Assembly (NCBI RefSeq): GCF_001654865.1
Contig: NZ_LXEO01000066.1
Span: 1 to 64,000, forward strand
Origin: Buttiauxella noackiae ATCC 51607
GTDB lineage: Bacteria > Pseudomonadota > Gammaproteobacteria > Enterobacterales > Enterobacteriaceae
DNA length: 64,000 nt
Direction: 5' to 3'
Part shown: positions 1 through 64,000 of the stretch, piece after piece
Position numbering within the stretch: position 1 is the first letter of the stretch
Layout: every line of letters starts with the position of its first letter
Notes under the pieces: generated by a model
The model's input: the letters and a program-made list of their open reading frames with translations, nothing else
Told to the model about the DNA's origin: nothing
Databases searched by the model: none
Translations under genes and position numbers: made by a program

Positions 1-283
1 GATTTACGAAAACCACTCTCATTTCCTCGATATAATCCTCTGCGGAATGGGATGCCATGCAGTTTAATCCACTATTTTAAATTGCTAAATTCCACTGATT
101 TACTATCCCCGCATGTAAACCTTACATCCGTTAAGCGATACAGACCACAGATCACACCTCTGACACTCGTATGGAGCAGATCCGGTACATACTTATCGTT
201 GGTAAAAGATAAAAGATGCAATGCCGATAGGGCATTGCGGGTACGGTTAACGGAACTGAGAAACACGATAAGCGGGTTAACTC
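1..283. other. Left-edge non-coding leader
   Basis: No convincing gene is seen here. A short perfect hairpin (GCAATGCC at 218-225 pairing with GGCATTGC at 231-238) sits about 45 bases before the VOC gene and may lie in its 5' leader. The rest is AT-rich and could hold the promoter of the next gene. Confidence 0.4.
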
Positions 284-757
284 ATGGCTAAAAATACTAT
301 CTGTCTTTGGTTTGATCATGATGCGGAAGACGCTGCTCATTTTTATGCTGCAACCTTTCCAGACAGCAGCGTTGGTGCCGTCATTCCTGCCCCTGGAGAC
401 TATCCAGATGGTAAGGCTGGCGACACAATAGTTGTCGAATTTGTCGTCGCGGGTGTTTCATGCATCGGCCTCAACGGCGGGCCGCATTTCAAACATAGTG
501 AAGCTTTTTCCTTTCAGATCGCCACCGACGATCAGGCTGAAACGGATCGCTACTGGAACGCAATTGTCAGCAACGGCGGCCAGGAAAGCGACTGCGGCTG
601 GTGCAAGGATAAATGGGGTGTTAGCTGGCAAATTACCCCTCGCGTATTGACTGAAGCCCTTGCTACGGGTGGAGACACCGCCAGGCGTGCGTTTGGAGCG
701 ATGATGTCGATGAAGAAAATAGATGTTGCTACTATCGAAGCGGCAATTCTTGGTTGA
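284..757 (+). CDS. VOC-superfamily (PhnB-like glyoxalase fold) protein
   Basis: A 157-residue cytosolic protein of the PhnB-like branch of the vicinal oxygen chelate superfamily. It shows the family pattern of a short N-terminal strand followed by a 'DHDAEDAAHFYAATFPDSSVG' type segment near residues 11-31, a central 'FKHSEAFSFQIATDD' strand-turn at about 69-83, and the late 'CGWCKDKWGVSWQITP' motif at about 104-119. Such proteins are often annotated as 3-demethylubiquinone methyltransferase-like, but that activity is not established for this branch, so the substrate is unknown. The length is normal. The start is preceded only by a weak AGCGGG-type ribosome site. It appears monocistronic, with a long hairpin just after the stop. 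Confidence 0.8.
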   Translation: MAKNTICLWFDHDAEDAAHFYAATFPDSSVGAVIPAPGDYPDGKAGDTIVVEFVVAGVSCIGLNGGPHFKHSEAFSFQIATDDQAETDRYWNAIVSNGGQESDCGWCKDKWGVSWQITPRVLTEALATGGDTARRAFGAMMSMKKIDVATIEAAILG

Positions 758-759
758 TG

Positions 760-799
760 AACTGTTACGCTCTGGACTTAAACCCAGAGCGTGACAGTT
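760..799. terminator. Long hairpin between convergent genes
   Basis: A 16-base arm (760-775) pairs with 784-799 with a single G-U type mismatch and an 8-base loop. It lies directly after the VOC stop and before the convergent acyltransferase stop, so it may end transcription from both sides. There is no clear T-run, so efficiency is uncertain. Confidence 0.5.
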
Positions 800-831
800 G
801 CCCGGTCGTCATAACATGGTAAAGCCCGGCC

Positions 832-1284
832 CTAAATCTCCCGCAACAATCGAGCCGGGTTGCCTGCATAAATCCCCGGCTTAAGAATATCCTTCGTGAC
901 CACACTTCCAGCACCTATCACCGCACCGCTACAGATAAATTCTGTCAGGATCGTACTTCCACTGCCCACGATCACGTTGTCGCCAAGATGAATACTGATC
1001 CAGCTTTCGGGATCTGGATTGAGTTTGCCGGAACGGAAAAGATCGTTGGCAAACGTCACATTGTGGCCAATAAAGCAGTTTTTGCCGGTTGTGACTTTCT
1101 CACAAAGAAATGAATGTGACTGGATCCGGGTTCCTGCGCCAATAACACAATGTCTTTGAATTTCCACGAAAGGGCCCACAAAGACGTCATCGTGCAGGGT
1201 GCATTCGTAGATATTTAGTGGTTCGCATACTGTTACTTTTTCACTGGCTATCACATTCCTGATGCTGCTTTTCAATATTTTCAT
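832..1284 (-). CDS. Hexapeptide-repeat (left-handed beta-helix) acyltransferase
   Basis: A 150-residue protein made almost entirely of left-handed beta-helix hexapeptide repeats, for example 'VFVGPFVEIQRHCVIGAGTRI' near residues 35-55 and 'IHLGDNVIVGSGSTI' near 98-112. It ends in the common 'GSVVTKDI..PGIYAGNPARLLREI' tail. The fold is that of trimeric acetyl-CoA dependent N- or O-acetyltransferases of the WbpD/FdtC kind, which acetylate amino-sugar nucleotides for surface polysaccharides. The acceptor here cannot be told from sequence, and no sugar-nucleotide genes are adjacent. The start is well placed behind GGGAG. It stands alone, convergent with the VOC gene. Confidence 0.8.
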   Translation of the reverse strand: MKILKSSIRNVIASEKVTVCEPLNIYECTLHDDVFVGPFVEIQRHCVIGAGTRIQSHSFLCEKVTTGKNCFIGHNVTFANDLFRSGKLNPDPESWISIHLGDNVIVGSGSTILTEFICSGAVIGAGSVVTKDILKPGIYAGNPARLLREI

Positions 1285-1466
1285 TTTTCTCCCATAGCTT
1301 CCAGGTCGCCCATTTTGTGAGTTACTTCAAGCCTTCGATTCTCAACCAGCTACTTTCCAAAAACCAGCACTGATAGCTCATAAAACAATCAATAACAGGC
1401 GGATACTGAATTCAGATAAAGCATATGGCCCTTCATTAGAAATAAGCTAACCACAGGAATATGCTG

Positions 1467-1655
1467 ATGAATAAAGACTTACAGGCAGTGAAGAATTTCG
1501 ATTTTCTGGCGAGTAGTTTTGCTCGTATGCATGTACTTGGGCAAGCTGTCGATATTCGAGCCGTGACCGGCAATATGGATATGGAGCAAAAGGCCTGGTT
1601 TCTAGGGCGTTATGAGTATTATTGCCAGCAAGCGACTCTTGAGTTGGAACACTAA
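1467..1655 (+). CDS. glgS: Surface composition regulator GlgS (ScoR)
   Basis: A 62-residue protein recognisable as GlgS by the core '[13 protein letters not shown]' (residues 10-22), '[14 protein letters not shown]' and the C-terminal '[11 protein letters not shown]'. In E. coli GlgS is a small RpoS- and cAMP-CRP-influenced protein, first linked to glycogen accumulation and later shown to repress flagella and type 1 fimbriae; its biochemical activity is unknown. The ATG at 1467 is preferred over the one at 1461 because AGGA at 1455-1458 gives normal spacing only to the former. A strong terminator follows at once, so it is a single-gene unit. Confidence 0.88.
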
Positions 1656-1660
1656 TCGGC

Positions 1661-1690
1661 ATGGGCCCTTCGGGCCCATTTCTTCTTTCT
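1661..1690 (+). terminator. Rho-independent terminator of glgS
   Basis: ATGGGCCC (1661-1668) pairs with GGGCCCAT (1672-1679) around a TTC loop, followed by the T-rich tract TTTCTTCTTTCT. It begins six bases after the glgS stop codon. Confidence 0.9.
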
Positions 1691-1836
1691 GGGCCCCGAT
1701 CCTATTCCCATCTCCTGACTATCCTTCCCTACATTTGATCTAAAAACATAAAAGCATTAGCGATAATTTTTAATTCTTTTATCTAATCACCTCCATTGGA
1801 AATACTGCTCCCATCATCGATACAGGAGCACTCCCC

Positions 1837-2808
1837 ATGGCAAAACGACATTCTCTCTGGCTGGCAACACTTGCTCTTATTGCAACGCCAGTATTCGCGG
1901 TAGATGTGACCGTCGCGTACCAAACTTCTGCGGAACCAGCCAAGGTCGCGCAGGCAGACAACACTTTTGCCAAAGACAGCGGTGCAAAAGTTGAATGGCG
2001 CAAATTCGACAGCGGTGCGAGTGTGGTCCGAGCGCTGGCATCGGGTGATGTGCAAATTGGCAATATCGGTTCCAGCCCGTTGGCTGTGGCGGCAAGCCAG
2101 AATGTGCCTATCGAAGTCTTCTTGCTCGCTTCGCAATTGGGTAACTCCGAAGCGCTGGTTGTGAAGAAAGGTATCTCAAGTCCGAAAGATCTCATCGGCA
2201 AGCGCATTGCCGTACCGTTTATCTCCACTACGCATTACAGCCTGCTGGCGGCCCTAAAACATTGGGGAATTAAGCCCGGTCAGGTAGAAATTCTTAACCT
2301 TCAGCCTCCGGCGATTATTGCGGCCTGGCAGCGCGGCGACATTGACGGCGCTTATGTTTGGGCACCTGCGGTCAACGAGCTGGAGAAAGATGGGACGGTG
2401 TTGACCGACTCCGCACAAGTGGGCAAATGGGGCGCGCCAACGCTGGATGTTTGGGTAGTGCGTAAAGATTTCGCCCAACAGCATCCTGAAGTGGTGGAAG
2501 CCTTTGCTAAAAGCGCTCTCGCTGCGCAGAAAAGCTATATCGACAACCCGGACGTTTGGCTAAAACAGCCGGATAACCTGAGCAAGCTGTCACGTCTGAG
2601 TGGTGTACCTGAAAGCGATGTTCCGGTGCTGGTGAAGGGTAATACCTACCTCACCGCTAACCAACAAACTGAGCAGCTTAGCGGCCCAGTAAACAAAGCG
2701 ATTGTTGATACTGCCCAGTTCCTTAAAGCGCAAGGGAAAGTCCCGTCCGTAGAAACGGATTACAGCCAGTTTGTCACCGACCGCTTCGTGAAAACACTGG
2801 CGCAGTAA
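1837..2808 (+). CDS. tauA: Taurine ABC transporter substrate-binding protein TauA
   Basis: A 323-residue periplasmic binding protein that delivers taurine to TauBC. A signal peptide covers residues 1-21 (ends PVFA). The mature part has the aliphatic-sulfonate binding layout, with '[17 protein letters not shown]' at the start, '[19 protein letters not shown]' in the middle and '[12 protein letters not shown]' in the second lobe. The start follows AGGAG at normal distance. It opens a four-gene operon with tauB ten bases downstream. In E. coli the operon is expressed under sulfate limitation through Cbl and CysB. The 150-base AT-rich upstream stretch, with several ATAA-type runs, is where such sites would lie, but no site was proven here. 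Confidence 0.95.
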
Positions 2809-2818
2809 GGAGTTAGCC

Positions 2819-3586
2819 ATGTTACAGGTTTCGCATTTAAGCGCAGATTATGACGGTAAAACAGTTCTTAACGATATTAATCTGACCGTGGATGAGGGCG
2901 AGTTACTGGTGGTTCTCGGCCCATCCGGCTGCGGGAAAACCACGTTGCTGAACCTGATAGCTGGCTTTGTTCCTTATCACTCCGGCAGCATCACCCTTGC
3001 GGGCAAACAGGTCACAGGGCCGGGCGCTGAGCGCGGCGTGGTGTTTCAGAATGAAGGGCTGCTGCCGTGGCGTTCGGTACTGGATAACGTCTCGTTTGGC
3101 TTACAACTCGCCGGGAAACCAAAGCAGGAACGTGAAGACATCGCGCTCGATATGTTGCGCAAAGTGGGGCTCGAAGATAAAGCAAAACGCGCCATCTGGC
3201 AGCTCTCCGGCGGGCAGCGCCAGCGTGTGGGAATTGCCCGCGCACTGGCAACTCGCCCGCAACTTTTACTGCTCGATGAGCCTTTTGGTGCACTTGATGC
3301 CTTCACCCGCGAGCAAATGCAAACCTTGCTGCTCAAACTTTGGCATGAAAGCCGCCGCCAGGTGTTGTTGATTACGCATGACATTGAAGAAGCCGTGTTT
3401 CTGGCAACTGAGTTGGTGCTGCTTTCTCCAGGGCCTGGGCGCGTGCTGGAACGTCTTCCGCTCGATTTTGGCCGCCGCTTCACCGCAGGTGAGCCGTGCC
3501 GCAGTATTAAATCCGACCCGGAATTTATCGCGAAACGTGAATATGTATTGAGCCGAGTGTTTGAGCAACGTGAGGGCTTCCTATGA
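2819..3586 (+). CDS. tauB: Taurine ABC transporter ATP-binding protein TauB
   Basis: A 255-residue ABC ATPase that energises taurine import on the inner face of the membrane. Walker A GPSGCGKT is at 34-41, the Q-loop lies in '[18 protein letters not shown]', the signature is LSGGQRQR, Walker B is [12 protein letters not shown], and the H-loop is '[11 protein letters not shown]'. The length matches E. coli TauB. It follows tauA by 10 bases with AAGGAG in the gap, and its stop overlaps the tauC start as ATGA, so the two are translationally coupled. The 'WRSVLDNV' Q-loop context is typical of nitrate/sulfonate/taurine importers. Confidence 0.95.
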
Positions 3587-4410
3587 GCATCGTTATTCAG
3601 GATAAAGCTCGCCGTAAACGGCTGGCGTTGCGCTGGCCATTCTCGCGCCAGATTACGTTAAGCCTCACGACGATCACGAGCATCATTTTGCTGTGGTGGT
3701 GGGTGGCGGCGCAGCAGTGGATAAGCCCGCTTTTTTTACCACCGCCAGGCCAGGTATTGATGAAGCTGATTAGCATCGCCGGGCCGCAGGGATTTATGGA
3801 TGCCACACTCTGGCAGCACCTCGCTGCCAGTTTGTTGAGGATACTCACCGCGCTGTTAGCCGCAGTACTCATTGGTATTCCGATTGGCATTGCTATGGGA
3901 CTAAGCCCGACGGTACGCGGCATTCTTGATCCACTGATTGAGCTTTATCGCCCGGTACCACCGCTGGCTTATTTACCGCTAATGGTGATTTGGTTTGGTA
4001 TTGGGGAGACCTCGAAGATCTTACTGATTTATCTGGCGATTTTTGCCCCTGTTGCGATGTCGACCATGGCGGGAGTGCGCAGCGCAAAACAGGTGCGCAT
4101 TCGTGCTGCGAAGGCGTTGGGAGCGTCACGCGCTCAGATAGTCTGGCATGTGATTTTGCCCGGAGCATTGCCGGAAATCCTGACCGGATTCCGCATTGGG
4201 CTTGGCGTAGGTTGGTCAACACTGGTTGCAGCAGAGCTTATCGCCGCCACGCGCGGGTTGGGCTTTATGGTGCAGTCAGCCGGTGAGTTTCTGGCAACCG
4301 ATGTCGTACTTGCGGGTATCGGTGTAATTGCGGTTATCGCATTTTGTTTAGAGCTGGGTTTGCGTGCCTTACAGCGCCGCTTAACCCCATGGCATGGAGA
4401 AGGGCAATGA
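3583..4410 (+). CDS. tauC: Taurine ABC transporter permease TauC
   Basis: A 275-residue inner-membrane permease of the sulfonate/nitrate family with about six membrane segments. The EAA loop that docks on TauB is visible as '[28 protein letters not shown]'. A cytosolic basic N-terminus precedes the first helix (about residues 25-43). It overlaps tauB by four bases and tauD by four bases (both ATGA), so all four genes are probably read from one mRNA. The length is the same as E. coli TauC and nothing is missing. Confidence 0.95.
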
Positions 4411-5255
4411 GTGAAAAAGTGAATGTTTTGCCGTTGGGGCCGTACATTGGTGCACAGGTTAGTGGCGTGACGCTGAGTCGGGGATTGACCGACAACCAGT
4501 TCGAGCAGCTTTACCACGCGCTGATCCGCCATCAGGTTTTGTTCCTGCGTGACCAGCCGATTACTCCTGCACAGCAGCGCGCGTTGGCACAGCGGTTTGG
4601 CGATCTGCACATCCACCCGGTTTATCCACATGCGGAAGGCGTAGAGGAGATTATTGTGCTGGATACGCACAACGATAACCCGCCTGATAACGATAACTGG
4701 CACACCGATGTGACCTTTATCGAAACGCCGCCAGCCGGCGCGATATTGGCAGCAAAACAGCTTCCGGAATTCGGCGGTGATACATTGTGGACCAGTGGAA
4801 TTGCAGCATTCGAGGCACTTTCAGAACCGTTCAAGCGCTTGCTCTCAGGGCTGAAGGCGGAACACGATTTCCGCAAATCATTCCCGGAATATAAACATCT
4901 CCGTAGTGAGGAGGAGCATCAGCGCTGGCGTGAGGCGGTCGTTAAGAATCCACCGTTGTTGCATCCAGTGGTTCGTACCCATCCGGTAAGCGGCAAGCAG
5001 GCGCTGTTTGTTAACGAGGGTTTCACCACGCGGATTGTTGACCTCTCGCAAAAAGAGAGCGATGCGCTGCTCGCCTTCCTGTTTGCCCATATTACGAAGC
5101 CGGAGTTCCAGGTTCGCTGGCGCTGGCAGGAAAACGACATCGCTATCTGGGATAACCGTGTTACGCAGCATTATGCGAATGCTGATTATCTCCCCGCTCG
5201 TCGCATCATGCATCGTGCAACGATTTTGGGAGATAAGCCTTTCTGGCGAGGGTGA
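4407..5255 (+). CDS. tauD: Taurine dioxygenase TauD
   Basis: A 282-residue Fe(II)/2-oxoglutarate dioxygenase that hydroxylates taurine at C1, releasing sulfite and aminoacetaldehyde so that the sulfur can be assimilated. The iron ligands fall exactly at the E. coli TauD positions: H99 and D101 in 'NWHTDVTF' and H255 in '[10 protein letters not shown]'. R270 for 2-oxoglutarate is in 'MHRATIL'. The start at 4407 is chosen because it gives the normal N-terminus '[18 protein letters not shown]' and overlaps the tauC stop by four bases. An in-frame upstream start would add 21 residues not seen in the family. It is the last gene of the operon, followed by REP-like repeats. Confidence 0.96.
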
Positions 5256-5261
5256 TGAGAT

Positions 5262-5340
5262 GTTGGTGGGTGGAGCTGGCGCTTACCCACCCAATGATTC
5301 AATGAGTTGCCCGCCGGGTAGCAAGACGCCACCCGACACA
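5262..5340. repeat. REP/BIME-like palindromic pair
   Basis: Two short palindromic units lie between the convergent tauD and nepI stops. The first runs about 5263-5294 (GGTGGGT arm against ACCCACC) and the second about 5309-5339 (CGGGT arm against ACCCG). A related pair with the GGGCGGGTAAGC style arm occurs at 59383-59457. Such units act as transcript 3' ends and mRNA stabilisers in Enterobacteriaceae. Confidence 0.65.
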
Positions 5341-5341
5341 A

Positions 5342-6526
5342 TTACTTAGCTCGTACTTTTGCGGCTACCAGCAAAGCGGTGAGCAACATCAAACTCCCTG
5401 ACAACACCAGCGGCGAAATTATGCCGAGATTATCCAGAGCCAACCCGCCAATTGCCGCGCCACAGGTATTTGCTAACTGGATCACCGCAACTTGAATAGA
5501 GCCCGCCTTCTCAGCTTGATCCGCCAGTGAACGCGTGATCCATGTTGACCAGCCAACTGGAATCAGAGCAAAGGCAAAGCCCCAGATAATGGCAACTGCA
5601 GATGCGACGATTTTATCGCTTCCCCATAACACCAGAACCAAAGCGCTCAGTGCCAGAATCAGCGGCGCACAGGTGAGAGACAACTTGAGTGAACGCTTGA
5701 GGAAAACCGCGGAAAGCGATGTGCCGACAAAACTTGCAATGCCAAAACTCAACAGCACCAGCGTCAGGCCGTCGACATCAAAGCCTGCAAGCGTCATATA
5801 TACCGGGCGAATGTAAGTGAAGAAGGCAAACTGCCCGGCAAATGTCATAAATATTGCCGTCATGCCGGCCAGTACGCCCGGGCGTTTAAGCAGGCCAAAC
5901 ATGTTTTGCTTATGCTGCGTTGATTCACCTGGCAGCGGTGGCAAAGCTTTCCACACCCATATGATACAAGCCACACCCATTAATGCCGCGCCATTAAAGA
6001 CATTACGCCAGCCAATAATGCCGCCTAAGAAGCTACCAAGCGGGGCGGCGATAACCAGTGCGATAGAGACAGCTCCGAAGATAACCGAGAGTGCTTTTGG
6101 CACTGTACGAGCTGGAACCAACCGCATGGTTAAAGAGGCTGACATTGCCCAGAAGCCGCCGAGGGCAATCCCCAGACAGGCGCGCCCAATCAGCAACATG
6201 GTGAAGTTTTCAGCAAAGGAAACCAGCAGGCAGGAGAGTGTAAGCAGCACGGAGAAAAGGATGACTACATAGCGTCTGTCGGTTGAGCGAATAATGCTGG
6301 TCACAAACAGGCTTGCGAACATTGCCACAAAAGCCGTGACGGTAACGGATTGCCCGGCAACACCTTCTGAGATTCCCAGATCTTGCGCCATTGGCGTCAG
6401 CAAGCTTACTGGCAAGAACTCCACGGTAATCAGGCAGGCTACGCAAAACGCCACTGCAAATACCGCTGACCAGTTAGGCCTGGATACGGCCTTTGGCTCA
6501 ATCTTCCCTTCAATATGTTCACTCAT
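5342..6526 (-). CDS. nepI: Purine ribonucleoside efflux pump NepI
   Basis: A 394-residue MFS drug:H+ antiporter-1 family exporter with about 12 membrane helices. It is nearly identical in pattern to E. coli NepI (YicM), which exports inosine and related purine ribonucleosides and confers resistance to 6-mercaptopurine. Diagnostic stretches include '[18 protein letters not shown]' at about 15-32, '[20 protein letters not shown]' and the late '[20 protein letters not shown]'. The start at 6526 gives the usual 'MSEHIEG' N-terminus. A longer frame exists but adds 33 residues absent from the family. It is monocistronic, convergent with tauD and transcribed in line with, but apart from, the pgt operon. 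Confidence 0.93.
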
Positions 6527-6631
6527 TTCGTCACCTGGTACGCTCTGCGGTAAAGCCGCGTAGTGTAGCACCACTAGTGTGACGAACTTAACATTTCGGC
6601 AACTATCGGTTCGGAAAATATTCACAGCATA

Positions 6632-7912
6632 TTAGGAGTGTGGCTTAAACACCTCTTTTGTCAGATTGTACTTTTTCATCTTCAGATAAAGCTTTTTGCG
6701 TGGAATTCCGAGATGTTCAGCCGTTTCGGTAAGCCTTCCTGCGAATAAATAGAGCGTATCCTCAATGACCTTTTTTTCGTAATCATCCACGATGCTATCC
6801 AGCGGGCCGCTGTTTAAAGGGCTGGACAGTACGCGTTTATCGCCAGCAAGTTTTACGATTCCGACCGCATACAGTTCCGCTACATTTTTCAATTCACGTA
6901 CGTTTCCAGGCCACGTGTAATCCTTGAGTTTTGCCAGATAGGCGTTCTCAACAGGTGGCAGTGGGATAGTGAGTTTTTTGCAGCATTGGCGCAGGAAATA
7001 GCGAAATAACGCTGTAATGTCGTCTTTGCGTTCAGTAAGCCTTGGGAGTTTTAATCTCACCTGTGAAAAGTAGTAATACAGTTCAGGCATGAGTTGATGC
7101 TGTTCAACCAACTGGTCCGGATTGCTGTCGAAAATAACAATATGGCGCAGCGCTTTATTCCCTTGCCGCTCATAATTGAGCAGTTCACGCCCTAACCAAC
7201 GTTGGCAGGATGCATGTAAGTACTCAGGCGCATGGAAGATGAGTGTTCCACCCACAGTCGTTTGTAGGCGTTCACTAACTTCTTGCAAAGAGGAGTGCAA
7301 GCGGCAGTCATGAACCGTCAGAGGAGAATCTCGCCTGTGGCTCAGAGAATGCAGCAATTCAGCAAAGGTATGGCGCCCGGTACCCGGTTCACCTTCAAGC
7401 ATAAAATCTTTGTCGGTCTGTGCAAGGCTTGCGATATGTTGGCGCAGAATATTGATTTGTGCGCTGCTACCGATGATCTGTTGCTCAATAGCAGAGGTGA
7501 TTTTTTCACGTCTGGCAAGAACCTCAAGCCGTTGAGGAAGCGCTGTTGCCAGAAGATGAAGCAGTTTTTCGGGGTCTAGTGGCTTTTCCAAAAAATCCCA
7601 TGCGCCTTGTTTAACCGCTGTGACGGCAAGTGGAATATCCGCATGTCCCGTAATCATAATCACCGGGATTTCACTATCAATTTTTTGGATCTGGCCCAGA
7701 AAATCGATACCGTTCATTGCTGGCATATAAATGTCTGACACCACCACACCATCCCACTGTGGTGAAAGCTGCGCTAATGCTTTCTGTGGGTTTTGCGTCA
7801 TTGTGACCCGGTAGCCAGAAAGACTCAGTAAGTGGCACCAGGACTCTAAAACATCGTCGTCATCGTCGACCAATAGCACCTGTCCTTGATGGCTTTGCGT
7901 TAACATCATCAT
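6632..7912 (-). CDS. pgtA: Phosphoglycerate transport response regulator PgtA
   Basis: A 426-residue NtrC-type response regulator. The receiver domain (about 12-125) has the acidic cluster 'DDDDD', the phospho-acceptor Asp in 'VVSDIYMP' and the Lys in 'FLEKPLDP'. The central AAA+ domain (about 145-340) is degenerate. Walker A reads GEPGTGRHT with Arg and His in place of Lys and Thr/Ser, the Walker B region reads 'GGTLIFHAPE', and no GAFTGA loop is present. A Fis-type HTH ends the protein ('RLTETAEHLGIPRKKLYLKMKKYNL'). Salmonella PgtA has the same degeneracy, so it probably does not act as a classical sigma-54 activator. The ATG at 7912 overlaps the pgtB stop by one base; in-frame ATGs at 7909 and 7906 are possible. 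Confidence 0.88.
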   Translation of the reverse strand: MMMLTQSHQGQVLLVDDDDDVLESWCHLLSLSGYRVTMTQNPQKALAQLSPQWDGVVVSDIYMPAMNGIDFLGQIQKIDSEIPVIMITGHADIPLAVTAVKQGAWDFLEKPLDPEKLLHLLATALPQRLEVLARREKITSAIEQQIIGSSAQINILRQHIASLAQTDKDFMLEGEPGTGRHTFAELLHSLSHRRDSPLTVHDCRLHSSLQEVSERLQTTVGGTLIFHAPEYLHASCQRWLGRELLNYERQGNKALRHIVIFDSNPDQLVEQHQLMPELYYYFSQVRLKLPRLTERKDDITALFRYFLRQCCKKLTIPLPPVENAYLAKLKDYTWPGNVRELKNVAELYAVGIVKLAGDKRVLSSPLNSGPLDSIVDDYEKKVIEDTLYLFAGRLTETAEHLGIPRKKLYLKMKKYNLTKEVFKPHS

Positions 7913-10287
7913 TAAGCTCCTGTTGTTACTGGGTCATTGGCCGCATTAAATTCCAGTATCACCATGGCTCCCCGGTTCAGGTTTGAAGCCAGAGAGATTT
8001 CCCCATCACATTTCTCCAGCAATGAGCGGCAGATAGATAACCCCAACCCGAGTCCAATTTCCTTTGATGTGGTAAACGGTGTGAACAAACGTGGAAGTAA
8101 TTCTGCGGAAAATCCGGGGCCGTTGTCGCTGATGGCGCAACGTATCCGGGTATCAGTTTTCTCGAGCAAATCAATGGTTACGCAGCCCTGGCTTGTCGTA
8201 GCAACGGCATCGAGGCTGTTAACCAGTAAATTGACGAACACTTGTTCCATTTGAATATTATCGGCGTAAATCACCAGCTCTGTTGGCAGCGAGTTCTGCA
8301 ATTGGCAGCGGTCTTTTTTAGCCCGAGCCTGCAACAGCACAATAGCCTGCGTGGCAACTTCCTGTAATTCAATAGCACTGCGCGGGCTTTCAACCGACGA
8401 TTTTCTGGCAAAGTTTCTCAAAGCGGAAATGATGTGGTTCATACGCAGGGTGAGTTTTTCCATTTTTACCAGCCCTTGCGATAGCGGGTTCAATTCACCA
8501 CGCTGCAAGCACATGCGGCTGGTAAAAATATAAGTTCGCATTGCCGAAAGCGGTTGGTTCAACTCATGGGCAAGACTGGTCATTGCCTGGCCCATGACGG
8601 CCATTTTCGCAGCCTGAATCAGCTCATCCTGGGCTCTTTTTCGCTGCTCTATCTCTTGCGCTAATTGCTGATTGTTTTGTGTCAGGGCGAGCGTACGCTC
8701 TTCAACCTGTCGCGATAGTTCCCGCGCGTTGAGTTCCTGGCGCGTAACATCGGTGATGGTAATAATCAATTTTGCGCTATTGGCCTGCTCATAGCGGCGC
8801 AAAAAGAGATGCAGGTAGCTGGGCTCACCTTGGTTATCAATGGCGACAATACATTCACTACAGCCTGAGCATTCAAGTTCGCTACCGGCGATAAATTGCT
8901 GTTCCACTAAGTGGCTCGCCATGCCAGGAAATGCATACCATAACGGTTGGCCAGTTTTCAGGCCGTATGGCGCAAGCAATGCCTGCGCGCTGGGGTTCAC
9001 AGACTCAATGGTGCCATTTGGATAGCAGGTTATCAGGCTGGCATGAGTATTGTTAATCAGGTTGAGCGCATTGGTTTTTTCCATCTTTTTGATTTCTTCG
9101 CAGAAGCGGCGCAAGTTTTCGCCCATTCTTCCGATCTCATCTCGACCAGTGACGGATATCGCAAAATCAAATTCACCTTGGGCAATACGTGTTAAGTCCT
9201 GGCCCAGCAGATTCAGGCGGCGAACCAGACGGCGGCCAATCAAAAACACCAGCACGAAAATACTGATAGTAAGGGCAAGGAATACCACAAGCCCCATCAC
9301 GATTTTTCCGGTCGTGACCATCTTTTGCGTTGTCTTCCCGGCTTGCCCCAACATGTTATTGGCATCGATCACAACTTGCTGAATATTCAGTTGATACTGC
9401 GCTATTGCCTTATCCAGCCGGGGTTCCATTGCTCTGAGCTGTTGATAGTTCGCCACGTCTTCTTGCAGCAACTTATGCAGTGGTCCATCAGGCTTAACCT
9501 GTTCTATCAATTCGCTGAGGATCTGTCTGTAGCTCACGGTCGAAGGATAATCTGCCAGTTTGTTGGTTAGCCGAGCGATTTCTTCAGTTTTGTAACCAAT
9601 AAACAGGAAAGCACTGCTCAAATCCTGATGGTAGTGCTGGGCGATAACCTCGGTCACCAATTGCTGCAATTCGTTCTCTTTGAAGGTCAAATCTTGCAGG
9701 ATGGCAAACTCTTTCACCGCGCTTGCGAAGTTTGGCATCTCTTGTGAGCTTTCCAACATGCCGGAAAGATGCCACTCCACTTCCTGGAGTAAAGGCGCCA
9801 CATCGTCCACCAGATCCTGATGCAGCCACTGAATTTGCTTTTGCAGTTGCTGAACCGCTTGCTCGTATTTGATTTGTTTATTCAGAAGCCCGGCCTGAAA
9901 CTCCACATCCTGCTTCAGGGCGAGGAACTTCAGGCGCTGCTCAGGAGTTTCATTATTTGTTCTGGAACTGATGACGCTGGCATGCTGAATATCATTCAGA
10001 TTTTGGGTGATTTCGCTGTAGAGCTGTTGGTGCTCAGCGTTTGAACGCGTGTCACGGAGTTTGAGTAACAACACCAGCAAATACGAGGTCGCACGTTCCA
10101 GCTGATAAGTGCCGTTAATAGCGGGCAGGCTTTCGTCAACAATTCGCTCTACTTGTTTTTCCAGACGTTCCCAGACTGTCCAGGCTGCAATTCCAGTGCA
10201 AAGTACCAGGGCGGTGAGTACGACGAACGCAATCATCAGCCTTTTGCCTAGTGATGTGGGAAGCCTTAGGGAACGGTTGGCTTTCAT
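7912..10287 (-). CDS. pgtB: Phosphoglycerate transport sensor kinase PgtB
   Basis: A 791-residue inner-membrane histidine kinase. One membrane helix lies at about 18-38, followed by a long coiled helical periplasmic or linker domain. A second helix ('VMGLVVFLALTISIFVLVFL') leads into a HAMP domain, then a PAS-like region, a long coiled coil, a HisKA box with 'LAHELNQPLSAMRTY' and an HATPase_c domain ('NLLVNSLDAV', 'DNGPGFSAELL', 'GLGLGLSICRSLL'). It should phosphorylate PgtA when PgtC reports phosphoglycerate. The start at 10287 overlaps the pgtC stop as ATGA. The named Salmonella PgtB is recorded as shorter (about 670 residues from memory), so the N-terminal boundary there or here may differ. 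Confidence 0.88.
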   Translation of the reverse strand: MKANRSLRLPTSLGKRLMIAFVVLTALVLCTGIAAWTVWERLEKQVERIVDESLPAINGTYQLERATSYLLVLLLKLRDTRSNAEHQQLYSEITQNLNDIQHASVISSRTNNETPEQRLKFLALKQDVEFQAGLLNKQIKYEQAVQQLQKQIQWLHQDLVDDVAPLLQEVEWHLSGMLESSQEMPNFASAVKEFAILQDLTFKENELQQLVTEVIAQHYHQDLSSAFLFIGYKTEEIARLTNKLADYPSTVSYRQILSELIEQVKPDGPLHKLLQEDVANYQQLRAMEPRLDKAIAQYQLNIQQVVIDANNMLGQAGKTTQKMVTTGKIVMGLVVFLALTISIFVLVFLIGRRLVRRLNLLGQDLTRIAQGEFDFAISVTGRDEIGRMGENLRRFCEEIKKMEKTNALNLINNTHASLITCYPNGTIESVNPSAQALLAPYGLKTGQPLWYAFPGMASHLVEQQFIAGSELECSGCSECIVAIDNQGEPSYLHLFLRRYEQANSAKLIITITDVTRQELNARELSRQVEERTLALTQNNQQLAQEIEQRKRAQDELIQAAKMAVMGQAMTSLAHELNQPLSAMRTYIFTSRMCLQRGELNPLSQGLVKMEKLTLRMNHIISALRNFARKSSVESPRSAIELQEVATQAIVLLQARAKKDRCQLQNSLPTELVIYADNIQMEQVFVNLLVNSLDAVATTSQGCVTIDLLEKTDTRIRCAISDNGPGFSAELLPRLFTPFTTSKEIGLGLGLSICRSLLEKCDGEISLASNLNRGAMVILEFNAANDPVTTGA

Positions 10288-11591
10288 TGTGATTTCATCG
10301 CTTGATTTGCAAAAGTAATTGCCTGGTTCAGGTTCTCTTCCACCTGCTTGCGCCACTGGTACATTGTTTTCTCAGCATCCGGATTAAGGTGCTGACGGTC
10401 GTGTATATTACTGAAGTTATTAAGTAAATTTGTTTTAGCCGCGGCTGCTTCATCCAGCGGGATCTGGCTGGCTTTTTCTCGGGCTTTGGTAATAAGGTCA
10501 ATACGCCAGTTCGCCGGGTTCTTTTTCGCTATTTCTTCTGCCTGATAAATCGTTGCCCAAGCCATACGTAATTTCGGTAACTGCTGGGTGATTGCCTGGT
10601 CAAATAACGCATTCACGACGTGTTCCCGGCTGAATAGTAATTGCTGATCCGTCACAAAATCATGCTGTTGTGCCAGTGCTGGCTCGGTGAGTGCCATTTT
10701 ACGCATCTCTTTGGTACTGATAATTTTTTGCCCGGCAGGAGAGAGTAAGTAGTGAATAAAAGATTCAGCCGTAGTGCGGTTTTTTGTCGCGCGTGAAATA
10801 GCAAAATAGGTCGGCAAAATAATGGAGTCAGGGATGTAGTTAAAACCAATATAGCTAAAGCGGCTCTGGCTGTTGTAAGCGTAGCTATCGACGACTAATC
10901 CTGCCGCGGCAAGCCCGCGCGTTATCCCTTCGCTTACACCAAAACTGCGTGCCGTAATAGACGAGATGTTACCGCCAATCTGCATGATAAGCGCCCAACC
11001 TTTCTGCCAACCGAATGTCTGGAGAATATTCTCCAGCATCATGTGGGTCGTGCCGGATTGAGACGGAGCGCTCATCATGACATGTCCCATCCAGACAGGA
11101 GACGCCAGATCCTGCCAATGTTGTGGTTCTGGCAGGTTGTATTTCTCCAGATAACGACGGTTAAACATAATTCCGACACCGGAATAGCCAATAGTTGCTA
11201 CCTGTTTGCTAAGCCCCAATGTATGTGGCTGTAACCATTCTGGTGTCATCGCCAGATTGGGCAGCGGCGCCAGTTGCCCGGCTTTATCGAGTGTATTAAA
11301 GAAAGTCGGTGAGGAAGACATCATCACATCTACGGGCATGCCGCGATTATGGTCGAGCACTCGCAGCGCCGGCAGCGTACGCCGATAGATTATCTCAACG
11401 TTTACATCAGGGTTTTGTTTAACAAAATCGTCTACCAGAGCTTTTACCGGCGCTTCCGAAAATGAGGTCAGCACGGTTAATGATTTGCTGGTGGCAGTGC
11501 CTGGCGAGGTAAAAAATAGGGCTGGCAGCAGCAGGCACAGGAATAAACGACGTACTGTAAACGGGCGGAGGTGACGGATAAATTGGTTCAT
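10284..11591 (-). CDS. pgtC: Phosphoglycerate transport regulatory protein PgtC (periplasmic binding-like)
   Basis: About 435 residues with the fold of an iron(III)/spermidine-type extracellular binding protein. After a basic N-terminus and hydrophobic stretch ('RLFLCLLLPALFF', about 16-28) the mature protein starts near 'SKSLTVLTSFSEAPVKALV'. Typical binding-protein blocks follow: 'VDVMMSSSPTFFNTLDKAG', 'IGYSGVGIMFNRRYL' and 'FISRATKN' style lobes. In Salmonella PgtC works with PgtB in sensing external phosphoglycerate for induction of pgtP. The start is uncertain: 11591 gives the cleanest signal peptide, while in-frame starts further up (11636 and a GTG at 11654) would add up to 21 residues. 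It is first in the pgtC-pgtB-pgtA operon, with four- and one-base overlaps. Confidence 0.83.
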   Translation of the reverse strand: MNQFIRHLRPFTVRRLFLCLLLPALFFTSPGTATSKSLTVLTSFSEAPVKALVDDFVKQNPDVNVEIIYRRTLPALRVLDHNRGMPVDVMMSSSPTFFNTLDKAGQLAPLPNLAMTPEWLQPHTLGLSKQVATIGYSGVGIMFNRRYLEKYNLPEPQHWQDLASPVWMGHVMMSAPSQSGTTHMMLENILQTFGWQKGWALIMQIGGNISSITARSFGVSEGITRGLAAAGLVVDSYAYNSQSRFSYIGFNYIPDSIILPTYFAISRATKNRTTAESFIHYLLSPAGQKIISTKEMRKMALTEPALAQQHDFVTDQQLLFSREHVVNALFDQAITQQLPKLRMAWATIYQAEEIAKKNPANWRIDLITKAREKASQIPLDEAAAAKTNLLNNFSNIHDRQHLNPDAEKTMYQWRKQVEENLNQAITFANQAMKSQ

Positions 11592-11740
11592 AAATATCGT
11601 TATGTGCTGCTTATCAAGTTTTTGGAATAAAGCCATTTTATTTTTGCGGAGCACCTGAGTAACAACTGACGCAAATTCTTTAGCAGGATAGCGCTATTGT
11701 CAGTGATAAGCAGAATGCAAGAAAGGACACTACAGACAAC

Positions 11741-11772
11741 TTTGACTCGTGTTTTTACGCGTTTGAGTCAAA
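11741..11772. promoter_or_regulatory. Inverted-repeat operator candidate in the pgtC/transporter divergent region
   Basis: A perfect 8-base inverted repeat, TTTGACTC (11741-11748) and GAGTCAAA (11765-11772), separated by 16 bases, sits in the 288-base region between pgtC and the divergent transporter. Arm centres are 24 bases apart, a little over two helical turns. It is the most likely binding site for PgtA, which must act in this region. Confidence 0.5.
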
Positions 11773-11879
11773 TCTGACACGAAACCTCGATTTTGAACAT
11801 TCATTGATCCCATTTCTATGATGCGGCTACCACCAGAGCAGCTCTGGACACGTTCGTAATCATTCATGGAGCATGGGAA

Positions 11880-13217
11880 ATGTTAACTTTTTTCAAAACG
11901 CGGGAAGACCTCCCGGTGATGAATGCTGCCCCCGAGAAAATACGCAGCACTTATCGCAAATATCAGTGGCAGGTATTTTTGGGGTTAGTGTTGGGCTACG
12001 CCATGTTTTACGTGGTTCGCATGAGCCTGAACGTTGCTAAAAAGCCAATGTTGGATGCCGGTATCGTTACGCTCGAAGAGCTGGGCGTTATTGGTTCGGC
12101 CTTTTTTATTACTTACGCAGTCGGTAAGTTCTCAAATGGTTTTCTTTCTGATTACGCCAATATAGGCCGCTTTATGTCGGTGGCGTTGGGCTTATCTTCC
12201 ATCTGTACTATCTTCATGGGGATGAGTACCGCCACACTATTGCTGATTATATTGTGGGCACTCAATGGCTGGTTCCAGTCTGTAGGCTCTGCGCCTTCCT
12301 GCGTTTCCATTTTCCAGTGGTTTACCCCAAAACAACGCGGCTCGGTTTACTCAATCTGGGGCGGGTCTCGCAATATTGGAGAAGGGATCTCCTGGATCCT
12401 TACTGCCAGTATCGTAAGCTTCTTTGGTTGGCAAGCCGGGTTTATCGGCGCGGGAATTGCCTCTCTTCTGGCAGCTATCCTGATGTATCTGACACTGAAA
12501 GATCGCCCGCAGACTTATGGCCTGCCGGAACCCGCTGTTGCCTTTGGTGAAAATCCCGAGATCGCCCGCAAAATTGACCCGAAAGAAATTCGCCGCGCGC
12601 AGCTGTTCATTCTGAAACAACCCGTAGTCTGGTTGATTGCAGCTGCGTGCGCTTGCATGTATACCTCGCGCTATGCCATGAGCTCATGGGCGGTGTTGTA
12701 TTTGCAGGAACAAAAGGGCTACAGCCTGATTGATGCAGGTTTTGCTATGTCGGCTTATCCTATAGCCGGTTTTATTGGCGCGATTCTGGCCGGTGTTATC
12801 TCCGATAAACTGTTTAATGCCAACCGCCATATTCCTACTTTGCTGTATGGAATCGCGAATATTGTCGGTATGTGCATGATGTTCTGGGGCCCACAAAGCC
12901 GCATGATGGATGCCGTCGCGCTCACGCTGATTGGCTTTGCTATCGGGGGGCTGGTGGTGTTCCTCGCAGGGTTAACCGCATGTGACCTGATGCCGAAAAC
13001 AGCTGTCGGTGCGGTTAAGGGCTTTATCGGGCTTTGTTCGTATATTGCAGCGTCAATTCAGGAGCTTATCTCTGCCGCACTGATTGACTCTCGGGTACAG
13101 GATGGTGTCACACATTATGACTTCAGCCATGCTCAGTATTTCTGGTTGGGTGCCTCGGTGCTGTCGTTAGTACTGGCATTGACAGTCTGGAATGCGAAGA
13201 AGGTTGTCGATTACTAA
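11880..13217 (+). CDS. Organophosphate:phosphate antiporter-family MFS transporter (PgtP/UhpC-like)
   Basis: A 445-residue inner-membrane transporter with about 12 helices of the organophosphate:phosphate antiporter family. The N-terminus 'MLTFFKTRE' and helix 1 'LGYAMFYVVRMSLN' match the family start, where the conserved Arg of 'YxxR' binds phosphate. The family loop appears as 'WFTPKQRGSVYSIWGGSRNIGEG'. Its position divergent from pgtCBA points to phosphoglycerate uptake, so it fills the PgtP place. By eye, however, the helix sequences follow UhpC-type sensors/transporters at least as well as Salmonella PgtP. It may therefore be a functional replacement or carry another phosphorylated sugar. 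The ATG follows a GGAG-type site, and a strong terminator follows the stop. Confidence 0.85.
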   Translation: MLTFFKTREDLPVMNAAPEKIRSTYRKYQWQVFLGLVLGYAMFYVVRMSLNVAKKPMLDAGIVTLEELGVIGSAFFITYAVGKFSNGFLSDYANIGRFMSVALGLSSICTIFMGMSTATLLLIILWALNGWFQSVGSAPSCVSIFQWFTPKQRGSVYSIWGGSRNIGEGISWILTASIVSFFGWQAGFIGAGIASLLAAILMYLTLKDRPQTYGLPEPAVAFGENPEIARKIDPKEIRRAQLFILKQPVVWLIAAACACMYTSRYAMSSWAVLYLQEQKGYSLIDAGFAMSAYPIAGFIGAILAGVISDKLFNANRHIPTLLYGIANIVGMCMMFWGPQSRMMDAVALTLIGFAIGGLVVFLAGLTACDLMPKTAVGAVKGFIGLCSYIAASIQELISAALIDSRVQDGVTHYDFSHAQYFWLGASVLSLVLALTVWNAKKVVDY

Positions 13218-13223
13218 TATCAG

Positions 13224-13254
13224 AAAAAGGGATACCCATGTGGCATCCCTTTTT
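13224..13254. terminator. Bidirectional terminator between the transporter and the DUF2461 gene
   Basis: AAAAAGGGAT (13224-13233) pairs with ATCCCTTTTT (13245-13254) around an 11-base loop. It has a T-run at the 3' side and an A-run at the 5' side, so it can stop transcription from both convergent genes. Confidence 0.88.
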
Positions 13255-13287
13255 GATTTTTTATTGGAAGAACAGGCTTGTTTGGTT

Positions 13288-14010
13288 CTAGAAATCAAGT
13301 TCCAGGGCAAAGCACAGATAAGCCATCAATTGAGCGCAATGCTGGAACTGCTCGGTGCAAAAATTGATGGCATCAGGCTTGCACAGCTCCTCAAAATCGA
13401 TATTTTTCACCGCGATAAAATCTTTGCGTTTTAATTCAGCTAATAATGGATGAGACTTATCGTAGCCTTTTGGCGGGCGACTTAAGCTATCGCCATCCAT
13501 GATAAACCCCTGGCTTTGTAGCGCCTGTAACGCCTTTTGATATGCGTTGGGGTTCTCATCAATGCATTGGCGAATAGCACTCAGGGCTTTTGATTCGGGG
13601 TGCCAAATTCCGGCGGCAATAAAGCAACCTTCAGGGGCGATGTGGAGATAGAGTCCTGGTGCATGAACGTCTTTGCCCTGGAAATGACGGAACTGAATTC
13701 CGACATTGGTTTTGTAGGGCGTTTTATCTTTGCTAAAACGGCTATCTCGCTGTGGGCGCATAAGACTGCCGCCGACTTTTTTCGGCACGGCAGTGAGCTT
13801 CGATGAAATGGCAAGAATACCGGGCTGCATTTGCTCGATAAACCGCAGGGCAGGGGTGCGCACACTATTTTCGTATTCATCCTGGTGTTCTTTAAACCAG
13901 TCCCGGGAGTTGTTTTGCGCGAGCTTGTTCAGGAATTGCAGACTCGCCGGGCTAAAAGGTGCTTTTGACAATACTGGAGTAGTGGGCGTTGTAGATGTTT
14001 GATTCGCCAT
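13288..14010 (-). CDS. DUF2461 (TIGR02453) family protein
   Basis: A 240-residue cytosolic protein of the DUF2461 family. Recognisable blocks are 'LQFLNKLAQNNSRDWFKEHQDEYE' near the N-terminus, 'RPQRDSRFSKDKTPYKTNVGIQFRH' in the middle (the family hallmark 'R..RDxRFSKDKSPYK') and 'PGLYLHIAPEGCFIAAGIWHPE'. The biochemical role of the family is unknown. The start at 14010 ('MANQTSTTPTTP') is preferred because AAGGG precedes it; an upstream in-frame start would add 22 residues. The low-complexity Thr/Pro N-terminus is probably disordered. It stands alone and ends at the shared terminator. Confidence 0.85.
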   Translation of the reverse strand: MANQTSTTPTTPVLSKAPFSPASLQFLNKLAQNNSRDWFKEHQDEYENSVRTPALRFIEQMQPGILAISSKLTAVPKKVGGSLMRPQRDSRFSKDKTPYKTNVGIQFRHFQGKDVHAPGLYLHIAPEGCFIAAGIWHPESKALSAIRQCIDENPNAYQKALQALQSQGFIMDGDSLSRPPKGYDKSHPLLAELKRKDFIAVKNIDFEELCKPDAINFCTEQFQHCAQLMAYLCFALELDF

Positions 14011-14168
14011 TTTCGTTGAACCCTTATCAGTATTTATAGTAAGTACCAGCGGTAGTGAGCGAGATAATTCATCCACGCCCGCTCAGAGATGGTTAAAGAT
14101 GGTATCAAGTCTGCCATCTTCCGGCGACAGGTTCTGTTCGCGAACGTGGGTTGTTACAAACAGGCATG

Positions 14169-14199
14169 AAAAACAGCAGTAGCCAGCGGTGCTACTGCT
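14169..14199 (-). terminator. Rho-independent terminator of the LuxR-type gene
   Basis: Reading the minus strand, AGCAGTAGC (14199-14191) pairs with GCTACTGCT (14183-14175) and is followed by G and five T. It lies about 45 bases beyond the stop of the LuxR-type gene and probably ends the adhesin cluster transcript. Confidence 0.8.
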
Positions 14200-14241
14200 T
14201 TACGAATTGCGACATCTACTATTCCGCGTAATAAAATTTCT

Positions 14242-14811
14242 TTAATTGGTATGGACAATATAGTTAATGTAATTGTATGGAAGCTTTGTTATATCCTGGA
14301 TCTTTCGAATTCCCAGCTTTTTGAATACACTGCGCTGATGAGCATAAGCTGTTTTTACTGCAATATTTAACCTTGAACTAATAAAATCAACCCGCCCTCC
14401 ATTCATTGTTAACATTAGCACTTCTTTTTCTGACGCAGTTATCCGCGGGAGCAGTACATCCTTATTGCTCACTGGCTTGATTAAATTTATCGCCTGCAAT
14501 AAATCAAACATATGAAAATTCCGAGCAATAGTTGAAAATCTAAATATACTACTTATCTTCCAGCCGAAATTATTTGTTGCAATTATAACTGAAGCATTAC
14601 TTAGATTGAGTTCCATTAACATCGAAAAATTCATGTTTGAATATTCTGATGCGATGATAAAAATATCTCCGGGCTTACTCAATCGGGATACAATATAATT
14701 GCTTTTATTTTGAGTGCTGAGTTTTACACATTGGCAGTCAGCTCTCGACGCAAGAGTGTGTGCGATACCATTATATAAGTAATTGTTTTCCGTCAAAACA
14801 TATATTTTCAT
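14242..14811 (-). CDS. LuxR-type HTH transcriptional regulator
   Basis: A 189-residue DNA-binding protein. The C-terminal quarter (about 123-180) is a LuxR/GerE helix-turn-helix: 'RITASEKEVLMLTMNGGRVDFISSRLNIAVKTAYAHQRSVFKKLGI'. The N-terminal 110 residues look like a receiver-type alpha/beta fold ('MKIYVLTENNYLYNGI', 'GDIFIIASEYSNMNF') but lack a clear acidic pocket and phospho-acceptor Asp. They may therefore sense something other than phosphorylation, as in RcsA/BglJ-like auxiliary regulators. The ATG follows AGGGAG. The gene is AT-rich and lies 104 bases after the exported-protein gene of the adhesin cluster, so it may be its last member and regulator. Confidence 0.8.
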   Translation of the reverse strand: MKIYVLTENNYLYNGIAHTLASRADCQCVKLSTQNKSNYIVSRLSKPGDIFIIASEYSNMNFSMLMELNLSNASVIIATNNFGWKISSIFRFSTIARNFHMFDLLQAINLIKPVSNKDVLLPRITASEKEVLMLTMNGGRVDFISSRLNIAVKTAYAHQRSVFKKLGIRKIQDITKLPYNYINYIVHTN

Positions 14812-14914
14812 AGACTCCCTCTATATACAATTTATAAACCACAGGCAATTAGCGGGCATCCATTTAATAGCTATGTCCATTTTTTAAGTCAGGTGGATTA
14901 CTGGTTTTATATAT

Positions 14915-15790
14915 TTATTTTCTTTTTGTTGTTTTCTTTTCCTGTGGTGGCGCTTTTTCTACTGGGGTTGCTGGTGCTGCTGAAGCAATGATCTCTACAG
15001 GTGAAAAATATTCTTTTCCCAATATCTTTCCATTGCCTAGCCAGACCACTCCTCGTGACACAAGCACTGGTCCTGTCGGTGTAATTTGCAATTCTCTACC
15101 CTGGTTATCAGCCACGCTGACGGTAGATTTAGTGATGGTTTCCGGGCTGTATTTTGCTGTATCAGTGGTATACAGAACTTTCACTAGTCTCAAATACTCC
15201 GGAGCATAGTTATAAACAGTCCTCACCACGCTACGCTGGTAATCATCCCAGGTTGAATTACTCTCACTGGGTAGATTGCCTGCGATGACTGCATATAACT
15301 GTGCTGTCGCCTGTGCCATCGACATTTTAATGCGCATATCACTGGCAAATTTTGCTGGGTTCAGTGTTGTTTCAATAACACCTTTCGCATTCTTATTTTT
15401 ATCATAAAGGTATGAATTATCAGTTGGTTGAGAAAGTGTTGTAGCAACATAAGTTGCGCATGCATAAGCCTGTGCAGGCTGGTTACCATTTACCAATAGC
15501 GAGTTTAAAGAGCCCTGTAGTGGAATAGTACGAACATCAATATTACTCCTCGCCAATAACTCATTTACGTCCTCCTGCGTTTTATCACCGCGCGCTAAGT
15601 CGCAGATTTGCTTCATAATAAAATCATCACGCTTTCCGTTGGCAGCATTCATATTATTTAATGCGTCAACAATGAGATTATATGCAGGAACATTGATGGA
15701 TTTAACATTCAGATCCGATGCTGCCGCAAACACATGACAACTTGTCAGGAATAAAAGACCGCCTGCGGCGGTCTTGATTAGATTTTTCAC
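14915..15790 (-). CDS. Uncharacterised exported protein of the trimeric-adhesin cluster
   Basis: About 291 residues; the family is not recognised. A GTG start at 15790 is preferred: AAGG lies at eight bases, the gap to the preceding stop is only 10 bases, and it yields a standard signal peptide ('MKNLIKTAAGGLLFLTSCHVFA'). The signal contains LTSC, which fits a lipobox, but also a plausible signal peptidase I site after HVFA, so soluble or lipidated forms are both possible. The mature part is helical at first (about 30-200), then beta-rich ('ELQITPTGPVLVSRGVVWLGNGKIL'), ending in an Ala/Pro/Lys-rich tail that could reach peptidoglycan. It is probably co-transcribed with the TpgA-like lipoprotein and the adhesin, which suggests a role in adhesin assembly or anchoring. 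Confidence 0.68.
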   Translation of the reverse strand: MKNLIKTAAGGLLFLTSCHVFAAASDLNVKSINVPAYNLIVDALNNMNAANGKRDDFIMKQICDLARGDKTQEDVNELLARSNIDVRTIPLQGSLNSLLVNGNQPAQAYACATYVATTLSQPTDNSYLYDKNKNAKGVIETTLNPAKFASDMRIKMSMAQATAQLYAVIAGNLPSESNSTWDDYQRSVVRTVYNYAPEYLRLVKVLYTTDTAKYSPETITKSTVSVADNQGRELQITPTGPVLVSRGVVWLGNGKILGKEYFSPVEIIASAAPATPVEKAPPQEKKTTKRK

Positions 15791-15800
15791 ACTGATGACC

Positions 15801-16610
15801 TTATTTACCTGTACGAATAGCAACTACATCAACAGTCATGCGACGGTTAGGTGCCAGACATTCAATAACAGCTGGTGATTTCTTACCCGGGCAAACAACA
15901 CGAGGAGCAGAATCACCCAGACCTTGTGTTTCGATAATTGAAGCTGGGATACCTTTCTCGATTAGCATTTTCTTAACAGACTCAGCTCGGGCCAGAGACA
16001 GTTGCATATTTTTTACTGAGTTGCCGATACGGTCGGTATAACCGGATATCACGACATGTTTACCATTTAAATCTTCTGCCTTGAGATCTGCAGCCAGGTC
16101 ATTAACCTGGGAAACGCCCGAAGCACTCAGTTCTGGGCTGCCAAAAGAAAATAAGCCTTCTGCACTTAGTTCTTTATGCATTGTATTTGCCACGACTTTA
16201 ACCACAGGTTTATTCAGCTTTGACAAGCAGTCGTCAGGTGCAAAGAAGAAGCTTTGCGCCTTCATGTTGGAATCAAATAAAACCTTATATTGGCAAGTTA
16301 ATACCGAGTTATCAGGCTTTGTGAAATGGAAAATATAATCCCACTCTTTCACACGAAAGACACCTTCATCAAAATGTGGGGTGCCAATAAGTTCGTAAAC
16401 TTCAGCCTTGCTCAGGCCCGGTCGCATTTGCTTTAAGTTATCAAGGTTTACGAAACTACCTTCGCTTCTTACTGCATGAGATGCGTCAGGGAATATAGGG
16501 CTATTTGTTTTACCTTGTGAATCTACATTGCTTACAGAGCGCGTACAGGCAGAAAGTAATACAACACCACTGACAATAAGAGCCAGTTTTGCATATTTAG
16601 CGTATTTCAT
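15801..16610 (-). CDS. BamE-like/OmpA-domain lipoprotein, TpgA-like adhesin partner
   Basis: A 269-residue outer-membrane lipoprotein. The signal peptide ends in lipobox LSAC with the lipidated Cys at 22. Residues about 57-100 ('LDNLKQMRPGLSKAEVYELIGTPHFDEGVFRVKEWDYIFHF') match the BamE/SmpA-OmlA fold. The C-terminal third (about 150-265) is an OmpA-like peptidoglycan-binding domain with 'VVISGYTDRIGNSVKNMQLSLARAESVKKMLIEKGIP' and 'CLAPNRRMTVDV'. This architecture next to a trimeric autotransporter is that of TpgA, the Acinetobacter protein that links the AtaA adhesin to peptidoglycan. The role here is inferred from domains and position. It follows the adhesin by 76 bases with a hairpin between, and precedes the exported-protein gene by 10. 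Confidence 0.85.
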   Translation of the reverse strand: MKYAKYAKLALIVSGVVLLSACTRSVSNVDSQGKTNSPIFPDASHAVRSEGSFVNLDNLKQMRPGLSKAEVYELIGTPHFDEGVFRVKEWDYIFHFTKPDNSVLTCQYKVLFDSNMKAQSFFFAPDDCLSKLNKPVVKVVANTMHKELSAEGLFSFGSPELSASGVSQVNDLAADLKAEDLNGKHVVISGYTDRIGNSVKNMQLSLARAESVKKMLIEKGIPASIIETQGLGDSAPRVVCPGKKSPAVIECLAPNRRMTVDVVAIRTGK

Positions 16611-16639
16611 TTTTTATCTCATATTAATTTTGGCGATGA

Positions 16640-16663
16640 TTCCCCGGCATTCTCGCCGGGGAA
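16640..16663. promoter_or_regulatory. GC-rich intercistronic hairpin after the trimeric adhesin gene
   Basis: TTCCCCGGC (16640-16648) pairs perfectly with GCCGGGGAA (16655-16663) around a 6-base loop. Reading the minus-strand operon there is no T-run after it, so it looks like an attenuating or mRNA-processing hairpin that could lower expression of the downstream lipoprotein genes relative to the adhesin. Confidence 0.55.
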
Positions 16664-16686
16664 TTTATTTTATTAATTAAACAGGT

Positions 16687-19600
16687 TTACCACTGATAAC
16701 CCACACCGACGGCAGCACCCAGATCACCCTGGCTTGTCGACGTACCGGAGAGTTTGGTTACCCACTTACCGTTGTCAGAGATGGTGGAAACACCCAAAGC
16801 AACAGCTGCTTCGCCCTGGTAAGTACCCCCGCCCATGCTGACCATGCTTGCGCCTGGTTGGTAAGGTTGTGGCAAACTAGCCATCGCCATTGCTCCGGCA
16901 ATACCTGCGCTCAGCTTGTCTTTGTTGTCATCAACAATGTTTTTCAGGTCGTTAAACTTGTTGTTGGTGTACTGGTTAGCGCTATTTACGCCGTCTTTTA
17001 ACTGGCTCAGGTTGACGGCATCAGTCCCTTTAGTACCTGCTGCCACGTTAGTGATTTGACGCTCGCCACCAGCAAAGCCTACGGAGACACTGTTATCACG
17101 ATCGGTTACCGAATTATTGCCCAGTGCAATCGCATTATTATGCGTTGCATGGGAGTTGGTTCCGATTGCCACACTGTTATCCCCACTGGCTAACGCGCCT
17201 GCACCACCAGCGACAGAGTCCTTACCCGTTGGTCTTGGTTTCGGATTATTACTGGTGTTGTTCACCTGGAACATGCCGTCTGTACCGTTGGAGATGTTGG
17301 TCACGGTCTGATTCACAACATCAAGTTGGTGCTTATTCACGGCATCGCTTGGCGCCACGCCATCGGCAACGTTGGAGATCGTCGTGCCGCCTGTATGGGT
17401 GGAGTTGTCGTAGGTGTCACCGCCCAACACAACATTGTTGTAGCTTATGGAACCGTCAACATTGGTAATGTACTTCACTGACCCTTTATCGATGTTTTTG
17501 ACATTGCTGCCAATGTTTTCGATAGCCTGGTTGGTGGCATACAGTTCGGAACCGTTCACCGCGTCGGTGCTGTCTGCGGCAATGCGGCCAGCAGCGACAT
17601 TAGTGATGGTCCGCTCGTTACCTTCGCTACCCACGCTCAGGGTGCTGGTCGGCGCGGTGCCTGCAAACGCATAATCGTTACCACGAATAGTTGTGCCCGT
17701 TGTGGCGACTGCCGCAGACGTTGTTGATCCTGCGCCCAATGCGATATCACCCGCATTGTTTGCCACTGCTCCGGCCCCCATCGCCATACTGCCGTTGCCG
17801 ATGGATTTTGCTTCATCGCCCATCGCGATAGAGCTGTTGCCCATAGACTGCGCATTTGGCCCAACAGCAACGGAGTCAGCGCCGCTCGCCACGGAGTCCG
17901 CTTTCCCGGAGTTGGCATGGAAGTACTTAACGCCATTGGTATAAATGTTGGTGGTCGCATCTGTCAGTTGCTGAACGTTAACTGCATCACCAGCGTCGAT
18001 ACCGTAAGCCACGTTTTTAATCCGTGTACCGCCAGTCTTGGTAACGCTGTTATAGGTGTCACCACCCAGAGAAATGCTGTTGTAGTTCACCGTACCGTCG
18101 TCATGGATATCGTACTTAACGGAGCCTTTATCGAGCGTATTAATGGCCGAGTTAGTGGCAAATAATTGCGAGCCGTTGATTGCATCGGTGCTGTCTGAAC
18201 TCAGACGGCCTGCTGCCACGTTAGTAATGGTGCGTTCATGACCACGGCTACCCACACTGACGGTGCTTGTTGGGGTGGAACCAGCAAACAGGTAATCCAC
18301 ATCCCCAATCTTCGCGCCGCTGGTACCAACAGCGATATCAGTAATAGAGCCTGAGCCCAGCGCAACATCATTTGCATTTATTGCCTGAGCTTCACGACCG
18401 ATTGCCAGACTATTATCACCGGTTGAAAGGGCGTTATAACCTACAGCTGTACTGCCCTGGCCTTCAGCAGAAGAATCGCTTTCCAGCAGTCCATCTTCAT
18501 TGGTACGCACATAGCGAATCCCCTCACCATTCAACGTGGTGTAAGTTGTGGTGGTATTTCCGGTAATGTGGCTAAGCGTGTTGTCAATGTAGTTCACCGT
18601 GGTGTTCGTCTCGTTAAGCTGAGACATATTCACCGCATCGCTATCATTCTCACCACGAGCGACGTTGGTTATCCTGGTACCACCCGTTTTGGTGATGCTG
18701 TTGTAGGTATTACCACCCATGGTAACGCTGTTGTAATTAACAGTGCCGTCACCGTTACGGTCATACTTCACGGCTCCCGCATCCAGAGCATCAACCGCCG
18801 TATTCGTAGCAAAGAGTTGAGAACCGTTTACACCGTCGGTGCTATCCGCACTCAGGCGACCCGCAGCCATGTTAGTCAGGGTGCGTTCTTCACCAGCTTT
18901 ACCAATGCTCACGGTGCCAACAGGTGCACTGCCTGCAAACGCATAATCTGTGCCAGCAATCGTCGCGCCGGAAGTTGCAACAGCGGCTTGTGTTTTCGCG
19001 CCATCCCCCAGAGCAATGCTGCGGGCCACATCGGCTACTGCACCCATACCGATTGCCACAGCATCCGTACCTGAGGCAACCGAGTCTGCACCGGTAGAGT
19101 TGGCGTGGAAGTACTTGGTCCCCGTCTCGTACATATTGTTGATGGTGTTATTGGTCTCGGTCAGCTGAGAGAAGTTAACCGCATCGCTTGGTGCTGAACC
19201 ATCAGCCACATTGGTGATCTTCGTTCCACCCGTGTGCGTGCTGTTGTCGTAGGTATCGCCACCCAGTGTGATGTTGTTGTAGTTAACAGTGCCATCAACA
19301 AATTTGTCGTATTTGACTGAGCCCGCATCCAAATTAGTGACATCGCCGGTGATCGTGCTGAGCGCCGTGTTGGTGGCGAACAACTGTGAACCATTCACAC
19401 CGTCGGTGCTGGTTGCGCTCAGGCTGCCTGCTGCCAGGTTAGTCAAAGTACGCTCAGAACCTTTATCACCAATACTGACGGTGCCTACCGGAGTTATGCC
19501 AGCAAACGCATAATCCGTACCCAGTAATGTTGTACCTGTAGTACCTACAGCCGCTTGCGTTTTCGCGCCATCACCCAGTGCCACACTACGTGCCACATCT

Positions 19601-22600
19601 GCAACCGCATTCATACCAATCGCAATTGCATCAATACCTGAAGCAACAGAGTCTGTGCCGGTTGAGTTAGCGTGGAAGTATTTGGTGCCCGTTGCATAGA
19701 TGTTGTTAACCTGGTCACCCAGATTGGTCACGTTGTTGTTGGTTTCAGTCAGCTGCGAGAAGTTCACCGCGTCGCTTGGAGCAGACCCGTCCGCCACATT
19801 GGTGATTTTGGTGCCGCCGGTATGCGTGCTGCTGTTGTAGGTATCGCCGCCCAGCGTGACGTTGTTGTAATTAACCGTGCCATCCGGGTTGATGTCGTAA
19901 TGCACGCTGCTGTCTGAAACAGACTGCAACTGGCGCACGTTGACAGCATCCGTAGCTTGCGTACCGCCTGCGACATTGGTGATCTGACGTTCCATACCCG
20001 CAGAACCAACGGATACAGCACCCTGAGTTGAAGCCACTGTGGTTTTGCTGAACAACTCTTTCGCGCCATTCATACCGGAACGATCAGCGATCGCACCAGC
20101 ACCTAGTGCTACGCCATAATTAGCGGTCGCTTGTGAATTACGACCGATGGAAGAGGTGGACAACCCTGAAGCGACTGCATTATAACCCACAGCAACAGCC
20201 CCGGTGGTGGTGACAGTGCCCGCTTTCGCACCACTCCCTATCGCCACACCCTGGTTATACGTTTTGGAATTGGCACCGATAGCAAGTGCATCATCTGATA
20301 TGGTGCTTGAGTGATCACCCATCGCAATTGAGTTCACGCCATGAGCTGTAGATGAACTCCCTATTGCAATCGAGCCGGTGTCGAGGAACCCGACCAATGC
20401 CTTATTACCTAGCGCGATGGCATTTGTGGAGTTCACGTTGGCGCCATTACCTATGGCAATTGCGCTATCCGCACTGTCAAGTGGACTGGTATTTGTTGCC
20501 TGAGCACCTTGCCCCATAGCAATAGATGACGTGCTGCTGGCTACAGAACCCATTCCAATCGCCACCGCGTCCTTACCGGTTGCAGACGAATCTGTCCCGG
20601 TAGAGTTGGCGTGGAAGTACTTAGTACCTGTGGCGTAAATGTTGTTGATGTTGTTGTTGGTGGTGGTCAGCTGCGAGAAGTTAACCGCGTCGCTTGGGGC
20701 AGAACCGTCCGCCACATTGGTGATTTTGGTGCCGCCAGTGTGCGTGCTGTTGTTGTAGGTCGTGCCACCCAGCGTCATGCTGTTGTAGTTGATCGTGCCG
20801 TCGCCGTTCTTATCGTACTGCACGGATTCGTCAGCGAGAGATTTCAGCTGTGAGACGTTGACCGCATCGGTCAACGCAGCACCGGCCGCCAGATTGGTTA
20901 TCCGGCGCTCGCTTCCGGCAGAACCAATCGATACTTCCCCGGTGGCACTCCCTTTCATATCAGCCGCGTTCGCGCCTTTGGGCACATAGGCAGCCTGCCC
21001 AAGATTTGCGGTCGTGGTAGTGTTATACCCGATGGCAACGCTGTTATTAGCACTGGCGTTCGCAGAAGCCCCCAGAGCGACGGAAGTCACACCAGTGGCA
21101 ATAGATCTGCTGCCTAATGCGACTGCACCACTTCCAGAAACAAAGGAAGCCGGCCCCAATGCAACAGCTGAATTGCTAGTGGCACTTGAGGCTCCGCCAA
21201 TCGCAATACTCGACATCCCCGTTGTATTCGCGGAATCACCAATCACGACTTGTCTGGCGTAGACTGGATTTGCCGCGTAGTTGGCCGAGGAATTATTGCC
21301 GATCACGACACTGTTACCTGCTGCCGTTGCCGATGCGCCATTACCCATGGCAATCGCGTTGACCGAATTGGCATCCGCAACCGCATTTACCCCCACGGAA
21401 ATAGCGTCCGCGCCGAGCGCTTTAGAATCCGCACCGGTAGAGTTGGCGTGGAAGTACTTGGTGCCGGTGGCGTAGATATTGTTGATGTTGTTGTTAGTGG
21501 TGGTCAGCTGCGAGAAGTTCACCGCGTCGCTTGGGTTAGAACCGTCTGCCACGTTGGTGATTTTTGTCCCACCAGTGTGGGCGGTGTTGTTATACGTGGT
21601 ACCGCCCATCGTGACGTTGTTGTAATTAACCGTGCCATCCGGGTTGGTGTCGTAATGCACGCTACTGTCAGAGACAGCCTGAAGTTGGCGTACGTTGACG
21701 GCGTCAGTGGCCTGCGTACCACCGGCAACGTTGGTGATCTGGCGTTCTGAACTCACGTCACCCACAGATACGGCGCCTTTAGTTGATGCAACCGCAGTAT
21801 TGCTGAACAGTTCTTTGCCACCAGCCATGCCCGCGCGGTCGGCAGTCGTACCAGCGCCCAGCGCAACACTTCCTGGCGCGGTAGACAATGCACGGGCACT
21901 ATGACCCAAAGCAACACTGTCTGCGCTGTCTGCCACTGCGGTGGAGCCTACGGCTACACCATAGTCGGAGGTAGAGTTAGACCAATGACCGATCGCCAGG
22001 CTGTCTGTCTTTTGCGCGTTCGCAGAGGTACCAAAAGCAGTTGCCCCCAGCCCTGATGCAGCGGAAACCGCGCCTACAGCCACCGCATTTTGTGCAGCCG
22101 TTGTGCCGACGCCGATGGCTGTGGCCGCACCACCCGCTGTGGCATAGCTACCGAGCGCAACGCCACCCTGGACATTAGCGTCGCTGTCCGGCACGGTTGC
22201 ATGGTCACCAATAGCAATACCACCGCGGCTGCTATAAGAGGATGTCCCCAGAGAAATAGCAGATGTTGCTTTGTTGGTAAGGTTTGCACCTGGCCCTCCC
22301 AGACTTTCAAAGCTAAAAACACCTGTATCGTGATTCACGGCGTTGCTACCGATAGCAATACTGTTGCTACCTGCTGCTGAAGCCGTTGAGCCCAGGGCCA
22401 GCGAGTAATCACCGGCCGAGCTTGCGTTAGGACCAATAGCTGTAGAATTAGCTCCTTTCGCATTGGCATAGTAGCCTAGTGCCTGCGCTTGAACTCCAGC
22501 TGTATTGGCATACCAACCAATGGATGTGCCTTCCAAACCCGTGACTAATGAACCGCCACCAATCGCTGTGCTGTGATCTGGGGTTGCTTTTGCCATATCA

Positions 22601-23175
22601 CCGATCGCCACCGCACTGTAGCCATTTGCGACAGAGCTACGACCAATCGCGGTGGCGTTAGTATCCGATGCTACCGAATTGGAACCGAAAGCGATCGCGC
22701 CATCAGAAGAGGCGGCTGACAGAGAACCCACGGCCATCGCCCCGTTGCCCCCGCTGGCTTTTGCGCCCTGACCAATGGCGATGCCGTTAACAATAGTTGC
22801 ACTGGCCGAATGACCCAGTGCGATGCTATCTATCGCAGAGGCCGTTGCGGACTGACCTATGGCTGTTGCGCTAGAGCCACTTGCTGACGCAGTCGGACCG
22901 ATAGCTGTGGAGCTGTTACCTGTGGCGACGCCACCATTTATTGATGTGTTGGCCGCATTGTTATTATCCAATGCGGCACTGCTGGTGCCCGTGCCGGCAA
23001 CCCATGCTTCAGCAGGGAAAGACAACAAAGTCGCAGCAACTGCGCCAGTCAATCCACTTACACGTTTCGCAATACGCAAGGAACTGGCTCCCTTGCCTTT
23101 TGCCCCTGCAAATTCCCCGGCAACAACCCAGGCTTTTTGCGCAGAATTCCATACCAGACGATAAATCTTGTTCAT
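16687..23175 (-). CDS. Trimeric autotransporter adhesin (type Vc, SadA/UpaG-like)
   Basis: A 2162-residue surface adhesin. It begins with an extended signal peptide region (ESPR, 'MNKIYRLVWNSAQKAWVVAGE') and signal cleavage near residue 57-60. A first long YadA-type head of 14-residue 'AIGxxAxAxGxxS' turns spans about 60-470. Seven or more further modules follow, each built from a 'GTKYFHANS' connector, a short head, a neck ('ERxITNVAAGxxxTDAVNxSQL') and a 'YDxxxDGTVNYNxxTLGGDTYN' stalk element. The YadA anchor occupies about 2070-2162 and ends 'GAAVGVGYQW'. Three such chains make one 12-strand barrel and a fibre for attachment or autoaggregation. The start follows GGAAGGA. The internal repeats are near-identical at DNA level, so copy number may vary between strains or assemblies. 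Confidence 0.95.
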   Translation of the reverse strand: MNKIYRLVWNSAQKAWVVAGEFAGAKGKGASSLRIAKRVSGLTGAVAATLLSFPAEAWVAGTGTSSAALDNNNAANTSINGGVATGNSSTAIGPTASASGSSATAIGQSATASAIDSIALGHSASATIVNGIAIGQGAKASGGNGAMAVGSLSAASSDGAIAFGSNSVASDTNATAIGRSSVANGYSAVAIGDMAKATPDHSTAIGGGSLVTGLEGTSIGWYANTAGVQAQALGYYANAKGANSTAIGPNASSAGDYSLALGSTASAAGSNSIAIGSNAVNHDTGVFSFESLGGPGANLTNKATSAISLGTSSYSSRGGIAIGDHATVPDSDANVQGGVALGSYATAGGAATAIGVGTTAAQNAVAVGAVSAASGLGATAFGTSANAQKTDSLAIGHWSNSTSDYGVAVGSTAVADSADSVALGHSARALSTAPGSVALGAGTTADRAGMAGGKELFSNTAVASTKGAVSVGDVSSERQITNVAGGTQATDAVNVRQLQAVSDSSVHYDTNPDGTVNYNNVTMGGTTYNNTAHTGGTKITNVADGSNPSDAVNFSQLTTTNNNINNIYATGTKYFHANSTGADSKALGADAISVGVNAVADANSVNAIAMGNGASATAAGNSVVIGNNSSANYAANPVYARQVVIGDSANTTGMSSIAIGGASSATSNSAVALGPASFVSGSGAVALGSRSIATGVTSVALGASANASANNSVAIGYNTTTTANLGQAAYVPKGANAADMKGSATGEVSIGSAGSERRITNLAAGAALTDAVNVSQLKSLADESVQYDKNGDGTINYNSMTLGGTTYNNSTHTGGTKITNVADGSAPSDAVNFSQLTTTNNNINNIYATGTKYFHANSTGTDSSATGKDAVAIGMGSVASSTSSIAMGQGAQATNTSPLDSADSAIAIGNGANVNSTNAIALGNKALVGFLDTGSIAIGSSSTAHGVNSIAMGDHSSTISDDALAIGANSKTYNQGVAIGSGAKAGTVTTTGAVAVGYNAVASGLSTSSIGRNSQATANYGVALGAGAIADRSGMNGAKELFSKTTVASTQGAVSVGSAGMERQITNVAGGTQATDAVNVRQLQSVSDSSVHYDINPDGTVNYNNVTLGGDTYNSSTHTGGTKITNVADGSAPSDAVNFSQLTETNNNVTNLGDQVNNIYATGTKYFHANSTGTDSVASGIDAIAIGMNAVADVARSVALGDGAKTQAAVGTTGTTLLGTDYAFAGITPVGTVSIGDKGSERTLTNLAAGSLSATSTDGVNGSQLFATNTALSTITGDVTNLDAGSVKYDKFVDGTVNYNNITLGGDTYDNSTHTGGTKITNVADGSAPSDAVNFSQLTETNNTINNMYETGTKYFHANSTGADSVASGTDAVAIGMGAVADVARSIALGDGAKTQAAVATSGATIAGTDYAFAGSAPVGTVSIGKAGEERTLTNMAAGRLSADSTDGVNGSQLFATNTAVDALDAGAVKYDRNGDGTVNYNSVTMGGNTYNSITKTGGTRITNVARGENDSDAVNMSQLNETNTTVNYIDNTLSHITGNTTTTYTTLNGEGIRYVRTNEDGLLESDSSAEGQGSTAVGYNALSTGDNSLAIGREAQAINANDVALGSGSITDIAVGTSGAKIGDVDYLFAGSTPTSTVSVGSRGHERTITNVAAGRLSSDSTDAINGSQLFATNSAINTLDKGSVKYDIHDDGTVNYNSISLGGDTYNSVTKTGGTRIKNVAYGIDAGDAVNVQQLTDATTNIYTNGVKYFHANSGKADSVASGADSVAVGPNAQSMGNSSIAMGDEAKSIGNGSMAMGAGAVANNAGDIALGAGSTTSAAVATTGTTIRGNDYAFAGTAPTSTLSVGSEGNERTITNVAAGRIAADSTDAVNGSELYATNQAIENIGSNVKNIDKGSVKYITNVDGSISYNNVVLGGDTYDNSTHTGGTTISNVADGVAPSDAVNKHQLDVVNQTVTNISNGTDGMFQVNNTSNNPKPRPTGKDSVAGGAGALASGDNSVAIGTNSHATHNNAIALGNNSVTDRDNSVSVGFAGGERQITNVAAGTKGTDAVNLSQLKDGVNSANQYTNNKFNDLKNIVDDNKDKLSAGIAGAMAMASLPQPYQPGASMVSMGGGTYQGEAAVALGVSTISDNGKWVTKLSGTSTSQGDLGAAVGVGYQW

Positions 23176-23210
23176 AAAGTTTCCTTCCCGGCTCCGTGCC
23201 AGGATAACGG

Positions 23211-23999
23211 TTAGTGTTTCGCGGCCTGCAGGCTGGCTGCGGCTTTGATAATCAAAGGACGTTCCAGAGAGGTACTGTTCAGTTGGTTTTGCTCGCGCTC
23301 ATAAAGTCCAAGCGCGGCTTTGTTATTGCGGGCGACGTATTGCAGGTAGCCGCCGGTGAAGAAGGTGGCTTCAGTTAGCGCATCACGCCGTTGGAGTTCG
23401 TCGGTACCAGGCATGGCGGCTATTGCGGCAAATACCGCCTCGGTGCTGCCCTTGCCTGAATAAAGACGAATAAGCGCCTGCTGACTTGGTGAACTGGCGT
23501 CCATACCGGAAGTCAACATGGCGAGCTCTTTTTTAAGGGATGCCGGTTTACCAGCATGAGTTCGGGCGCTAAGCCACAACTGCCACAAATGGGCATAATC
23601 GCTAACGCGAGCATCGGCAATGGCTGCAAGGCCATCAAAGGCTTTTTCCGCAGCATCAAACTTGCCCAGTGCGACCAGGTTGATAGCTGAGGGAACCGCT
23701 ATATCTGCGGATATATCGGAGCCCGTCAGTTCGTCATAGACTTTGCGAGCCGCCTGGTTGTGGCCAGATAAGTCATCAGCAATTGCCTGATTAAACAAAG
23801 CAACTCGTGTTTGATGAGTCGCGGGGGGACTTAACTTTTGTGTAATAGAGGCTGATGCTCCATTGGCCATTACCGGCAGAATTAAATAGCTGGTGGCAAT
23901 AATAATCGAGCCGAAAATAGCTGGGCGTACGCAAGGTATATTTTCTTTAAATAGCCCTATGTATTTCCGTATTTGGTGTAATAAGAAAGATTTTTTCAT
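23211..23999 (-). CDS. Exported or membrane-anchored TPR-like protein upstream of the trimeric adhesin
   Basis: A 262-residue protein. The N-terminus is basic, then has one long hydrophobic segment (about 26-44, 'PAIFGSIIIATSYLILPVMA') that may be a signal peptide or a membrane anchor. The mature part is all-helical with TPR-like pairs, e.g. 'RVALFNQAIADDLSGHNQAARKVYDEL' (about 65-91) and 'PSAINLVALGKFDAAEKAFDGL'. No enzymatic motif is seen. It lies 35 bases before the trimeric adhesin and is almost surely co-transcribed, so a periplasmic assembly or quality-control role is plausible but unproven. The ribosome site before 23999 is weak, and the first few dozen residues are less certain than the rest. 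Confidence 0.72.
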   Translation of the reverse strand: MKKSFLLHQIRKYIGLFKENIPCVRPAIFGSIIIATSYLILPVMANGASASITQKLSPPATHQTRVALFNQAIADDLSGHNQAARKVYDELTGSDISADIAVPSAINLVALGKFDAAEKAFDGLAAIADARVSDYAHLWQLWLSARTHAGKPASLKKELAMLTSGMDASSPSQQALIRLYSGKGSTEAVFAAIAAMPGTDELQRRDALTEATFFTGGYLQYVARNNKAALGLYEREQNQLNSTSLERPLIIKAAASLQAAKH

Positions 24000-24169
24000 T
24001 TCGTAATACTCATTAAATATGGCAATGGCACCGGTAGGTTTTGGGGGCGATAGTTATCCCCGCCAGGATTGAGTCCTTGCGATAAAGGTGAATATTTAAT
24101 TTTGACAGGTATGAAATATAAGTTATTTGTGCTTATATTTTTTCATCAAAAAAATAATATCACTGGAAT

Positions 24170-24191
24170 TTCCTTAGGCTAACCAAAGGAA
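24170..24191. promoter_or_regulatory. Imperfect dyad upstream of the adhesin operon
   Basis: TTCCTT (24170-24175) and AAGGAA (24186-24191) form the outer arms of a 22-base dyad in which 18 positions are symmetric. It lies in the 237-base AT-rich gap between the winged-helix gene and the TPR-like gene, about 170 bases before the latter, and could bind a dimeric regulator. Confidence 0.35.
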
Positions 24192-24236
24192 TATAAAACC
24201 AATCTATTTATTAATAAGTTGTTGAAAGGTAATGTT

Positions 24237-24632
24237 TCAATGTTGGTTTTTTATATAAAGCGCCTGTACTTTATGTGCATTAATACTATAAAAAGCACCT
24301 CTATCACTTTTTATAAAGTCAGGATCTAGTCCAACCATCATGAGATCAGTTTTCAACTCCTTCAATGTGGACCATAATATTTGGCTCGACGATTTAAAAT
24401 TTCGGTCATCCCAGACGTTTTTGAAAATATCATCACGATTTACGGGTTTTTCACATGCATTATTAAGTAAGTATGCAAGCAGCATCATATGCAGATCTTT
24501 AATAGCTATGACACATACATTGAGTGCATAAGCCTTGCGAGCATCATCCATGTCCAGCTTGATAATCCTGCGATGATGGATATCAACCTGAATATTATCG
24601 TTTATTAAAAAACCAAAAGTAGATGTAAACAT
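24237..24632 (-). CDS. Winged-helix (OmpR/ToxR-type) DNA-binding protein
   Basis: A 131-residue cytosolic protein with one OmpR/PhoB-type winged helix at about 45-125. It has the early strand 'INDNIQVDIHHRRIIKLD', helix 1-2 'LHMMLLAYLLNNACEKPVNRDDIFKNVWDD', recognition helix 'SSSQILWSTLKELKTDLMMVGL' and wing 'FIKSDRGAFYSIN'. No receiver domain and no membrane helix are present, so it resembles the DNA-binding half of CadC/ToxR-type regulators on its own. The ATG follows AAGGG. It reads in the same direction as the adhesin operon 237 bases downstream and is a good candidate for its regulator. It is AT-rich like the LuxR-type gene at the other end of the cluster. Confidence 0.77.
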   Translation of the reverse strand: MFTSTFGFLINDNIQVDIHHRRIIKLDMDDARKAYALNVCVIAIKDLHMMLLAYLLNNACEKPVNRDDIFKNVWDDRNFKSSSQILWSTLKELKTDLMMVGLDPDFIKSDRGAFYSINAHKVQALYIKNQH

Positions 24633-25234
24633 TTAAAATGCCCTTACTCTCTCAGTATTCATTTATATGCTTCATATGAAGCTGTACGCAGTCTATATAA
24701 AGTGAAAAAAACAGTAATCAGATGGAAACATCCTGGAATATATGTTTATTTTTGGTTAAATCAGGAGCCAAATGTCATACCCTTATGGTTGCTTGGGTTT
24801 TAATGCTTATAACGTTTGTATTCTCGATATTTTTGGCTGTCTAAATTAAATTTTACGGGTTAACACAAAGTTTCATATTTAGATGCAATGCCAGGGTAAA
24901 ACGCTGACCATCGTGCAATCTAGTGATTTACATAGGAAAAATTAAATATAAATTCCTTTTTTATTGAGTGCTGCGTCAGCTTTTTAGCTGCTTCTTTTTT
25001 GGTTTTTAATCAATGTTAACTAATTGTTTCAGTTAAAGTGTCTTTTACCTATTTAAGTGCTGAACTACCTCGGGTTACGGAAAAGAGCATCAGGTATCAG
25101 GTGCAGTGATTGATTTCGCTATGGGTGTATTGAAACACGCATTTACTCATATGAAAAATGAATCAATAGGAAAGTACTCATACAAAATTTCACTGAACTA
25201 TACTCATGTATCTTCTCATTGAGTCACGAACAAA
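24633..25234. other. AT-rich divergent intergenic region
   Basis: 602 bases between the divergent winged-helix and LysR-type genes. No reading frame of note and no RNA gene is recognised. It is very AT-rich, a typical H-NS-type silencing target, and carries three TACTCAT repeats close to the LysR-type gene. Promoters for both flanking genes must lie here. Confidence 0.5.
25144..25207 (+). repeat. Three TACTCAT direct repeats before the LysR-type gene
   Basis: TACTCAT occurs at 25144-25150, 25175-25181 and 25201-25207, 31 and 26 bases apart, the last one 27 bases before the LysR-type start codon. A fourth near match (CTCAT at 25215-25219) follows. The spacing is close to whole or half helical turns, as expected of iterated regulator sites. 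Confidence 0.4.
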
Positions 25235-26140
25235 ATGACTTCATTACGAACCGGTAAATTTGATTACAACTTGATCCGCTTTTTGGTGGCAATCATAGAC
25301 ACCAACAGTATGGTGAATGCAGCTGAAGTATTAGATGTTGCCCCTTCAGCAGTAAGCTATGCGGTCAGAAAATTGCGTGAACATTACAATGACCCCCTTT
25401 TCGTACGCGCTTTGCATGGAGTAACTCCTACAGCATTAGCTCTAAATATTTACGAACGATTTAAAATCATAAATGATGATATTAATGACGCTCTGAATAT
25501 TGTTAACGATGTTGATTCTGATGTCCGCGAAATATATATTCGCGCCGATGCTTTTACAGAGGCCTGGATTACAGACAGGCTTATACGCTGTGGTATTGTG
25601 ACTAACGAGTGTATTTTGGATTTTCGATATTCCTCTGCGAGCTCAGATGAACGTGTTGCTAAGTTAAGGAATGGTGAGGTTGATTTAGATATTGGGGTGC
25701 AGTTTGATGGAGATAAGAACATACTTTCCACGAGACTTTTCGAGTGGGATTTAATGCTAGTTTGCCGAAAGGACCATAAAACGATAGGTGATAGCTTAAG
25801 CATGGAACAGTATGCAAATGAACCCTTTATTGCATATAGTACACGCCATTACGGTACCATCTTATTAAGTGATATTAATCAAATAACACAGGTCAGGGAT
25901 ATTAAACCAATTGCTAAGAGCGAATCCCCGATGAACATGATTTTCACTGCACTTTTACATGATCTAATAATATTTATACCACGAACTTACTTCGAGCTAC
26001 TTCAACATGTGTTACCAATTAAAGAAGTTCATTGTGACTTTATCCCATATAAAAAGATCCCAAACGTTATACATATTCATAAGCGAAATATTAATGATGC
26101 GTTACTACAAAAAATTATCACTGTTTTAAAAACAGAATAG
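25235..26140 (+). CDS. LysR-family transcriptional regulator
   Basis: A 301-residue regulator. The N-terminal winged helix is clear: 'FDYNLIRFLVAIIDTNSMVNAAEVLDVAPSAVSYAVRKLREHYNDPLFVRALHGVTPT' (about 8-66). An effector-binding domain follows with 'VREIYIRADAFTEAWITDRLI' and 'RLFEWDLMLVCRKDH'. The effector is not predictable. The gene is markedly AT-rich, with codon use unlike the tau or pgt genes, suggesting acquisition. It starts behind a poor ribosome site, with TACTCAT repeats upstream. It is divergent from the adhesin cluster and may regulate it, but typical LysR targets would be the divergent gene, here the small winged-helix gene. Confidence 0.88.
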   Translation: MTSLRTGKFDYNLIRFLVAIIDTNSMVNAAEVLDVAPSAVSYAVRKLREHYNDPLFVRALHGVTPTALALNIYERFKIINDDINDALNIVNDVDSDVREIYIRADAFTEAWITDRLIRCGIVTNECILDFRYSSASSDERVAKLRNGEVDLDIGVQFDGDKNILSTRLFEWDLMLVCRKDHKTIGDSLSMEQYANEPFIAYSTRHYGTILLSDINQITQVRDIKPIAKSESPMNMIFTALLHDLIIFIPRTYFELLQHVLPIKEVHCDFIPYKKIPNVIHIHKRNINDALLQKIITVLKTE

Positions 26141-26380
26141 GCATCGTTTTTTATAGAAGTTTATGGAACTAAGGGCAATTTCGAAGGAGGTAAAAGAGAG
26201 GTTCTGGTGAGGACTGGCATTGTGGAAATGCTTTGTTAAGTGTTGGGTTTATCTGAGGGATGTATCGTTGAAATGATGGGTGGCTGGAGAATGTGAAATG
26301 TTCAAAACAACCTTCAAAACAAGATTGTTTAGCTTCTGCTCTGAATCTAATCGGTCATCAAGAGATAACTTCAGAAAACA

Positions 26381-26414
26381 AAAAGGACCTGGATAACTTC
26401 TTATCCAGGTCCTT
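26381..26414 (-). terminator. Native terminator of tRNA-Ile2
   Basis: On the minus strand a 14-base perfect stem (26414-26401 with 26396-26383, loop of 4) is followed by TTTTTGTTTT. It lies eight bases after the CCA end of the tRNA fragment. A native tRNA terminator on this side shows that the chromosome continues to the left and the inserted element lies to the right. Confidence 0.9.
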
Positions 26415-26422
26415 GATATGTT

Positions 26423-26469
26423 TGGTGGCCCCTGCTGGACTTGAACCAGCGACCAAGCGATTATGAGTC
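26423..26469 (-). tRNA. 3' half of tRNA-Ile2 (CAU anticodon), attachment-site copy
   Basis: Reading the minus strand, 47 bases run from GACTCATAATCGC (anticodon arm with CAU) through the T-arm GGTTCAAGTCC to GGGGCCACCA. They match the 3' half of E. coli ileX/ileY from memory. The 5' half is absent: beyond 26469 the sequence is unrelated. This is the usual footprint of a tyrosine integrase that uses a tRNA 3' end as core site. The fragment cannot make a tRNA itself. The intact gene should be at the far right end of the element and was not found in the window. Confidence 0.88.
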
Positions 26470-26595
26470 ATAAAATTGGCATGTTTTTAATTGTTCGCCA
26501 TTGTCTCTGTTTGTGTTTTTAATTGTCTATAATCAATCAGTTATGAGGTTGTTTTTGTTTCTGATTGGTTCTCTTATTTCCCCATTGTACTATCC

Positions 26596-26642
26596 TTACC
26601 TGACCCGTTACCTGACCCGAAATGGGCATCGGGTCAGGTAAC
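26596..26642. repeat. 12-base direct and inverted repeats before the integrase gene
   Basis: TTACCTGACCCG occurs head-to-tail at 26596-26607 and 26608-26619 and again inverted at 26630-26641. The second and third copies make a 13-base perfect stem with a 10-base loop, ending 24 bases before the integrase ATG. They are candidates for integrase arm-type sites or for an operator that controls integrase expression. Confidence 0.75.
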
Positions 26643-26666
26643 GCTTATTCTTAGAAAGGTAAACTC

Positions 26667-27983
26667 ATGGCCGCTAATCTTACCGAGACTGCTATACGTG
26701 GATTGAAGACAAAAAGCACGGCGTACTACGTGTGGAGCAACAGTGCTCAACGTGGTACCGGCAGGCTTGGTGTTAAGGTTCAGCCTTCAGGCAGCAAAGT
26801 TTTTTATTTTCGTTACTACGTTGAGAAAGGGAAGAAAGAGAAGTTCATCCAGTTGGGCATCTGGCCTGAGATGAAACTAGTGACGGCCAATGAGCTGGCG
26901 AAAAAGTATGGTGCCTGGCTTGTCGAAGGGAAGGAACCCCAGCAAGAGCTTGAGCAACAGCGCCTGGCCGAACAGCACATTATGCAGATCCATCGTTCTC
27001 AAGGATCGTTTGAAGAACTGGTACATGGCTACGTTAACAAGATGAAGCTCGACAACAAGCGTACTTGGGCTGATGTATTGAAGCGCATGGAGCGAGAGTG
27101 CTACACCGTTATTCCTCGTGATACTAAAGCGAAGGACGTGACGCCTCTGCAGATCAAAACCATCCTCTCGGGTATTATCCAGCGTGATGCGGTGGTCCAT
27201 GCGAACCGAGTTCGTTCTTATCTGATGGCGGCATTCAACTACGGTCTGAAAGCTGATAACGATCCGATGAATACCAGCGTGGGTATTACGTTCGGCCTTG
27301 AAGTTAACCCGGTATCGGCCATACCGAAGCAGTCTTCGGCGGAAAAAGTGGGTGATACATGGCTAACGCTGGAAGAGTTGCGTGTTGTCATGGAGCAGTT
27401 CGCAGAGGCCACCAATGTTGGGCCGCTGATGCAGCATTTAATCCGCTTCTGCGTTTATGTTGGCGGGCAGCGTCCATTTGAAATGATTGCCAGCCAGTGG
27501 AGCGCGATTGACTGGCAGCAAAAGACGCTCCTGGTCATTGCCGATGTATCGAAAAACAAGCGTGAGCACCTGATCCCGCTGACTGAATCGGCGCTACAGG
27601 AATTAGCTTCAGTGAAAGAGCTGACTAAGGAAAGTAACAGCCCCTATATTTTCCCGCTATCAACCAACGGTGAACGCCCGGTGCGTACAGATAGTCTGGC
27701 GCGTTCCATCATGTATTTCCGGGCTTTTAATCCTGAATTTAAAGTTTTCACAGCGCGAGATTTACGTCGGACCTGTAAGACTCTGATGGGGGAGTCGGGG
27801 ATCAGCAAAGAGATCCGTGACCGTATTCAGAATCACGCTTTGAACGACGTTAGCTCGAAACACTATGACCGTTATGATTACGTGACTGAAAAGCGCAGGG
27901 CGCTTGAGATTTGGGAAGATAGAGTCAACAACTACCAGCGGCAACAGGAAAACAACGTTGTGAACTTGTTTGGGCGGAGGTGA
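26667..27983 (+). CDS. P4-type tyrosine site-specific integrase
   Basis: A 438-residue tyrosine recombinase for insertion and excision at the tRNA-Ile2 3' end. The DUF4102-type arm-binding N-terminus ('GSKVFYFRYYVEKGKKEKFIQLGIWPEM', about 43-70) is followed by a core-binding domain (about 110-210) and the catalytic domain. Visible catalytic residues are R269 ('GGQRPFEM'), R367 in box II, H390 ('QNHALND') and the nucleophile Y400 ('KHYDRYDY'). The first position of the box II HxxR motif is Arg364 rather than His, which occurs in some active recombinases. The gene starts behind AAGG, 197 bases from the tRNA fragment. Its stop lies four bases before the Fic start codon. Confidence 0.95.
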   Translation: MAANLTETAIRGLKTKSTAYYVWSNSAQRGTGRLGVKVQPSGSKVFYFRYYVEKGKKEKFIQLGIWPEMKLVTANELAKKYGAWLVEGKEPQQELEQQRLAEQHIMQIHRSQGSFEELVHGYVNKMKLDNKRTWADVLKRMERECYTVIPRDTKAKDVTPLQIKTILSGIIQRDAVVHANRVRSYLMAAFNYGLKADNDPMNTSVGITFGLEVNPVSAIPKQSSAEKVGDTWLTLEELRVVMEQFAEATNVGPLMQHLIRFCVYVGGQRPFEMIASQWSAIDWQQKTLLVIADVSKNKREHLIPLTESALQELASVKELTKESNSPYIFPLSTNGERPVRTDSLARSIMYFRAFNPEFKVFTARDLRRTCKTLMGESGISKEIRDRIQNHALNDVSSKHYDRYDYVTEKRRALEIWEDRVNNYQRQQENNVVNLFGRR

Positions 27984-27987
27984 GAGC

Positions 27988-28602
27988 TTGGCAAAATATA
28001 AGCTTAATTCAGCAGAAGAGCGGTATCAGCCGGGCTCTGGTGATTTGGTGCTGTCTAATAAACTGGGGATCATTGATGAACAGGAAATGGAGGCGCTGGA
28101 ATCGGGCCTACTGCTGATGCTGTATGAGCAGCTATTTATTGAGGGGCAGCCACCTGAGGTGCTGGCTTTTGAGCACATTAGTAGGTGGCATCGCCAATGG
28201 CTGGGGAATGTGTACGACTGGGCTGGGAGGCTGCGTAATGCTAACCTGACAAAAGACGGTTTCCAGTTTGCCGCTGCCGACAGGATTCCGCTACTTCTTG
28301 ATGGTTTCGAGAAGCAGTTTCTCGCTCGGTCTGGCGAGCTTAAATCTCTGGCTCGTTCGGATCTGGTCACTTATCTGGCTGAATGCCATGTGGAATTTAT
28401 TTTAATCCATCCATTCAGAGAAGGTAACGGGCGTCTGTCGCGACTGCTTTGCGATGTGCTGTCTGTTCTGGCAGGAAAGGGCTTACTTGATTACAGCCTG
28501 TGGGATGAGCACAAGGCGTTTTACTTCAAGGCAATACAGGCGGGCGTATCAGGTAATTACAGCCCCATGATACAACTGGTGAGCGACATCTTGCCAGATT
28601 AA
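27988..28602 (+). CDS. Fic-domain protein (AMP transferase-type toxin candidate)
   Basis: A 204-residue cytosolic Fic protein, probably an AMPylase acting on host or phage targets. The active-site motif HPFREGNGRLSR (141-152) is complete, with His141 as catalytic base and Glu145 in the metal-binding place. The flap strand is in 'NLTKDGFQFAAADRI'. A TTG start at 27988 is preferred because GGAGG at 27976-27980 is seven bases upstream. No inhibitory helix with the [S/T]xxxE[G/N] signature is obvious in the chain, so control would need a separate antitoxin. The small convergent gene that overlaps its 3' end is the obvious candidate. It lies directly after the integrase and is probably co-transcribed. 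Confidence 0.87.
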   Translation: MAKYKLNSAEERYQPGSGDLVLSNKLGIIDEQEMEALESGLLLMLYEQLFIEGQPPEVLAFEHISRWHRQWLGNVYDWAGRLRNANLTKDGFQFAAADRIPLLLDGFEKQFLARSGELKSLARSDLVTYLAECHVEFILIHPFREGNGRLSRLLCDVLSVLAGKGLLDYSLWDEHKAFYFKAIQAGVSGNYSPMIQLVSDILPD

Positions 28603-28757
28603 CGGGCGAGGCCCACAGCTTTCGCCTGTGCCTGATTTTGTTTGAGTTGCTGCTCAATTTTTTGCACAGAAACACCCGTTTCGATTGCAGTTGAGCTGGC
28701 AACGGAACGGTAGATTTGAGTTTTAGTGATCTGACTATGTACTGTTTTTTTTGTCAT
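28599..28757 (-). CDS. Small protein convergent with Fic, antitoxin candidate
   Basis: A 52-residue basic protein, 'MTKKTVHSQITKTQIYRSV...' to '...KAVGLAR', predicted mostly helical with a Gln-rich C-terminal helix. It contains 'SSTAIETGV', which gives Ser-x-x-x-Glu but with Thr instead of Gly/Asn after the Glu, so it nearly meets the inhibitory motif of VbhA/YhfG-type Fic antitoxins. The ATG at 28757 follows GAGG at good distance. The gene overlaps the last four bases of fic in convergent orientation, unlike the usual upstream antitoxin. The function is inferred only from position and this partial motif. Confidence 0.55.
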   Translation of the reverse strand: MTKKTVHSQITKTQIYRSVASSTAIETGVSVQKIEQQLKQNQAQAKAVGLAR

Positions 28758-28937
28758 GTTAAAAGCCTCGTTTTGCTGCAATGATTCTAGTTCGAATGGG
28801 GATTGCCCGCAAGGCTGCTATCAATAGGGATGTAACGATGAAAATCCCTTACTCGGCATAAAATAATTTTTAGACTCATCTCACCATCTTGATACAATAG
28901 TTTGTAATTTATAAGGTTAATCTCTTGGTGGTGATAG

Positions 28938-29993
28938 ATGGATAGTAATCCAAATTTTTTTGATGCTACTGATCTTTTTAAGATTCCTGAGCTATTTGAT
29001 ATCCCCGATGGTCTTCATTGCGTTGATGCTTATACTAAAAAATTTCATATTAGACTGGAAGATATCATCGCCGCTTGGTTGGATAATAGAATAAAACTGT
29101 ATGTTAATCTTCGTTCTGAATACTGTCGAATAAACCGTTATGCTAATAAAAAAGAACACCGCTACGATACTTTTGATATCAGTATCGGTAGAGACTTCTA
29201 TCAACATGAAAGAAGTCCACAGGCTACAGTAAGGAAATTCATACCTTGCAACCAATCTGAAATAAAAGAGGATATAAATTTCCAAGGGAGTAGTTTTTAT
29301 AAATATGTTTACAATGGATATGCTAGTGGATTTTGGCGACTACAGCTCACAAACACTACTCATCTAGTAAAAGTTAATTACAATCTTAAAAATGCTAATG
29401 TATCGTGGGATGAAATTCCAGGAGAGGTTAGAGTTTTGGGGCGAGATAATAAGGACCATTTGGTTTTTAATAAAGATATCTTTGTCTCTGATGAATGTTT
29501 GTATATTGATAGCTCTGGGTGTCAAGAACTATCTCAACATCTCAATGTTGAAGAAAATGAAATCCATGAGGTAGAGGGGTATTATATACAGAGTTTCATT
29601 GCTGTAATTTTGCTTAAAATAAATTTTTCAAAAGAAAATGGTTTGATTAACCGTACAAAGACAGCAAATATATTGAATGCGTATCGTAAGGAGATGTGTG
29701 TATCTTTAGAGCCGGTTAGCGGGAAAAGTATATCCAGATGGATTAACGGCTCTTTAATAGAGAAAGGGCAGTTATCTTTAGATGTTGAGGATGGCCGACT
29801 ATCTGAAGCAAAGAATGATATTATATATTTGATTATTAAACAATGTCATGCAGATCGTACATCAAAAGAGTTGGCTGTTTTATTGGGCAAGGAAATTGAT
29901 GGCTATCAATTACAGCAGAGAATTACATTGCCGCAATTAGTGAATTATCTTGATACGCTCATTACCAAATATGTATCACTGAATTTGAAATAA
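28938..29993 (+). CDS. Orphan protein of the satellite element
   Basis: A 351-residue protein, family not recognised. The N-terminal part has 'PELFDIPDGLHCVDAYTKKFHIRLEDIIAAWLDNRIKLYVNLRSEYC', a layout like a small winged or adaptor domain, and the C-terminal half is helical ('LINRTKTANILNAYRKEMCVSLEPVSGKSISRWINGSLIEKG'), possibly with an HTH. No membrane segment, signal peptide or known catalytic motif is visible. The gene is strongly AT-rich. It sits between the Fic pair and the alpA-type regulator, a slot often used for accessory genes in P4-like elements. A DNA-binding role is possible but only a guess. Confidence 0.68.
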   Translation: MDSNPNFFDATDLFKIPELFDIPDGLHCVDAYTKKFHIRLEDIIAAWLDNRIKLYVNLRSEYCRINRYANKKEHRYDTFDISIGRDFYQHERSPQATVRKFIPCNQSEIKEDINFQGSSFYKYVYNGYASGFWRLQLTNTTHLVKVNYNLKNANVSWDEIPGEVRVLGRDNKDHLVFNKDIFVSDECLYIDSSGCQELSQHLNVEENEIHEVEGYYIQSFIAVILLKINFSKENGLINRTKTANILNAYRKEMCVSLEPVSGKSISRWINGSLIEKGQLSLDVEDGRLSEAKNDIIYLIIKQCHADRTSKELAVLLGKEIDGYQLQQRITLPQLVNYLDTLITKYVSLNLK

Positions 29994-30070
29994 ATTTCTC
30001 AATAAGGTTCTCAATAGACAATAGCTTAATGGGTACCCATCTTCTTTAAATTTTGATTTGAATCGTACAA

Positions 30071-30099
30071 ACTGCCTCTACCGAAACAAAGGAGGCAGT
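30071..30099 (+). promoter_or_regulatory. Hairpin covering the ribosome site of the alpA-type gene
   Basis: ACTGCCTC (30071-30078) is perfectly complementary to GAGGCAGT (30092-30099). The 3' arm includes most of the Shine-Dalgarno GGAGG and ends at the base before the ATG. In mRNA this would hide the ribosome site; in DNA it is an inverted repeat that could bind a regulator. Confidence 0.6.
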
Positions 30100-30336
30100 A
30101 TGAGTACAACATCTATCATTCCAACCCCTGAACAGCGATTGCAAATCCTGCATGTTTACGGCGAAAAATGTGACCGACTGGTGCGGGAAAAAGAGCGCCA
30201 GTACATCACTTCGATTTCCCGGTCGACGGCCTGGAAGCTTGAAAAGGCTGGTAGGTTTCCTCAACGTAAATCACTTGGGGCTAAGTCGTGTGGCTGGTTG
30301 CTTAGCGATCTTCTTTACTGGATCAATGAACGCTAA
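30100..30336 (+). CDS. AlpA-family excisionase/regulator
   Basis: A 78-residue DNA-binding protein of the AlpA family, with a MerR-like helix-turn-helix: 'YITSISRSTAWKLEKAGRFPQRKSLGAKSCGWLLSDLLYWINER' (about 35-78). AlpA of CP4-57 activates the integrase gene and promotes excision, and P4 Vis acts similarly. The ATG at 30100 is chosen because AGGAGG lies at the correct distance. Longer frames to the left lack a ribosome site and would run through the hairpin. The ribosome site lies inside a perfect inverted repeat, so its translation may be gated. Confidence 0.88.
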   Translation: MSTTSIIPTPEQRLQILHVYGEKCDRLVREKERQYITSISRSTAWKLEKAGRFPQRKSLGAKSCGWLLSDLLYWINER

Positions 30337-30460
30337 GGGTCATAAGTTTTTTAGTATTTTTTATCTGATGGTTGGGAATGCATCTTGCTATTTCCACTAT
30401 TAATAGCGGAATAGCAACTCAACCGGAGGTACTTTTAACATTTAATGATGATGAGGTTTT

Positions 30461-31870
30461 ATGTCGGGAAATCGAGAGTTCCCCATACGTATGCTTCCCG
30501 CAATAGTGGGGAATGCAATTTATGAGGTAGTCCAACATACTCAGGCACCACTTCCCATGGTTGTTGCAGAGATGCTTGGTGTCATTTCTCTTGCTTGTCA
30601 GAACCGAATTGATGTTTGCAGGCTGAATAATCTGCGTGGTCCGACATCACTTTTTATTGTGACAATTGCTGAATCAGGGGAAAGGAAAAGCACGGTAAGT
30701 AAGTTGTTAATGAAGCCGATTTACCAGATGGAAGAACGGTTATTTGAGCAATATAAACAGGAACTAATCAACTGGCAATATAACGTAAAGATTTTCAAGG
30801 CGGAAGAGAAAGCCTTGATGTCAAAACTGAAGTCAGATATCCGTTGTGGCAAAGATCCAACTATGGCACGTGAATGTCTGAAAATACTGCAAGATAGTTA
30901 TCCTGTGGAGCCTGTCAGATATAAGTTGACGTTCAATGATACCACACCAGCGGCGATAAAAGAGTACCTTTGTGGAGAATGGCGATCAGTTGGAATTATA
31001 TCAGATGAGGCAGGTACGGTTTTTAATGGTTATACACTAAACGAATTACCGTTTGTAAACAAAATGTGGGATGGGTCGATTTATTCAGTCGAAAGGAAAA
31101 ATGCACCTGAGATATTAATAAAAAATGCCAGATTGACATTATCCCTTCAGGTTCAGCCTGTAGTTATCAATAGGTATATTGAAAGAAAAGGGGATGTAGC
31201 AAAAGGGATAGGTTTTTTTGCTCGTACACTTATTTGTCATCCATTTTCAACACAAGGATATAGACAAATAACTAATCCTGTTGTCTCAAGTGAACATCTG
31301 CCAGTGTTTCATGAGAGATTAATGGAGATCGTCAACGAAAGTATTATCAACAAAGATGAACGCATCTGCCTACATTTCTCGCCAGAAGCAGGACAGAGAT
31401 GGGTTGCATTTTATAATAAAGTTGAAACAGAAATGCGCTTAATCGGCTTTCTGTCAGACTTTAAAGATTACGCATCTAAAGTCGCTGAAAATATGGCAAG
31501 GATCGCCGCATTATTACATTATTTCAATGGTAATGAAGGTGACATATCTCTTACCGCCGTTGAAGCTGCTGTAGAGATAAGCGCATGGTACGTAGAGGAG
31601 TATATTAAATTATTTTCCAAACCACAGGAGTTAGATCTGATCAATACAGATGCAAATGAGCTTTATTGGTGGATGAAAGAATACTGTAGTCAAAATTTTG
31701 TACCTTACATCAGGAAAAACACAATATTGCAATATGGACCCAATCGGTTCAGAGAGCGTAATAAAACGAACGAATTACTAAGCACACTCTACTCACAAGG
31801 GAAAATAAGCACCTATAAAAAAGGGAAAACTCTTTTTATTCAACCAATGGATAGTTTGGCGGTTATTTAA
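30461..31870 (+). CDS. DUF3987 (YfjI-like) putative helicase/replication protein
   Basis: A 469-residue protein of the DUF3987 family found beside AlpA in CP4-57-like elements (E. coli YfjI). A P-loop is visible as 'AESGERKST' (about 70-78) after 'TSLFIVTI', and Walker B-like 'VGIISDEAGTVFNG' (about 175-188). This suggests a RecA-like ATPase used in element replication, possibly with a lost primase part, since the P4 alpha protein is much longer. The C-terminal part ends in a small winged-helix-like region ('RNKTNELLSTLYSQGKISTYKKGKTLFIQP'). The ribosome site is weak ('GATGAGG' four to five bases before the ATG). Confidence 0.82.
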   Translation: MSGNREFPIRMLPAIVGNAIYEVVQHTQAPLPMVVAEMLGVISLACQNRIDVCRLNNLRGPTSLFIVTIAESGERKSTVSKLLMKPIYQMEERLFEQYKQELINWQYNVKIFKAEEKALMSKLKSDIRCGKDPTMARECLKILQDSYPVEPVRYKLTFNDTTPAAIKEYLCGEWRSVGIISDEAGTVFNGYTLNELPFVNKMWDGSIYSVERKNAPEILIKNARLTLSLQVQPVVINRYIERKGDVAKGIGFFARTLICHPFSTQGYRQITNPVVSSEHLPVFHERLMEIVNESIINKDERICLHFSPEAGQRWVAFYNKVETEMRLIGFLSDFKDYASKVAENMARIAALLHYFNGNEGDISLTAVEAAVEISAWYVEEYIKLFSKPQELDLINTDANELYWWMKEYCSQNFVPYIRKNTILQYGPNRFRERNKTNELLSTLYSQGKISTYKKGKTLFIQPMDSLAVI

Positions 31871-32051
31871 GGTGGCGTTTAGGTAAATAATGCTAACAGG
31901 CTGCTTGTTAACTATTTCTAATTACAGAGTTGTTTTTATGCAGTCCTTACAGGCTGGGGTTGCCTTTTATCAGAATTTAAATGTTGGAAAGGTAATATAT
32001 AGTTAATTGCAACTATCATATAAATAACCTTCAATATTCTATTACTAATAC

Positions 32052-32073
32052 ATCCCTGTGATCTCACAGGGAT
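32052..32073. promoter_or_regulatory. Perfect 10-base dyad before the YagK/YfjJ-type gene
   Basis: ATCCCTGTGA (32052-32061) and TCACAGGGAT (32064-32073) form a perfect inverted repeat with a 2-base centre, 20 bases before the start codon. It is probably an operator or a replication-initiator binding site. The short spacer makes an RNA hairpin less likely. Confidence 0.55.
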
Positions 32074-32093
32074 AATAAAGTCAGAGATATATT

Positions 32094-32714
32094 ATGGAAC
32101 TATACCAAGGTACTCATGGCGCACACATCCTCGCTTACCGAGAAAGAATTGCGCAGACAGTTAGTAACGCAATCAATCAGTTTCCACGTACTATGGCATT
32201 AAGAGTAGATCTTCACTATCCACCTATTTGGGATAATGGTGATACGATATGCTGTTACCCTAATCTTCAATCAGGAGCAATATCACGCTTTCTTGATTCA
32301 CTTAAAGCAATTCTGGAGGCGTATGAATATCGCAGAAAATTTGCAGGGATCAGGATTCATTACAATGTAGTACGAAATATTTGGGCAAGAGAATACTCAC
32401 AGAGTGGTAAATGCCATTTCCATATTTGCTTATTCTTTAACAAGAATGCTTACTACCATTTGGGTCATCTTAAGCAGACTGGCACATTAAGCAATATGAT
32501 TATAAGAGCCTGGTACAGTGCTCTGGACCTAGAGCTTGAAGATTGTCGTGATCTTGTTCACTTTCCAGATAACTGCAAATACATACTGGATATAAAGGAT
32601 CCTGACTTTGATATCATTTACAATGATCTAATTAACCGTCTGGATTACCTGACAAAACTCGACACTAAAGTCTTCGGTGAAGGGGACCGAAACTTCGGGT
32701 GTAGTCGAGGATAA
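32094..32714 (+). CDS. YagK/YfjJ-domain (inovirus Gp2-like) replication protein
   Basis: A 206-residue protein with the YagK/YfjJ C-terminal domain, related to replication proteins of filamentous phage and satellites. The hallmark metal-binding HUH-like segment is 'YSQSGKCHFHICLFFNKNAYYHLG' (about 101-124) with the HxH-like 'FHIC', preceded by 'AGIRIHYNVVRNIWAREY'. A partner strand 'TMALRVDLHYPPIWD' lies near 34-48. In such elements it probably initiates or assists rolling-circle type replication, though this is not shown for CP4-57. It lies downstream of the DUF3987 gene after a 223-base gap with a dyad. A terminator follows the stop. Confidence 0.8.
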   Translation: MELYQGTHGAHILAYRERIAQTVSNAINQFPRTMALRVDLHYPPIWDNGDTICCYPNLQSGAISRFLDSLKAILEAYEYRRKFAGIRIHYNVVRNIWAREYSQSGKCHFHICLFFNKNAYYHLGHLKQTGTLSNMIIRAWYSALDLELEDCRDLVHFPDNCKYILDIKDPDFDIIYNDLINRLDYLTKLDTKVFGEGDRNFGCSRG

Positions 32715-32730
32715 TTTATTATGGAAAACA

Positions 32731-32764
32731 ATGGCCTTTATTTTGATAAGGCCATTTAAATTTT
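32731..32764 (+). terminator. Terminator after the YagK/YfjJ-type gene
   Basis: ATGGCCTTTAT (32731-32741) pairs with ATAAGGCCAT (32746-32755) with one bulged T and a short loop, followed by TTAAATTTT. It closes the satellite core transcript. Confidence 0.75.
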
Positions 32765-32933
32765 ATGGACTAAAAGTAAATTAATGGTTTTTTAAAGTAC
32801 TCTTTCCATTTTACCACCTTATCCACAGCATAAAAGATTCATTTAGTCACGAGTTGTAAGGTTTATATATGAAGATTTTATATTTGAGCTAATATCCTTT
32901 ATAAAATAACATATTTCAGTGAAAAAACAGACT

Positions 32934-33521
32934 TCATCGTGATGCTGCTTTCAAATATGCATAACCGCCGGAAATATCAGATGCTGCATCAGCTAGTAAA
33001 ACACGCCCTTTCCTATCATGTGCAAGTTCCGCGTAACTCTGTGGCGGCCACTTATAGCGAACATAAGCGTCAGCTACTGCTAAACGAAAACGAAGACCAA
33101 GATCCCAACCCTGCAGCCAACCAAGCTCCGGTAAGTGAGGTGATAATATCTCGTGTGCTTTTTTAGATAGTTTAGATTTCAGAATTTTACTGTGAATATC
33201 ATTATAAAATTTTTCGATCACGTTATATCCACTTTCACCTCCAGACCTAATAGCAAGAGCCAGAAGAAAACACTTAAGTATGTCTTCCTGATTTTCTTGA
33301 ATATCATTGGATATATTTATAAGAGCTGCATTCCAAGGATTTACACCAAAGGTGATAACAAGTGGTGATATCCAGCCCAGTGTCTCAGCGATTTCATAGA
33401 GTAGACTTGCTCGAGAAATTATACCCATAACATCCATTCTAAGGAGTAGTTCAGGCCTACGTATTAATCCCTGTAGCCATGAATCTGCCAAATTAGAATT
33501 TCTATCATTTATAAATGACAT
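32934..33521 (-). CDS. Orphan helical protein between the satellite core and the defence operon
   Basis: A 195-residue protein on the strand opposite its neighbours; family not recognised. It appears all-helical, with 'LQGLIRRPELLLRMDVMGIISRASLLYEIAETLGWISPLV' near the start and 'SPHLPELGWLQGWDLGLRFRLAVADAYVRYKWPPQSYAELAHDRKGRVLLADAA' towards the end. The pattern resembles the C-terminal helical repeats of larger NTPase or effector proteins, so it may be a remnant of a longer gene. There is no good ribosome site before 33521, which also favours truncation. No membrane segment is present. The 480 bases upstream show no continuation in frame. Confidence 0.5.
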   Translation of the reverse strand: MSFINDRNSNLADSWLQGLIRRPELLLRMDVMGIISRASLLYEIAETLGWISPLVITFGVNPWNAALINISNDIQENQEDILKCFLLALAIRSGGESGYNVIEKFYNDIHSKILKSKLSKKAHEILSPHLPELGWLQGWDLGLRFRLAVADAYVRYKWPPQSYAELAHDRKGRVLLADAASDISGGYAYLKAASR

Positions 33522-34002
33522 TGTAGTGGTTTACTGAATTTGGGCATCCGAATAGAGGTATACCGCGTCCGCATTTGGCACTACTAGCCCACAGGTTGAG
33601 CCCTGTCTGAAGTGAGCGTGAAGTGGAAGTTTGAGATGGTATAGCTTCTAAAGGCTTCCCTGCCATACAGATTGTCGACATTCTAAGCGAATCGGTAAGT
33701 TTCATCATGCAGTGGTCAGATCTTCATCTCCAGTGCAGTTGCTCGCATCGTAACGTAGCAGTAGTACATCATCATTCTGAAGCGATTGACCCATCAGGCA
33801 TTTGCACACCTTAAAAATTCTCTGCTGGTGAAGCACACTTATCCAATAGTTCTTATTATTTAAATCAATGAGTTAATTTTGATGGTGATTTGGTTTTAAC
33901 CCTCGCGATTTAGAAGTATTATTTTGAGATTAATCCACTTGTCCTGCTTTTCGTCGCCATTCTTTCGGTGTATGTGAAAAGTCATTTTTAAGGTTACTTT
34001 CC
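33522..34002. other. Intergenic region before the Shango operon
   Basis: 481 bases without a convincing gene. A short frame on the minus strand (33505-33708) is composition-like noise or a remnant. The right half (33840-34000) is AT-rich and should hold the defence operon promoter, with AAGG nine bases before the first ATG. Mixed composition suggests a past insertion or deletion joint. Confidence 0.45.
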
Positions 34003-36312
34003 ATGGAGTTATGGATATTTATAGCGGTGATTTATTTAGTTTATTTTTTGTTTTTCAAAAAGAAAAAGCATAAACCCGCAGAAACTTATGCCTCCAGAAC
34101 CGTGGAAGCGCCACCTAAAGAGTGGCTTGCTGACAACAAGAAAAAAGAGGCTGTTGTGCGAAACGGTGACAGTGAAGATGATAATTTGGCAACCTTTACG
34201 CTGAGCAGTGGCCGGAGTGTCGAGTATCAAATAACAACCACTCAACGCCAGAATCCCTCAAAAACTACGGGTGCCTTGGCTCGATGGGTGCTGCCGGCCG
34301 AGGTGATTACTGTCGGTGGTATAGAGATTACCGGTGGTCATTTCTACTTCGGACAGCGTATGAAGCCAGCCGGGCAGAACTTAAGCAATTATTATGATGA
34401 TGGCAGCGAGGCATCTTTAATTGACGACACGCTTAAGATATACCCCAAACCTTACATTTACGAAGATAGTTCATTGGGGTACTGGCCCAGTTTTTCCTCG
34501 CTTTCACCTGTGGCACGCGGCGCGTATCTCAGCTGGCTTGCCAGCGACAGGTGTGACGCTTCCTGCCCTGTTGGTTATGTTTTTATTTATCTGTATGGTC
34601 TCGAAAGACGGGCGCTTGTTGACAGCCTGGACGAAAATACATCTGACGCTGAGTTCTGCGATCTGTTCAAAGAAATCCGCCGTCTAAGATCGGTATTCAT
34701 TGAAAACCGTTCCTTCCGGAACTACTCCTCCCAGTTACTCGAAGCAATGTCCATCCTTCGCCCGGACGTTAATCTTGCTGCAGACCTCGACAATGAGATG
34801 GGGTTCAGCAACGGTATGCAGTTTAAGCTAGCACTGGCAAAGGCTGTGGATGCTGGATTACCCGTATCAGCTGATCTGGCGCTAACCTGGATAACAAACC
34901 ATACAGAGTATACGTTGCGAACGCCCGCCCGCCGATGCGCGAAAGAATTTGCTGCGCTTTTCAAACGGCGTTATATCCTCAAATATGGTGAGGGTATGTT
35001 AGTTAAGCCGAATAAAACGCGACTGAGGCTGGATTACACACCAGCAAGCCCCAATCTGCGCGGCATTCGCCTTCAGGTTCCCAACCTGCCTGACCCTAGT
35101 GCGTTAAAGGGCCCTGTCCAGAAAATTATGACACTTGCAGATATCTGCACAGACGAACTGGATGCTTACAGCCGCTATCTTGGTAGGAAAGGTACGTCAG
35201 AAAATGATATTGCTGCAATTATGTTGCTGCCTGAAGAAATCATCGATGAAAGCGCAGGAAAAATTTCAAAGACATTCCAACGTTGGGCTAATGAAGTGAT
35301 CGCAGATCATGAGGGGTTAACTTCGGTTGCTAAATTTTGGGAGCATATTGGTGCCAGTTGCCCAGAGAAAATCAATAAAAAAGAGGCTGACCTGATGCAG
35401 GCCTTTGCGCTTAAGATGGGTTACAGCTTGGCTCCTGACCCGTTTTATCACCATGTGAAGGCAGAAGTTGACGGCGTTCTGGTTCTATTTACTGCCGGTG
35501 AGCGCACACCTTTTTCACCGTCTCCAGAGTTTATCTCAGCTGTGATGACACTCAGGCTGGGAGCGATGGTAGCCTTAACCGATAACAGCCTTGATCAGGC
35601 CGAGCGAAAAGTGCTGGAAAACGCCATCGATCACAACCCCAGCTTCACAGATGATGAAAAACGTTCCCTGCATGCGTATTTAACGTGGCAGCTTCATACC
35701 CCGGCCAACATGACGGGAATGAAAAACAGGATTGCGCTGCTGAGTGTGGCGGAAAAATCAGCTGTGGGTCGGATTATCGTTAGTGTCGCCTGCTCGGATG
35801 GCAGTATCGCGCCTACCGAAATCAAACAGCTAGAGAAGATTTATTCAAGCTTGGGTCTGGATCCCTCATCTGTTTCCGCCAATATCCATCAGCATTCCAC
35901 AGCTGAAATTACACCCGTTTCTTCTGTTCCAGCGAGTCAGTCAACGGCAGAGTTCACGCTGGATGCTAACGTACTGGCTCGCCACGAATCGGCCACAGAT
36001 GATGTCCGTAAATTACTGAGCACGATTTTCACTGAAGACGAACTGGAACTGCCAGAAAGCGTTCCCGTCTCCTTATTGGAGGAGGGGAGTCTTGACTCTG
36101 CACATAGCCAACTTTATCGCAGGTTGCTGGAGAAGGAAAAGTGGTCCCGGAAAGAGGCGACAGAACTGTGCGGTAATTGGAATTTGATGCTCGGTGGTGC
36201 GCTTGAGGTGATCAATGACTGGTCCTATGCAGCGGTTGATGCGCCAGTGCTGGAAGATACTGATGATGATATCTGGGTAGACCTGGAAATTGCCAAAGAA
36301 TTAGAGGGATAG
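34003..36312 (+). CDS. sngA: TerB-domain protein, Shango component SngA
   Basis: A 769-residue protein. A single N-terminal membrane helix (about 3-18, 'LWIFIAVIYLVYFLFF') is followed by a Lys-rich stop, placing the bulk in the cytosol. A TerB_N-type region covers about 90-290 ('WVLPAEVITVGGIEITGGHFYFGQRM', 'YWPSFSSLSPVARGAYLSWLASDR'), a TerB-like helical core is near 540-625 ('DNSLDQAERKVLENAIDHNPSFTDDEKRSL', 'ACSDGSIAPTEIKQLEKIYSSLGL') and a TerB_C tail follows. With the BrxD-like ATPase and DEAD/DEAH helicase behind it, this is the layout described for the Shango anti-phage system. It starts the operon; sngB begins three bases after its stop. Function is assigned from architecture, not from a database match. 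Confidence 0.82.
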   Translation: MELWIFIAVIYLVYFLFFKKKKHKPAETYASRTVEAPPKEWLADNKKKEAVVRNGDSEDDNLATFTLSSGRSVEYQITTTQRQNPSKTTGALARWVLPAEVITVGGIEITGGHFYFGQRMKPAGQNLSNYYDDGSEASLIDDTLKIYPKPYIYEDSSLGYWPSFSSLSPVARGAYLSWLASDRCDASCPVGYVFIYLYGLERRALVDSLDENTSDAEFCDLFKEIRRLRSVFIENRSFRNYSSQLLEAMSILRPDVNLAADLDNEMGFSNGMQFKLALAKAVDAGLPVSADLALTWITNHTEYTLRTPARRCAKEFAALFKRRYILKYGEGMLVKPNKTRLRLDYTPASPNLRGIRLQVPNLPDPSALKGPVQKIMTLADICTDELDAYSRYLGRKGTSENDIAAIMLLPEEIIDESAGKISKTFQRWANEVIADHEGLTSVAKFWEHIGASCPEKINKKEADLMQAFALKMGYSLAPDPFYHHVKAEVDGVLVLFTAGERTPFSPSPEFISAVMTLRLGAMVALTDNSLDQAERKVLENAIDHNPSFTDDEKRSLHAYLTWQLHTPANMTGMKNRIALLSVAEKSAVGRIIVSVACSDGSIAPTEIKQLEKIYSSLGLDPSSVSANIHQHSTAEITPVSSVPASQSTAEFTLDANVLARHESATDDVRKLLSTIFTEDELELPESVPVSLLEEGSLDSAHSQLYRRLLEKEKWSRKEATELCGNWNLMLGGALEVINDWSYAAVDAPVLEDTDDDIWVDLEIAKELEG

Positions 36313-36315
36313 TTA

Positions 36316-37626
36316 ATGTCTGTAACACGCATAAGAGTTAAAGAACGCGACGCTATTATTCAGTCACTGAAGTCGGGAGTAACGCCAAGGATAGGCATTC
36401 AGCATATTCAGGTTGGTCGCATGAATGAGATAACCGCTCTCCACCAAGATATTGAGAGGATTGCTGACGGTGGCGCAAGCTTCAGACTTATCATCGGTGA
36501 ATACGGATCCGGCAAAACGTTCTTTCTGAGTGTAGTGCGCTCTATTGCGCTGGAGAAAAAGCTAGTATCAGTCAGTGCCGACCTATCTCCCGACAGACGT
36601 ATTCACTCATCGGGAGGTCAAGCGCGTAATCTCTACTCAGAGCTGATGAAAAACATGTCCACCCGAAATAAACCTGATGGCAATGCGTTACTTAGCGTTG
36701 TGGAAAGGTTCGTCACTGAGGCAAGGAAGGAAGCTGATGCAGATGGCTCCCCAGTTTCATCGGTTATTCATAAACGCCTGGCTGCTTTGTCAGACATGGT
36801 GGGCGGATATGACTTTGCTAAAGTCATCGATGCATTCTGGCGCGGGCACGAGCAGGATAATGAAACGTTAAAATCCAATGCCATTCGCTGGCTGCGCGGA
36901 GAATACACTACCAAAACCGATGCCCGTAACGATCTTGACGTTCGGACTATTATCTCAGATGCTTCGTTCTTTGATGCGTTGAAGTTGATGAGCCTTTTTG
37001 TTCGTCAGGCAGGCTACGCCGGATTATTGGTCAGTCTCGACGAGATGGTGAACCTCTATAAGCTGAATAACACGCAGGCGAGAACAGCGAACTACGAACA
37101 GATTCTGCGGATCCTGAATGACTGTCTGCAGGGGTCTGCCGAGAATATTGGTTTTATTCTTGGCGGTACTCCCGAGTTCCTGTTTGATCCGCGTAAAGGA
37201 CTTTACAGTTACGAAGCGCTGCAATCGCGTCTGGCAGAAAACCGGTTCGCACAGAAAGCTGGGGTAATTGACTACTCATCACCCACGCTGCATCTGGCAA
37301 GTCTCACTCCAGAAGAACTCTATATTTTACTGAAAAACCTCCGCCACGTTTATGCTGGCGGAGAGCCCGAGAAGTACCTGGTATCAGATGACGCACTCAC
37401 CGGTTTTCTACACCACTGTAGTAAAACCATCGGGGACGCTTACTTCCGTACGCCCCGGAATACCATCAAAGGGTTCCTCGACATGCTGGCCGTGCTGGAA
37501 CAAAACAACATGATGGACTGGCAGATGCTTATCTCGGGTGTGGCGATTGAGGATGACAGGCCCAGCGACATGGATGATGCCATTGCGCAGGAAGACGATG
37601 ACGGCCTAGCCAACTTCACATTATGA
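36316..37626 (+). CDS. sngB: BrxD-like AAA ATPase (DUF2791), Shango component SngB
   Basis: A 436-residue ATPase of the BREX BrxC/BrxD-like group. Walker A is GEYGSGKT (61-68) in 'FRLIIGEYGSGKTFFL', and Walker B is 'AGLLVSLDEMVNLYKL' (about 235-250). A sensor region 'IGFILGGTPEFLFD' and the arginine-containing 'YFRTPRNTIKGFLDML' typical of the family follow. In BREX types 2 and 6, BrxD pairs with a BrxHI helicase; Shango uses the same pair together with a TerB protein. The gene is three bases after sngA, and its stop overlaps the sngC start (ATGA), so the three are coupled. The C-terminus is acidic and likely flexible. Confidence 0.85.
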   Translation: MSVTRIRVKERDAIIQSLKSGVTPRIGIQHIQVGRMNEITALHQDIERIADGGASFRLIIGEYGSGKTFFLSVVRSIALEKKLVSVSADLSPDRRIHSSGGQARNLYSELMKNMSTRNKPDGNALLSVVERFVTEARKEADADGSPVSSVIHKRLAALSDMVGGYDFAKVIDAFWRGHEQDNETLKSNAIRWLRGEYTTKTDARNDLDVRTIISDASFFDALKLMSLFVRQAGYAGLLVSLDEMVNLYKLNNTQARTANYEQILRILNDCLQGSAENIGFILGGTPEFLFDPRKGLYSYEALQSRLAENRFAQKAGVIDYSSPTLHLASLTPEELYILLKNLRHVYAGGEPEKYLVSDDALTGFLHHCSKTIGDAYFRTPRNTIKGFLDMLAVLEQNNMMDWQMLISGVAIEDDRPSDMDDAIAQEDDDGLANFTL

Positions 37627-39821
37627 GCAGCGCGTACGATCGTCTCGACCCTCGCGTTCGTAAGTGGGTTTATAAGCAAGGCTGGCCTGATTTAAGACCT
37701 CTGCAAAAGAGCGCTATCCCGGCAATATTAGCCCGTGACCGCGACGTGTTAATCAGTGCCGGTACCGCCGCGGGTAAAACGGAGGCATTCTTTTTGCCTG
37801 CCTGCTCAGCGGTTGCAGATATCACAAGTGGGTTTGGCATTGTATATATCAGCCCGCTTAAGGCACTCATTAACGATCAGTACCGTCGTCTTGAGAGTCT
37901 TGGTGAAGCGCTGGATATGCCAGTGACACCTTGGCACGGTGATATACTGCAAAGTAAAAAGAAGAAGGCCCGGACAAGCCCCTCAGGCATTTTACTCATT
38001 ACGCCAGAATCTCTTGAGTCTTTACTTATAAACTCATCGGGTTGGCTTAAGCAGGCATTTTCGCCAGTCGCCTACATTGTTATTGATGAGTTTCACGCGT
38101 TTATTGGTACAGAGCGCGGTATGCAACTGCTCTCCCTGCTCAACAGAATCGATCATGTACTTAGTCGTCACGCAAACCCGATTCCCCGCGTTGCGTTAAG
38201 CGCCACGCTGGGAGAACTGGATAAAGTGCCTGAGCTGTTGCGCCCGGATAAGCTACTGCCATGCGAAACCGTGACAGACGACAGCAGCAAGGCGACATTG
38301 CAGGTGCAGGTTAAAGGCTACATGGAGTCGGTGAGTGAAGAAGGAGAAGAGCCGCAGAACTCAGCAGAAAAACACGTCTGCGCTGACATTTTCAGACTCT
38401 GCCGTGGCGACTCCCATTTGGTCTTTGCAAACAGTCGAAGGCGTACTGAAAGCATTGCCGCAACACTGAGTGACATGTGTGAGGAACATATTGTTCCGAA
38501 TGAATTCTTTCCCCATCACGGATCCCTGGCCAGGGAATTACGCGAAACACTAGAAGCCCGTCTACAAAAAGGGAATTTACCCACAACAGCTATCTGTACC
38601 ATGACGCTTGAGCTGGGTATTGATATCGGTAAGGTGCAGTCGGTTATCCAGGTTACACCCCCGCATTCCGTATCAAGTCTGCGCCAACGCATGGGGCGGT
38701 CAGGGCGGCGCGACTCCCCGTCGGTGCTGAGGATGCTCATTACTGAAGATGAACTTACTGCAACCAGTAGCATCGTGGACCAACTGCGGCTGCAGATGGT
38801 TCAGTCGATGGCAATGATTAGGCTGATGATCTCTCAGCGATGGTTCGAGCCGGCTGATACTTGCCAGATGCATTACTCTACGCTGTTGCACCAGATTCTG
38901 GCGATCACTGCGCAATGGGGTGGTGTTCGAGCCGATCAGCTGTGGTCACAATTGTGCCAGACCGGCCCATTCCGGAACGTCGAGTTGACCGATTTCAAAA
39001 GTCTGCTTAAGCATATGGGGGCATGTGGACTGCTCACACAACTTGCTAGCGGAGAGATGGTTATCGGGGCTGAAGGGGAGAAGCTGACTAACCATTACAC
39101 GTTTTACGCCGTGTTTAATACGCCAGAAGAGTTCCGCATTGTCACGGGAAGCCGAACCCTTGGCACAGTGCCTATAGACTCCCCGCTTTTGCCTGAACAG
39201 CACATCATCTTCGGCGGGCGGCGCTGGAAAGTGACTGAGATAGAAGTGGAAAAAAAAGTTATCTATGTTGAGGCGACCAAAGGTGGTCAGCCACCAAAGT
39301 TTAGTGGTGGAGGTATGTCTGTTCATGATGTTGTTCGCCAGGAGATGCTCGCAATCTACAGAGAAAATGACTATCGCATCGCGGTAGGTAACCAGAGAGT
39401 TGATTATGCGGATGCTGCCGCCAGAAACCTCTTTGCGGAAGGCCGTGACAACTTCCAGCGTTTCAATCTGCAAAACACCCATTTTATTGCTAGCGGTCAG
39501 CACTGTTACGTACTCCCCTGGATGGGCGATAAAGTCGTCAATACGATGACGGCTTTGCTCCTACGTAGTGGCTTCAAAGCTAATTCATATGCAGGTGTGA
39601 TAGAAGTCGGGGACTCAATTGTAGCCTCAGTCCAGCAAGCGCTTAAAGAAATACTATTGTCGGGTTTACCTTCAGAATTTGAGCTTGCTGCGGATGTTCC
39701 AGACAAATATCTGGATAAATATGATGAGTATCTACCCGAATCCCTGCTTGCGAAAGGATATGGTGCGAAAGCTTTTGATGTTGAAGGTACACGTACCTGG
39801 CTGCAGGAAAATCTTCAGTAA
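37623..39821 (+). CDS. sngC: Lhr/BrxHI-like DEAD/DEAH-box helicase, Shango component SngC
   Basis: A 732-residue superfamily 2 helicase. Motif I is 'SAGTAAGKTEAFFLP' (about 44-58), motif Ia is 'YISPLKALINDQ', motif II is 'IDEFHAF' (DEFH), motif III is 'LSATLGE', motif IV-V is in 'CTMTLELGIDIG' and motif VI is 'QRMGRSGRR'. The region beyond 420 is winged-helix and Lhr-type core, consistent with an ATP-driven nucleic acid translocase. In Shango it acts with the TerB protein and ATPase to stop phage infection; the trigger and mechanism are not known to me. All motifs look intact, so the system should be functional. The start overlaps the sngB stop by four bases. Confidence 0.87.
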   Translation: MSSAYDRLDPRVRKWVYKQGWPDLRPLQKSAIPAILARDRDVLISAGTAAGKTEAFFLPACSAVADITSGFGIVYISPLKALINDQYRRLESLGEALDMPVTPWHGDILQSKKKKARTSPSGILLITPESLESLLINSSGWLKQAFSPVAYIVIDEFHAFIGTERGMQLLSLLNRIDHVLSRHANPIPRVALSATLGELDKVPELLRPDKLLPCETVTDDSSKATLQVQVKGYMESVSEEGEEPQNSAEKHVCADIFRLCRGDSHLVFANSRRRTESIAATLSDMCEEHIVPNEFFPHHGSLARELRETLEARLQKGNLPTTAICTMTLELGIDIGKVQSVIQVTPPHSVSSLRQRMGRSGRRDSPSVLRMLITEDELTATSSIVDQLRLQMVQSMAMIRLMISQRWFEPADTCQMHYSTLLHQILAITAQWGGVRADQLWSQLCQTGPFRNVELTDFKSLLKHMGACGLLTQLASGEMVIGAEGEKLTNHYTFYAVFNTPEEFRIVTGSRTLGTVPIDSPLLPEQHIIFGGRRWKVTEIEVEKKVIYVEATKGGQPPKFSGGGMSVHDVVRQEMLAIYRENDYRIAVGNQRVDYADAAARNLFAEGRDNFQRFNLQNTHFIASGQHCYVLPWMGDKVVNTMTALLLRSGFKANSYAGVIEVGDSIVASVQQALKEILLSGLPSEFELAADVPDKYLDKYDEYLPESLLAKGYGAKAFDVEGTRTWLQENLQ

Positions 39822-39834
39822 CCTGGATTTATAA

Positions 39835-39873
39835 TCAGGGTATAAATAAATCGTCTATACCCTGAATTTTTTT
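39835..39873 (+). terminator. Terminator of the Shango operon
   Basis: TCAGGGTATA (39835-39844) pairs perfectly with TATACCCTGA (39856-39865), followed by a run of T ending at 39873. It starts 14 bases after the helicase stop and also lies just beyond the stop of the convergent small gene. Confidence 0.85.
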
Positions 39874-40000
39874 ATTTCCCTGTGGATTTACTAGGCTTTA
39901 GCCCCGGAGTATTACCCGGAGTATCTTTATTATCACGTCGACGTTGATCAGGTTTTCCTGTCGATTTGGCAATTGGTTTTGGACCCGGTTTAAGACCCAT
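39872..40000 (-). CDS. 42-residue Lys/Pro/Gly-rich small protein facing the Shango operon
   Basis: A short frame of 42 codons starting MGLKPGPKPIAKSTG and ending GLKPSKSTGK. AGGA lies eight bases before the ATG, and the stop touches the shared terminator, so the gene has all expected signals. The product is very basic (about 10 Lys and 3 Arg, few acidic residues), has no Cys and no membrane segment, and repeats KPxxKSTGK at both ends. It resembles small disordered nucleic-acid binding or modulator peptides, but no family is recognised. It is convergent with the defence operon and could be its regulator, a phage-derived trigger or an unrelated passenger. Confidence 0.55.
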   Translation of the reverse strand: MGLKPGPKPIAKSTGKPDQRRRDNKDTPGNTPGLKPSKSTGK

Positions 40001-40387
40001 GATAGTTATCCTTTAGAGGTTTAAGAGGGAAGCCCTCTATATCGATATATTGGATATTTTGAAAATTTTCAATGGGGTTGATCAACGTTCCAATGATTAA
40101 CTCACTACTGTGAGCAATGTGACACGTTAACTGGGCTTAAAGTCCGCTGTGAGCGATGAGCAGACGTAACCACCATACCGTTGCAATAATAAACAGAGCT
40201 CATCATGAGTTTCTTCACTGAACCTGAACATTTTATAAAAGCATCCGTTAAATAAGACTTTTCTACTCCTCCGCCCTCTCAAAACTCAACCATGTACTAA
40301 TGTTACTCAAAGTGTTTCGACAAGTGTTTCTTGTTGTTTATTTGTGTCAACGCGCTATTTCCTTATGCGGCCTTGCAGAGATGACTT
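40001..40387. other. Intergenic region between the defence island and the autotransporter
   Basis: 387 bases without a convincing gene. A small hairpin AGAGGG-AAG-CCCTCT lies at about 40025-40039. A hairpin related to repeats at 62506-62573 occupies 40141-40167 (AGTCCGCT against AGCAGACG). The autotransporter promoter should be in the right half. No copy of the tRNA-Ile2 core is present here. Confidence 0.5.
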
Positions 40388-43300
40388 ATGAATAATATTT
40401 ATCGTTTGGTATGGAGCCATGTGGCGAACAGTTTTATTGCCGTTGCAGAAACATCCCGAACAGGGAAAAAAGGATCGAAGACCGGGCGTGGAGGCCGAAA
40501 ATTATTAACTACTGCGCTGATTGTTGCCGGTGTTTATGGCCCGACAGCCAGCGCTGTAGATGTGACGTGGAGCGCGGCTTATCCCAACTACCTGTTTCTA
40601 CCGGTTTACGATGCGGTTAAAGAGACGGGTTACGCGTTTACCATTGATAGTCAGCCACTGACAAATCATTACGCCCCAGGCACTGAACTGAATATTACTG
40701 GCTCGATACCCAACATTGCCACGGGGACAAACGGCAGCAGTACGGGGGTCACGGTACTGAATGCGCTTCCTGACCCCGGTGGAACCGGGGCGGGGACCGA
40801 TCCAAACCGTATCATCACTATCGAAGCCACGGATTCAACCGGGGCTGCTATGCCAATAACAGCTGCAAACATTGATCAGTACACGTATTCGCCTTCTCCG
40901 GCCAGACCTCAGGAAAGCCAGGAACTGAACGTCGAAGTGCCAGGTCTTGACGGCAGTTATCAAGTCATCAGCATTTATGATTCCTCGACGTTTATTGCTG
41001 CCGATGACACGGCAGTCAGCGACATGTTGTTGCCGGTTTACGACCCAAACTCGATTCGTATCTTTAATAATTTCGGTATCGCGTTGGTAGCGGCAACCGG
41101 CGGGCAGGCCAATATCAATGTGGGTTCAAGCGATGCGAATGCGCCGATTGCGGCAGCTGCAAATACCATTGACCTGTTGGCTAAAAATTCTGTGCTGGCA
41201 AAAGCGGACGGCAGCGGGAGTGCGACCAGCCGAACCGAATGGCGTTCCGATAACTTTATCCATTTCCGCCCGGCGATCGTGCTGTCATCTGATACACAAA
41301 ATCTTGAAGCACAAAGTGCGAAATACGATTTCACCATCACGCTGCCCCACTACGAGCAGGTCGGAAATAAGGCTCTGCTACTGGGGAATAAAGACTTCGT
41401 TATTCATTCTTCCACTGACATTGCAGATGTTAATGATTTCCTGACAGGCCAGGGGGCTTATGCTGGTAAACCGCAGATCCAGTACTGGCTGACGGCGGGT
41501 GCAACAGTCAATGGCGAGGTGATTGACTCGTCTGTTGAAGCGCAAAACACCTACGACGCGATTATTAGCGGCATGTTGGCACAAGAGGAAAATACCAGTA
41601 TCAACCTGACCTACCATGTCTGGGATGACAAAGGCGTACACAACAACAACGCCACGGTTTCAACTGGGGATTTAAACGTTATATATGCCACAGGTGCGAA
41701 TGCGTCTGGTTTAGTCACCAGCGACGGGAGCCTGGCGGTTGACGGGGCATCGGCGGTGATGCGTGGGGACAATGGTGCCATCATCACAAACGACGGGGCA
41801 ATCAACGCCTGGCGCAGCAGCGGCAGTAGCCCAGACTCTGTTGGTATGCTGACGACGGACGCCACGGCCATCAACAATGGCACGCTCAACGCGGGTCTGT
41901 TTATTGAAAAGGATGGCAGCAACCAGAACGTTTCTAATGCGGGCAGCACAGGCATGCAGGGCAGCGGTAACAGTACGCTGACCAACAACGGTCATATCAA
42001 TGCGGCGATTACTGACTCCACCACCAACGGTGCCGTGGGCATTCGCGCGTCAGGCACCACCACGGTTTCGAATACGTTAGCAGGTACCATCGCACTGGCT
42101 GGCAACAGTAATAATCAGTTCGGCAAAGCCGGCGGTTACGGCGTCTGGCTTGATCAAAGCGCCACATTCAATAATGCCGGTAATATCTACCTTGGCGTCA
42201 ATCCTGTCTTAAATTCCACCGCGCCAACACCGGTTCCGATGACCGGTGGCGATCTGTCGGCGGGGATTCGCACCCAAAGCACCGGCGCGGTGAACAACAC
42301 CGGTACGATAACCATTGCTGAAAATACCCGTAATGCCGCCGGGATCTCCATCGAAGGGGCGTCAGGGGCGGTGACCAACTCCGGCACGATCAATGTGTTA
42401 GGTAAACTGACTGACGGTTCAGCCGCTGCTAACTATGGTTTGAACGCAGTTGACAATGTCGGCACCGTGACGCACAGCGGCCTTATCAAGGTGGACGGTG
42501 ATAACAACATTGCCATCAACGTGCTGGCGCAAGATGCGGGGGCGGAAGTTACCACCACAACAGGAAGTGCGATTACGGTCGGGACCGCGGGGGATACCGG
42601 TGGCAGCGATGGCCAACCCTACACCTATCGTAACTATGCCGTTTATGCGGAAGGGCTAAACACCCAACACGCCCAGGTTAACCTGAACTCTACCATTCGC
42701 TTGTTATCTGCCGGGGCGATTGGTGTACATGCGCGTGGCGATGCGCGCATCGATATTGATTCAGCTTCGACGCTTTCTTTCGAAAACGTCAAACAGATGG
42801 GTTACTACGCCTGGGGTAATAAGGCGCAGATTAATCTCGGCAATGCGAATATCAATGATAACGGCCAGGCCGATTCTATTTTGTTTGCTGTGGATCACGG
42901 GGCGACTTTTGCCGGTAATAGCGGCGCTGCAGCGGGATATCAACTGACGGTATCAGGTAACAATGGAACCGGGATTATTGCCAATGGCGTCGATGAAACG
43001 ACCGGAACTAAAACCTCACTCACCACCGGAACCGCACAGATATTCGTCAATGGCGAAAAAGCGGTTGGTGTAAAAGTGACTGGCGGGGCAGTCGGCAATA
43101 TTAGTGACGGCGGGATTGTCCTGCAGCATAACAACACCACCGCAGTCCTGATTGACGGACGTAATTACAATATCGACGGCACCATTGATTCCGATGAAGT
43201 GCAGACTGACGTGACATCCAATGCCTCGATTACCAGCAGCCCTGGACAAAGTGGCATTGTTGGCTACAACGTGGCTCATGCGGGGGTGCTCAATCTAAGC

Positions 43301-46300
43301 GGCCCTGGCATTTCATTAAATGGCACCAACAGTACCGGGATCATTCTGCATGACAACGGTACCGCAACGGTCGGTGCGCCGGTGAATGTTTCTGGCACCA
43401 ATAATATTGGTGTCGATATTCAAAATAATGGCGTGCTGACGAATAACGGCATTATTAGCGTCAGCGGTGCCGCGAATAGCGGCAACGTCGGGGTTCGTGT
43501 GGGTGGAGCGAATGCGGTGGTTAACCGCCTCGGCACAGTCAATGCCTCAGGCGGTTTAGCGGCAGTCCAGCTCATTGGAGCAGGCGCGAATTTAACGGTT
43601 AACGGTACAGGCAACCAGATTACGGCCTCTGGTGGAGCCGATGGTGTAAGAATGGATGCCGGTGCCACCTCCTTTAACGCCTCGGATACGGTTATCGACA
43701 TTTCCGACAGCGGCGCGGGGATTAATAACAACGCCGATACCTCCAACATCAATCTTAGCAACGTCACGATTAACGCCTCCGATGGCCCTGCGATTCGCAC
43801 TGCCGTCACCTTTAGCGCGGAGGGCACGAACAACACCCTGAATGTTTCCGGCAATGGTGAAGGCTTTGCATTTATGCAGGCCGATGGTTCGGTGACTACG
43901 GGTTCTCTCACAATCGGCAGCGGCTACACCATTAATGGCAACGGGGCGGGGAGCGTCGGTATTCTGGCAAGAACATCCAACAATGTGAGTTCTGCTGCGA
44001 CTATCAACATGGACACCGGTGCGGGTTCAGCGATTGTGGCAACCGATGGTCTAAGCGGTAGCAGTCGTACGATTACCAACTCAGGCGTGATCACAAGCCT
44101 CGGAGCGGGTGCGCCAGTGATTAATGCCTCAGGCGCAGGAAATACTACCGTCATTAACAGCGGTACATTGCTGGCGGCAGATGCCACCGCACAAGCGATT
44201 CTGACCGGTACCGGCAATGACGTGGTGTCGTTAAATGGCCCGGGGGCAACGACCCGTGGGGAAATAACGCTGGGTAGTGGTAACGACCAGTTCAGCTGGA
44301 CGGCGGGTGATTACACGGGTGGAGTGACATTCACAGGTGCAGATGGCAATGACCGCGCCACGCTGGGTAACGTGTCGATGGCGAACGTGACGCATATTCT
44401 CAGTGAAGGCGGCACCAATAATACGTTAACTCTTAATAGTACGAATGAGGGAGCAACACCTGCATTATTGGGATCCTTTAGCGCGGACGACCTGGCAAAA
44501 GGCACCAATATTGGGTCGGGCTGGAGCACGCTGACTTTAGATGGCGATCCGACTGACGCACGGGTGGTGGATAATTTAACGCTCTCCGGCGTACAAACCA
44601 TCATTATCAACAATGGTGCCACGCTGCGTAGCGGCGACAGCGCCCCGACTGCGGGCGAGGCCACCATCCATAATTACAATGTCGCCACCTCGGGGGCGAC
44701 AAGCTTGCTGTCATTCGATGGTGCGGCTGACCAAATCTACAGCGGTGTTATCAGTGGCACGGGGGGCATGGAGCGCATCAATAGCGGTAATACTATTCTG
44801 CTCGGCGATAACACCTACACCGGGAATACTTTGATAGGCGCAGGATCGGAGCTGACTCTCGGCGATGGTAATACCACCGGCAAACTATCCGAGCAAACCA
44901 ACATTACTGATAACGGCATCCTGACGGTTAACCACTCTGATGCAGTGGCGCTCAATGGTGTTATTTCAGGAAGTGGTGCGTTCCGCCAGATTGGTAGCGG
45001 CGTCACTCGCCTCGGTGGCAATAACAGCTATGCAGGAACCACCACTGTTGAACAGGGTACCTTGCTAATTAACGGTGTGCAGAGTGGCACAGGGCTGACC
45101 ACCGTCAGGAGCGGCACTACGCTTGGCGGTTATGGCACCCTCGGCGGTGATGTTCTCTTCGAGAGTGGGACCACATTGCGCCCGGGTGATGACAGCCGTG
45201 GCAATGGCACCGGGATGCTGACCGTTCAGGGCGACCTGACACTTGCCAATGACACCAACAGCCAGTTCCAGTTGGGAGAAGTTTATACACCGGGTGGCTC
45301 ACTCAATGACCTGGTGGATGTGAAAGGTAACTTAATACTTGATGGTTCACTCAATGTGGCGCTGACCGCAGGTGGAGCCTTCCTGCCGGGTGTGTATCGC
45401 CTGTTTAACTATGGCGGTTCGCTCACCGACAACACCATGGATATCGTGTCGCTGCCACCCAACGACGCCAATAACTACGCTATCCAGACCAACATCGACA
45501 AGCAAGTTAACCTCGCGCTCAACTTTATTGACCCGACAAATCAGTTGCAGTTCTGGGATGGTGACCTTGATGTGACCCCAGGCAACCACGGGGATGGTAC
45601 GACAGGCAATGGCCGGGTTGACGGTGGCTTCGGTTACTGGACCAGCCTGATTTCAGGCGTCAGCAACAACTGGACGCAAGTCGATGGGGTCGGTAATGCG
45701 CCGTGGGCGCAGGATGCTTTTGCCGTATTCCAGGGGCTAGGCGACGTGGTGCGCGTGAGCAATGCGTTTGGCGATGTGCTCACTTCCGGGATGCAGTTCG
45801 CCAGTAATGGCTACATCCTGAATGCCGATCCTGCGCGCCCGGATTCGCAACTGTTCTTTGATGCGACTAACCCGCCGGGTAATTTCCCGCCGGATAACAG
45901 CTACGAAGCGCAAGGGGCGACTCATGCCAACAGCTATTTTGCGATTCGTGTGGGGAATGGTGCGACGGGAGCCGACATCACGACGCTTATCAACGTCAAC
46001 CTGGTGCAGAACGATCTGTCCGCTGGCAATATCCGTTTGCTGAAAACCGATCCCGGTCGCCTGATTTTAACCGGCAATAATGTGTTTACCGGTGGCGTGG
46101 AAGTCTGGAACGGCACGCTGAATATCACCAACGACAACGCGCTTGGTGCGACCAGTAACTCAGTGTTGTTGAAAAATGGTGCCACCTTCCAGGCGGGGGC
46201 CGATCTCACGACATCACGCTTATTCTTTGTCGATGGCGCTGCGGGCGCTGCGCTGGATGTATTCGGCCATACCTTTACCCCAACAGGCGTGATTGGCGGT

Positions 46301-49300
46301 GATGGTCCTCTGACTATTAAAGATAGCTCCACGGGCACCAATAATGGCGTGCTTGAGTTGGGCACCGCGAATACCTATCAGGGCGACACCAAGATTATCG
46401 GCAAAAATGGTACCGGGCAACTGACGGTCAATGCTAATACCACTGGGGCATTTGGTACGTCAGATAGCCTGGTTTCGTTAAGCTCTCTGGCACTGTTAAA
46501 CCTCAATAACGCCGCTTCGGGTGAAACGCACACCTTTGCCGTCGACAACGCATCACTGGCGTTCCACGACAACGCCGGAGCCGGGCAAAGCACGATCAAT
46601 CTGACTAACGGCGGTAATGCCACTTTCAGCGATACGAGCCAGGGTGATAATACGAATGTGTCGGTTGATGCCAGTTCCCTGCTTGCGCTCAACGGCAGTG
46701 CCGATGCGGGTTCATCGACGGTCAATAACAGCGGACGTGTGACCTTTGCTGACAACGCTCAGGGCGCAGGCGCGGTGATTTCTAACCTCGTGGGCGGCCT
46801 GGTGGATATCAGTTCTGCGCTGTCGGGGACCTCGATAGGTTCATTATCAGGTGCAGGTAACGTGATGCTGGGTGCGGCAACTCTGGTTGAAGGCGCCTTA
46901 GGGCGCAACGACTCGATCAGCGGCATTATCAGCGGTGACGGAAATCTGGTGAAAACCGGAAGCGGAACGCTAAACCTCACCGCCGCCAACACCTGGACCG
47001 GAACCACCGATGCTCAGCAAGGCGTGTTACTGATTAACGGTAATCAAGTGGCGGCAACCGGGCAAACCACTGTGAATAGCGGTGCAACGCTTGGCGGTGC
47101 GGGCCAACTCGGTGGCAGCGTGGTGATAGACAACGGCGGGCACCTGGCGGCTGGGCAGGATCTGTCAAGTGTGGGTGTGCTGACGATGGGCGCGCTAACC
47201 CTCAATCAGGATTCGCAAGTCGATTTCCAGTTTGGCCAGCCATACACCGTCGGCGGCACGCTTAACGATCTTATCAATATTAATGGCGACCTCAATCTTA
47301 ACGGCAAACTGAATATCACCCAGACACCGGGCGGCAATTTTGATGTCGGGATCTATCGCGTCTTTAATTATTCCGGTGCGTTAACCAACAACATTCTCGA
47401 TATTGGCACCGCGCCTGCGGCGGCAGACGATCTCTACGTTCAGACCTCTATCGCAGGCCAGGTGAACCTCGTCAACCGCAGTGGTTATGTCATGCGCTTC
47501 TGGGACGGTTTCGGTGGTACGGGCGGGGCGTTGAAAAATAACGACCAGATCGATGGCGGAAACGGTATCTGGCAAAACAGCAGCGGCAATGACAACTGGA
47601 CCACGGATGTCACCGATCCTGAAGGGCGCTTTAATACACCGTTCAGCAATGGTTCCTTTGCCGTATTTGGCGGTAGCGCCGGTAATGTCACTATCGACAC
47701 CAGCCTCGGTGAAGTGGCGATCAGTGGCGCGCAGTTTGCCACTGACGGTTATGTTATCGGCGGGAATAATCTCACCACCCATACCGCCAATACGATCATT
47801 CGCGTCGGTGATGGTACGGCACCGAGTGCGGGTTATACCGCCACTATTAACTCGGTTATTGACGGTGAAGGTGGAATTAATAAAGCCGATCTCGGCACCT
47901 TGATTCTGAACGGCAATAACCAATACCAGGGCGGCACGCAGGTTAACGGCGGGGTACTGCAAGTTTCTGCGGATAATAATCTCGGTGCAGCGGGAACCGG
48001 TATTGGCGTGAGTGGCGGCACGTTGCGCTATGGCGCAGCGTTTGATACTGCCCGCCAGGTGACGCTTTCGGGCGTCGGTGGGGCAATTGACACCAACGGT
48101 CATGCGGTTTCGCTGTTAACGGCGGTTACCGGCAATGGCGATTTCACTAAGCTGGGCGATGGCACATTAACGCTCACGCAAGACAGCACATTCAACGGGC
48201 AAACCACTATCAGCAAAGGCACATTGCAGTTGGGGAACGGGGGTACGGCGGGCAACATTGGCGGGAATATTGTCGATAACGCGACGCTTGCGATTAACCG
48301 CAGCGATACCTTGTCGCTTAGCGGGAACATTTCCGGCAGCGGCCAGGTCTGGCAGCAGGGCAGCGGCACCACCATTCTCAATGGCAACAATAGCTGGAGC
48401 GGAATTACGCTCGTGGAAAAAGGCACCTTGCTGGCATCCGGTGAGAATCGCTTTAGCCAGCCATCCAGCCATATTGTGAGCCGTGGTGCGTTACTGGATA
48501 CCGGTGGCTACAGCCAGTCGGTCGCCAACCTGGTGAACCAGGGCACTATTAATTTGCGTGGCGGCGATGTCGGATCAACCCTGACGGTCAACGGTGATTA
48601 CGTCGGCCTGAACGGTACGTTGAACATTGCTGCCCAGCAGCATAGCCCAGGTGTCGCCGACCGTCTGGTGATAAATGGCGGCAGTGCTACTGGCCTGACG
48701 AACCTGAATATTGATGTTAGCCAACTCGGCGAACCGACCACCGGTGACGGCATTATGGTGGTTGAAGCCGTTAATGGGGCGACCACCACCGCTCAGACCA
48801 CCAAAGATGCCTTTACCATTGGCGATGGCGTGCTTACCGCGGGCGCATGGCAATACCAGCTGTTTGCCGGTAACGCGCAAGGGGCGGGTGAAGACTGGTT
48901 CTTACGCGCCGGTTATCGTCCTGATGTACCGGGCTTCGATACGCTGGCCGCGATTATCCGCCAGGCCGATTTAGCGGTTCTTGGGACACTTCACCAGCGT
49001 GTGGGCGATGAACAACCCTGGCGTGCAGATGTTGCGGCCGATCAGGAAAGCCGTTTTTGGGCACGTTACATCGTCAAATCGGTCGATCAAAAACACGACG
49101 ATCCTACCGGCTCGCAAAGCAGTTCCAACTTCAACGGGATGCAAATGGGGTTGGACCTGTGGCAAAACGATAAATGGCGTGCAGGTTTGTATACCACCTT
49201 TATGGATATCGACAGCTCGATCAATGGCGATACCGGGATGAGCGGCGGGGCCGCGTACAACTCGACCTTCTCCTCATACCTGGGGGGTTACGCCACCTGG

Positions 49301-49894
49301 ACTGACACCGACGGTTTGTACGTCGATAACGTCCTGCAGTACGGTTATCACTCTGTCGATTTGAAGAACATGAGCGATCATGAATCCTACAGCCCGGACG
49401 GTAGCTCGGTGGTGGCGTCGGTTGAAGTCGGAAAACCGTGGCAATTAGGCGATAGCAACTGGCAGCTCGAACCGCAGGCGCAACTTATTTATCAGTACAG
49501 TCATTTTGATGATGTCACACTTGCCGATCGGTCGAAAACCAAAGTTTCGGTGGACGCTGACGGTTCTGTGATTGGCCGCCTTGGGGTCCGTCTGACTGCC
49601 GATTACGACACGGACTACGGCAAAGTTAAGCCTTATGTTCGCGCAAACTACTGGCAGGAACTGTCTGACGGCCAGGACAGCGTGACGTATCGCAATACGG
49701 CCAACCAGGCCGGTGCGACGGAAATCAATGCCAACCAGCGCTTCCAGGCAACTGAAGTGGCTCTCGGTACAACATGGGCGGTAACCACGGATGTGCAGGC
49801 CTATACCGAGGTGGGCAAAAGCTGGGATAACGGTGGCGACACGTCCGTATCCTCTGATATTTCAGCGTCTGTTGGGATGAAAATTCGCTTCTGA
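40388..49894 (+). CDS. Giant classical autotransporter adhesin (type Va)
   Basis: A 3168-residue secreted surface protein. The N-terminus is an extended signal peptide region 'MNNIYRLVWSHVANSFIAVAE' with cleavage near 'TASAVDV' (about 57). Residues about 60-440 form a region of unrecognised type. About 440-1450 is a long beta-helix of Gly/Asn-rich 'NNGTI..SGxxxxGI' turns. About 1450-2700 carries passenger-associated transport repeats, e.g. 'GTTTVEQGTLLINGVQSG' and 'GTTDAQQGVLLINGNQVA'. The last 280 residues (about 2885-3168) are the translocator barrel, from 'RFWARYIVKSVDQ' to 'SASVGMKIRF' with terminal Phe. No protease motif was seen, so adhesion or aggregation is likely. It lies 73 bases before a FadL-like gene with a hairpin between. 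Confidence 0.93.
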   Translation: MNNIYRLVWSHVANSFIAVAETSRTGKKGSKTGRGGRKLLTTALIVAGVYGPTASAVDVTWSAAYPNYLFLPVYDAVKETGYAFTIDSQPLTNHYAPGTELNITGSIPNIATGTNGSSTGVTVLNALPDPGGTGAGTDPNRIITIEATDSTGAAMPITAANIDQYTYSPSPARPQESQELNVEVPGLDGSYQVISIYDSSTFIAADDTAVSDMLLPVYDPNSIRIFNNFGIALVAATGGQANINVGSSDANAPIAAAANTIDLLAKNSVLAKADGSGSATSRTEWRSDNFIHFRPAIVLSSDTQNLEAQSAKYDFTITLPHYEQVGNKALLLGNKDFVIHSSTDIADVNDFLTGQGAYAGKPQIQYWLTAGATVNGEVIDSSVEAQNTYDAIISGMLAQEENTSINLTYHVWDDKGVHNNNATVSTGDLNVIYATGANASGLVTSDGSLAVDGASAVMRGDNGAIITNDGAINAWRSSGSSPDSVGMLTTDATAINNGTLNAGLFIEKDGSNQNVSNAGSTGMQGSGNSTLTNNGHINAAITDSTTNGAVGIRASGTTTVSNTLAGTIALAGNSNNQFGKAGGYGVWLDQSATFNNAGNIYLGVNPVLNSTAPTPVPMTGGDLSAGIRTQSTGAVNNTGTITIAENTRNAAGISIEGASGAVTNSGTINVLGKLTDGSAAANYGLNAVDNVGTVTHSGLIKVDGDNNIAINVLAQDAGAEVTTTTGSAITVGTAGDTGGSDGQPYTYRNYAVYAEGLNTQHAQVNLNSTIRLLSAGAIGVHARGDARIDIDSASTLSFENVKQMGYYAWGNKAQINLGNANINDNGQADSILFAVDHGATFAGNSGAAAGYQLTVSGNNGTGIIANGVDETTGTKTSLTTGTAQIFVNGEKAVGVKVTGGAVGNISDGGIVLQHNNTTAVLIDGRNYNIDGTIDSDEVQTDVTSNASITSSPGQSGIVGYNVAHAGVLNLSGPGISLNGTNSTGIILHDNGTATVGAPVNVSGTNNIGVDIQNNGVLTNNGIISVSGAANSGNVGVRVGGANAVVNRLGTVNASGGLAAVQLIGAGANLTVNGTGNQITASGGADGVRMDAGATSFNASDTVIDISDSGAGINNNADTSNINLSNVTINASDGPAIRTAVTFSAEGTNNTLNVSGNGEGFAFMQADGSVTTGSLTIGSGYTINGNGAGSVGILARTSNNVSSAATINMDTGAGSAIVATDGLSGSSRTITNSGVITSLGAGAPVINASGAGNTTVINSGTLLAADATAQAILTGTGNDVVSLNGPGATTRGEITLGSGNDQFSWTAGDYTGGVTFTGADGNDRATLGNVSMANVTHILSEGGTNNTLTLNSTNEGATPALLGSFSADDLAKGTNIGSGWSTLTLDGDPTDARVVDNLTLSGVQTIIINNGATLRSGDSAPTAGEATIHNYNVATSGATSLLSFDGAADQIYSGVISGTGGMERINSGNTILLGDNTYTGNTLIGAGSELTLGDGNTTGKLSEQTNITDNGILTVNHSDAVALNGVISGSGAFRQIGSGVTRLGGNNSYAGTTTVEQGTLLINGVQSGTGLTTVRSGTTLGGYGTLGGDVLFESGTTLRPGDDSRGNGTGMLTVQGDLTLANDTNSQFQLGEVYTPGGSLNDLVDVKGNLILDGSLNVALTAGGAFLPGVYRLFNYGGSLTDNTMDIVSLPPNDANNYAIQTNIDKQVNLALNFIDPTNQLQFWDGDLDVTPGNHGDGTTGNGRVDGGFGYWTSLISGVSNNWTQVDGVGNAPWAQDAFAVFQGLGDVVRVSNAFGDVLTSGMQFASNGYILNADPARPDSQLFFDATNPPGNFPPDNSYEAQGATHANSYFAIRVGNGATGADITTLINVNLVQNDLSAGNIRLLKTDPGRLILTGNNVFTGGVEVWNGTLNITNDNALGATSNSVLLKNGATFQAGADLTTSRLFFVDGAAGAALDVFGHTFTPTGVIGGDGPLTIKDSSTGTNNGVLELGTANTYQGDTKIIGKNGTGQLTVNANTTGAFGTSDSLVSLSSLALLNLNNAASGETHTFAVDNASLAFHDNAGAGQSTINLTNGGNATFSDTSQGDNTNVSVDASSLLALNGSADAGSSTVNNSGRVTFADNAQGAGAVISNLVGGLVDISSALSGTSIGSLSGAGNVMLGAATLVEGALGRNDSISGIISGDGNLVKTGSGTLNLTAANTWTGTTDAQQGVLLINGNQVAATGQTTVNSGATLGGAGQLGGSVVIDNGGHLAAGQDLSSVGVLTMGALTLNQDSQVDFQFGQPYTVGGTLNDLININGDLNLNGKLNITQTPGGNFDVGIYRVFNYSGALTNNILDIGTAPAAADDLYVQTSIAGQVNLVNRSGYVMRFWDGFGGTGGALKNNDQIDGGNGIWQNSSGNDNWTTDVTDPEGRFNTPFSNGSFAVFGGSAGNVTIDTSLGEVAISGAQFATDGYVIGGNNLTTHTANTIIRVGDGTAPSAGYTATINSVIDGEGGINKADLGTLILNGNNQYQGGTQVNGGVLQVSADNNLGAAGTGIGVSGGTLRYGAAFDTARQVTLSGVGGAIDTNGHAVSLLTAVTGNGDFTKLGDGTLTLTQDSTFNGQTTISKGTLQLGNGGTAGNIGGNIVDNATLAINRSDTLSLSGNISGSGQVWQQGSGTTILNGNNSWSGITLVEKGTLLASGENRFSQPSSHIVSRGALLDTGGYSQSVANLVNQGTINLRGGDVGSTLTVNGDYVGLNGTLNIAAQQHSPGVADRLVINGGSATGLTNLNIDVSQLGEPTTGDGIMVVEAVNGATTTAQTTKDAFTIGDGVLTAGAWQYQLFAGNAQGAGEDWFLRAGYRPDVPGFDTLAAIIRQADLAVLGTLHQRVGDEQPWRADVAADQESRFWARYIVKSVDQKHDDPTGSQSSSNFNGMQMGLDLWQNDKWRAGLYTTFMDIDSSINGDTGMSGGAAYNSTFSSYLGGYATWTDTDGLYVDNVLQYGYHSVDLKNMSDHESYSPDGSSVVASVEVGKPWQLGDSNWQLEPQAQLIYQYSHFDDVTLADRSKTKVSVDADGSVIGRLGVRLTADYDTDYGKVKPYVRANYWQELSDGQDSVTYRNTANQAGATEINANQRFQATEVALGTTWAVTTDVQAYTEVGKSWDNGGDTSVSSDISASVGMKIRF

Positions 49895-49900
49895 TGATAC

Positions 49901-49921
49901 TGCGGCTCGCTTCGAGCCGCA
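49901..49921 (+). terminator. Hairpin after the autotransporter gene
   Basis: TGCGGCTCG (49901-49909) pairs with CGAGCCGCA (49913-49921) around a CTT loop, seven bases after the stop. A T-run is missing, so it may be an intercistronic or partial terminator. Confidence 0.55.
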
Positions 49922-49967
49922 GGCTATCCCAGGCCTTTTAGCGGTTATTTTAAGAAACAGGTGGCAC

Positions 49968-51149
49968 ATGAAAAAGAGCATCGTGGCGTGTTCAGGACTG
50001 CTGTTAGCCTCATTTTCTCATGCGAGTGGCCTTTATTTTTATGAGATTGGTACAGAAGATACGGCACTGGCCGGTGCCGGGCAGGCTGCACGCGCTCAGG
50101 ATGCTTCTACCATTGTCACCAATCCGGCGGGTATGACCCGTCTACCGGATCATATGTTCACCGGTGGTCTACAGGTCATGGGGGGAGATATCAATTATCA
50201 GTTAGATAACGCCAGACAGAGCCCGGGGAATGTCATGAATATTTTCCCTAATGCCAGTAGCTTCTATAGCCAAAAAGTCAGTGATGATGTGTATGCGGGC
50301 ATTGGTCTGTATGGAAACTATGGTCTGGGGATAGATTTTGGCGACTGGGCTGGAGACCGGTTAATCAAAAAGAGCACCATGGTTGCCATGACCCTGAGCC
50401 CCTCTCTGGCCTGGAAACTGAGCGATCGTGTTTCCATCGGGGGGTCAGTCAATGCCAACTATGGTTTCTTGTCGCTGACGCGCAACATTGATGGGGATGA
50501 TAAAACGCAAAAAGACCACGACTGGGCGATGAGCTATCGTCTCGGTTTGTTGATGGATCTGACTGACCAAACCCGCGCGGGGATAACCTGGAACAGTAAA
50601 ACCGATTACGACTTTACTATTGATGCTCAGGCGCGGTTCCCCAACCTGCCAAATGTCGATTTCACCTTACCCATCGGTGCGCAAGTCCGGTCGCCACAGC
50701 AAATCATGCTGAGCCTGGTACACGATATCGATAAACAGTGGTCTGTGATGGGCGATCTTGGCTGGCAGGACTGGAGCCAGTTTGGTGCACCACAGATTAC
50801 CGTGGCAGGTGAGGCGCTCGACAAAACCAGCCGCCTTAAAGATACCTGGCATACCGCATTGGGTGTGCAATACCGTCCAACTGAAGAGTGGCGTCTCAAT
50901 GCCGGCGTGGCATTTGATAGTACTGTATACAAAGATCAGAGTGATGCGGCTTTAACCCTGCCAACGGGTGACGAATGGCGTTTTGCCACCGGTGCGCAGT
51001 ATCAACTGAGCCAGGCAAGCAATATTGGGATAGCAGTGGAATATCTGCATATGCAGTCTTCAATAATTCAGTCTCCGGCGGTTTTGGCGGGCAATTACGA
51101 TAATCCATATCTGTGGTTTACCAGCGTCAATTACAGTTATCAGTTCTGA
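49968..51149 (+). CDS. FadL/TodX-family outer-membrane channel
   Basis: A 393-residue outer-membrane barrel of the OMPP1/FadL/TodX family, which lets hydrophobic molecules cross the outer membrane. The signal peptide ends 'SFSHA' (residue 19) and the mature N-terminus begins 'SGLYFYEIGTEDTALAGAGQAARAQDASTIVTNPAGMTRL', the hatch region with the family 'NPAGM'. Alternating barrel strands follow, ending '...LWFTSVNYSYQF' with terminal Phe for BAM recognition. It is shorter than FadL itself (about 446), so it is a paralogue whose substrate is unknown. The gene follows the giant autotransporter by 73 bases and ends at a strong shared terminator. Confidence 0.9.
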   Translation: MKKSIVACSGLLLASFSHASGLYFYEIGTEDTALAGAGQAARAQDASTIVTNPAGMTRLPDHMFTGGLQVMGGDINYQLDNARQSPGNVMNIFPNASSFYSQKVSDDVYAGIGLYGNYGLGIDFGDWAGDRLIKKSTMVAMTLSPSLAWKLSDRVSIGGSVNANYGFLSLTRNIDGDDKTQKDHDWAMSYRLGLLMDLTDQTRAGITWNSKTDYDFTIDAQARFPNLPNVDFTLPIGAQVRSPQQIMLSLVHDIDKQWSVMGDLGWQDWSQFGAPQITVAGEALDKTSRLKDTWHTALGVQYRPTEEWRLNAGVAFDSTVYKDQSDAALTLPTGDEWRFATGAQYQLSQASNIGIAVEYLHMQSSIIQSPAVLAGNYDNPYLWFTSVNYSYQF

Positions 51150-51155
51150 TTGTTA

Positions 51156-51191
51156 AAAGCCTTTAACTCAGTGCTATGAGTTAAGGGCTTT
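51156..51191. terminator. Bidirectional terminator between FadL-like and HAD genes
   Basis: A 15-base arm (51156-51170) pairs with 51177-51191 with one mismatch and a 6-base loop. It lies between the convergent stops and can serve both the FadL-like gene and the long Bat/sulfatase operon. Confidence 0.85.
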
Positions 51192-51209
51192 GTGTTGGAT
51201 ACAATGACA

Positions 51210-52202
51210 TTATTTACATAATGCTGGGTCGAAAACTGTTTTCCAATCGTGCTTCATATCGACGATAGCCCAGCCTTTTTCTTTCGCCAGGCTTAGCCCT
51301 TCAACCAGTTTTCCACTCGCCGGTGGATGGCTGTCATAAGCGTATTCACGCTCCGCATCTGTGTGGTGAACCAGTAAACCGAAGGTCTTATAGTCCGGGT
51401 TTGACGCGGTGTACTGCATCATCGCTAAATCACCGTCGCTGTTACCAAACGCCGCAACCGGGCGCTGGCCCATAAACAGGTGAATAGCGACCGGTTTGGC
51501 TGCCGCATCGTCGTTAAACGCGCCTTTCATGGTTTTACGCAACTGCGTGCCGTTGTCTGTCAGGGAAAACTCGCTGAGCGAGAATGATCCGATAACCTGC
51601 TCAGGCGGGATGCCATACATTTTTTCTGCCACTACGCGCATAAAATCAATGCCGCCGCCGGACACAATCCACGTTTTAAAGCCATTTTCACGCAGGTAAT
51701 CGAGTAACTGGCGCATTGGCTGGTAGCTCATTTGATCATATCTGCAGCCAAAACGGTTATCACGATGGCTGTCGACCCAGTTGCTGACACGCTGGTTAAA
51801 CTCCTCGGTAGTGATGTTGCTGTGCGTCAGCTCTAAAAGCTGAATCAGCCCCTTCTCACCGGAAGCCACAACGGTTTTTAAATCGTCATTTAGTACCGCG
51901 CTCACAACAGGGTCGTTTTTCCATTCAGGGTGCTCAGGTGCCAGGCGCTTCACTTCATCCACCGCAAACTGAAGCTGGAATGTCAGCGGTGCTTCCGGCC
52001 ACAGCGTGCCGTCGTTATCAAATACCACGTAGCGCTTTTCTGGCGGGATAAAAGTCGAACGATCTTTATTAGTGGCATTTTGCACCCATTGCTCAATGGC
52101 CTGTTTCGACGAAGTATTGTTCCAGGTAGAGAGTGGGTCATCGGCATGCGCTGCGCCAATAGTACCGAATAGCATGGCGCTGAAGAGTAATGCGTGTTTC
52201 AT
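51210..52202 (-). CDS. Exported HAD-superfamily phosphatase-like protein
   Basis: A 330-residue periplasmic protein with a signal peptide (ends 'GAAHA', residue 20) and a complete HAD fold. Motif I is D62-N-D64-G-T in 'YVVFDNDGTLWPE', motif II is in 'FKTWIVSGGGIDF', motif III has Lys in 'QLRKTMKG' and motif IV is 'VAAFGNSDGDLAMM'. The nucleophile and acid/base Asp are both present, so it should be an active phosphatase of the phosphoserine phosphatase-like branch with unknown substrate. It overlaps the batD stop/start by four bases as the last gene of the sulfatase/Bat operon. An exported hydrolase in that position could be a client of the Bat complex. Confidence 0.85.
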   Translation of the reverse strand: MKHALLFSAMLFGTIGAAHADDPLSTWNNTSSKQAIEQWVQNATNKDRSTFIPPEKRYVVFDNDGTLWPEAPLTFQLQFAVDEVKRLAPEHPEWKNDPVVSAVLNDDLKTVVASGEKGLIQLLELTHSNITTEEFNQRVSNWVDSHRDNRFGCRYDQMSYQPMRQLLDYLRENGFKTWIVSGGGIDFMRVVAEKMYGIPPEQVIGSFSLSEFSLTDNGTQLRKTMKGAFNDDAAAKPVAIHLFMGQRPVAAFGNSDGDLAMMQYTASNPDYKTFGLLVHHTDAEREYAYDSHPPASGKLVEGLSLAKEKGWAIVDMKHDWKTVFDPALCK

Positions 52203-53215
52203 CGTTCACCCCTTTTGGTGGGAGTCAGTTCGGACAATGGGACAGGGTTCCAGAAGCGCTGCCAGACGTGGTGCAGATAACGCACACTGCGCCACAGCAG
52301 GCGTCGCGTAAACCAGATGAGTAATGCCAGGACGGCGAAGGTTCCAATAATCAAAACGGTGCGCCAGTTGTCATCATCGGTGGTGCCGCGCAGTGCGGAT
52401 TCACCGCCTGCGGCGCGAGCGTCCAGAACCTGTATCGTTGAGCCGGGCAGTTCAGCCAGTTGCCACTGCTTATTCGCCGTATCCCACCAGCGTAATTTAA
52501 CGGGAGGAATCGTGATGGTTCCCGCCTGCGACGGCAGATAGCGCAGGGTTTCTACTCGCTGCGCCCCTTCGATTTCACCTCGTCCCGTTTTCAGCATCGT
52601 GTTTTCGGGCGTCAGGCGCTGCGTGTCAGTGCCTGGAATCGCATACAGCAATTGTGGAATTTGCGTCGCCACAATGCCGTTGGCTTGTACCGTCACGGTG
52701 CGTTCAACCACGTCACCGGCGTGAAGTTTGTCGTCTTTGGCGGCGTGATACTGGGTGATTTTCTGGCTGAGCTTTAAGTTGCTGGCGGGCAGGAAACGAT
52801 CCGGCTGTTCCACGCCTTTCGGCCATGCAACTTCTTTTTTCAGCTCCGGCAACTGCACGGTAACCGGCGGTTGGTTGGGCGATGTCAGCGTAATTTCCAC
52901 CGCAGGCATCAGCAGCACGCCCTGATCCCACGCGGTGATTTGTCGCTCAAGGCGCACGCCGCTCCAGTTAATGCCATTTTTCTGGCGACTCAGCAGTTGG
53001 TTTGGCAGCGGCGTGGTGAGTAACGAGCCGTTCTCAATTTTAAAATCAGGCCATTGCGGAGGCGGATTAAACCAGCTATCGGTCCAGAAGGTGATAGCCA
53101 CCCGCACGGGCTGACCGGGCGCGACATGGTCTGGCGCTTCAAGCTCACGCGTAATGTCCATCGCCGCTCGGGCAGGTAACACCGCCAGCAAAAGCACAAT
53201 CAGCAAGGCTCTCAT
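52199..53215 (-). CDS. BatD-like membrane protein
   Basis: A 338-residue protein with a signal peptide (ends about 18, 'LPARAAM'), Ig-like beta domains in the periplasm (e.g. 'HVAPGQPVRVAITFWTD' near 30-46 and 'LHAGDVVERTVTVQANGI' near 166-183) and one C-terminal membrane helix ('TVLIIGTFAVLALLIWF', about 287-303) with a basic cytosolic tail. This is the BatD layout found in Bacteroides aerotolerance (Bat) operons and their proteobacterial relatives. It probably forms a membrane complex with the two VWA proteins next to it. It overlaps its neighbours on both sides by four bases. Confidence 0.82.
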   Translation of the reverse strand: MRALLIVLLLAVLPARAAMDITRELEAPDHVAPGQPVRVAITFWTDSWFNPPPQWPDFKIENGSLLTTPLPNQLLSRQKNGINWSGVRLERQITAWDQGVLLMPAVEITLTSPNQPPVTVQLPELKKEVAWPKGVEQPDRFLPASNLKLSQKITQYHAAKDDKLHAGDVVERTVTVQANGIVATQIPQLLYAIPGTDTQRLTPENTMLKTGRGEIEGAQRVETLRYLPSQAGTITIPPVKLRWWDTANKQWQLAELPGSTIQVLDARAAGGESALRGTTDDDNWRTVLIIGTFAVLALLIWFTRRLLWRSVRYLHHVWQRFWNPVPLSELTPTKRGER

Positions 53216-54735
53216 GGCGTCTCCTCCGTGTTGGCGCGGTAGAGATTTTCCAGCAGGCCGGAAGGGGAAACCTCCAGGTTTTCAAACCACTGATTGACCT
53301 GCGGGCTGCTGCTGGCAACGGGTTGGATATCCTTCTGATTGACGCCCTGATCTTTCTTTAAATCGTGTTTAATTTCGTCCGGTTTATAGTCCTGTTCTTT
53401 ACCCTGAGCCGCCTGGCGATCGCGTTCTTTCTGGCGCAATTCCATAATGATTTTGGCGATGGCGGCGCGGTTTTTCTGGGCCATTGCCCAGTCCGGGCGC
53501 AGGCTTAAGGCGCGGTCATAGCTGTTAATGGCCTGCTGCCACTGCTTTTGCTGGGCGTAGCTGTTGCCCGTCCATAACAGCGATTCAGCGGTTTGCGGCG
53601 CCTGGCGAAATGCGGAAGTAGCCGCGACAAAATCTTCGGCACGGTAGTAGGCGATGCCTTGCCACAGCGGGTTCTGAAAACGCTCTGCCGCTTTTTTATA
53701 TTCACCTTTATTGAAGGCGAGTTGCCCCTGCATATCCGGGCTAATCCACGCATCCTGCCATGCGGCCTGGCTTTGTGGCAGATACAGCAGCGGCACCAGC
53801 ACAATCAGCCAGCAAATCAGCTGTCGCCGCCCGAGCAGCAGTAGCAAAAGCATTGGGATCACCAGCAGATAGCCGCTGTTTTTCCAGTGCAAATCGCCGC
53901 GAGCGTTATTTTGCGCGCTCACCGATTGCTGGATGTGGCTGGCGAGTACCGATAAATCGCTGTCATCGCTGGTGACGAGCGTGACCGGAATGCCGCCGTC
54001 GCGAATTTGGCTAAAGCGTTCGACGTTCAGACGCGTATCAATCCCTCGCTGGGCGTAGCTTTCGGGTAACTCACCCCCGCGTGCGGTCCCCGGAACCCAG
54101 ATTTGGATCGGCACTTTTTGTTGGGCAAGCCAGGTTGCATCTTGCGCCGAAACGGTGTCGGCAATCAGTAAAATATTGCGCGGCATATTCGGTGTTTCTG
54201 GCATGTTTTTCATCGCCAGGGCGATAGCCTGTTTTAGCCCCGAGCCTTCACCTTCTGGCAATAAATTTGGGCTTTGGGCATGCAAGAACAGCGAGTAAAA
54301 CGTCGGGTCGGAAGTGAGTGGTGTGGTCAGATATGCATGAGCGTTGTAAACCACCAGGCCAAAATGCGTGCCTGTTGAACGGTTCATCAGGTCCATGATT
54401 TTGCTCTGCATACGCTGGTGGCGGCTCGGAGCTAAATCCTGCGCGTACATCGCCGGATCTTGCTGTAACACCACCATCATGTTGCTTTGCTGCGTCAGTG
54501 CGGCCGGGAGTTCACGCTGCCAGGTCGGGCCTGCCAGGGCGATGACACCGAGTGCGCACAACCACGGTAAAATCTGGGTCAGGCGTTTTTGTCGCCCAAT
54601 AATCAGCGCTTTGGCAAATGGCTTGTCCATAATCTGGTGCCAGGCGCTACGTTGGCTGCTGGCGACAAACCACAGCAGCGCGCAAATCAGTAGGCCGAGC
54701 AGCCGCCAGGGGTAAACAAAATGGAAGTCACTCAT
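53212..54735 (-). CDS. BatB/BatC-like fusion: VWA domain with degenerate metal site plus TPR
   Basis: A 507-residue protein anchored by two N-terminal helices (about 11-25 and 55-69), with a VWA-like domain (about 85-290), a further membrane segment near 308-345 and a C-terminal TPR region. The TPR part contains 'AFNKGEYKKAAERFQN' and 'NSYAQQKQWQQAINSYDRALSLRPDWAMAQKNRAAI', ending in a charged tail. In ordinary BatB the metal site reads DxSxS; here the matching place reads QQDPA (91-95) in 'MMVVLQQDPAMYAQDLAPSRHQR', so the site is lost although the rest of the block is kept. The start at 54735 overlaps batA by four bases; an upstream in-frame start lies inside batA and is rejected. Confidence 0.82.
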   Translation of the reverse strand: MSDFHFVYPWRLLGLLICALLWFVASSQRSAWHQIMDKPFAKALIIGRQKRLTQILPWLCALGVIALAGPTWQRELPAALTQQSNMMVVLQQDPAMYAQDLAPSRHQRMQSKIMDLMNRSTGTHFGLVVYNAHAYLTTPLTSDPTFYSLFLHAQSPNLLPEGEGSGLKQAIALAMKNMPETPNMPRNILLIADTVSAQDATWLAQQKVPIQIWVPGTARGGELPESYAQRGIDTRLNVERFSQIRDGGIPVTLVTSDDSDLSVLASHIQQSVSAQNNARGDLHWKNSGYLLVIPMLLLLLLGRRQLICWLIVLVPLLYLPQSQAAWQDAWISPDMQGQLAFNKGEYKKAAERFQNPLWQGIAYYRAEDFVAATSAFRQAPQTAESLLWTGNSYAQQKQWQQAINSYDRALSLRPDWAMAQKNRAAIAKIIMELRQKERDRQAAQGKEQDYKPDEIKHDLKKDQGVNQKDIQPVASSSPQVNQWFENLEVSPSGLLENLYRANTEETP

Positions 54736-55709
54736 GCTGTTTTCTCCCGCACGAATCGCGTGACCGCGAGCAAAATCAGCAACGCCAGCGCCAGTAGCAG
54801 CGGCCACTGGAACAGCGGGATGTGCCACGACCAGCCGATGGATTTCACCTGCACGGGGGTGATGGCGTCGATTTCCTGCCATACGCTGTCGAGAGCCGCA
54901 CCGGAACCGGCGGCAGTCCAGGATTTTCCGCCGGTAATGCGCGCGATATCCTGCATCAGCGGCAAATCTACTTTGTCATCGCCAGTGCTGTTCAGATCGC
55001 CAAAGGCGATGGTATGAACCTGAACGTGGTGCGTTGCCGCCAGTTGTGCGGCGAGCGGCGGCGCTAATTGCGATGCGGTGTCGTTGCCGTCGGTGAGTAA
55101 AATTGCCAGTTTGCTGGCGTCTTTGTTGGTGGTGGTATCGAGCAGTTTCACACCGATTCCCAGCGCGTCGCCAATCGCGGTTTGTTGACCAATCATGCCT
55201 GGCGCGAGTTGGTTAATGCGGGTTTGCAGCGCCTGTTTGTCTTCGCTAACCGGGGCGAATGGCCACGCCTGGCTTGCAAAAATAACCAGCCCGATGCGGT
55301 CGGTTTTACGCGCCGCCACAAATTTTCGCACCGATTCCTGAACGGCCTGCAGGCGCGTGATCCCACCCTGAACGTCGTTTTTGCCCATCGAACCGGAGAC
55401 ATCCAGAATCAGCACCACATCGCGCATTGGTTTTTGAATATGCTGCGGCGGAGTCAGGTATTCCGGGCGCGAGAGGGCGGCAACCAGCAGGATCCACGTC
55501 AGCCAAAAAATCAGGCTTGAGAGTTTGCTGGTGCGCACCGGCTGGCTGTTGAGTTTCAGCTCATCAATTAATTCCGGTAAGAACGGTACGCGAACGTGTT
55601 CTTTGACTTCACGATCCTGCGGTAAAAAATAGCGGCCAAGCAACGGCAGGAAAATCAGTAACCACGCCCACGGCCAGGCGAAATCGAGGCGGCTCAGAAA
55701 CTCAGACAT
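54732..55709 (-). CDS. BatA-like VWA-domain membrane protein
   Basis: A 325-residue inner-membrane protein. Two N-terminal helices (about 10-28 and 64-79) are followed by a VWA domain with an intact MIDAS: DVSGS (103-107) in 'DVVLILDVSGSMGKND', the Thr in 'GMIGQQTAIGDALGIG' and the Asp in 'LAILLTDGNDTASQ'. A last helix lies near the C-terminus ('FQWPLLLALALLILLAVTRF'). Such proteins couple a cytosolic MoxR ATPase to periplasmic or membrane clients. The start overlaps the DUF4381 gene by eight bases and the end overlaps the next VWA gene by four. It is the only one of the two VWA proteins here that can bind metal. Confidence 0.88.
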   Translation of the reverse strand: MSEFLSRLDFAWPWAWLLIFLPLLGRYFLPQDREVKEHVRVPFLPELIDELKLNSQPVRTSKLSSLIFWLTWILLVAALSRPEYLTPPQHIQKPMRDVVLILDVSGSMGKNDVQGGITRLQAVQESVRKFVAARKTDRIGLVIFASQAWPFAPVSEDKQALQTRINQLAPGMIGQQTAIGDALGIGVKLLDTTTNKDASKLAILLTDGNDTASQLAPPLAAQLAATHHVQVHTIAFGDLNSTGDDKVDLPLMQDIARITGGKSWTAAGSGAALDSVWQEIDAITPVQVKSIGWSWHIPLFQWPLLLALALLILLAVTRFVREKTA

Positions 55710-56142
55710 AAGGCAGTTTCTCCAGCCAGTGTTTCAGTTGAGTTTGCAGGCGTGCGTTTTGATTCGCCTCGAGCTGGTTATCCGGCTGGCAATATTTGGC
55801 GCTCAATTGCTGGCGTAAATCGGCGTCGATTTCCACCTGCTGGAGAAGTTGTTCTGGCGCAAGCGTGTGGCTAATTTGGCTGCGCGGTTGGTGCATCAGC
55901 AGAATGCGTTTTATCAGTTCCAGCCAGCTATCTGCGCTGTGCGGCTGTTGCAATGCCGCCAGTGCTTCACGACGCCACACATTGCGCCGCCATCTCGCAA
56001 GGCGGAATAACCCGAAGATAATCAGCGCGATAAGTAACACGCCGCCGAGCGCAAACCAGCCGGGCGGCAGGGGAAACCAGGAGATACTTCGTGGAAGCGC
56101 CGGGTTTAACAGCTCCGGCACGCTAAATCCTTTCTCCAGCAT
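55702..56142 (-). CDS. DUF4381 membrane protein of the MoxR/Bat operon
   Basis: A 146-residue protein with the DUF4381 pattern: an N-terminal 'PLPPGWFALGGVLLIALIIFGLFRLARWRRNVWRREALAALQ' in which one membrane helix (about 27-47) is flanked by 'PPGW' and a strongly basic stretch. A cytosolic helical part follows ('WLELIKRILLMHQPRSQIS'). It is a standard small partner between the DUF58 and VWA genes in MoxR operons and has no known enzymatic role. It starts immediately after the DUF58 stop and overlaps the BatA-like start by eight bases. Confidence 0.83.
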   Translation of the reverse strand: MLEKGFSVPELLNPALPRSISWFPLPPGWFALGGVLLIALIIFGLFRLARWRRNVWRREALAALQQPHSADSWLELIKRILLMHQPRSQISHTLAPEQLLQQVEIDADLRQQLSAKYCQPDNQLEANQNARLQTQLKHWLEKLPYV

Positions 56143-57048
56143 TCAGACTCCCTTTTGTAGCTGCTTGAGAAGATCGTCTGTGACGACTATCTGATTCACG
56201 CGGATGCCAAGCCGTGTCAGTCGATTTTGCAGACCGGAAAGCCGCGCAGTCACGCTCTGTTGAATCTCATCTTTTAGCCGTGGCGAAAGCGAAAATGCGG
56301 CTTCATGACCCTGATAGCTGGCGGCCAGGTTTCCCTGTGCCGGGAGGGTGAGATGCAGGTTATCAAGTGTGACAAACGCGCTAATCTCGCAGCGTCGCCG
56401 CAGGGCGGCCAGCAAGGCTTCACCGGACGCATCGAGATCGTGGAAATCACTGATGACGGCCACCCAGGACCCGGCAGGGATCAGATGCATGGCATGTTGT
56501 AGCACGCTGCCGAGCGTCACGGTTGCGGGTGTTTCATCAGGGTAGCGTTCGGGTAATTGTTGGTTGTATTGCAGCAGGTCATCGAGCACTGCGGGCAGAT
56601 TGGTGCGTGGGGCGCGGCATTTTTGCAGGCTGTAATTCGCATCGCTGAACACCGCGCTGCCGATGCGGTCGCCATCGTGCCAGCTTCGCCATGCGAGCAG
56701 GCCCGCAATTTTGGCGGCAGCGACAGATTTGGTTTGCCCGCGGGTGGCAAAAAACATATCCAGCCGCTGATCGACGATCAAGAACACCGGGCGCTCGCGC
56801 TCTTCGTTATACATGCGGATCCACGGCGATCGCAGGCGGGCGGTGGCTTGCCAGTCGATCAACCGCACGTCATCACCTGGTTGGTAGCGCCGGAGACTGT
56901 CAAAATTAAGCCCACGCCCCTGCTGGCGTGAAACACGCTCACCCGCCAGCGCTCCCGGTGGGATCTGCCCAGGCGGGTTCGACAGCAAACGCGCTTCGCC
57001 TGCCAGCGCCATCAGGGTTTGGCGATCCACCTGTAACGCGCTATTCAT
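56143..57048 (-). CDS. DUF58-family protein of the MoxR/Bat operon
   Basis: A 301-residue protein of the DUF58 family. The hallmark block is 'GRGLNFDSLRRYQPGDDVRLIDWQATARLRSPWIRMYNEERERPVFLIVDQ' (about 45-95), in which the family 'R.Y..GDD.R.IDW.ASAR' is nearly complete. This is followed by a VWA-like remainder ('GSWVAVISDFHDLDASGEALLAALRRRCEISAF'). Members accompany MoxR ATPases and are thought to act as adaptors. The start codon overlaps the moxR stop by one base (TAATG), and the end abuts DUF4381, so expression is coupled. No membrane helix is seen, so it should be cytosolic. Confidence 0.87.
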   Translation of the reverse strand: MNSALQVDRQTLMALAGEARLLSNPPGQIPPGALAGERVSRQQGRGLNFDSLRRYQPGDDVRLIDWQATARLRSPWIRMYNEERERPVFLIVDQRLDMFFATRGQTKSVAAAKIAGLLAWRSWHDGDRIGSAVFSDANYSLQKCRAPRTNLPAVLDDLLQYNQQLPERYPDETPATVTLGSVLQHAMHLIPAGSWVAVISDFHDLDASGEALLAALRRRCEISAFVTLDNLHLTLPAQGNLAASYQGHEAAFSLSPRLKDEIQQSVTARLSGLQNRLTRLGIRVNQIVVTDDLLKQLQKGV

Positions 57049-58046
57049 TACGCCACCACTGCGTCGAGCAACATCCGGATCACGTCGTCTGGCGAGGTGT
57101 TATCGGCGTTGGCCTGGTAACTGAGCATCAGGCGATGGCGTAACACTGCCGGGGCGACGAGCTTGATATCTTCTGGCAATACCGCGTCGCGGCCTTCGAG
57201 CCAGGCCAGTGCGCGGCCACAACGATCGAGTGCTAAGGTGCCGCGTGGGCTGACGCCAAACGTGATGTAACTGGCGAGCGTGTCGCTGATACCCTGCGGA
57301 TGGCGGGTCATATCCACCAGATTGACGATGTAGTTTTCAATGGTTGGCGCGACGTAAACCGCTGAGATTTCCTGCCAGCAGGTGGCAATATCTTGCTGCG
57401 ATAACATCAGCGTTTCAGCCGGTTTTTCCGTTTGTTCATCGCCGCTTGCCAGATATTTTTGCTGCTGCTCCGAACGCACCAGTTGCATCACTTTTTGCTC
57501 GTTTTCTTTGGACGGATAATCCACCAGAACTTTCATCAAAAAGCGGTCAAGCTGCGCTTCTGGCAACGGCCAGGTGCCTTCTTGATCCACCGGGTTTTGC
57601 GTCGCCAGCACCATGAAAATGCCCGGTAGCGGCCAGGTTTTCCCGGCAACGGTAACGTGGCGTTCTTCCATGGCTTCGAGCAGGGCCGATTGCACGCGTG
57701 CCGAGGCGCGGTTTATCTCATCGGCAAGGATGATATTGCCGAATACCGGGCCTGGCCGGAAACGAAACTGGTCTTCTTCACGCGTGGCATTTTGCTGGTA
57801 AATCTCGCTGCCGGTGATATCTGACGGCAGAAGATCCGGGGTGAACTGTATGCGACGGAACTCGCCCTCTATATGTTTAGCAAGCTCCCGTACCGCACGG
57901 GTTTTGGCCAGCCCAGGCAAGCCTTCGAGCAGCACGTGTCCGTCGCAAAGCAGGGCGACAATTAACATCCGTACCAGCGATTCCTGCCCCAAAACTTGTT
58001 GATTCATACGCCGTTCGAGTTCGAGCAGCTTCTCTCTGTTTGTCAT
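57048..58046 (-). CDS. MoxR-family AAA+ ATPase
   Basis: A 332-residue cytosolic AAA+ ATPase of the MoxR family, chaperone-like motors that mature or assemble specific client proteins. Walker A is GLPGLAKT (42-49), Walker B is 'NIILADEINRA' (about 105-115), sensor 1 is in 'FMVLATQNPVDQEGTWPLPEAQLDRF' and sensor 2 is in the C-terminal helical lid ('RLMLSYQANADNTSPDDVIRMLL'). All are intact. Its start overlaps the maturase stop by four bases and its stop overlaps DUF58 by one, placing it in the middle of the sulfatase/Bat operon. The client is probably encoded here, either the sulfatase or the HAD protein. Confidence 0.92.
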   Translation of the reverse strand: MTNREKLLELERRMNQQVLGQESLVRMLIVALLCDGHVLLEGLPGLAKTRAVRELAKHIEGEFRRIQFTPDLLPSDITGSEIYQQNATREEDQFRFRPGPVFGNIILADEINRASARVQSALLEAMEERHVTVAGKTWPLPGIFMVLATQNPVDQEGTWPLPEAQLDRFLMKVLVDYPSKENEQKVMQLVRSEQQQKYLASGDEQTEKPAETLMLSQQDIATCWQEISAVYVAPTIENYIVNLVDMTRHPQGISDTLASYITFGVSPRGTLALDRCGRALAWLEGRDAVLPEDIKLVAPAVLRHRLMLSYQANADNTSPDDVIRMLLDAVVA

Positions 58047-59338
58047 TTGCGCAATCCTGCAAAGTCACGTTTCAAAAGCGTAGCGAGCCCGACCAAAATC
58101 GGCTCGGCGTAATTGAAGAAAGTTTTGATGCCAGGACACAAATAATTAAGGCCAGGCTCGCCATCCGGGGTGCGAACAAGACGATTTTTCGGGCATTCGC
58201 CCCAGCATAATTTCAGGTACGGGCACTGTTTGCAGTATTCCGGCAGCGTATCTTTCTTACCCATACCAAAGGCTTTCTGGCGTTCGGAAAATGCCATGTG
58301 GGCGAGTTTAGTGTTTTCGATATTGCCAATCTGGTATTCGGGATAAACGTAGTGGTCGCAGGAATAGATATCGCCATTTTTCTCGATAGCCAAACCTTTG
58401 CCGCAGAATTCGGATGCGGTACAGATTTGCGCGGGCATGCCCATGGTTTGAGCAACTGCCGTTTCAAACAGGTTGACCTGTACGTGGCCTAAATCGTTAT
58501 TAACCCACTCTTCAAACACCGTTTTCAGGAAAGTGCCCCAGTCGTCCGGGTCAACCGACCAGTCGGTCACGATGGAGTCGAGATCCCCTGGGCGCGCGCG
58601 GCGGGTGCCAGTAATCGGGATGGTATCGTCACGCCAGAATTGCGGGGCGGTGACTTTGAAATCAACTGGCTCTACGCAGGGGTTGAACTGCACGTAGGTT
58701 GCTTCCAGCTCACGGGTGACAAAGCGGTACACTTCCAGCGGGAAGCGGGCATTGGTGCGGTTGACAGTGACGAGGGCGTTAAACGGGACTTTGTATTTTT
58801 TGAGTGCTTCGACGCCTTTCATCACTAAGTCGAAAGTCGGTTTGCCGCTGCGTGTGACGCGATAGCGGTCATGCAATTCCCGTGGGCCGTCAATCGACAG
58901 TCCCACCAGAAAACGGTGTTCTTTAAGGAATTCAGCCCATTTGTCGTTTATCAGCACGCCATTGGTTTGGAGGTCGTTTTCAACGCGTTGACCGGGCTTT
59001 TGGTACAGCTTCTGGAATTTGACGACTTTTTCAAAAAACTCTAGCCCCATCAATGTGGGTTCGCCACCTTGCCAGGAGAAAACCACTTGTTCGCCATCTT
59101 GCCCGTCGATGTACTGGCGAATGAAGTTTTCCAACACTTCGTCGCTCATACCCGTGTGGCGGTCCTGATGTAGAAGGTCTTCTTTATGCAGGTAAAAACA
59201 GTAGGAACAATCGAGATTACAGGTGGAGCCAGTCGGCTTCGCCATAACATGGAAACGACGCTTGTATTCAGGGCCTTTGCCATCGTATTTCTCTGCTGAC
59301 GGTAATGCTTTAACCGGCAATGTGGTGCTGTACTTCAT
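58043..59338 (-). CDS. Anaerobic sulfatase-maturating enzyme (radical SAM/SPASM)
   Basis: A 431-residue radical SAM enzyme that oxidises the active-site Ser or Cys of sulfatases to formylglycine without oxygen. The radical SAM cluster motif is C40-x3-C44-x2-C47 ('STCNLDCSYCFYLHKEDL'). The GGE-like 'SWQGGEPTLMGLEFF' follows, and the SPASM part carries two auxiliary-cluster Cys sets ('ICTASEFCGKGLAIEKNGDIYSCDHYVYPEY' and 'YCKQCPYLKLCWGECPKNR'). It is of the AtsB/AslB type. The sulfatase upstream has a Ser-type motif that only this enzyme class can process, so the pairing is functional. The start lies after AAGGGG, and the stop overlaps moxR by four bases. Confidence 0.93.
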   Translation of the reverse strand: MKYSTTLPVKALPSAEKYDGKGPEYKRRFHVMAKPTGSTCNLDCSYCFYLHKEDLLHQDRHTGMSDEVLENFIRQYIDGQDGEQVVFSWQGGEPTLMGLEFFEKVVKFQKLYQKPGQRVENDLQTNGVLINDKWAEFLKEHRFLVGLSIDGPRELHDRYRVTRSGKPTFDLVMKGVEALKKYKVPFNALVTVNRTNARFPLEVYRFVTRELEATYVQFNPCVEPVDFKVTAPQFWRDDTIPITGTRRARPGDLDSIVTDWSVDPDDWGTFLKTVFEEWVNNDLGHVQVNLFETAVAQTMGMPAQICTASEFCGKGLAIEKNGDIYSCDHYVYPEYQIGNIENTKLAHMAFSERQKAFGMGKKDTLPEYCKQCPYLKLCWGECPKNRLVRTPDGEPGLNYLCPGIKTFFNYAEPILVGLATLLKRDFAGLRK

Positions 59339-59382
59339 AGCTGCCCCTTCGAAAACTCTTTTTGGAAAACGGAGGATTTGTG

Positions 59383-59457
59383 TAGGGCGGGTAAGCCTGC
59401 GTCACCCGCCATTGCGGGTGCAAATGGTGGATGACGCTCGCGCTTATCCACCCTACG
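59383..59457. repeat. REP/BIME-like inverted pair between sulfatase and maturase genes
   Basis: Two related palindromic units face each other: 59383-59411 (GTAGGGCGGGTAAGC...ACCCGCC) and 59427-59457 (GGTGGATGACGC...ATCCACCCTAC), which read as each other's diverged reverse complement. They form a long stem in mRNA and may stabilise the sulfatase transcript or reduce read-through into the maturase and Bat genes. Confidence 0.72.
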
Positions 59458-59487
59458 GATTAATTAATCCACCTGATTCACCGCGAG

Positions 59488-61077
59488 TTAGTTATTCGCG
59501 TTTGAACCTTGTTCGATCATTGCCGCGGCATCGGAAACGGTGAATGAACCTGGTTTCTGACGAGGTGGGTAATCTTTAAAGGTTGCCAGCATCTCTTTCA
59601 CGTATTTCTGCGCGCCGCCCATCAGGAACATGCGGTCGTAGAACCAGCTCTGGTAACCCATACCGTCGGAAGCTTTCTCCAGCGGATCAACTTCCAGATC
59701 GAAGATCATTGGCGCACGCAGTTTGGTGAACGGATAACGCCACAGATCCAGACCCGTGTGTTCCTGAATCATGAAGTGCGCTTTCCATCGGCCGTAGCGG
59801 ATTGCCAGTAAGTCGCCGTCATCGCTCCAGTAGAAGAACTCTTTACGCGGGTCTTCGCCTTTGCCTTGCAGGAAGTCGAGTTGGTTATAGCCATCAAGAT
59901 GGACTTTGTAGGTGATTGATGGGGTTTTGTAGCCCTTCAGCAATTGCTCTTTGATATCCGGAACACCCGCTGCGGCAACCAGCGTTGGGAACCAGTCGTT
60001 ACTGCCAAAGATGTCGTTTACCAGACTGCCCGGTTTGATATGGCCTGGCCATTTGATCATGGCAGGGACGCGGAAACCGCCTTCCCAGCCGGTGTTTTTC
60101 TCACCACGGAACGGAGTGATACCCGCATCAGGCCAGGTTGCCGTCATCGGGCCGTTATCGGTGGTGTAGAGAACGATAGTGTTATCTTCGATGCCCAAAT
60201 CTTTAATCTTTTGCAGCACCTCACCGACCATTTTGTCATGCTCTACCATGCCGTCAGCGTAAGTCCCAAGACCTGTCGCGCCAATGCTGGCATCTTTGAG
60301 GTGAGTTTTGTTATGCATACGTGTGGTGTTAAACCACGTGAAGAACGGCTTACCAGCTTTGGTCTGACGTTCCATGAAGTCGTTGTTTGCGGCGAGTGTT
60401 TCTTCGTCAACGGTGCCCATACGTTTAACCGTCAGTGGGCCGGTATCTTCAATTTTGCCGTCGGCCGAGCTTTTAATGACGCCACGTGGGCCAAATTCTT
60501 TACGGAATTCAGGATCTTTCGGGTAATCCGGATTTTCTGGTTCTTCTTCGGCATTCAGGTGGTAGAGGTTGCCGAGAAATTCATCGAAACCGTGTGCGGT
60601 TGGCAGGAATTCGTCGCGGTCACCGAGGTGGTTTTTACCAAACTGACCGGTAGCATATCCGAGCTGTTTAAGGATGTTGGCGATGGTGGGATCTTCTTTG
60701 CTCAGGCCTTGTGGTGCACCTGGCATACCGACTTTACTCATCCCGGTACGGAATGGCATTTGCCCGGTAATGAACGAAGAACGCCCAGCCGTTGAGCTTT
60801 GTTCTGCATAGTAGGAGGTGAATTTGGCGCCTTCATTGGCAATACTGTCGATGTTCGGTGTTTTGTAACCCATCATGCCCTGGTTATAAGAACTGATATT
60901 CCAGTAACCAATATCATCACCGAAAATAACCACGATGTTGGGTTTTGAAGCGTCTTGTTTCGGTGCGTTTTCGGGTGAGGCTGTGGCGGGAGTGGCTTCA
61001 ACAGCGGACACGGCGCCAGACATTAATGTAAGCATGCTGGCTATCATTGTCCTTTTAAAAGGGACGTTATTAAGCAT
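59488..61077 (-). CDS. Serine-type periplasmic arylsulfatase
   Basis: A 529-residue exported sulfatase of the alkaline-phosphatase superfamily that hydrolyses sulfate esters for sulfur supply. The signal peptide covers about 1-25 ('MIASMLTLMSGAVSA'). Metal ligands begin with 'VVIFGDDIGYWN' (D54, D55). The modified residue is Ser95 in 'EQSSTAGRSSF' (S-x-A-x-R), so it is a Ser-type enzyme like Klebsiella AtsA. Later blocks include 'NTIVLYTTDNGPMTATWPDAGITPFRGEKNTGWEGGFRVP', with catalytic Asp/Asn, His/Lys and Arg. The start at 61077 is chosen because GGAG lies eight bases upstream; the ATG at 61095 has no ribosome site. It leads the operon that continues with its maturase and the MoxR/Bat genes. 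Confidence 0.92.
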   Translation of the reverse strand: MLNNVPFKRTMIASMLTLMSGAVSAVEATPATASPENAPKQDASKPNIVVIFGDDIGYWNISSYNQGMMGYKTPNIDSIANEGAKFTSYYAEQSSTAGRSSFITGQMPFRTGMSKVGMPGAPQGLSKEDPTIANILKQLGYATGQFGKNHLGDRDEFLPTAHGFDEFLGNLYHLNAEEEPENPDYPKDPEFRKEFGPRGVIKSSADGKIEDTGPLTVKRMGTVDEETLAANNDFMERQTKAGKPFFTWFNTTRMHNKTHLKDASIGATGLGTYADGMVEHDKMVGEVLQKIKDLGIEDNTIVLYTTDNGPMTATWPDAGITPFRGEKNTGWEGGFRVPAMIKWPGHIKPGSLVNDIFGSNDWFPTLVAAAGVPDIKEQLLKGYKTPSITYKVHLDGYNQLDFLQGKGEDPRKEFFYWSDDGDLLAIRYGRWKAHFMIQEHTGLDLWRYPFTKLRAPMIFDLEVDPLEKASDGMGYQSWFYDRMFLMGGAQKYVKEMLATFKDYPPRQKPGSFTVSDAAAMIEQGSNANN

Positions 61078-61541
61078 CTTTGGGACTCCGTTCATTTAGG
61101 GACTAAATGAGTATAGTCAAGACGAGAAATTCGTTATTACATTTAGACTTGTTTAGAAGAGAAACTATTAATCTTGAAAAGAAAGTTTGGGTAAATGCAC
61201 GGAAATACCGAGTCGTTAATCTGCTGGTATCAATTTCAAAAGAAAGCGTGAATATTTAAATCCATATAAATTGAGTGGTTGATTGATTATTAGAAAGATT
61301 AACTATCATTAACAACTACCAGTAAATTGACCGGTTATCGTCGTCGGGTAACCACCCCGCATAATCGTACCATTCACATTTAAAGACCTTCCGACAGACT
61401 CATCCTGTAAACGAAGATGCACCGGGAATAGAAAAATGGTCATCGACTTTGGCGGCGGCCTTATCAAAACAGGCTGTATAGAAAGTTCCAGCTACACTGA
61501 ACTGTAAATTTATCTTAGTTCATCTTTCTGTAAGGGATAAC
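61078..61541. other. Divergent intergenic region upstream of the sulfatase
   Basis: 464 bases with no convincing gene. It is AT-rich in the left half, where the sulfatase promoter should lie. A small stem GGTTA/TAACC is near 61331-61353. A short open stretch from 61437 has no ribosome site and is rejected. Cys/Cbl-type control would be expected for a sulfatase but no site was identified. Confidence 0.4.
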
Positions 61542-62389
61542 ATGGCGTTAACGCGCAACGAACGCTATCCAACACTTCCATATTACGACGAAAGACATTT
61601 CAAAGATCTGCACGCGATAGCCAGTGTTGAGCCTGTCAGGGAACAGGACAAAATCATGATGGGGATGCTTTCTTCATTGGGCATTCATAAAGGCGAGCCA
61701 TTTAATCCCGATGAGAAGACCACAAAAGCATTACGCCAGGCGGCCATTGATGCCTGGTTTTATCTGCAAAACTGGTTCGATAATATCCCTGCAGAGAAGC
61801 TTTACTGGCCGGAAAGGCATTGCGCCAAAGGTGATGATTGATGGCGTGAAACGCGGCCTGGAGGATGCACCAAATGTCGCAGCGTCTACATTAACCAGTA
61901 CCTCCGAAGACCGGAATGGCTGGAGTTACGTGCGAGGGCTAGATTCCTTCGGCTATAACTACCCACTGCCTGCGTTAGTTTCCGGGCCATATCTCGGTGG
62001 GCAGGGTGAGAAAGAGGCCATCTATCCAATCCGCTATAACGACAGCGAGAACCAGCCGCTGACCGGCGCTAATGATTACATCATCAAGCTGCCGAGCGAG
62101 CCTCCGGTGAACGCGTTCTGGTCAATCACCATGTACGATGCCAAAACCAAAATGCTGGTTAACAATGAGCTCAATCGCTACAAAGTGGGCACCGACACGG
62201 AAGGCCTGGTCAAGGGTCCTGATGGCAGTATTACTGTTTCACTCAGCCATAAAAAAACCTACCGACCCGAACGTAAACTGGTTACCTGCACCTGAGGGCA
62301 ACTTCTATCTACTGTTCCGTATGTATCAACCTCAGGATGCCGTCATGAATAATGAATGGAAACTGCCGCAGGTGACAAAAAGTCAATGA
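61542..62389 (+). pseudogene. Decayed DUF1254/DUF1214-family gene with two frameshifts
   Basis: Three overlapping frames together spell the middle and C-terminal (DUF1214) part of a DUF1254/DUF1214 protein: 'RNERYPTLPYYDERHFKDLHAIASVEPV' in frame one (61542-61841), 'GWSYVRGLDSFGYNYPLPALVSGPYLGG' and 'DYIIKLPSEPPVNAFWSITMYDAKTKML' in frame two (to 62295), and 'WLPAPEGNFYLLFRMYQPQDAVMNNEWKLP' in frame three (to 62389). The first shift is at about 61815-61840. The second is best explained by one extra A in the A7 run at 62251-62257. The N-terminal DUF1254 domain is also missing. It should have no function; sequencing error is possible for the homopolymer shift but not for the missing N-terminus. 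Confidence 0.85.
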
Positions 62390-62447
62390 TTGTTGGCCCT
62401 GATTCCCTGTAAATCCCCTCGGGGGAGGAATGAGTGAGCTGCTGCGT

Positions 62448-62492
62448 AAGGGTCCGTAATACATGTAATTATGGACCCTTTGGCTTGTTTTT
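62448..62492 (+). terminator. Terminator after the DUF1254/DUF1214 pseudogene
   Basis: AAGGGTCC (62448-62455) pairs with GGACCCTT (62473-62480), with extra pairing inside the loop (TAAT/ATTA), and is followed by TGGCTTG and a run of five T at 62488-62492. Confidence 0.8.
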
Positions 62493-62505
62493 ACCGGGTA
62501 AGAAA

Positions 62506-62573
62506 AGTCCGCTTTTGGCACGAGGCGGACAGCCAACCGAGCCGTAGGTCTGCTTTGAGCGAGAAGCGGACAT
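62506..62573. repeat. Two GTCCGCT/AGCGGAC hairpin repeats
   Basis: AGTCCGC...GCGGACA at 62506-62531 and GGTCTGC...AGCGGACAT at 62547-62573 are two copies of a short palindromic repeat. A third diverged copy is at 40141-40167. All lie in non-coding DNA, and the function is unknown. Confidence 0.55.
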
Positions 62574-62741
62574 AAAAGATTTGGCTTATGTTGCTGACTT
62601 TACTGGCAGTATTTTGACCCGATATGCGTGAAACTTGGCCTTTAGGACACTGTTGAGTTACCCGATAATCACTACAATTAGTTATCGGGCCATGGTAGCC
62701 GTGGTTCTTACCAAATTAAATAGCGTTCGGGAGAACACAAA

Positions 62742-63518
62742 ATGAAAATTACTCAGATCCGTAATGCGACCCAAATCCTCGAATATGCAGGCAAGAAGTT
62801 TCTTATCGATCCCATGCTTTCTGATAAAGATGCATGGGATGGTTTTGAGGGAACGGCTCGCTCAGAAATTCGTAATCCTATGGTGGAATTGCCTCTGGAT
62901 ATAAGCTTACTGCTTGATGTGGACGCAATCATTATTACCCATACTCATCCGGATCACTGGGATCTGGCCGCTGCAGATATTGTGCCGAAGGATATGTTGA
63001 TTTACGTCCAGAATGAGAACGATGAAACACAGCTGTGTGCTCAGGGTTTTACGAATCTGGTTACTCTGACCGAAACCAGCCGCTTTGAAGATATTGAACT
63101 CATTAAGACAGCATGCCAGCATGGTTCAGATGAAGCCTATACCAACCCGCAGATGGCCGAAATTCTTGGCGATGCCTGTGGTGTGGTGTTCCGTCATCCA
63201 GCAGAAAAAACCGTATATCTTGTGGGTGACTCTATCTGGGTGAAAGTCATTGAACAAAACATGCGCAAATATATGCCGGGGGTGTTGATTATGAATACCG
63301 GTTGGGCTCATGTTCTGGGCTTTGGCGCAATCATCTTTGGTAAAGAAGATATTTTGAAGGCTCACTTTGTATTGCCTGAAGCCCAAATAGTTGCCACCCA
63401 CATGGAAGCTGTAAACCACTGTCTGGTCACACGACAGGAAGTTCTGGATTATGCGTACGCTAACCATATTCAGAGCTACGTTTCAGCGCCTGCTGACGGC
63501 GAAGCTGTCACGTTCTGA
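62742..63518 (+). CDS. Metallo-beta-lactamase-fold hydrolase (UlaG/YtkL-like)
   Basis: A 258-residue cytosolic metallohydrolase. The zinc motif H67-T-H69-P-D71-H72 is intact in 'IIITHTHPDHWDLAA', preceded by the family start 'MKITQIRNATQILEYAGKKFLIDPMLSD'. Further ligands are probable in 'VYLVGDSIW' (Asp) and 'IVATHMEAVNH' (His). The substrate cannot be inferred; relatives act on lactones, phosphodiesters or lipids. The ATG follows GGGAG. The gene lies 31 bases before a GlxA-type regulator start on the same strand, so the two may be an operon. Confidence 0.87.
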   Translation: MKITQIRNATQILEYAGKKFLIDPMLSDKDAWDGFEGTARSEIRNPMVELPLDISLLLDVDAIIITHTHPDHWDLAAADIVPKDMLIYVQNENDETQLCAQGFTNLVTLTETSRFEDIELIKTACQHGSDEAYTNPQMAEILGDACGVVFRHPAEKTVYLVGDSIWVKVIEQNMRKYMPGVLIMNTGWAHVLGFGAIIFGKEDILKAHFVLPEAQIVATHMEAVNHCLVTRQEVLDYAYANHIQSYVSAPADGEAVTF

Positions 63519-63549
63519 CACCAACCGATCCTCAGGGAGTACAATATCT

Positions 63550-64000
63550 GTGATCACAGTTGCCATTCTTGTTACCCAGGGCTTCAGCACTTATCACGTA
63601 TCAGTTCCGCTGATTCTTTTTGGTGAGACCGTCACAGACCAACAGCTTTTTGCCCGCCTGATATGCGCTGAAAAACCAGGTCTCGTCTGGTCTGAGGAAG
63701 GAACGGCAATACAGGCCGATCATGGTCTGGAGGTGCTAGCGCAGGCTGATATCGTCATTGTGCCCTTCTGGGGAGATGTGCGGAAACGACCATCCAGTCC
63801 TCTGCTTGACGCTCTGGTTAAAGCACGCGAAGCGGGAGTCCAGATTGTGGGATTGTGCCTGGGCACTTTCGTATTGGCTTATGCAGGCTTGCTGGATGGG
63901 CATATGGCAGCAACGCACTGGGAATATGAGGATGATTTTCGGGAGCTGTTTCCATCAGTTCATTTAAATCTTAATGAACTCTATGTTGATGACAGTGGAC
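63550..64000 (+). CDS. GlxA-type (DJ-1/PfpI plus AraC) transcriptional regulator, N-terminal part
   Basis: The frame runs off the window edge, so only 150 residues are seen. It starts with GTG at 63550 behind AGGGAG. The sequence begins 'MITVAILVTQGFSTYHVSVPLILFGE' and continues with 'ADIVIVPFWGDV' and the nucleophile-elbow-like 'GVQIVGLCLGTFVLAYAGLLDGHMAATHW', in which Cys and the following 'ATHW' match the DJ-1/PfpI domain of GlxA/FtrA regulators. The AraC HTH expected at the C-terminus lies beyond the window. It is probably co-transcribed with, or regulates, the MBL hydrolase just upstream. Confidence 0.83.
   Translation, partial: MITVAILVTQGFSTYHVSVPLILFGETVTDQQLFARLICAEKPGLVWSEEGTAIQADHGLEVLAQADIVIVPFWGDVRKRPSSPLLDALVKAREAGVQIVGLCLGTFVLAYAGLLDGHMAATHWEYEDDFRELFPSVHLNLNELYVDDSG

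Follow-up and report, generated by a model that had tools for sequence, protein, structure and literature searches.

The window, a 64,000-nucleotide stretch of a Buttiauxella noackiae ATCC 51607 contig, carries three consecutive genes on the plus strand and, facing them, a microgene on the opposite strand. An earlier sequence-only reading took the three genes to be coupled, and the open reading frame listing agrees: the gap between sngA and sngB is +3 bases, and that between sngB and sngC is −4. The operon and its downstream border comprise the following features.

34003–36312, plus strand: sngA (769 amino acids), predicted N-terminal membrane anchor followed by TerB_N, TerB, and TerB_C (PADLOC SngA 1.3e-99; Pfam; predicted model, pLDDT 78.9)
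36316–37626, plus strand: sngB (436 amino acids), BrxD-like P-loop ATPase (PADLOC SngB 4.2e-185 versus BrxD 1.3e-43)
37623–39821, plus strand: sngC (732 amino acids), BrxHI/Lhr-like SF2 helicase (PADLOC SngC 2.4e-281 versus BrxHI 5.9e-116)
39838–39871, no strand assigned: inverted repeat GGGTATA..TATACCC with a T-run, noted by eye and similar in several relatives; it separates the stops of sngC and the microgene and is a candidate two-way terminator
39875–40000 (codons) and 39872–39874 (stop), minus strand: 42-codon microgene, convergent with sngC, with a Shine-Dalgarno-like AAAGGAT, a leader hairpin, and a Lys/Pro/Arg-rich predicted product

The same reading had assigned the operon to the Shango antiphage family, and the PADLOC profiles bear this out: the Sng models span SngA, SngB, and SngC nearly full length. 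Pfam finds TerB_N, TerB, and TerB_C above its cut-offs in SngA, BrxC_BrxD in SngB, and DEAD plus Helicase_C in SngC. The locus therefore combines a TerB-module SngA, a Walker-motif SngB ATPase, and an SF2 helicase SngC in A-B-C order, and by these sequence features the genes at 34003–39821 are almost certainly a complete copy of the already known Shango system (SngABC). A relationship to type 2 BREX is real, in that BrxD and BrxHI form a homologous ATPase–helicase pair, both models match here, and Pfam's own name for SngB is BrxC_BrxD. One could thus imagine a type 2 BREX remnant, or a variant of that system, joined to a TerB protein, an outcome that the sequence-only reading had named as fatal to its assignment. 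The scores point the other way. SngB reaches 614 bits with the Sng model versus 148 with BrxD, SngC reaches 934 versus 386 with BrxHI (all PADLOC), and SngB scores 146 bits against the NCBIfam BrxD equivalog, below the cut-off of 350. Moreover, Pfam reveals no PglX, PglZ, PglW, or BrxC among 29 island proteins, and a TerB (SngA) match precedes SngB at all 80 of the best loci examined. A BREX remnant is therefore highly improbable.

The suggestion that the catalytic motifs are intact holds in alignments of relatives. Specifically, every position but 62 of the SngB Walker A motif GEYGSGKT (61–68) is invariant among 28 aligned proteins, as is LDE (241–243). The SngC motifs AGKTE (50–54, motif I), DEFH (155–158), SAT (193–195), and QRMGRSGRR (355–363, motif VI) are invariant or nearly so among 41 aligned proteins, with column 357 the sole exception. 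SngA begins with a hydrophobic helix (residues 2–18 in the predicted model; Kyte-Doolittle mean 2.3 across 17 residues) followed by KKKK, in keeping with the membrane-anchored TerB protein first proposed. A hydropathy cut for this anchor is passed at 59 of the best 80 loci; some of the 21 that fall below it do so owing to the chosen start codon or a partial contig. Because those 21 loci fail the cut, the anchor may not be universal.

Comparison with eight enterobacterial relatives yields dN/dS values of 0.028–0.052 for SngB, 0.062–0.099 for SngC, and 0.136–0.164 for SngA, ratios that are rough given high synonymous distances. All three genes are under purifying selection, strongest on SngB and weakest on SngA. 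Since SngA changes fastest among the Sng proteins, it would fit a phage- or host-facing role, and the dN/dS ranking singles it out as the part to consider in that respect. In the predicted SngA structure, only the TerB part resembles solved structures, at weak E values (2h5n, 0.15; 2ou3, 1.1), with no full-length match among them; by sequence profile, 2h5n is matched at E 0.0016. The SngB model (pLDDT 63) is too poor to confirm an ORC/Cdc6-like fold: all of its PDB matches, which include AAA+ and other P-loop proteins, have E above 0.04, and sequence comparison finds no relative among solved structures at E 0.001.

Searching GTDB genomes with SngB uncovered at least 508 stretches with a relative, the best 80 loci of which were examined. 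By tblastn, SngA lies before and SngC after SngB on the same strand at 80/80 of these loci; the association of the three genes is therefore not chance. Short or broken frames occur at four of the 80: SngA is affected in L060 and L080 and SngC in L101, and in L088 the contig boundary truncates the locus. The +3/−4 gaps recur in all 14 closest loci, from Pectobacterium, Photorhabdus, Pantoea, Erwinia, Serratia, Citrobacter, and others. Within the order, 30 of 394 genomes carry SngB matches, mostly at 56–64% identity. SngB is also common on plasmids (695 matching records, 684 over at least 80%), where the DNA identity of Shango copies to ours is mostly about 82%. Shango as a system of phage genomes was considered and rejected: 50,697 phage records gave one weak partial SngA match.

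Among 5426 E. coli genomes, 645 match the operon stretch. At least 80% of the stretch lies in one place in 437 of the 645, mostly at about 82% DNA identity to our copy, and some of the other matches retain only the 3′ part of sngC or the downstream stretch. Such fragments raise the prospect that the copy studied here, complete by sequence, is silent or decayed in its own strain. Three open frames, retained motifs, and low dN/dS values speak against this, and we consider it unlikely. Rather, the operon is complete and probably working as an antiphage system.

The surroundings of the operon were inspected on the whole contig, with the following features at and between the ends of the island in which it lies.

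26423–26468, minus strand: exact match to the last 46 bases (3′) of tRNA-Ile2 (CAU), marking the end of the island that lies farther from the intact tRNA
26596 (minus), 26608 (minus), and 26631 (plus), all within 26596–26641, and contig positions 75536 and 75548: arm-type repeats GGGTCAGGTAA, 11-base exact matches
26667–27983, plus strand: tyrosine integrase (Pfam Arm-DNA-bind_3 and Phage_integrase), 97% identical to its counterpart in the E. coli ET350 sister island
27970–28602, plus strand: Fic-family protein (Pfam), PADLOC candidate single-gene defense PDC-S04
28938–29993, plus strand: 351-amino-acid core protein with no Pfam match; a hypothetical protein occupies the same position in sister E. 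coli islands
30058–30336, plus strand: AlpA-type regulator (Pfam Phage_AlpA 1e-13)
30461–31870, plus strand: YfjI (DUF3987), 66% identical to YfjI of the K-12 element CP4-57
32094–32714, plus strand: YfjJ-type protein, 44% identical to K-12 YfjJ
32934–33521, minus strand: 195-amino-acid open reading frame between core and Shango, with no Pfam, NCBIfam, or PADLOC match and no similarity to the ET350 frame in the same position
contig 75617–75692, minus strand, beyond the window: intact tRNA (ARAGORN, labeled Met(cat)), which we take from its sequence to be tRNA-Ile2

As first proposed, a CP4-57-like core (integrase, Fic, AlpA, YfjI/DUF3987, and YfjJ) stands ahead of the operon. Beyond the window lies a right module comprising a YfjP-type GTPase, DUF932, a WYL regulator, an AIDA autotransporter, an antirestriction protein, RadC, and DUF4942. 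Proteins of the right side are 81% (YfjP), 89% (YfjQ), 68% (YfjR), 70% (LfgA), and 81% (LfgB) identical to those of E. coli K-12 CP4-57, and AlpA joins YfjI and YfjJ as likenesses on the left. The two elements differ in their integrases, which are only 23% identical, in their integration sites, and in their cargo, which is abpAB/rnlAB in K-12 and Shango here. AbpA and AbpB, which sit behind YfjJ in CP4-57, were tried as Shango homologs and have no meaningful similarity to SngA or SngC.

With up to three mismatches allowed, the 46-base core occurs at just two places in the 104 contigs of its genome, at 26423 and at 75617; both copies are exact, on the minus strand, and 49.2 kb apart. Across 83 kb of contig, the arm-type repeat is found exactly five times, three inside the left end and two inside the right, versus a random expectation of about 0.04 for one 11-mer; a sixth copy, which has a mismatch, is outside the island at 78992. 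Because cores and arm repeats mark both ends, one integrase fits both, and the unit is 49.2 kb long. The tRNA-Ile2 site that had been named from the letters is indeed marked by these cores, but the window holds only the 3′ fragment, ARAGORN finds no tRNA in its 64 kb, and the intact gene is at contig 75617–75692. At the 26423 copy, a terminator-like sequence resembles the sequence after the intact tRNA in four of the ten relatives shown (L031, L032, L035, and L036), as expected if 49 kb had been inserted between terminator and intact tRNA. In the remaining relatives shown, the sequence at that point is different, and G003, among the four that do resemble it, has its own second core copy.

With an integrase, AlpA, YfjI, and YfjJ on the left, YfjP/Q/R and LfgA/LfgB on the right, and att copies at both ends, Shango is very likely the cargo of a 49.2-kb CP4-57-type island at tRNA-Ile2. 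The element had been called a satellite, a label to be replaced by CP4-57-type island in view of its bounded length and its CP4-57 right module. P4-type satellites are compact, about 10–15 kb, and their genes for capsid size and helper exploitation are sid, psu, and delta; no P4 capsid-hijacking genes were found among the 29 island proteins scanned with Pfam. A compact satellite is rejected on the basis of the 49.2 kb between the cores, the arm repeats at the ends, and the right module. Opposite to mobility would be a stable locus of the lineage, a notion that draws on the position of the integrase, at the opposite end from the intact tRNA, and on the metabolic and surface genes within the 49 kb. 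Against it stand the presence of cores and arm repeats at each end of the island, the finding of SngB in 0/11 same-genus genomes, and second core copies 10–33 kb from the first in four of these other genomes (G003, G004, G009, and G011). We regard a stable locus as very unlikely; the same-genus comparison, which could have exposed an old backbone locus, did not do so. It is plausible that Shango moves together with the island. An Rfam search of 26000–41000 returned nothing at E 0.1.

Islands in three E. coli strains, ET350, ET896, and ET210, were compared with ours at the left core and the adjoining cargo. All three possess the same left core and the 46-base sequence adjoining the integrase (exact in L186 and L187, with one mismatch in L185). 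Behind YfjJ, ET350 carries Zorya II, ET896 carries type I restriction together with a nuclease–helicase pair, and ET210 carries a tellurite-resistance-domain gene and Srf genes. Our island thus shows how defense cargo (Shango, Zorya II, restriction) is exchanged on a single CP4-57-type core, in the position following YfjJ. Genomic islands of E. coli that contain Shango, in some cases with the tRNA site named, have already been published (PMC11096173, Fig. 8b legend). Those islands, described there for ApsAB-like operons, are likened to ours by description alone, and the present copy is, as cargo and as system, a known one.

The Shango of E. coli was reportedly introduced by Millman et al. in 2022. 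A report on it is cited in PMC10250203, which describes a Pseudomonas aeruginosa homolog that reduces plaques modestly, 10–100 fold, against many phages, though not all, and protects liquid cultures well. That system, from the chromosomal defense hotspot cDHS1 of strain PA14, likewise consists of a TerB protein, a BrxD-like ATPase, and a DEAD/DEAH helicase; ours, likened to it by description alone, differs in residing in a CP4-57-type tRNA-Ile2 island. Regarding the individual proteins, SngC, BrxHI, DruE, and DpdJ are placed in one defense helicase clade (PMC12278908), and PMC12839542 treats BrxD as an ORC-Cdc6 AAA+ protein proposed as a possible loader of BrxHI onto DNA in type 2 BREX. The passages of PMC12458937 consulted do not mention Shango.

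TerB domains take their name from tellurite resistance, and the operon could accordingly be imagined to have plasmids or further mobile elements as its main target, or to serve a TerB-linked stress response, rather than to act against phages. Plaque and culture protection have been published for the Pseudomonas homolog (PMC10250203), and SngB is itself frequent on plasmids. Together these make a role other than antiphage defense quite unlikely.

No published mechanism for Shango turned up in open-literature listings, and the present copy adds to the examples of this known system. With the loader idea for BrxD–BrxHI in print, we propose an analogous scheme for Shango. Specifically, SngB would act as an AAA+ loader or switch that places the SngC helicase on phage DNA, SngA would tether the SngB/SngC machine to the inner membrane, and the SngA TerB modules could serve as sensor or effector. 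The consequence would be a block to incoming or replicating phage DNA. Domains, gene coupling, and the N-terminal anchor are what point to this loader-plus-membrane-anchor mechanism here, and we offer it tentatively, as a possibility with somewhat less than even odds. As an overall explanation, a complete and probably working Shango system, carried as cargo by a CP4-57-type island that its own tyrosine integrase inserted at tRNA-Ile2, accounts best for the locus (probability roughly 0.88).

An unexpected feature is the microgene adjoining sngC, which is often unannotated and very probably coding. Similarity among Shango loci extends about 300 bases beyond sngC and covers it. Nine of the 14 closest loci have the microgene within 600 bases of sngC, at 86–100% protein identity, and in one of the 14 (L049) the contig ends too early to tell; the other 66 of the best 80 loci show only two chance-level matches within 600 bases. 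At L056, it lies 5.7 kb away. Compared with the E. coli copy at L040, there are 13 synonymous versus 0 nonsynonymous changes; compared with Agrobacterium, 27 of 30 synonymous sites versus 7 of 93 nonsynonymous sites have changed. Because synonymous sites differ widely and nonsynonymous sites hardly at all, the microgene is very probably a real protein-coding gene, strongly conserved as far as Agrobacterium. Some copies elsewhere are less alike (63–82%). Inspection by eye shows a Shine-Dalgarno-like purine run in most copies and, in many enterobacterial ones, a small hairpin preceding that run; the sequence of its stem varies between copies.

In the three Shango records examined, the microgene is without annotation; on some plasmids it is entered as a hypothetical protein. 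Membership of a known family was considered and set aside: Pfam gives no match, and PHROG gives just one, weak (E 0.067), for a Vibrio homolog. Neither its core peptide nor three accession numbers belonging to it led to any paper in the open literature searched. Being so short, such a gene can be missed by defense-finding tools; if functional, it would represent a class of component that those tools can overlook.

The microgene is not tied to Shango. It matches 12 of 394 genomes of the order, SngB matches 30, and only the genome studied here matches both, and a Shango-specific microgene was rejected for that reason. Plasmids hold 1421 matching records, 1102 of them over at least 80%, and phages one. 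A separate association with Shango occurs in G688 (L191), from another family of the same class. There, a complete SngA-B-C is followed after 1.2 kb by the microgene, again in opposite orientation, with a 202-amino-acid open reading frame intervening; SngA is 30% identical to ours, and PADLOC identifies SngB (1.9e-183) and SngC (4e-270).

To place these copies in context, open reading frames of at least 100 amino acids within 4 kb (76 scanned) were surveyed at 13 loci from the microprotein search, our own excluded. Among the matches listed, which cover 25 of 64 families, seven of 13 loci (L165, L168, L169, L170, L173, L190, and L191, counted by reading of the matches) have a specific PADLOC defense gene within 4 kb, versus 0/10 control windows (Fisher p = 0.007; 0.019 without the broad OLD/GajA-like match at L190); six of the 13 have none that was counted. 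The genes concerned are PDC-S21, Dsr1, PD-T4-5, PDC-S06, PDC-S37/Hhe, OLD/GajA-like, and Shango. Controls were 10 windows elsewhere in the same genomes, none from G287, with 75 of 84 frames scanned and the nine omitted all from L200. Broad matches were left uncounted on both sides (mad3 near L167 and in two control frames, RTasPolA in one control frame). Because the controls are ordinary chromosome rather than other islands, the count does not separate a link to defense from life in islands.

Most simply, the microgene would belong to mobile elements and share islands with these systems, and a role in defense is possible. More speculatively, the sequence could describe a self-contained, previously undescribed mobile microgene, with its own leader hairpin, ribosome site, and terminator, that is a shared accessory of defense islands; its product, probably disordered, might act by binding nucleic acid, or as a guard or regulator of the systems nearby. 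This accessory reading, which we hold to be doubtful, draws on the enterobacterial Shango loci, on the independent pairing with a diverged Shango in another family, and on the loci with Dsr1, an Hhe-like helicase, an OLD/GajA-like nuclease, and further defense genes.

A microgene lies beside sngC, the last gene of the Shango operon, and further copies occur at loci L165-L171, L176-L179, L188 and L191, the last of these behind a diverged Shango in a genome of another family.

39872-40000, minus strand: microgene of 42 codons, with a Lys/Pro/Arg-rich product

The microgene is strongly conserved between Agrobacterium and enterobacteria, it is matched by 1421 plasmid records, and defense genes are frequently found close to its copies. 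Annotation often omits it.

Shango itself may commonly be decayed in E. coli. In several genomes in the spread listing of that species (rows H108-H120), all that is present is the 3' portion of sngC or the downstream stretch, and in some of these, IS elements are close by. Rows lacking sngC may never have had Shango.

Additional genes accompany the operon on the island and elsewhere in the window.

27970-28602, plus strand: Fic-family gene directly after the integrase; match to PADLOC candidate defense PDC-S04 (2.4e-90)
32934-33521, minus strand: 195-aa ORF between the island core and Shango
51210-61095, minus strand: cargo cluster encoding a MoxR ATPase, VWA/Bat-like proteins, a radical SAM/SPASM protein and a sulfatase
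6604-13285: two-component system and transporter stretch, judged by eye

A Fic gene is also part of the core of the three sister E. coli islands (ET350, ET896 and ET210). The 195-aa ORF has no family match in PADLOC, Pfam or NCBIfam. Within the cargo cluster, the radical SAM/SPASM protein is perhaps a sulfatase maturase. The 6604-13285 stretch is absent from the same place in seven of the eight relatives' loci in which both flanks were matched.

In this island, the integrase resides at the end distal to the intact tRNA, a placement unlike that in CP4-57 of K-12. In two same-genus genomes, G003 (locus L037) and G011 (locus L034), DNA resembling the 3' part of the integrase gene also adjoins the far core copy.

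Finally, three very large surface proteins are encoded around one tRNA-Ile2 site.

16687-23175, minus strand: 2162-aa surface protein with YadA-like repeats, judged by eye
40388-49894, plus strand: 3168-aa PATR autotransporter
Locus L005, 6545-9685, plus strand: 1046-aa AIDA-type surface protein
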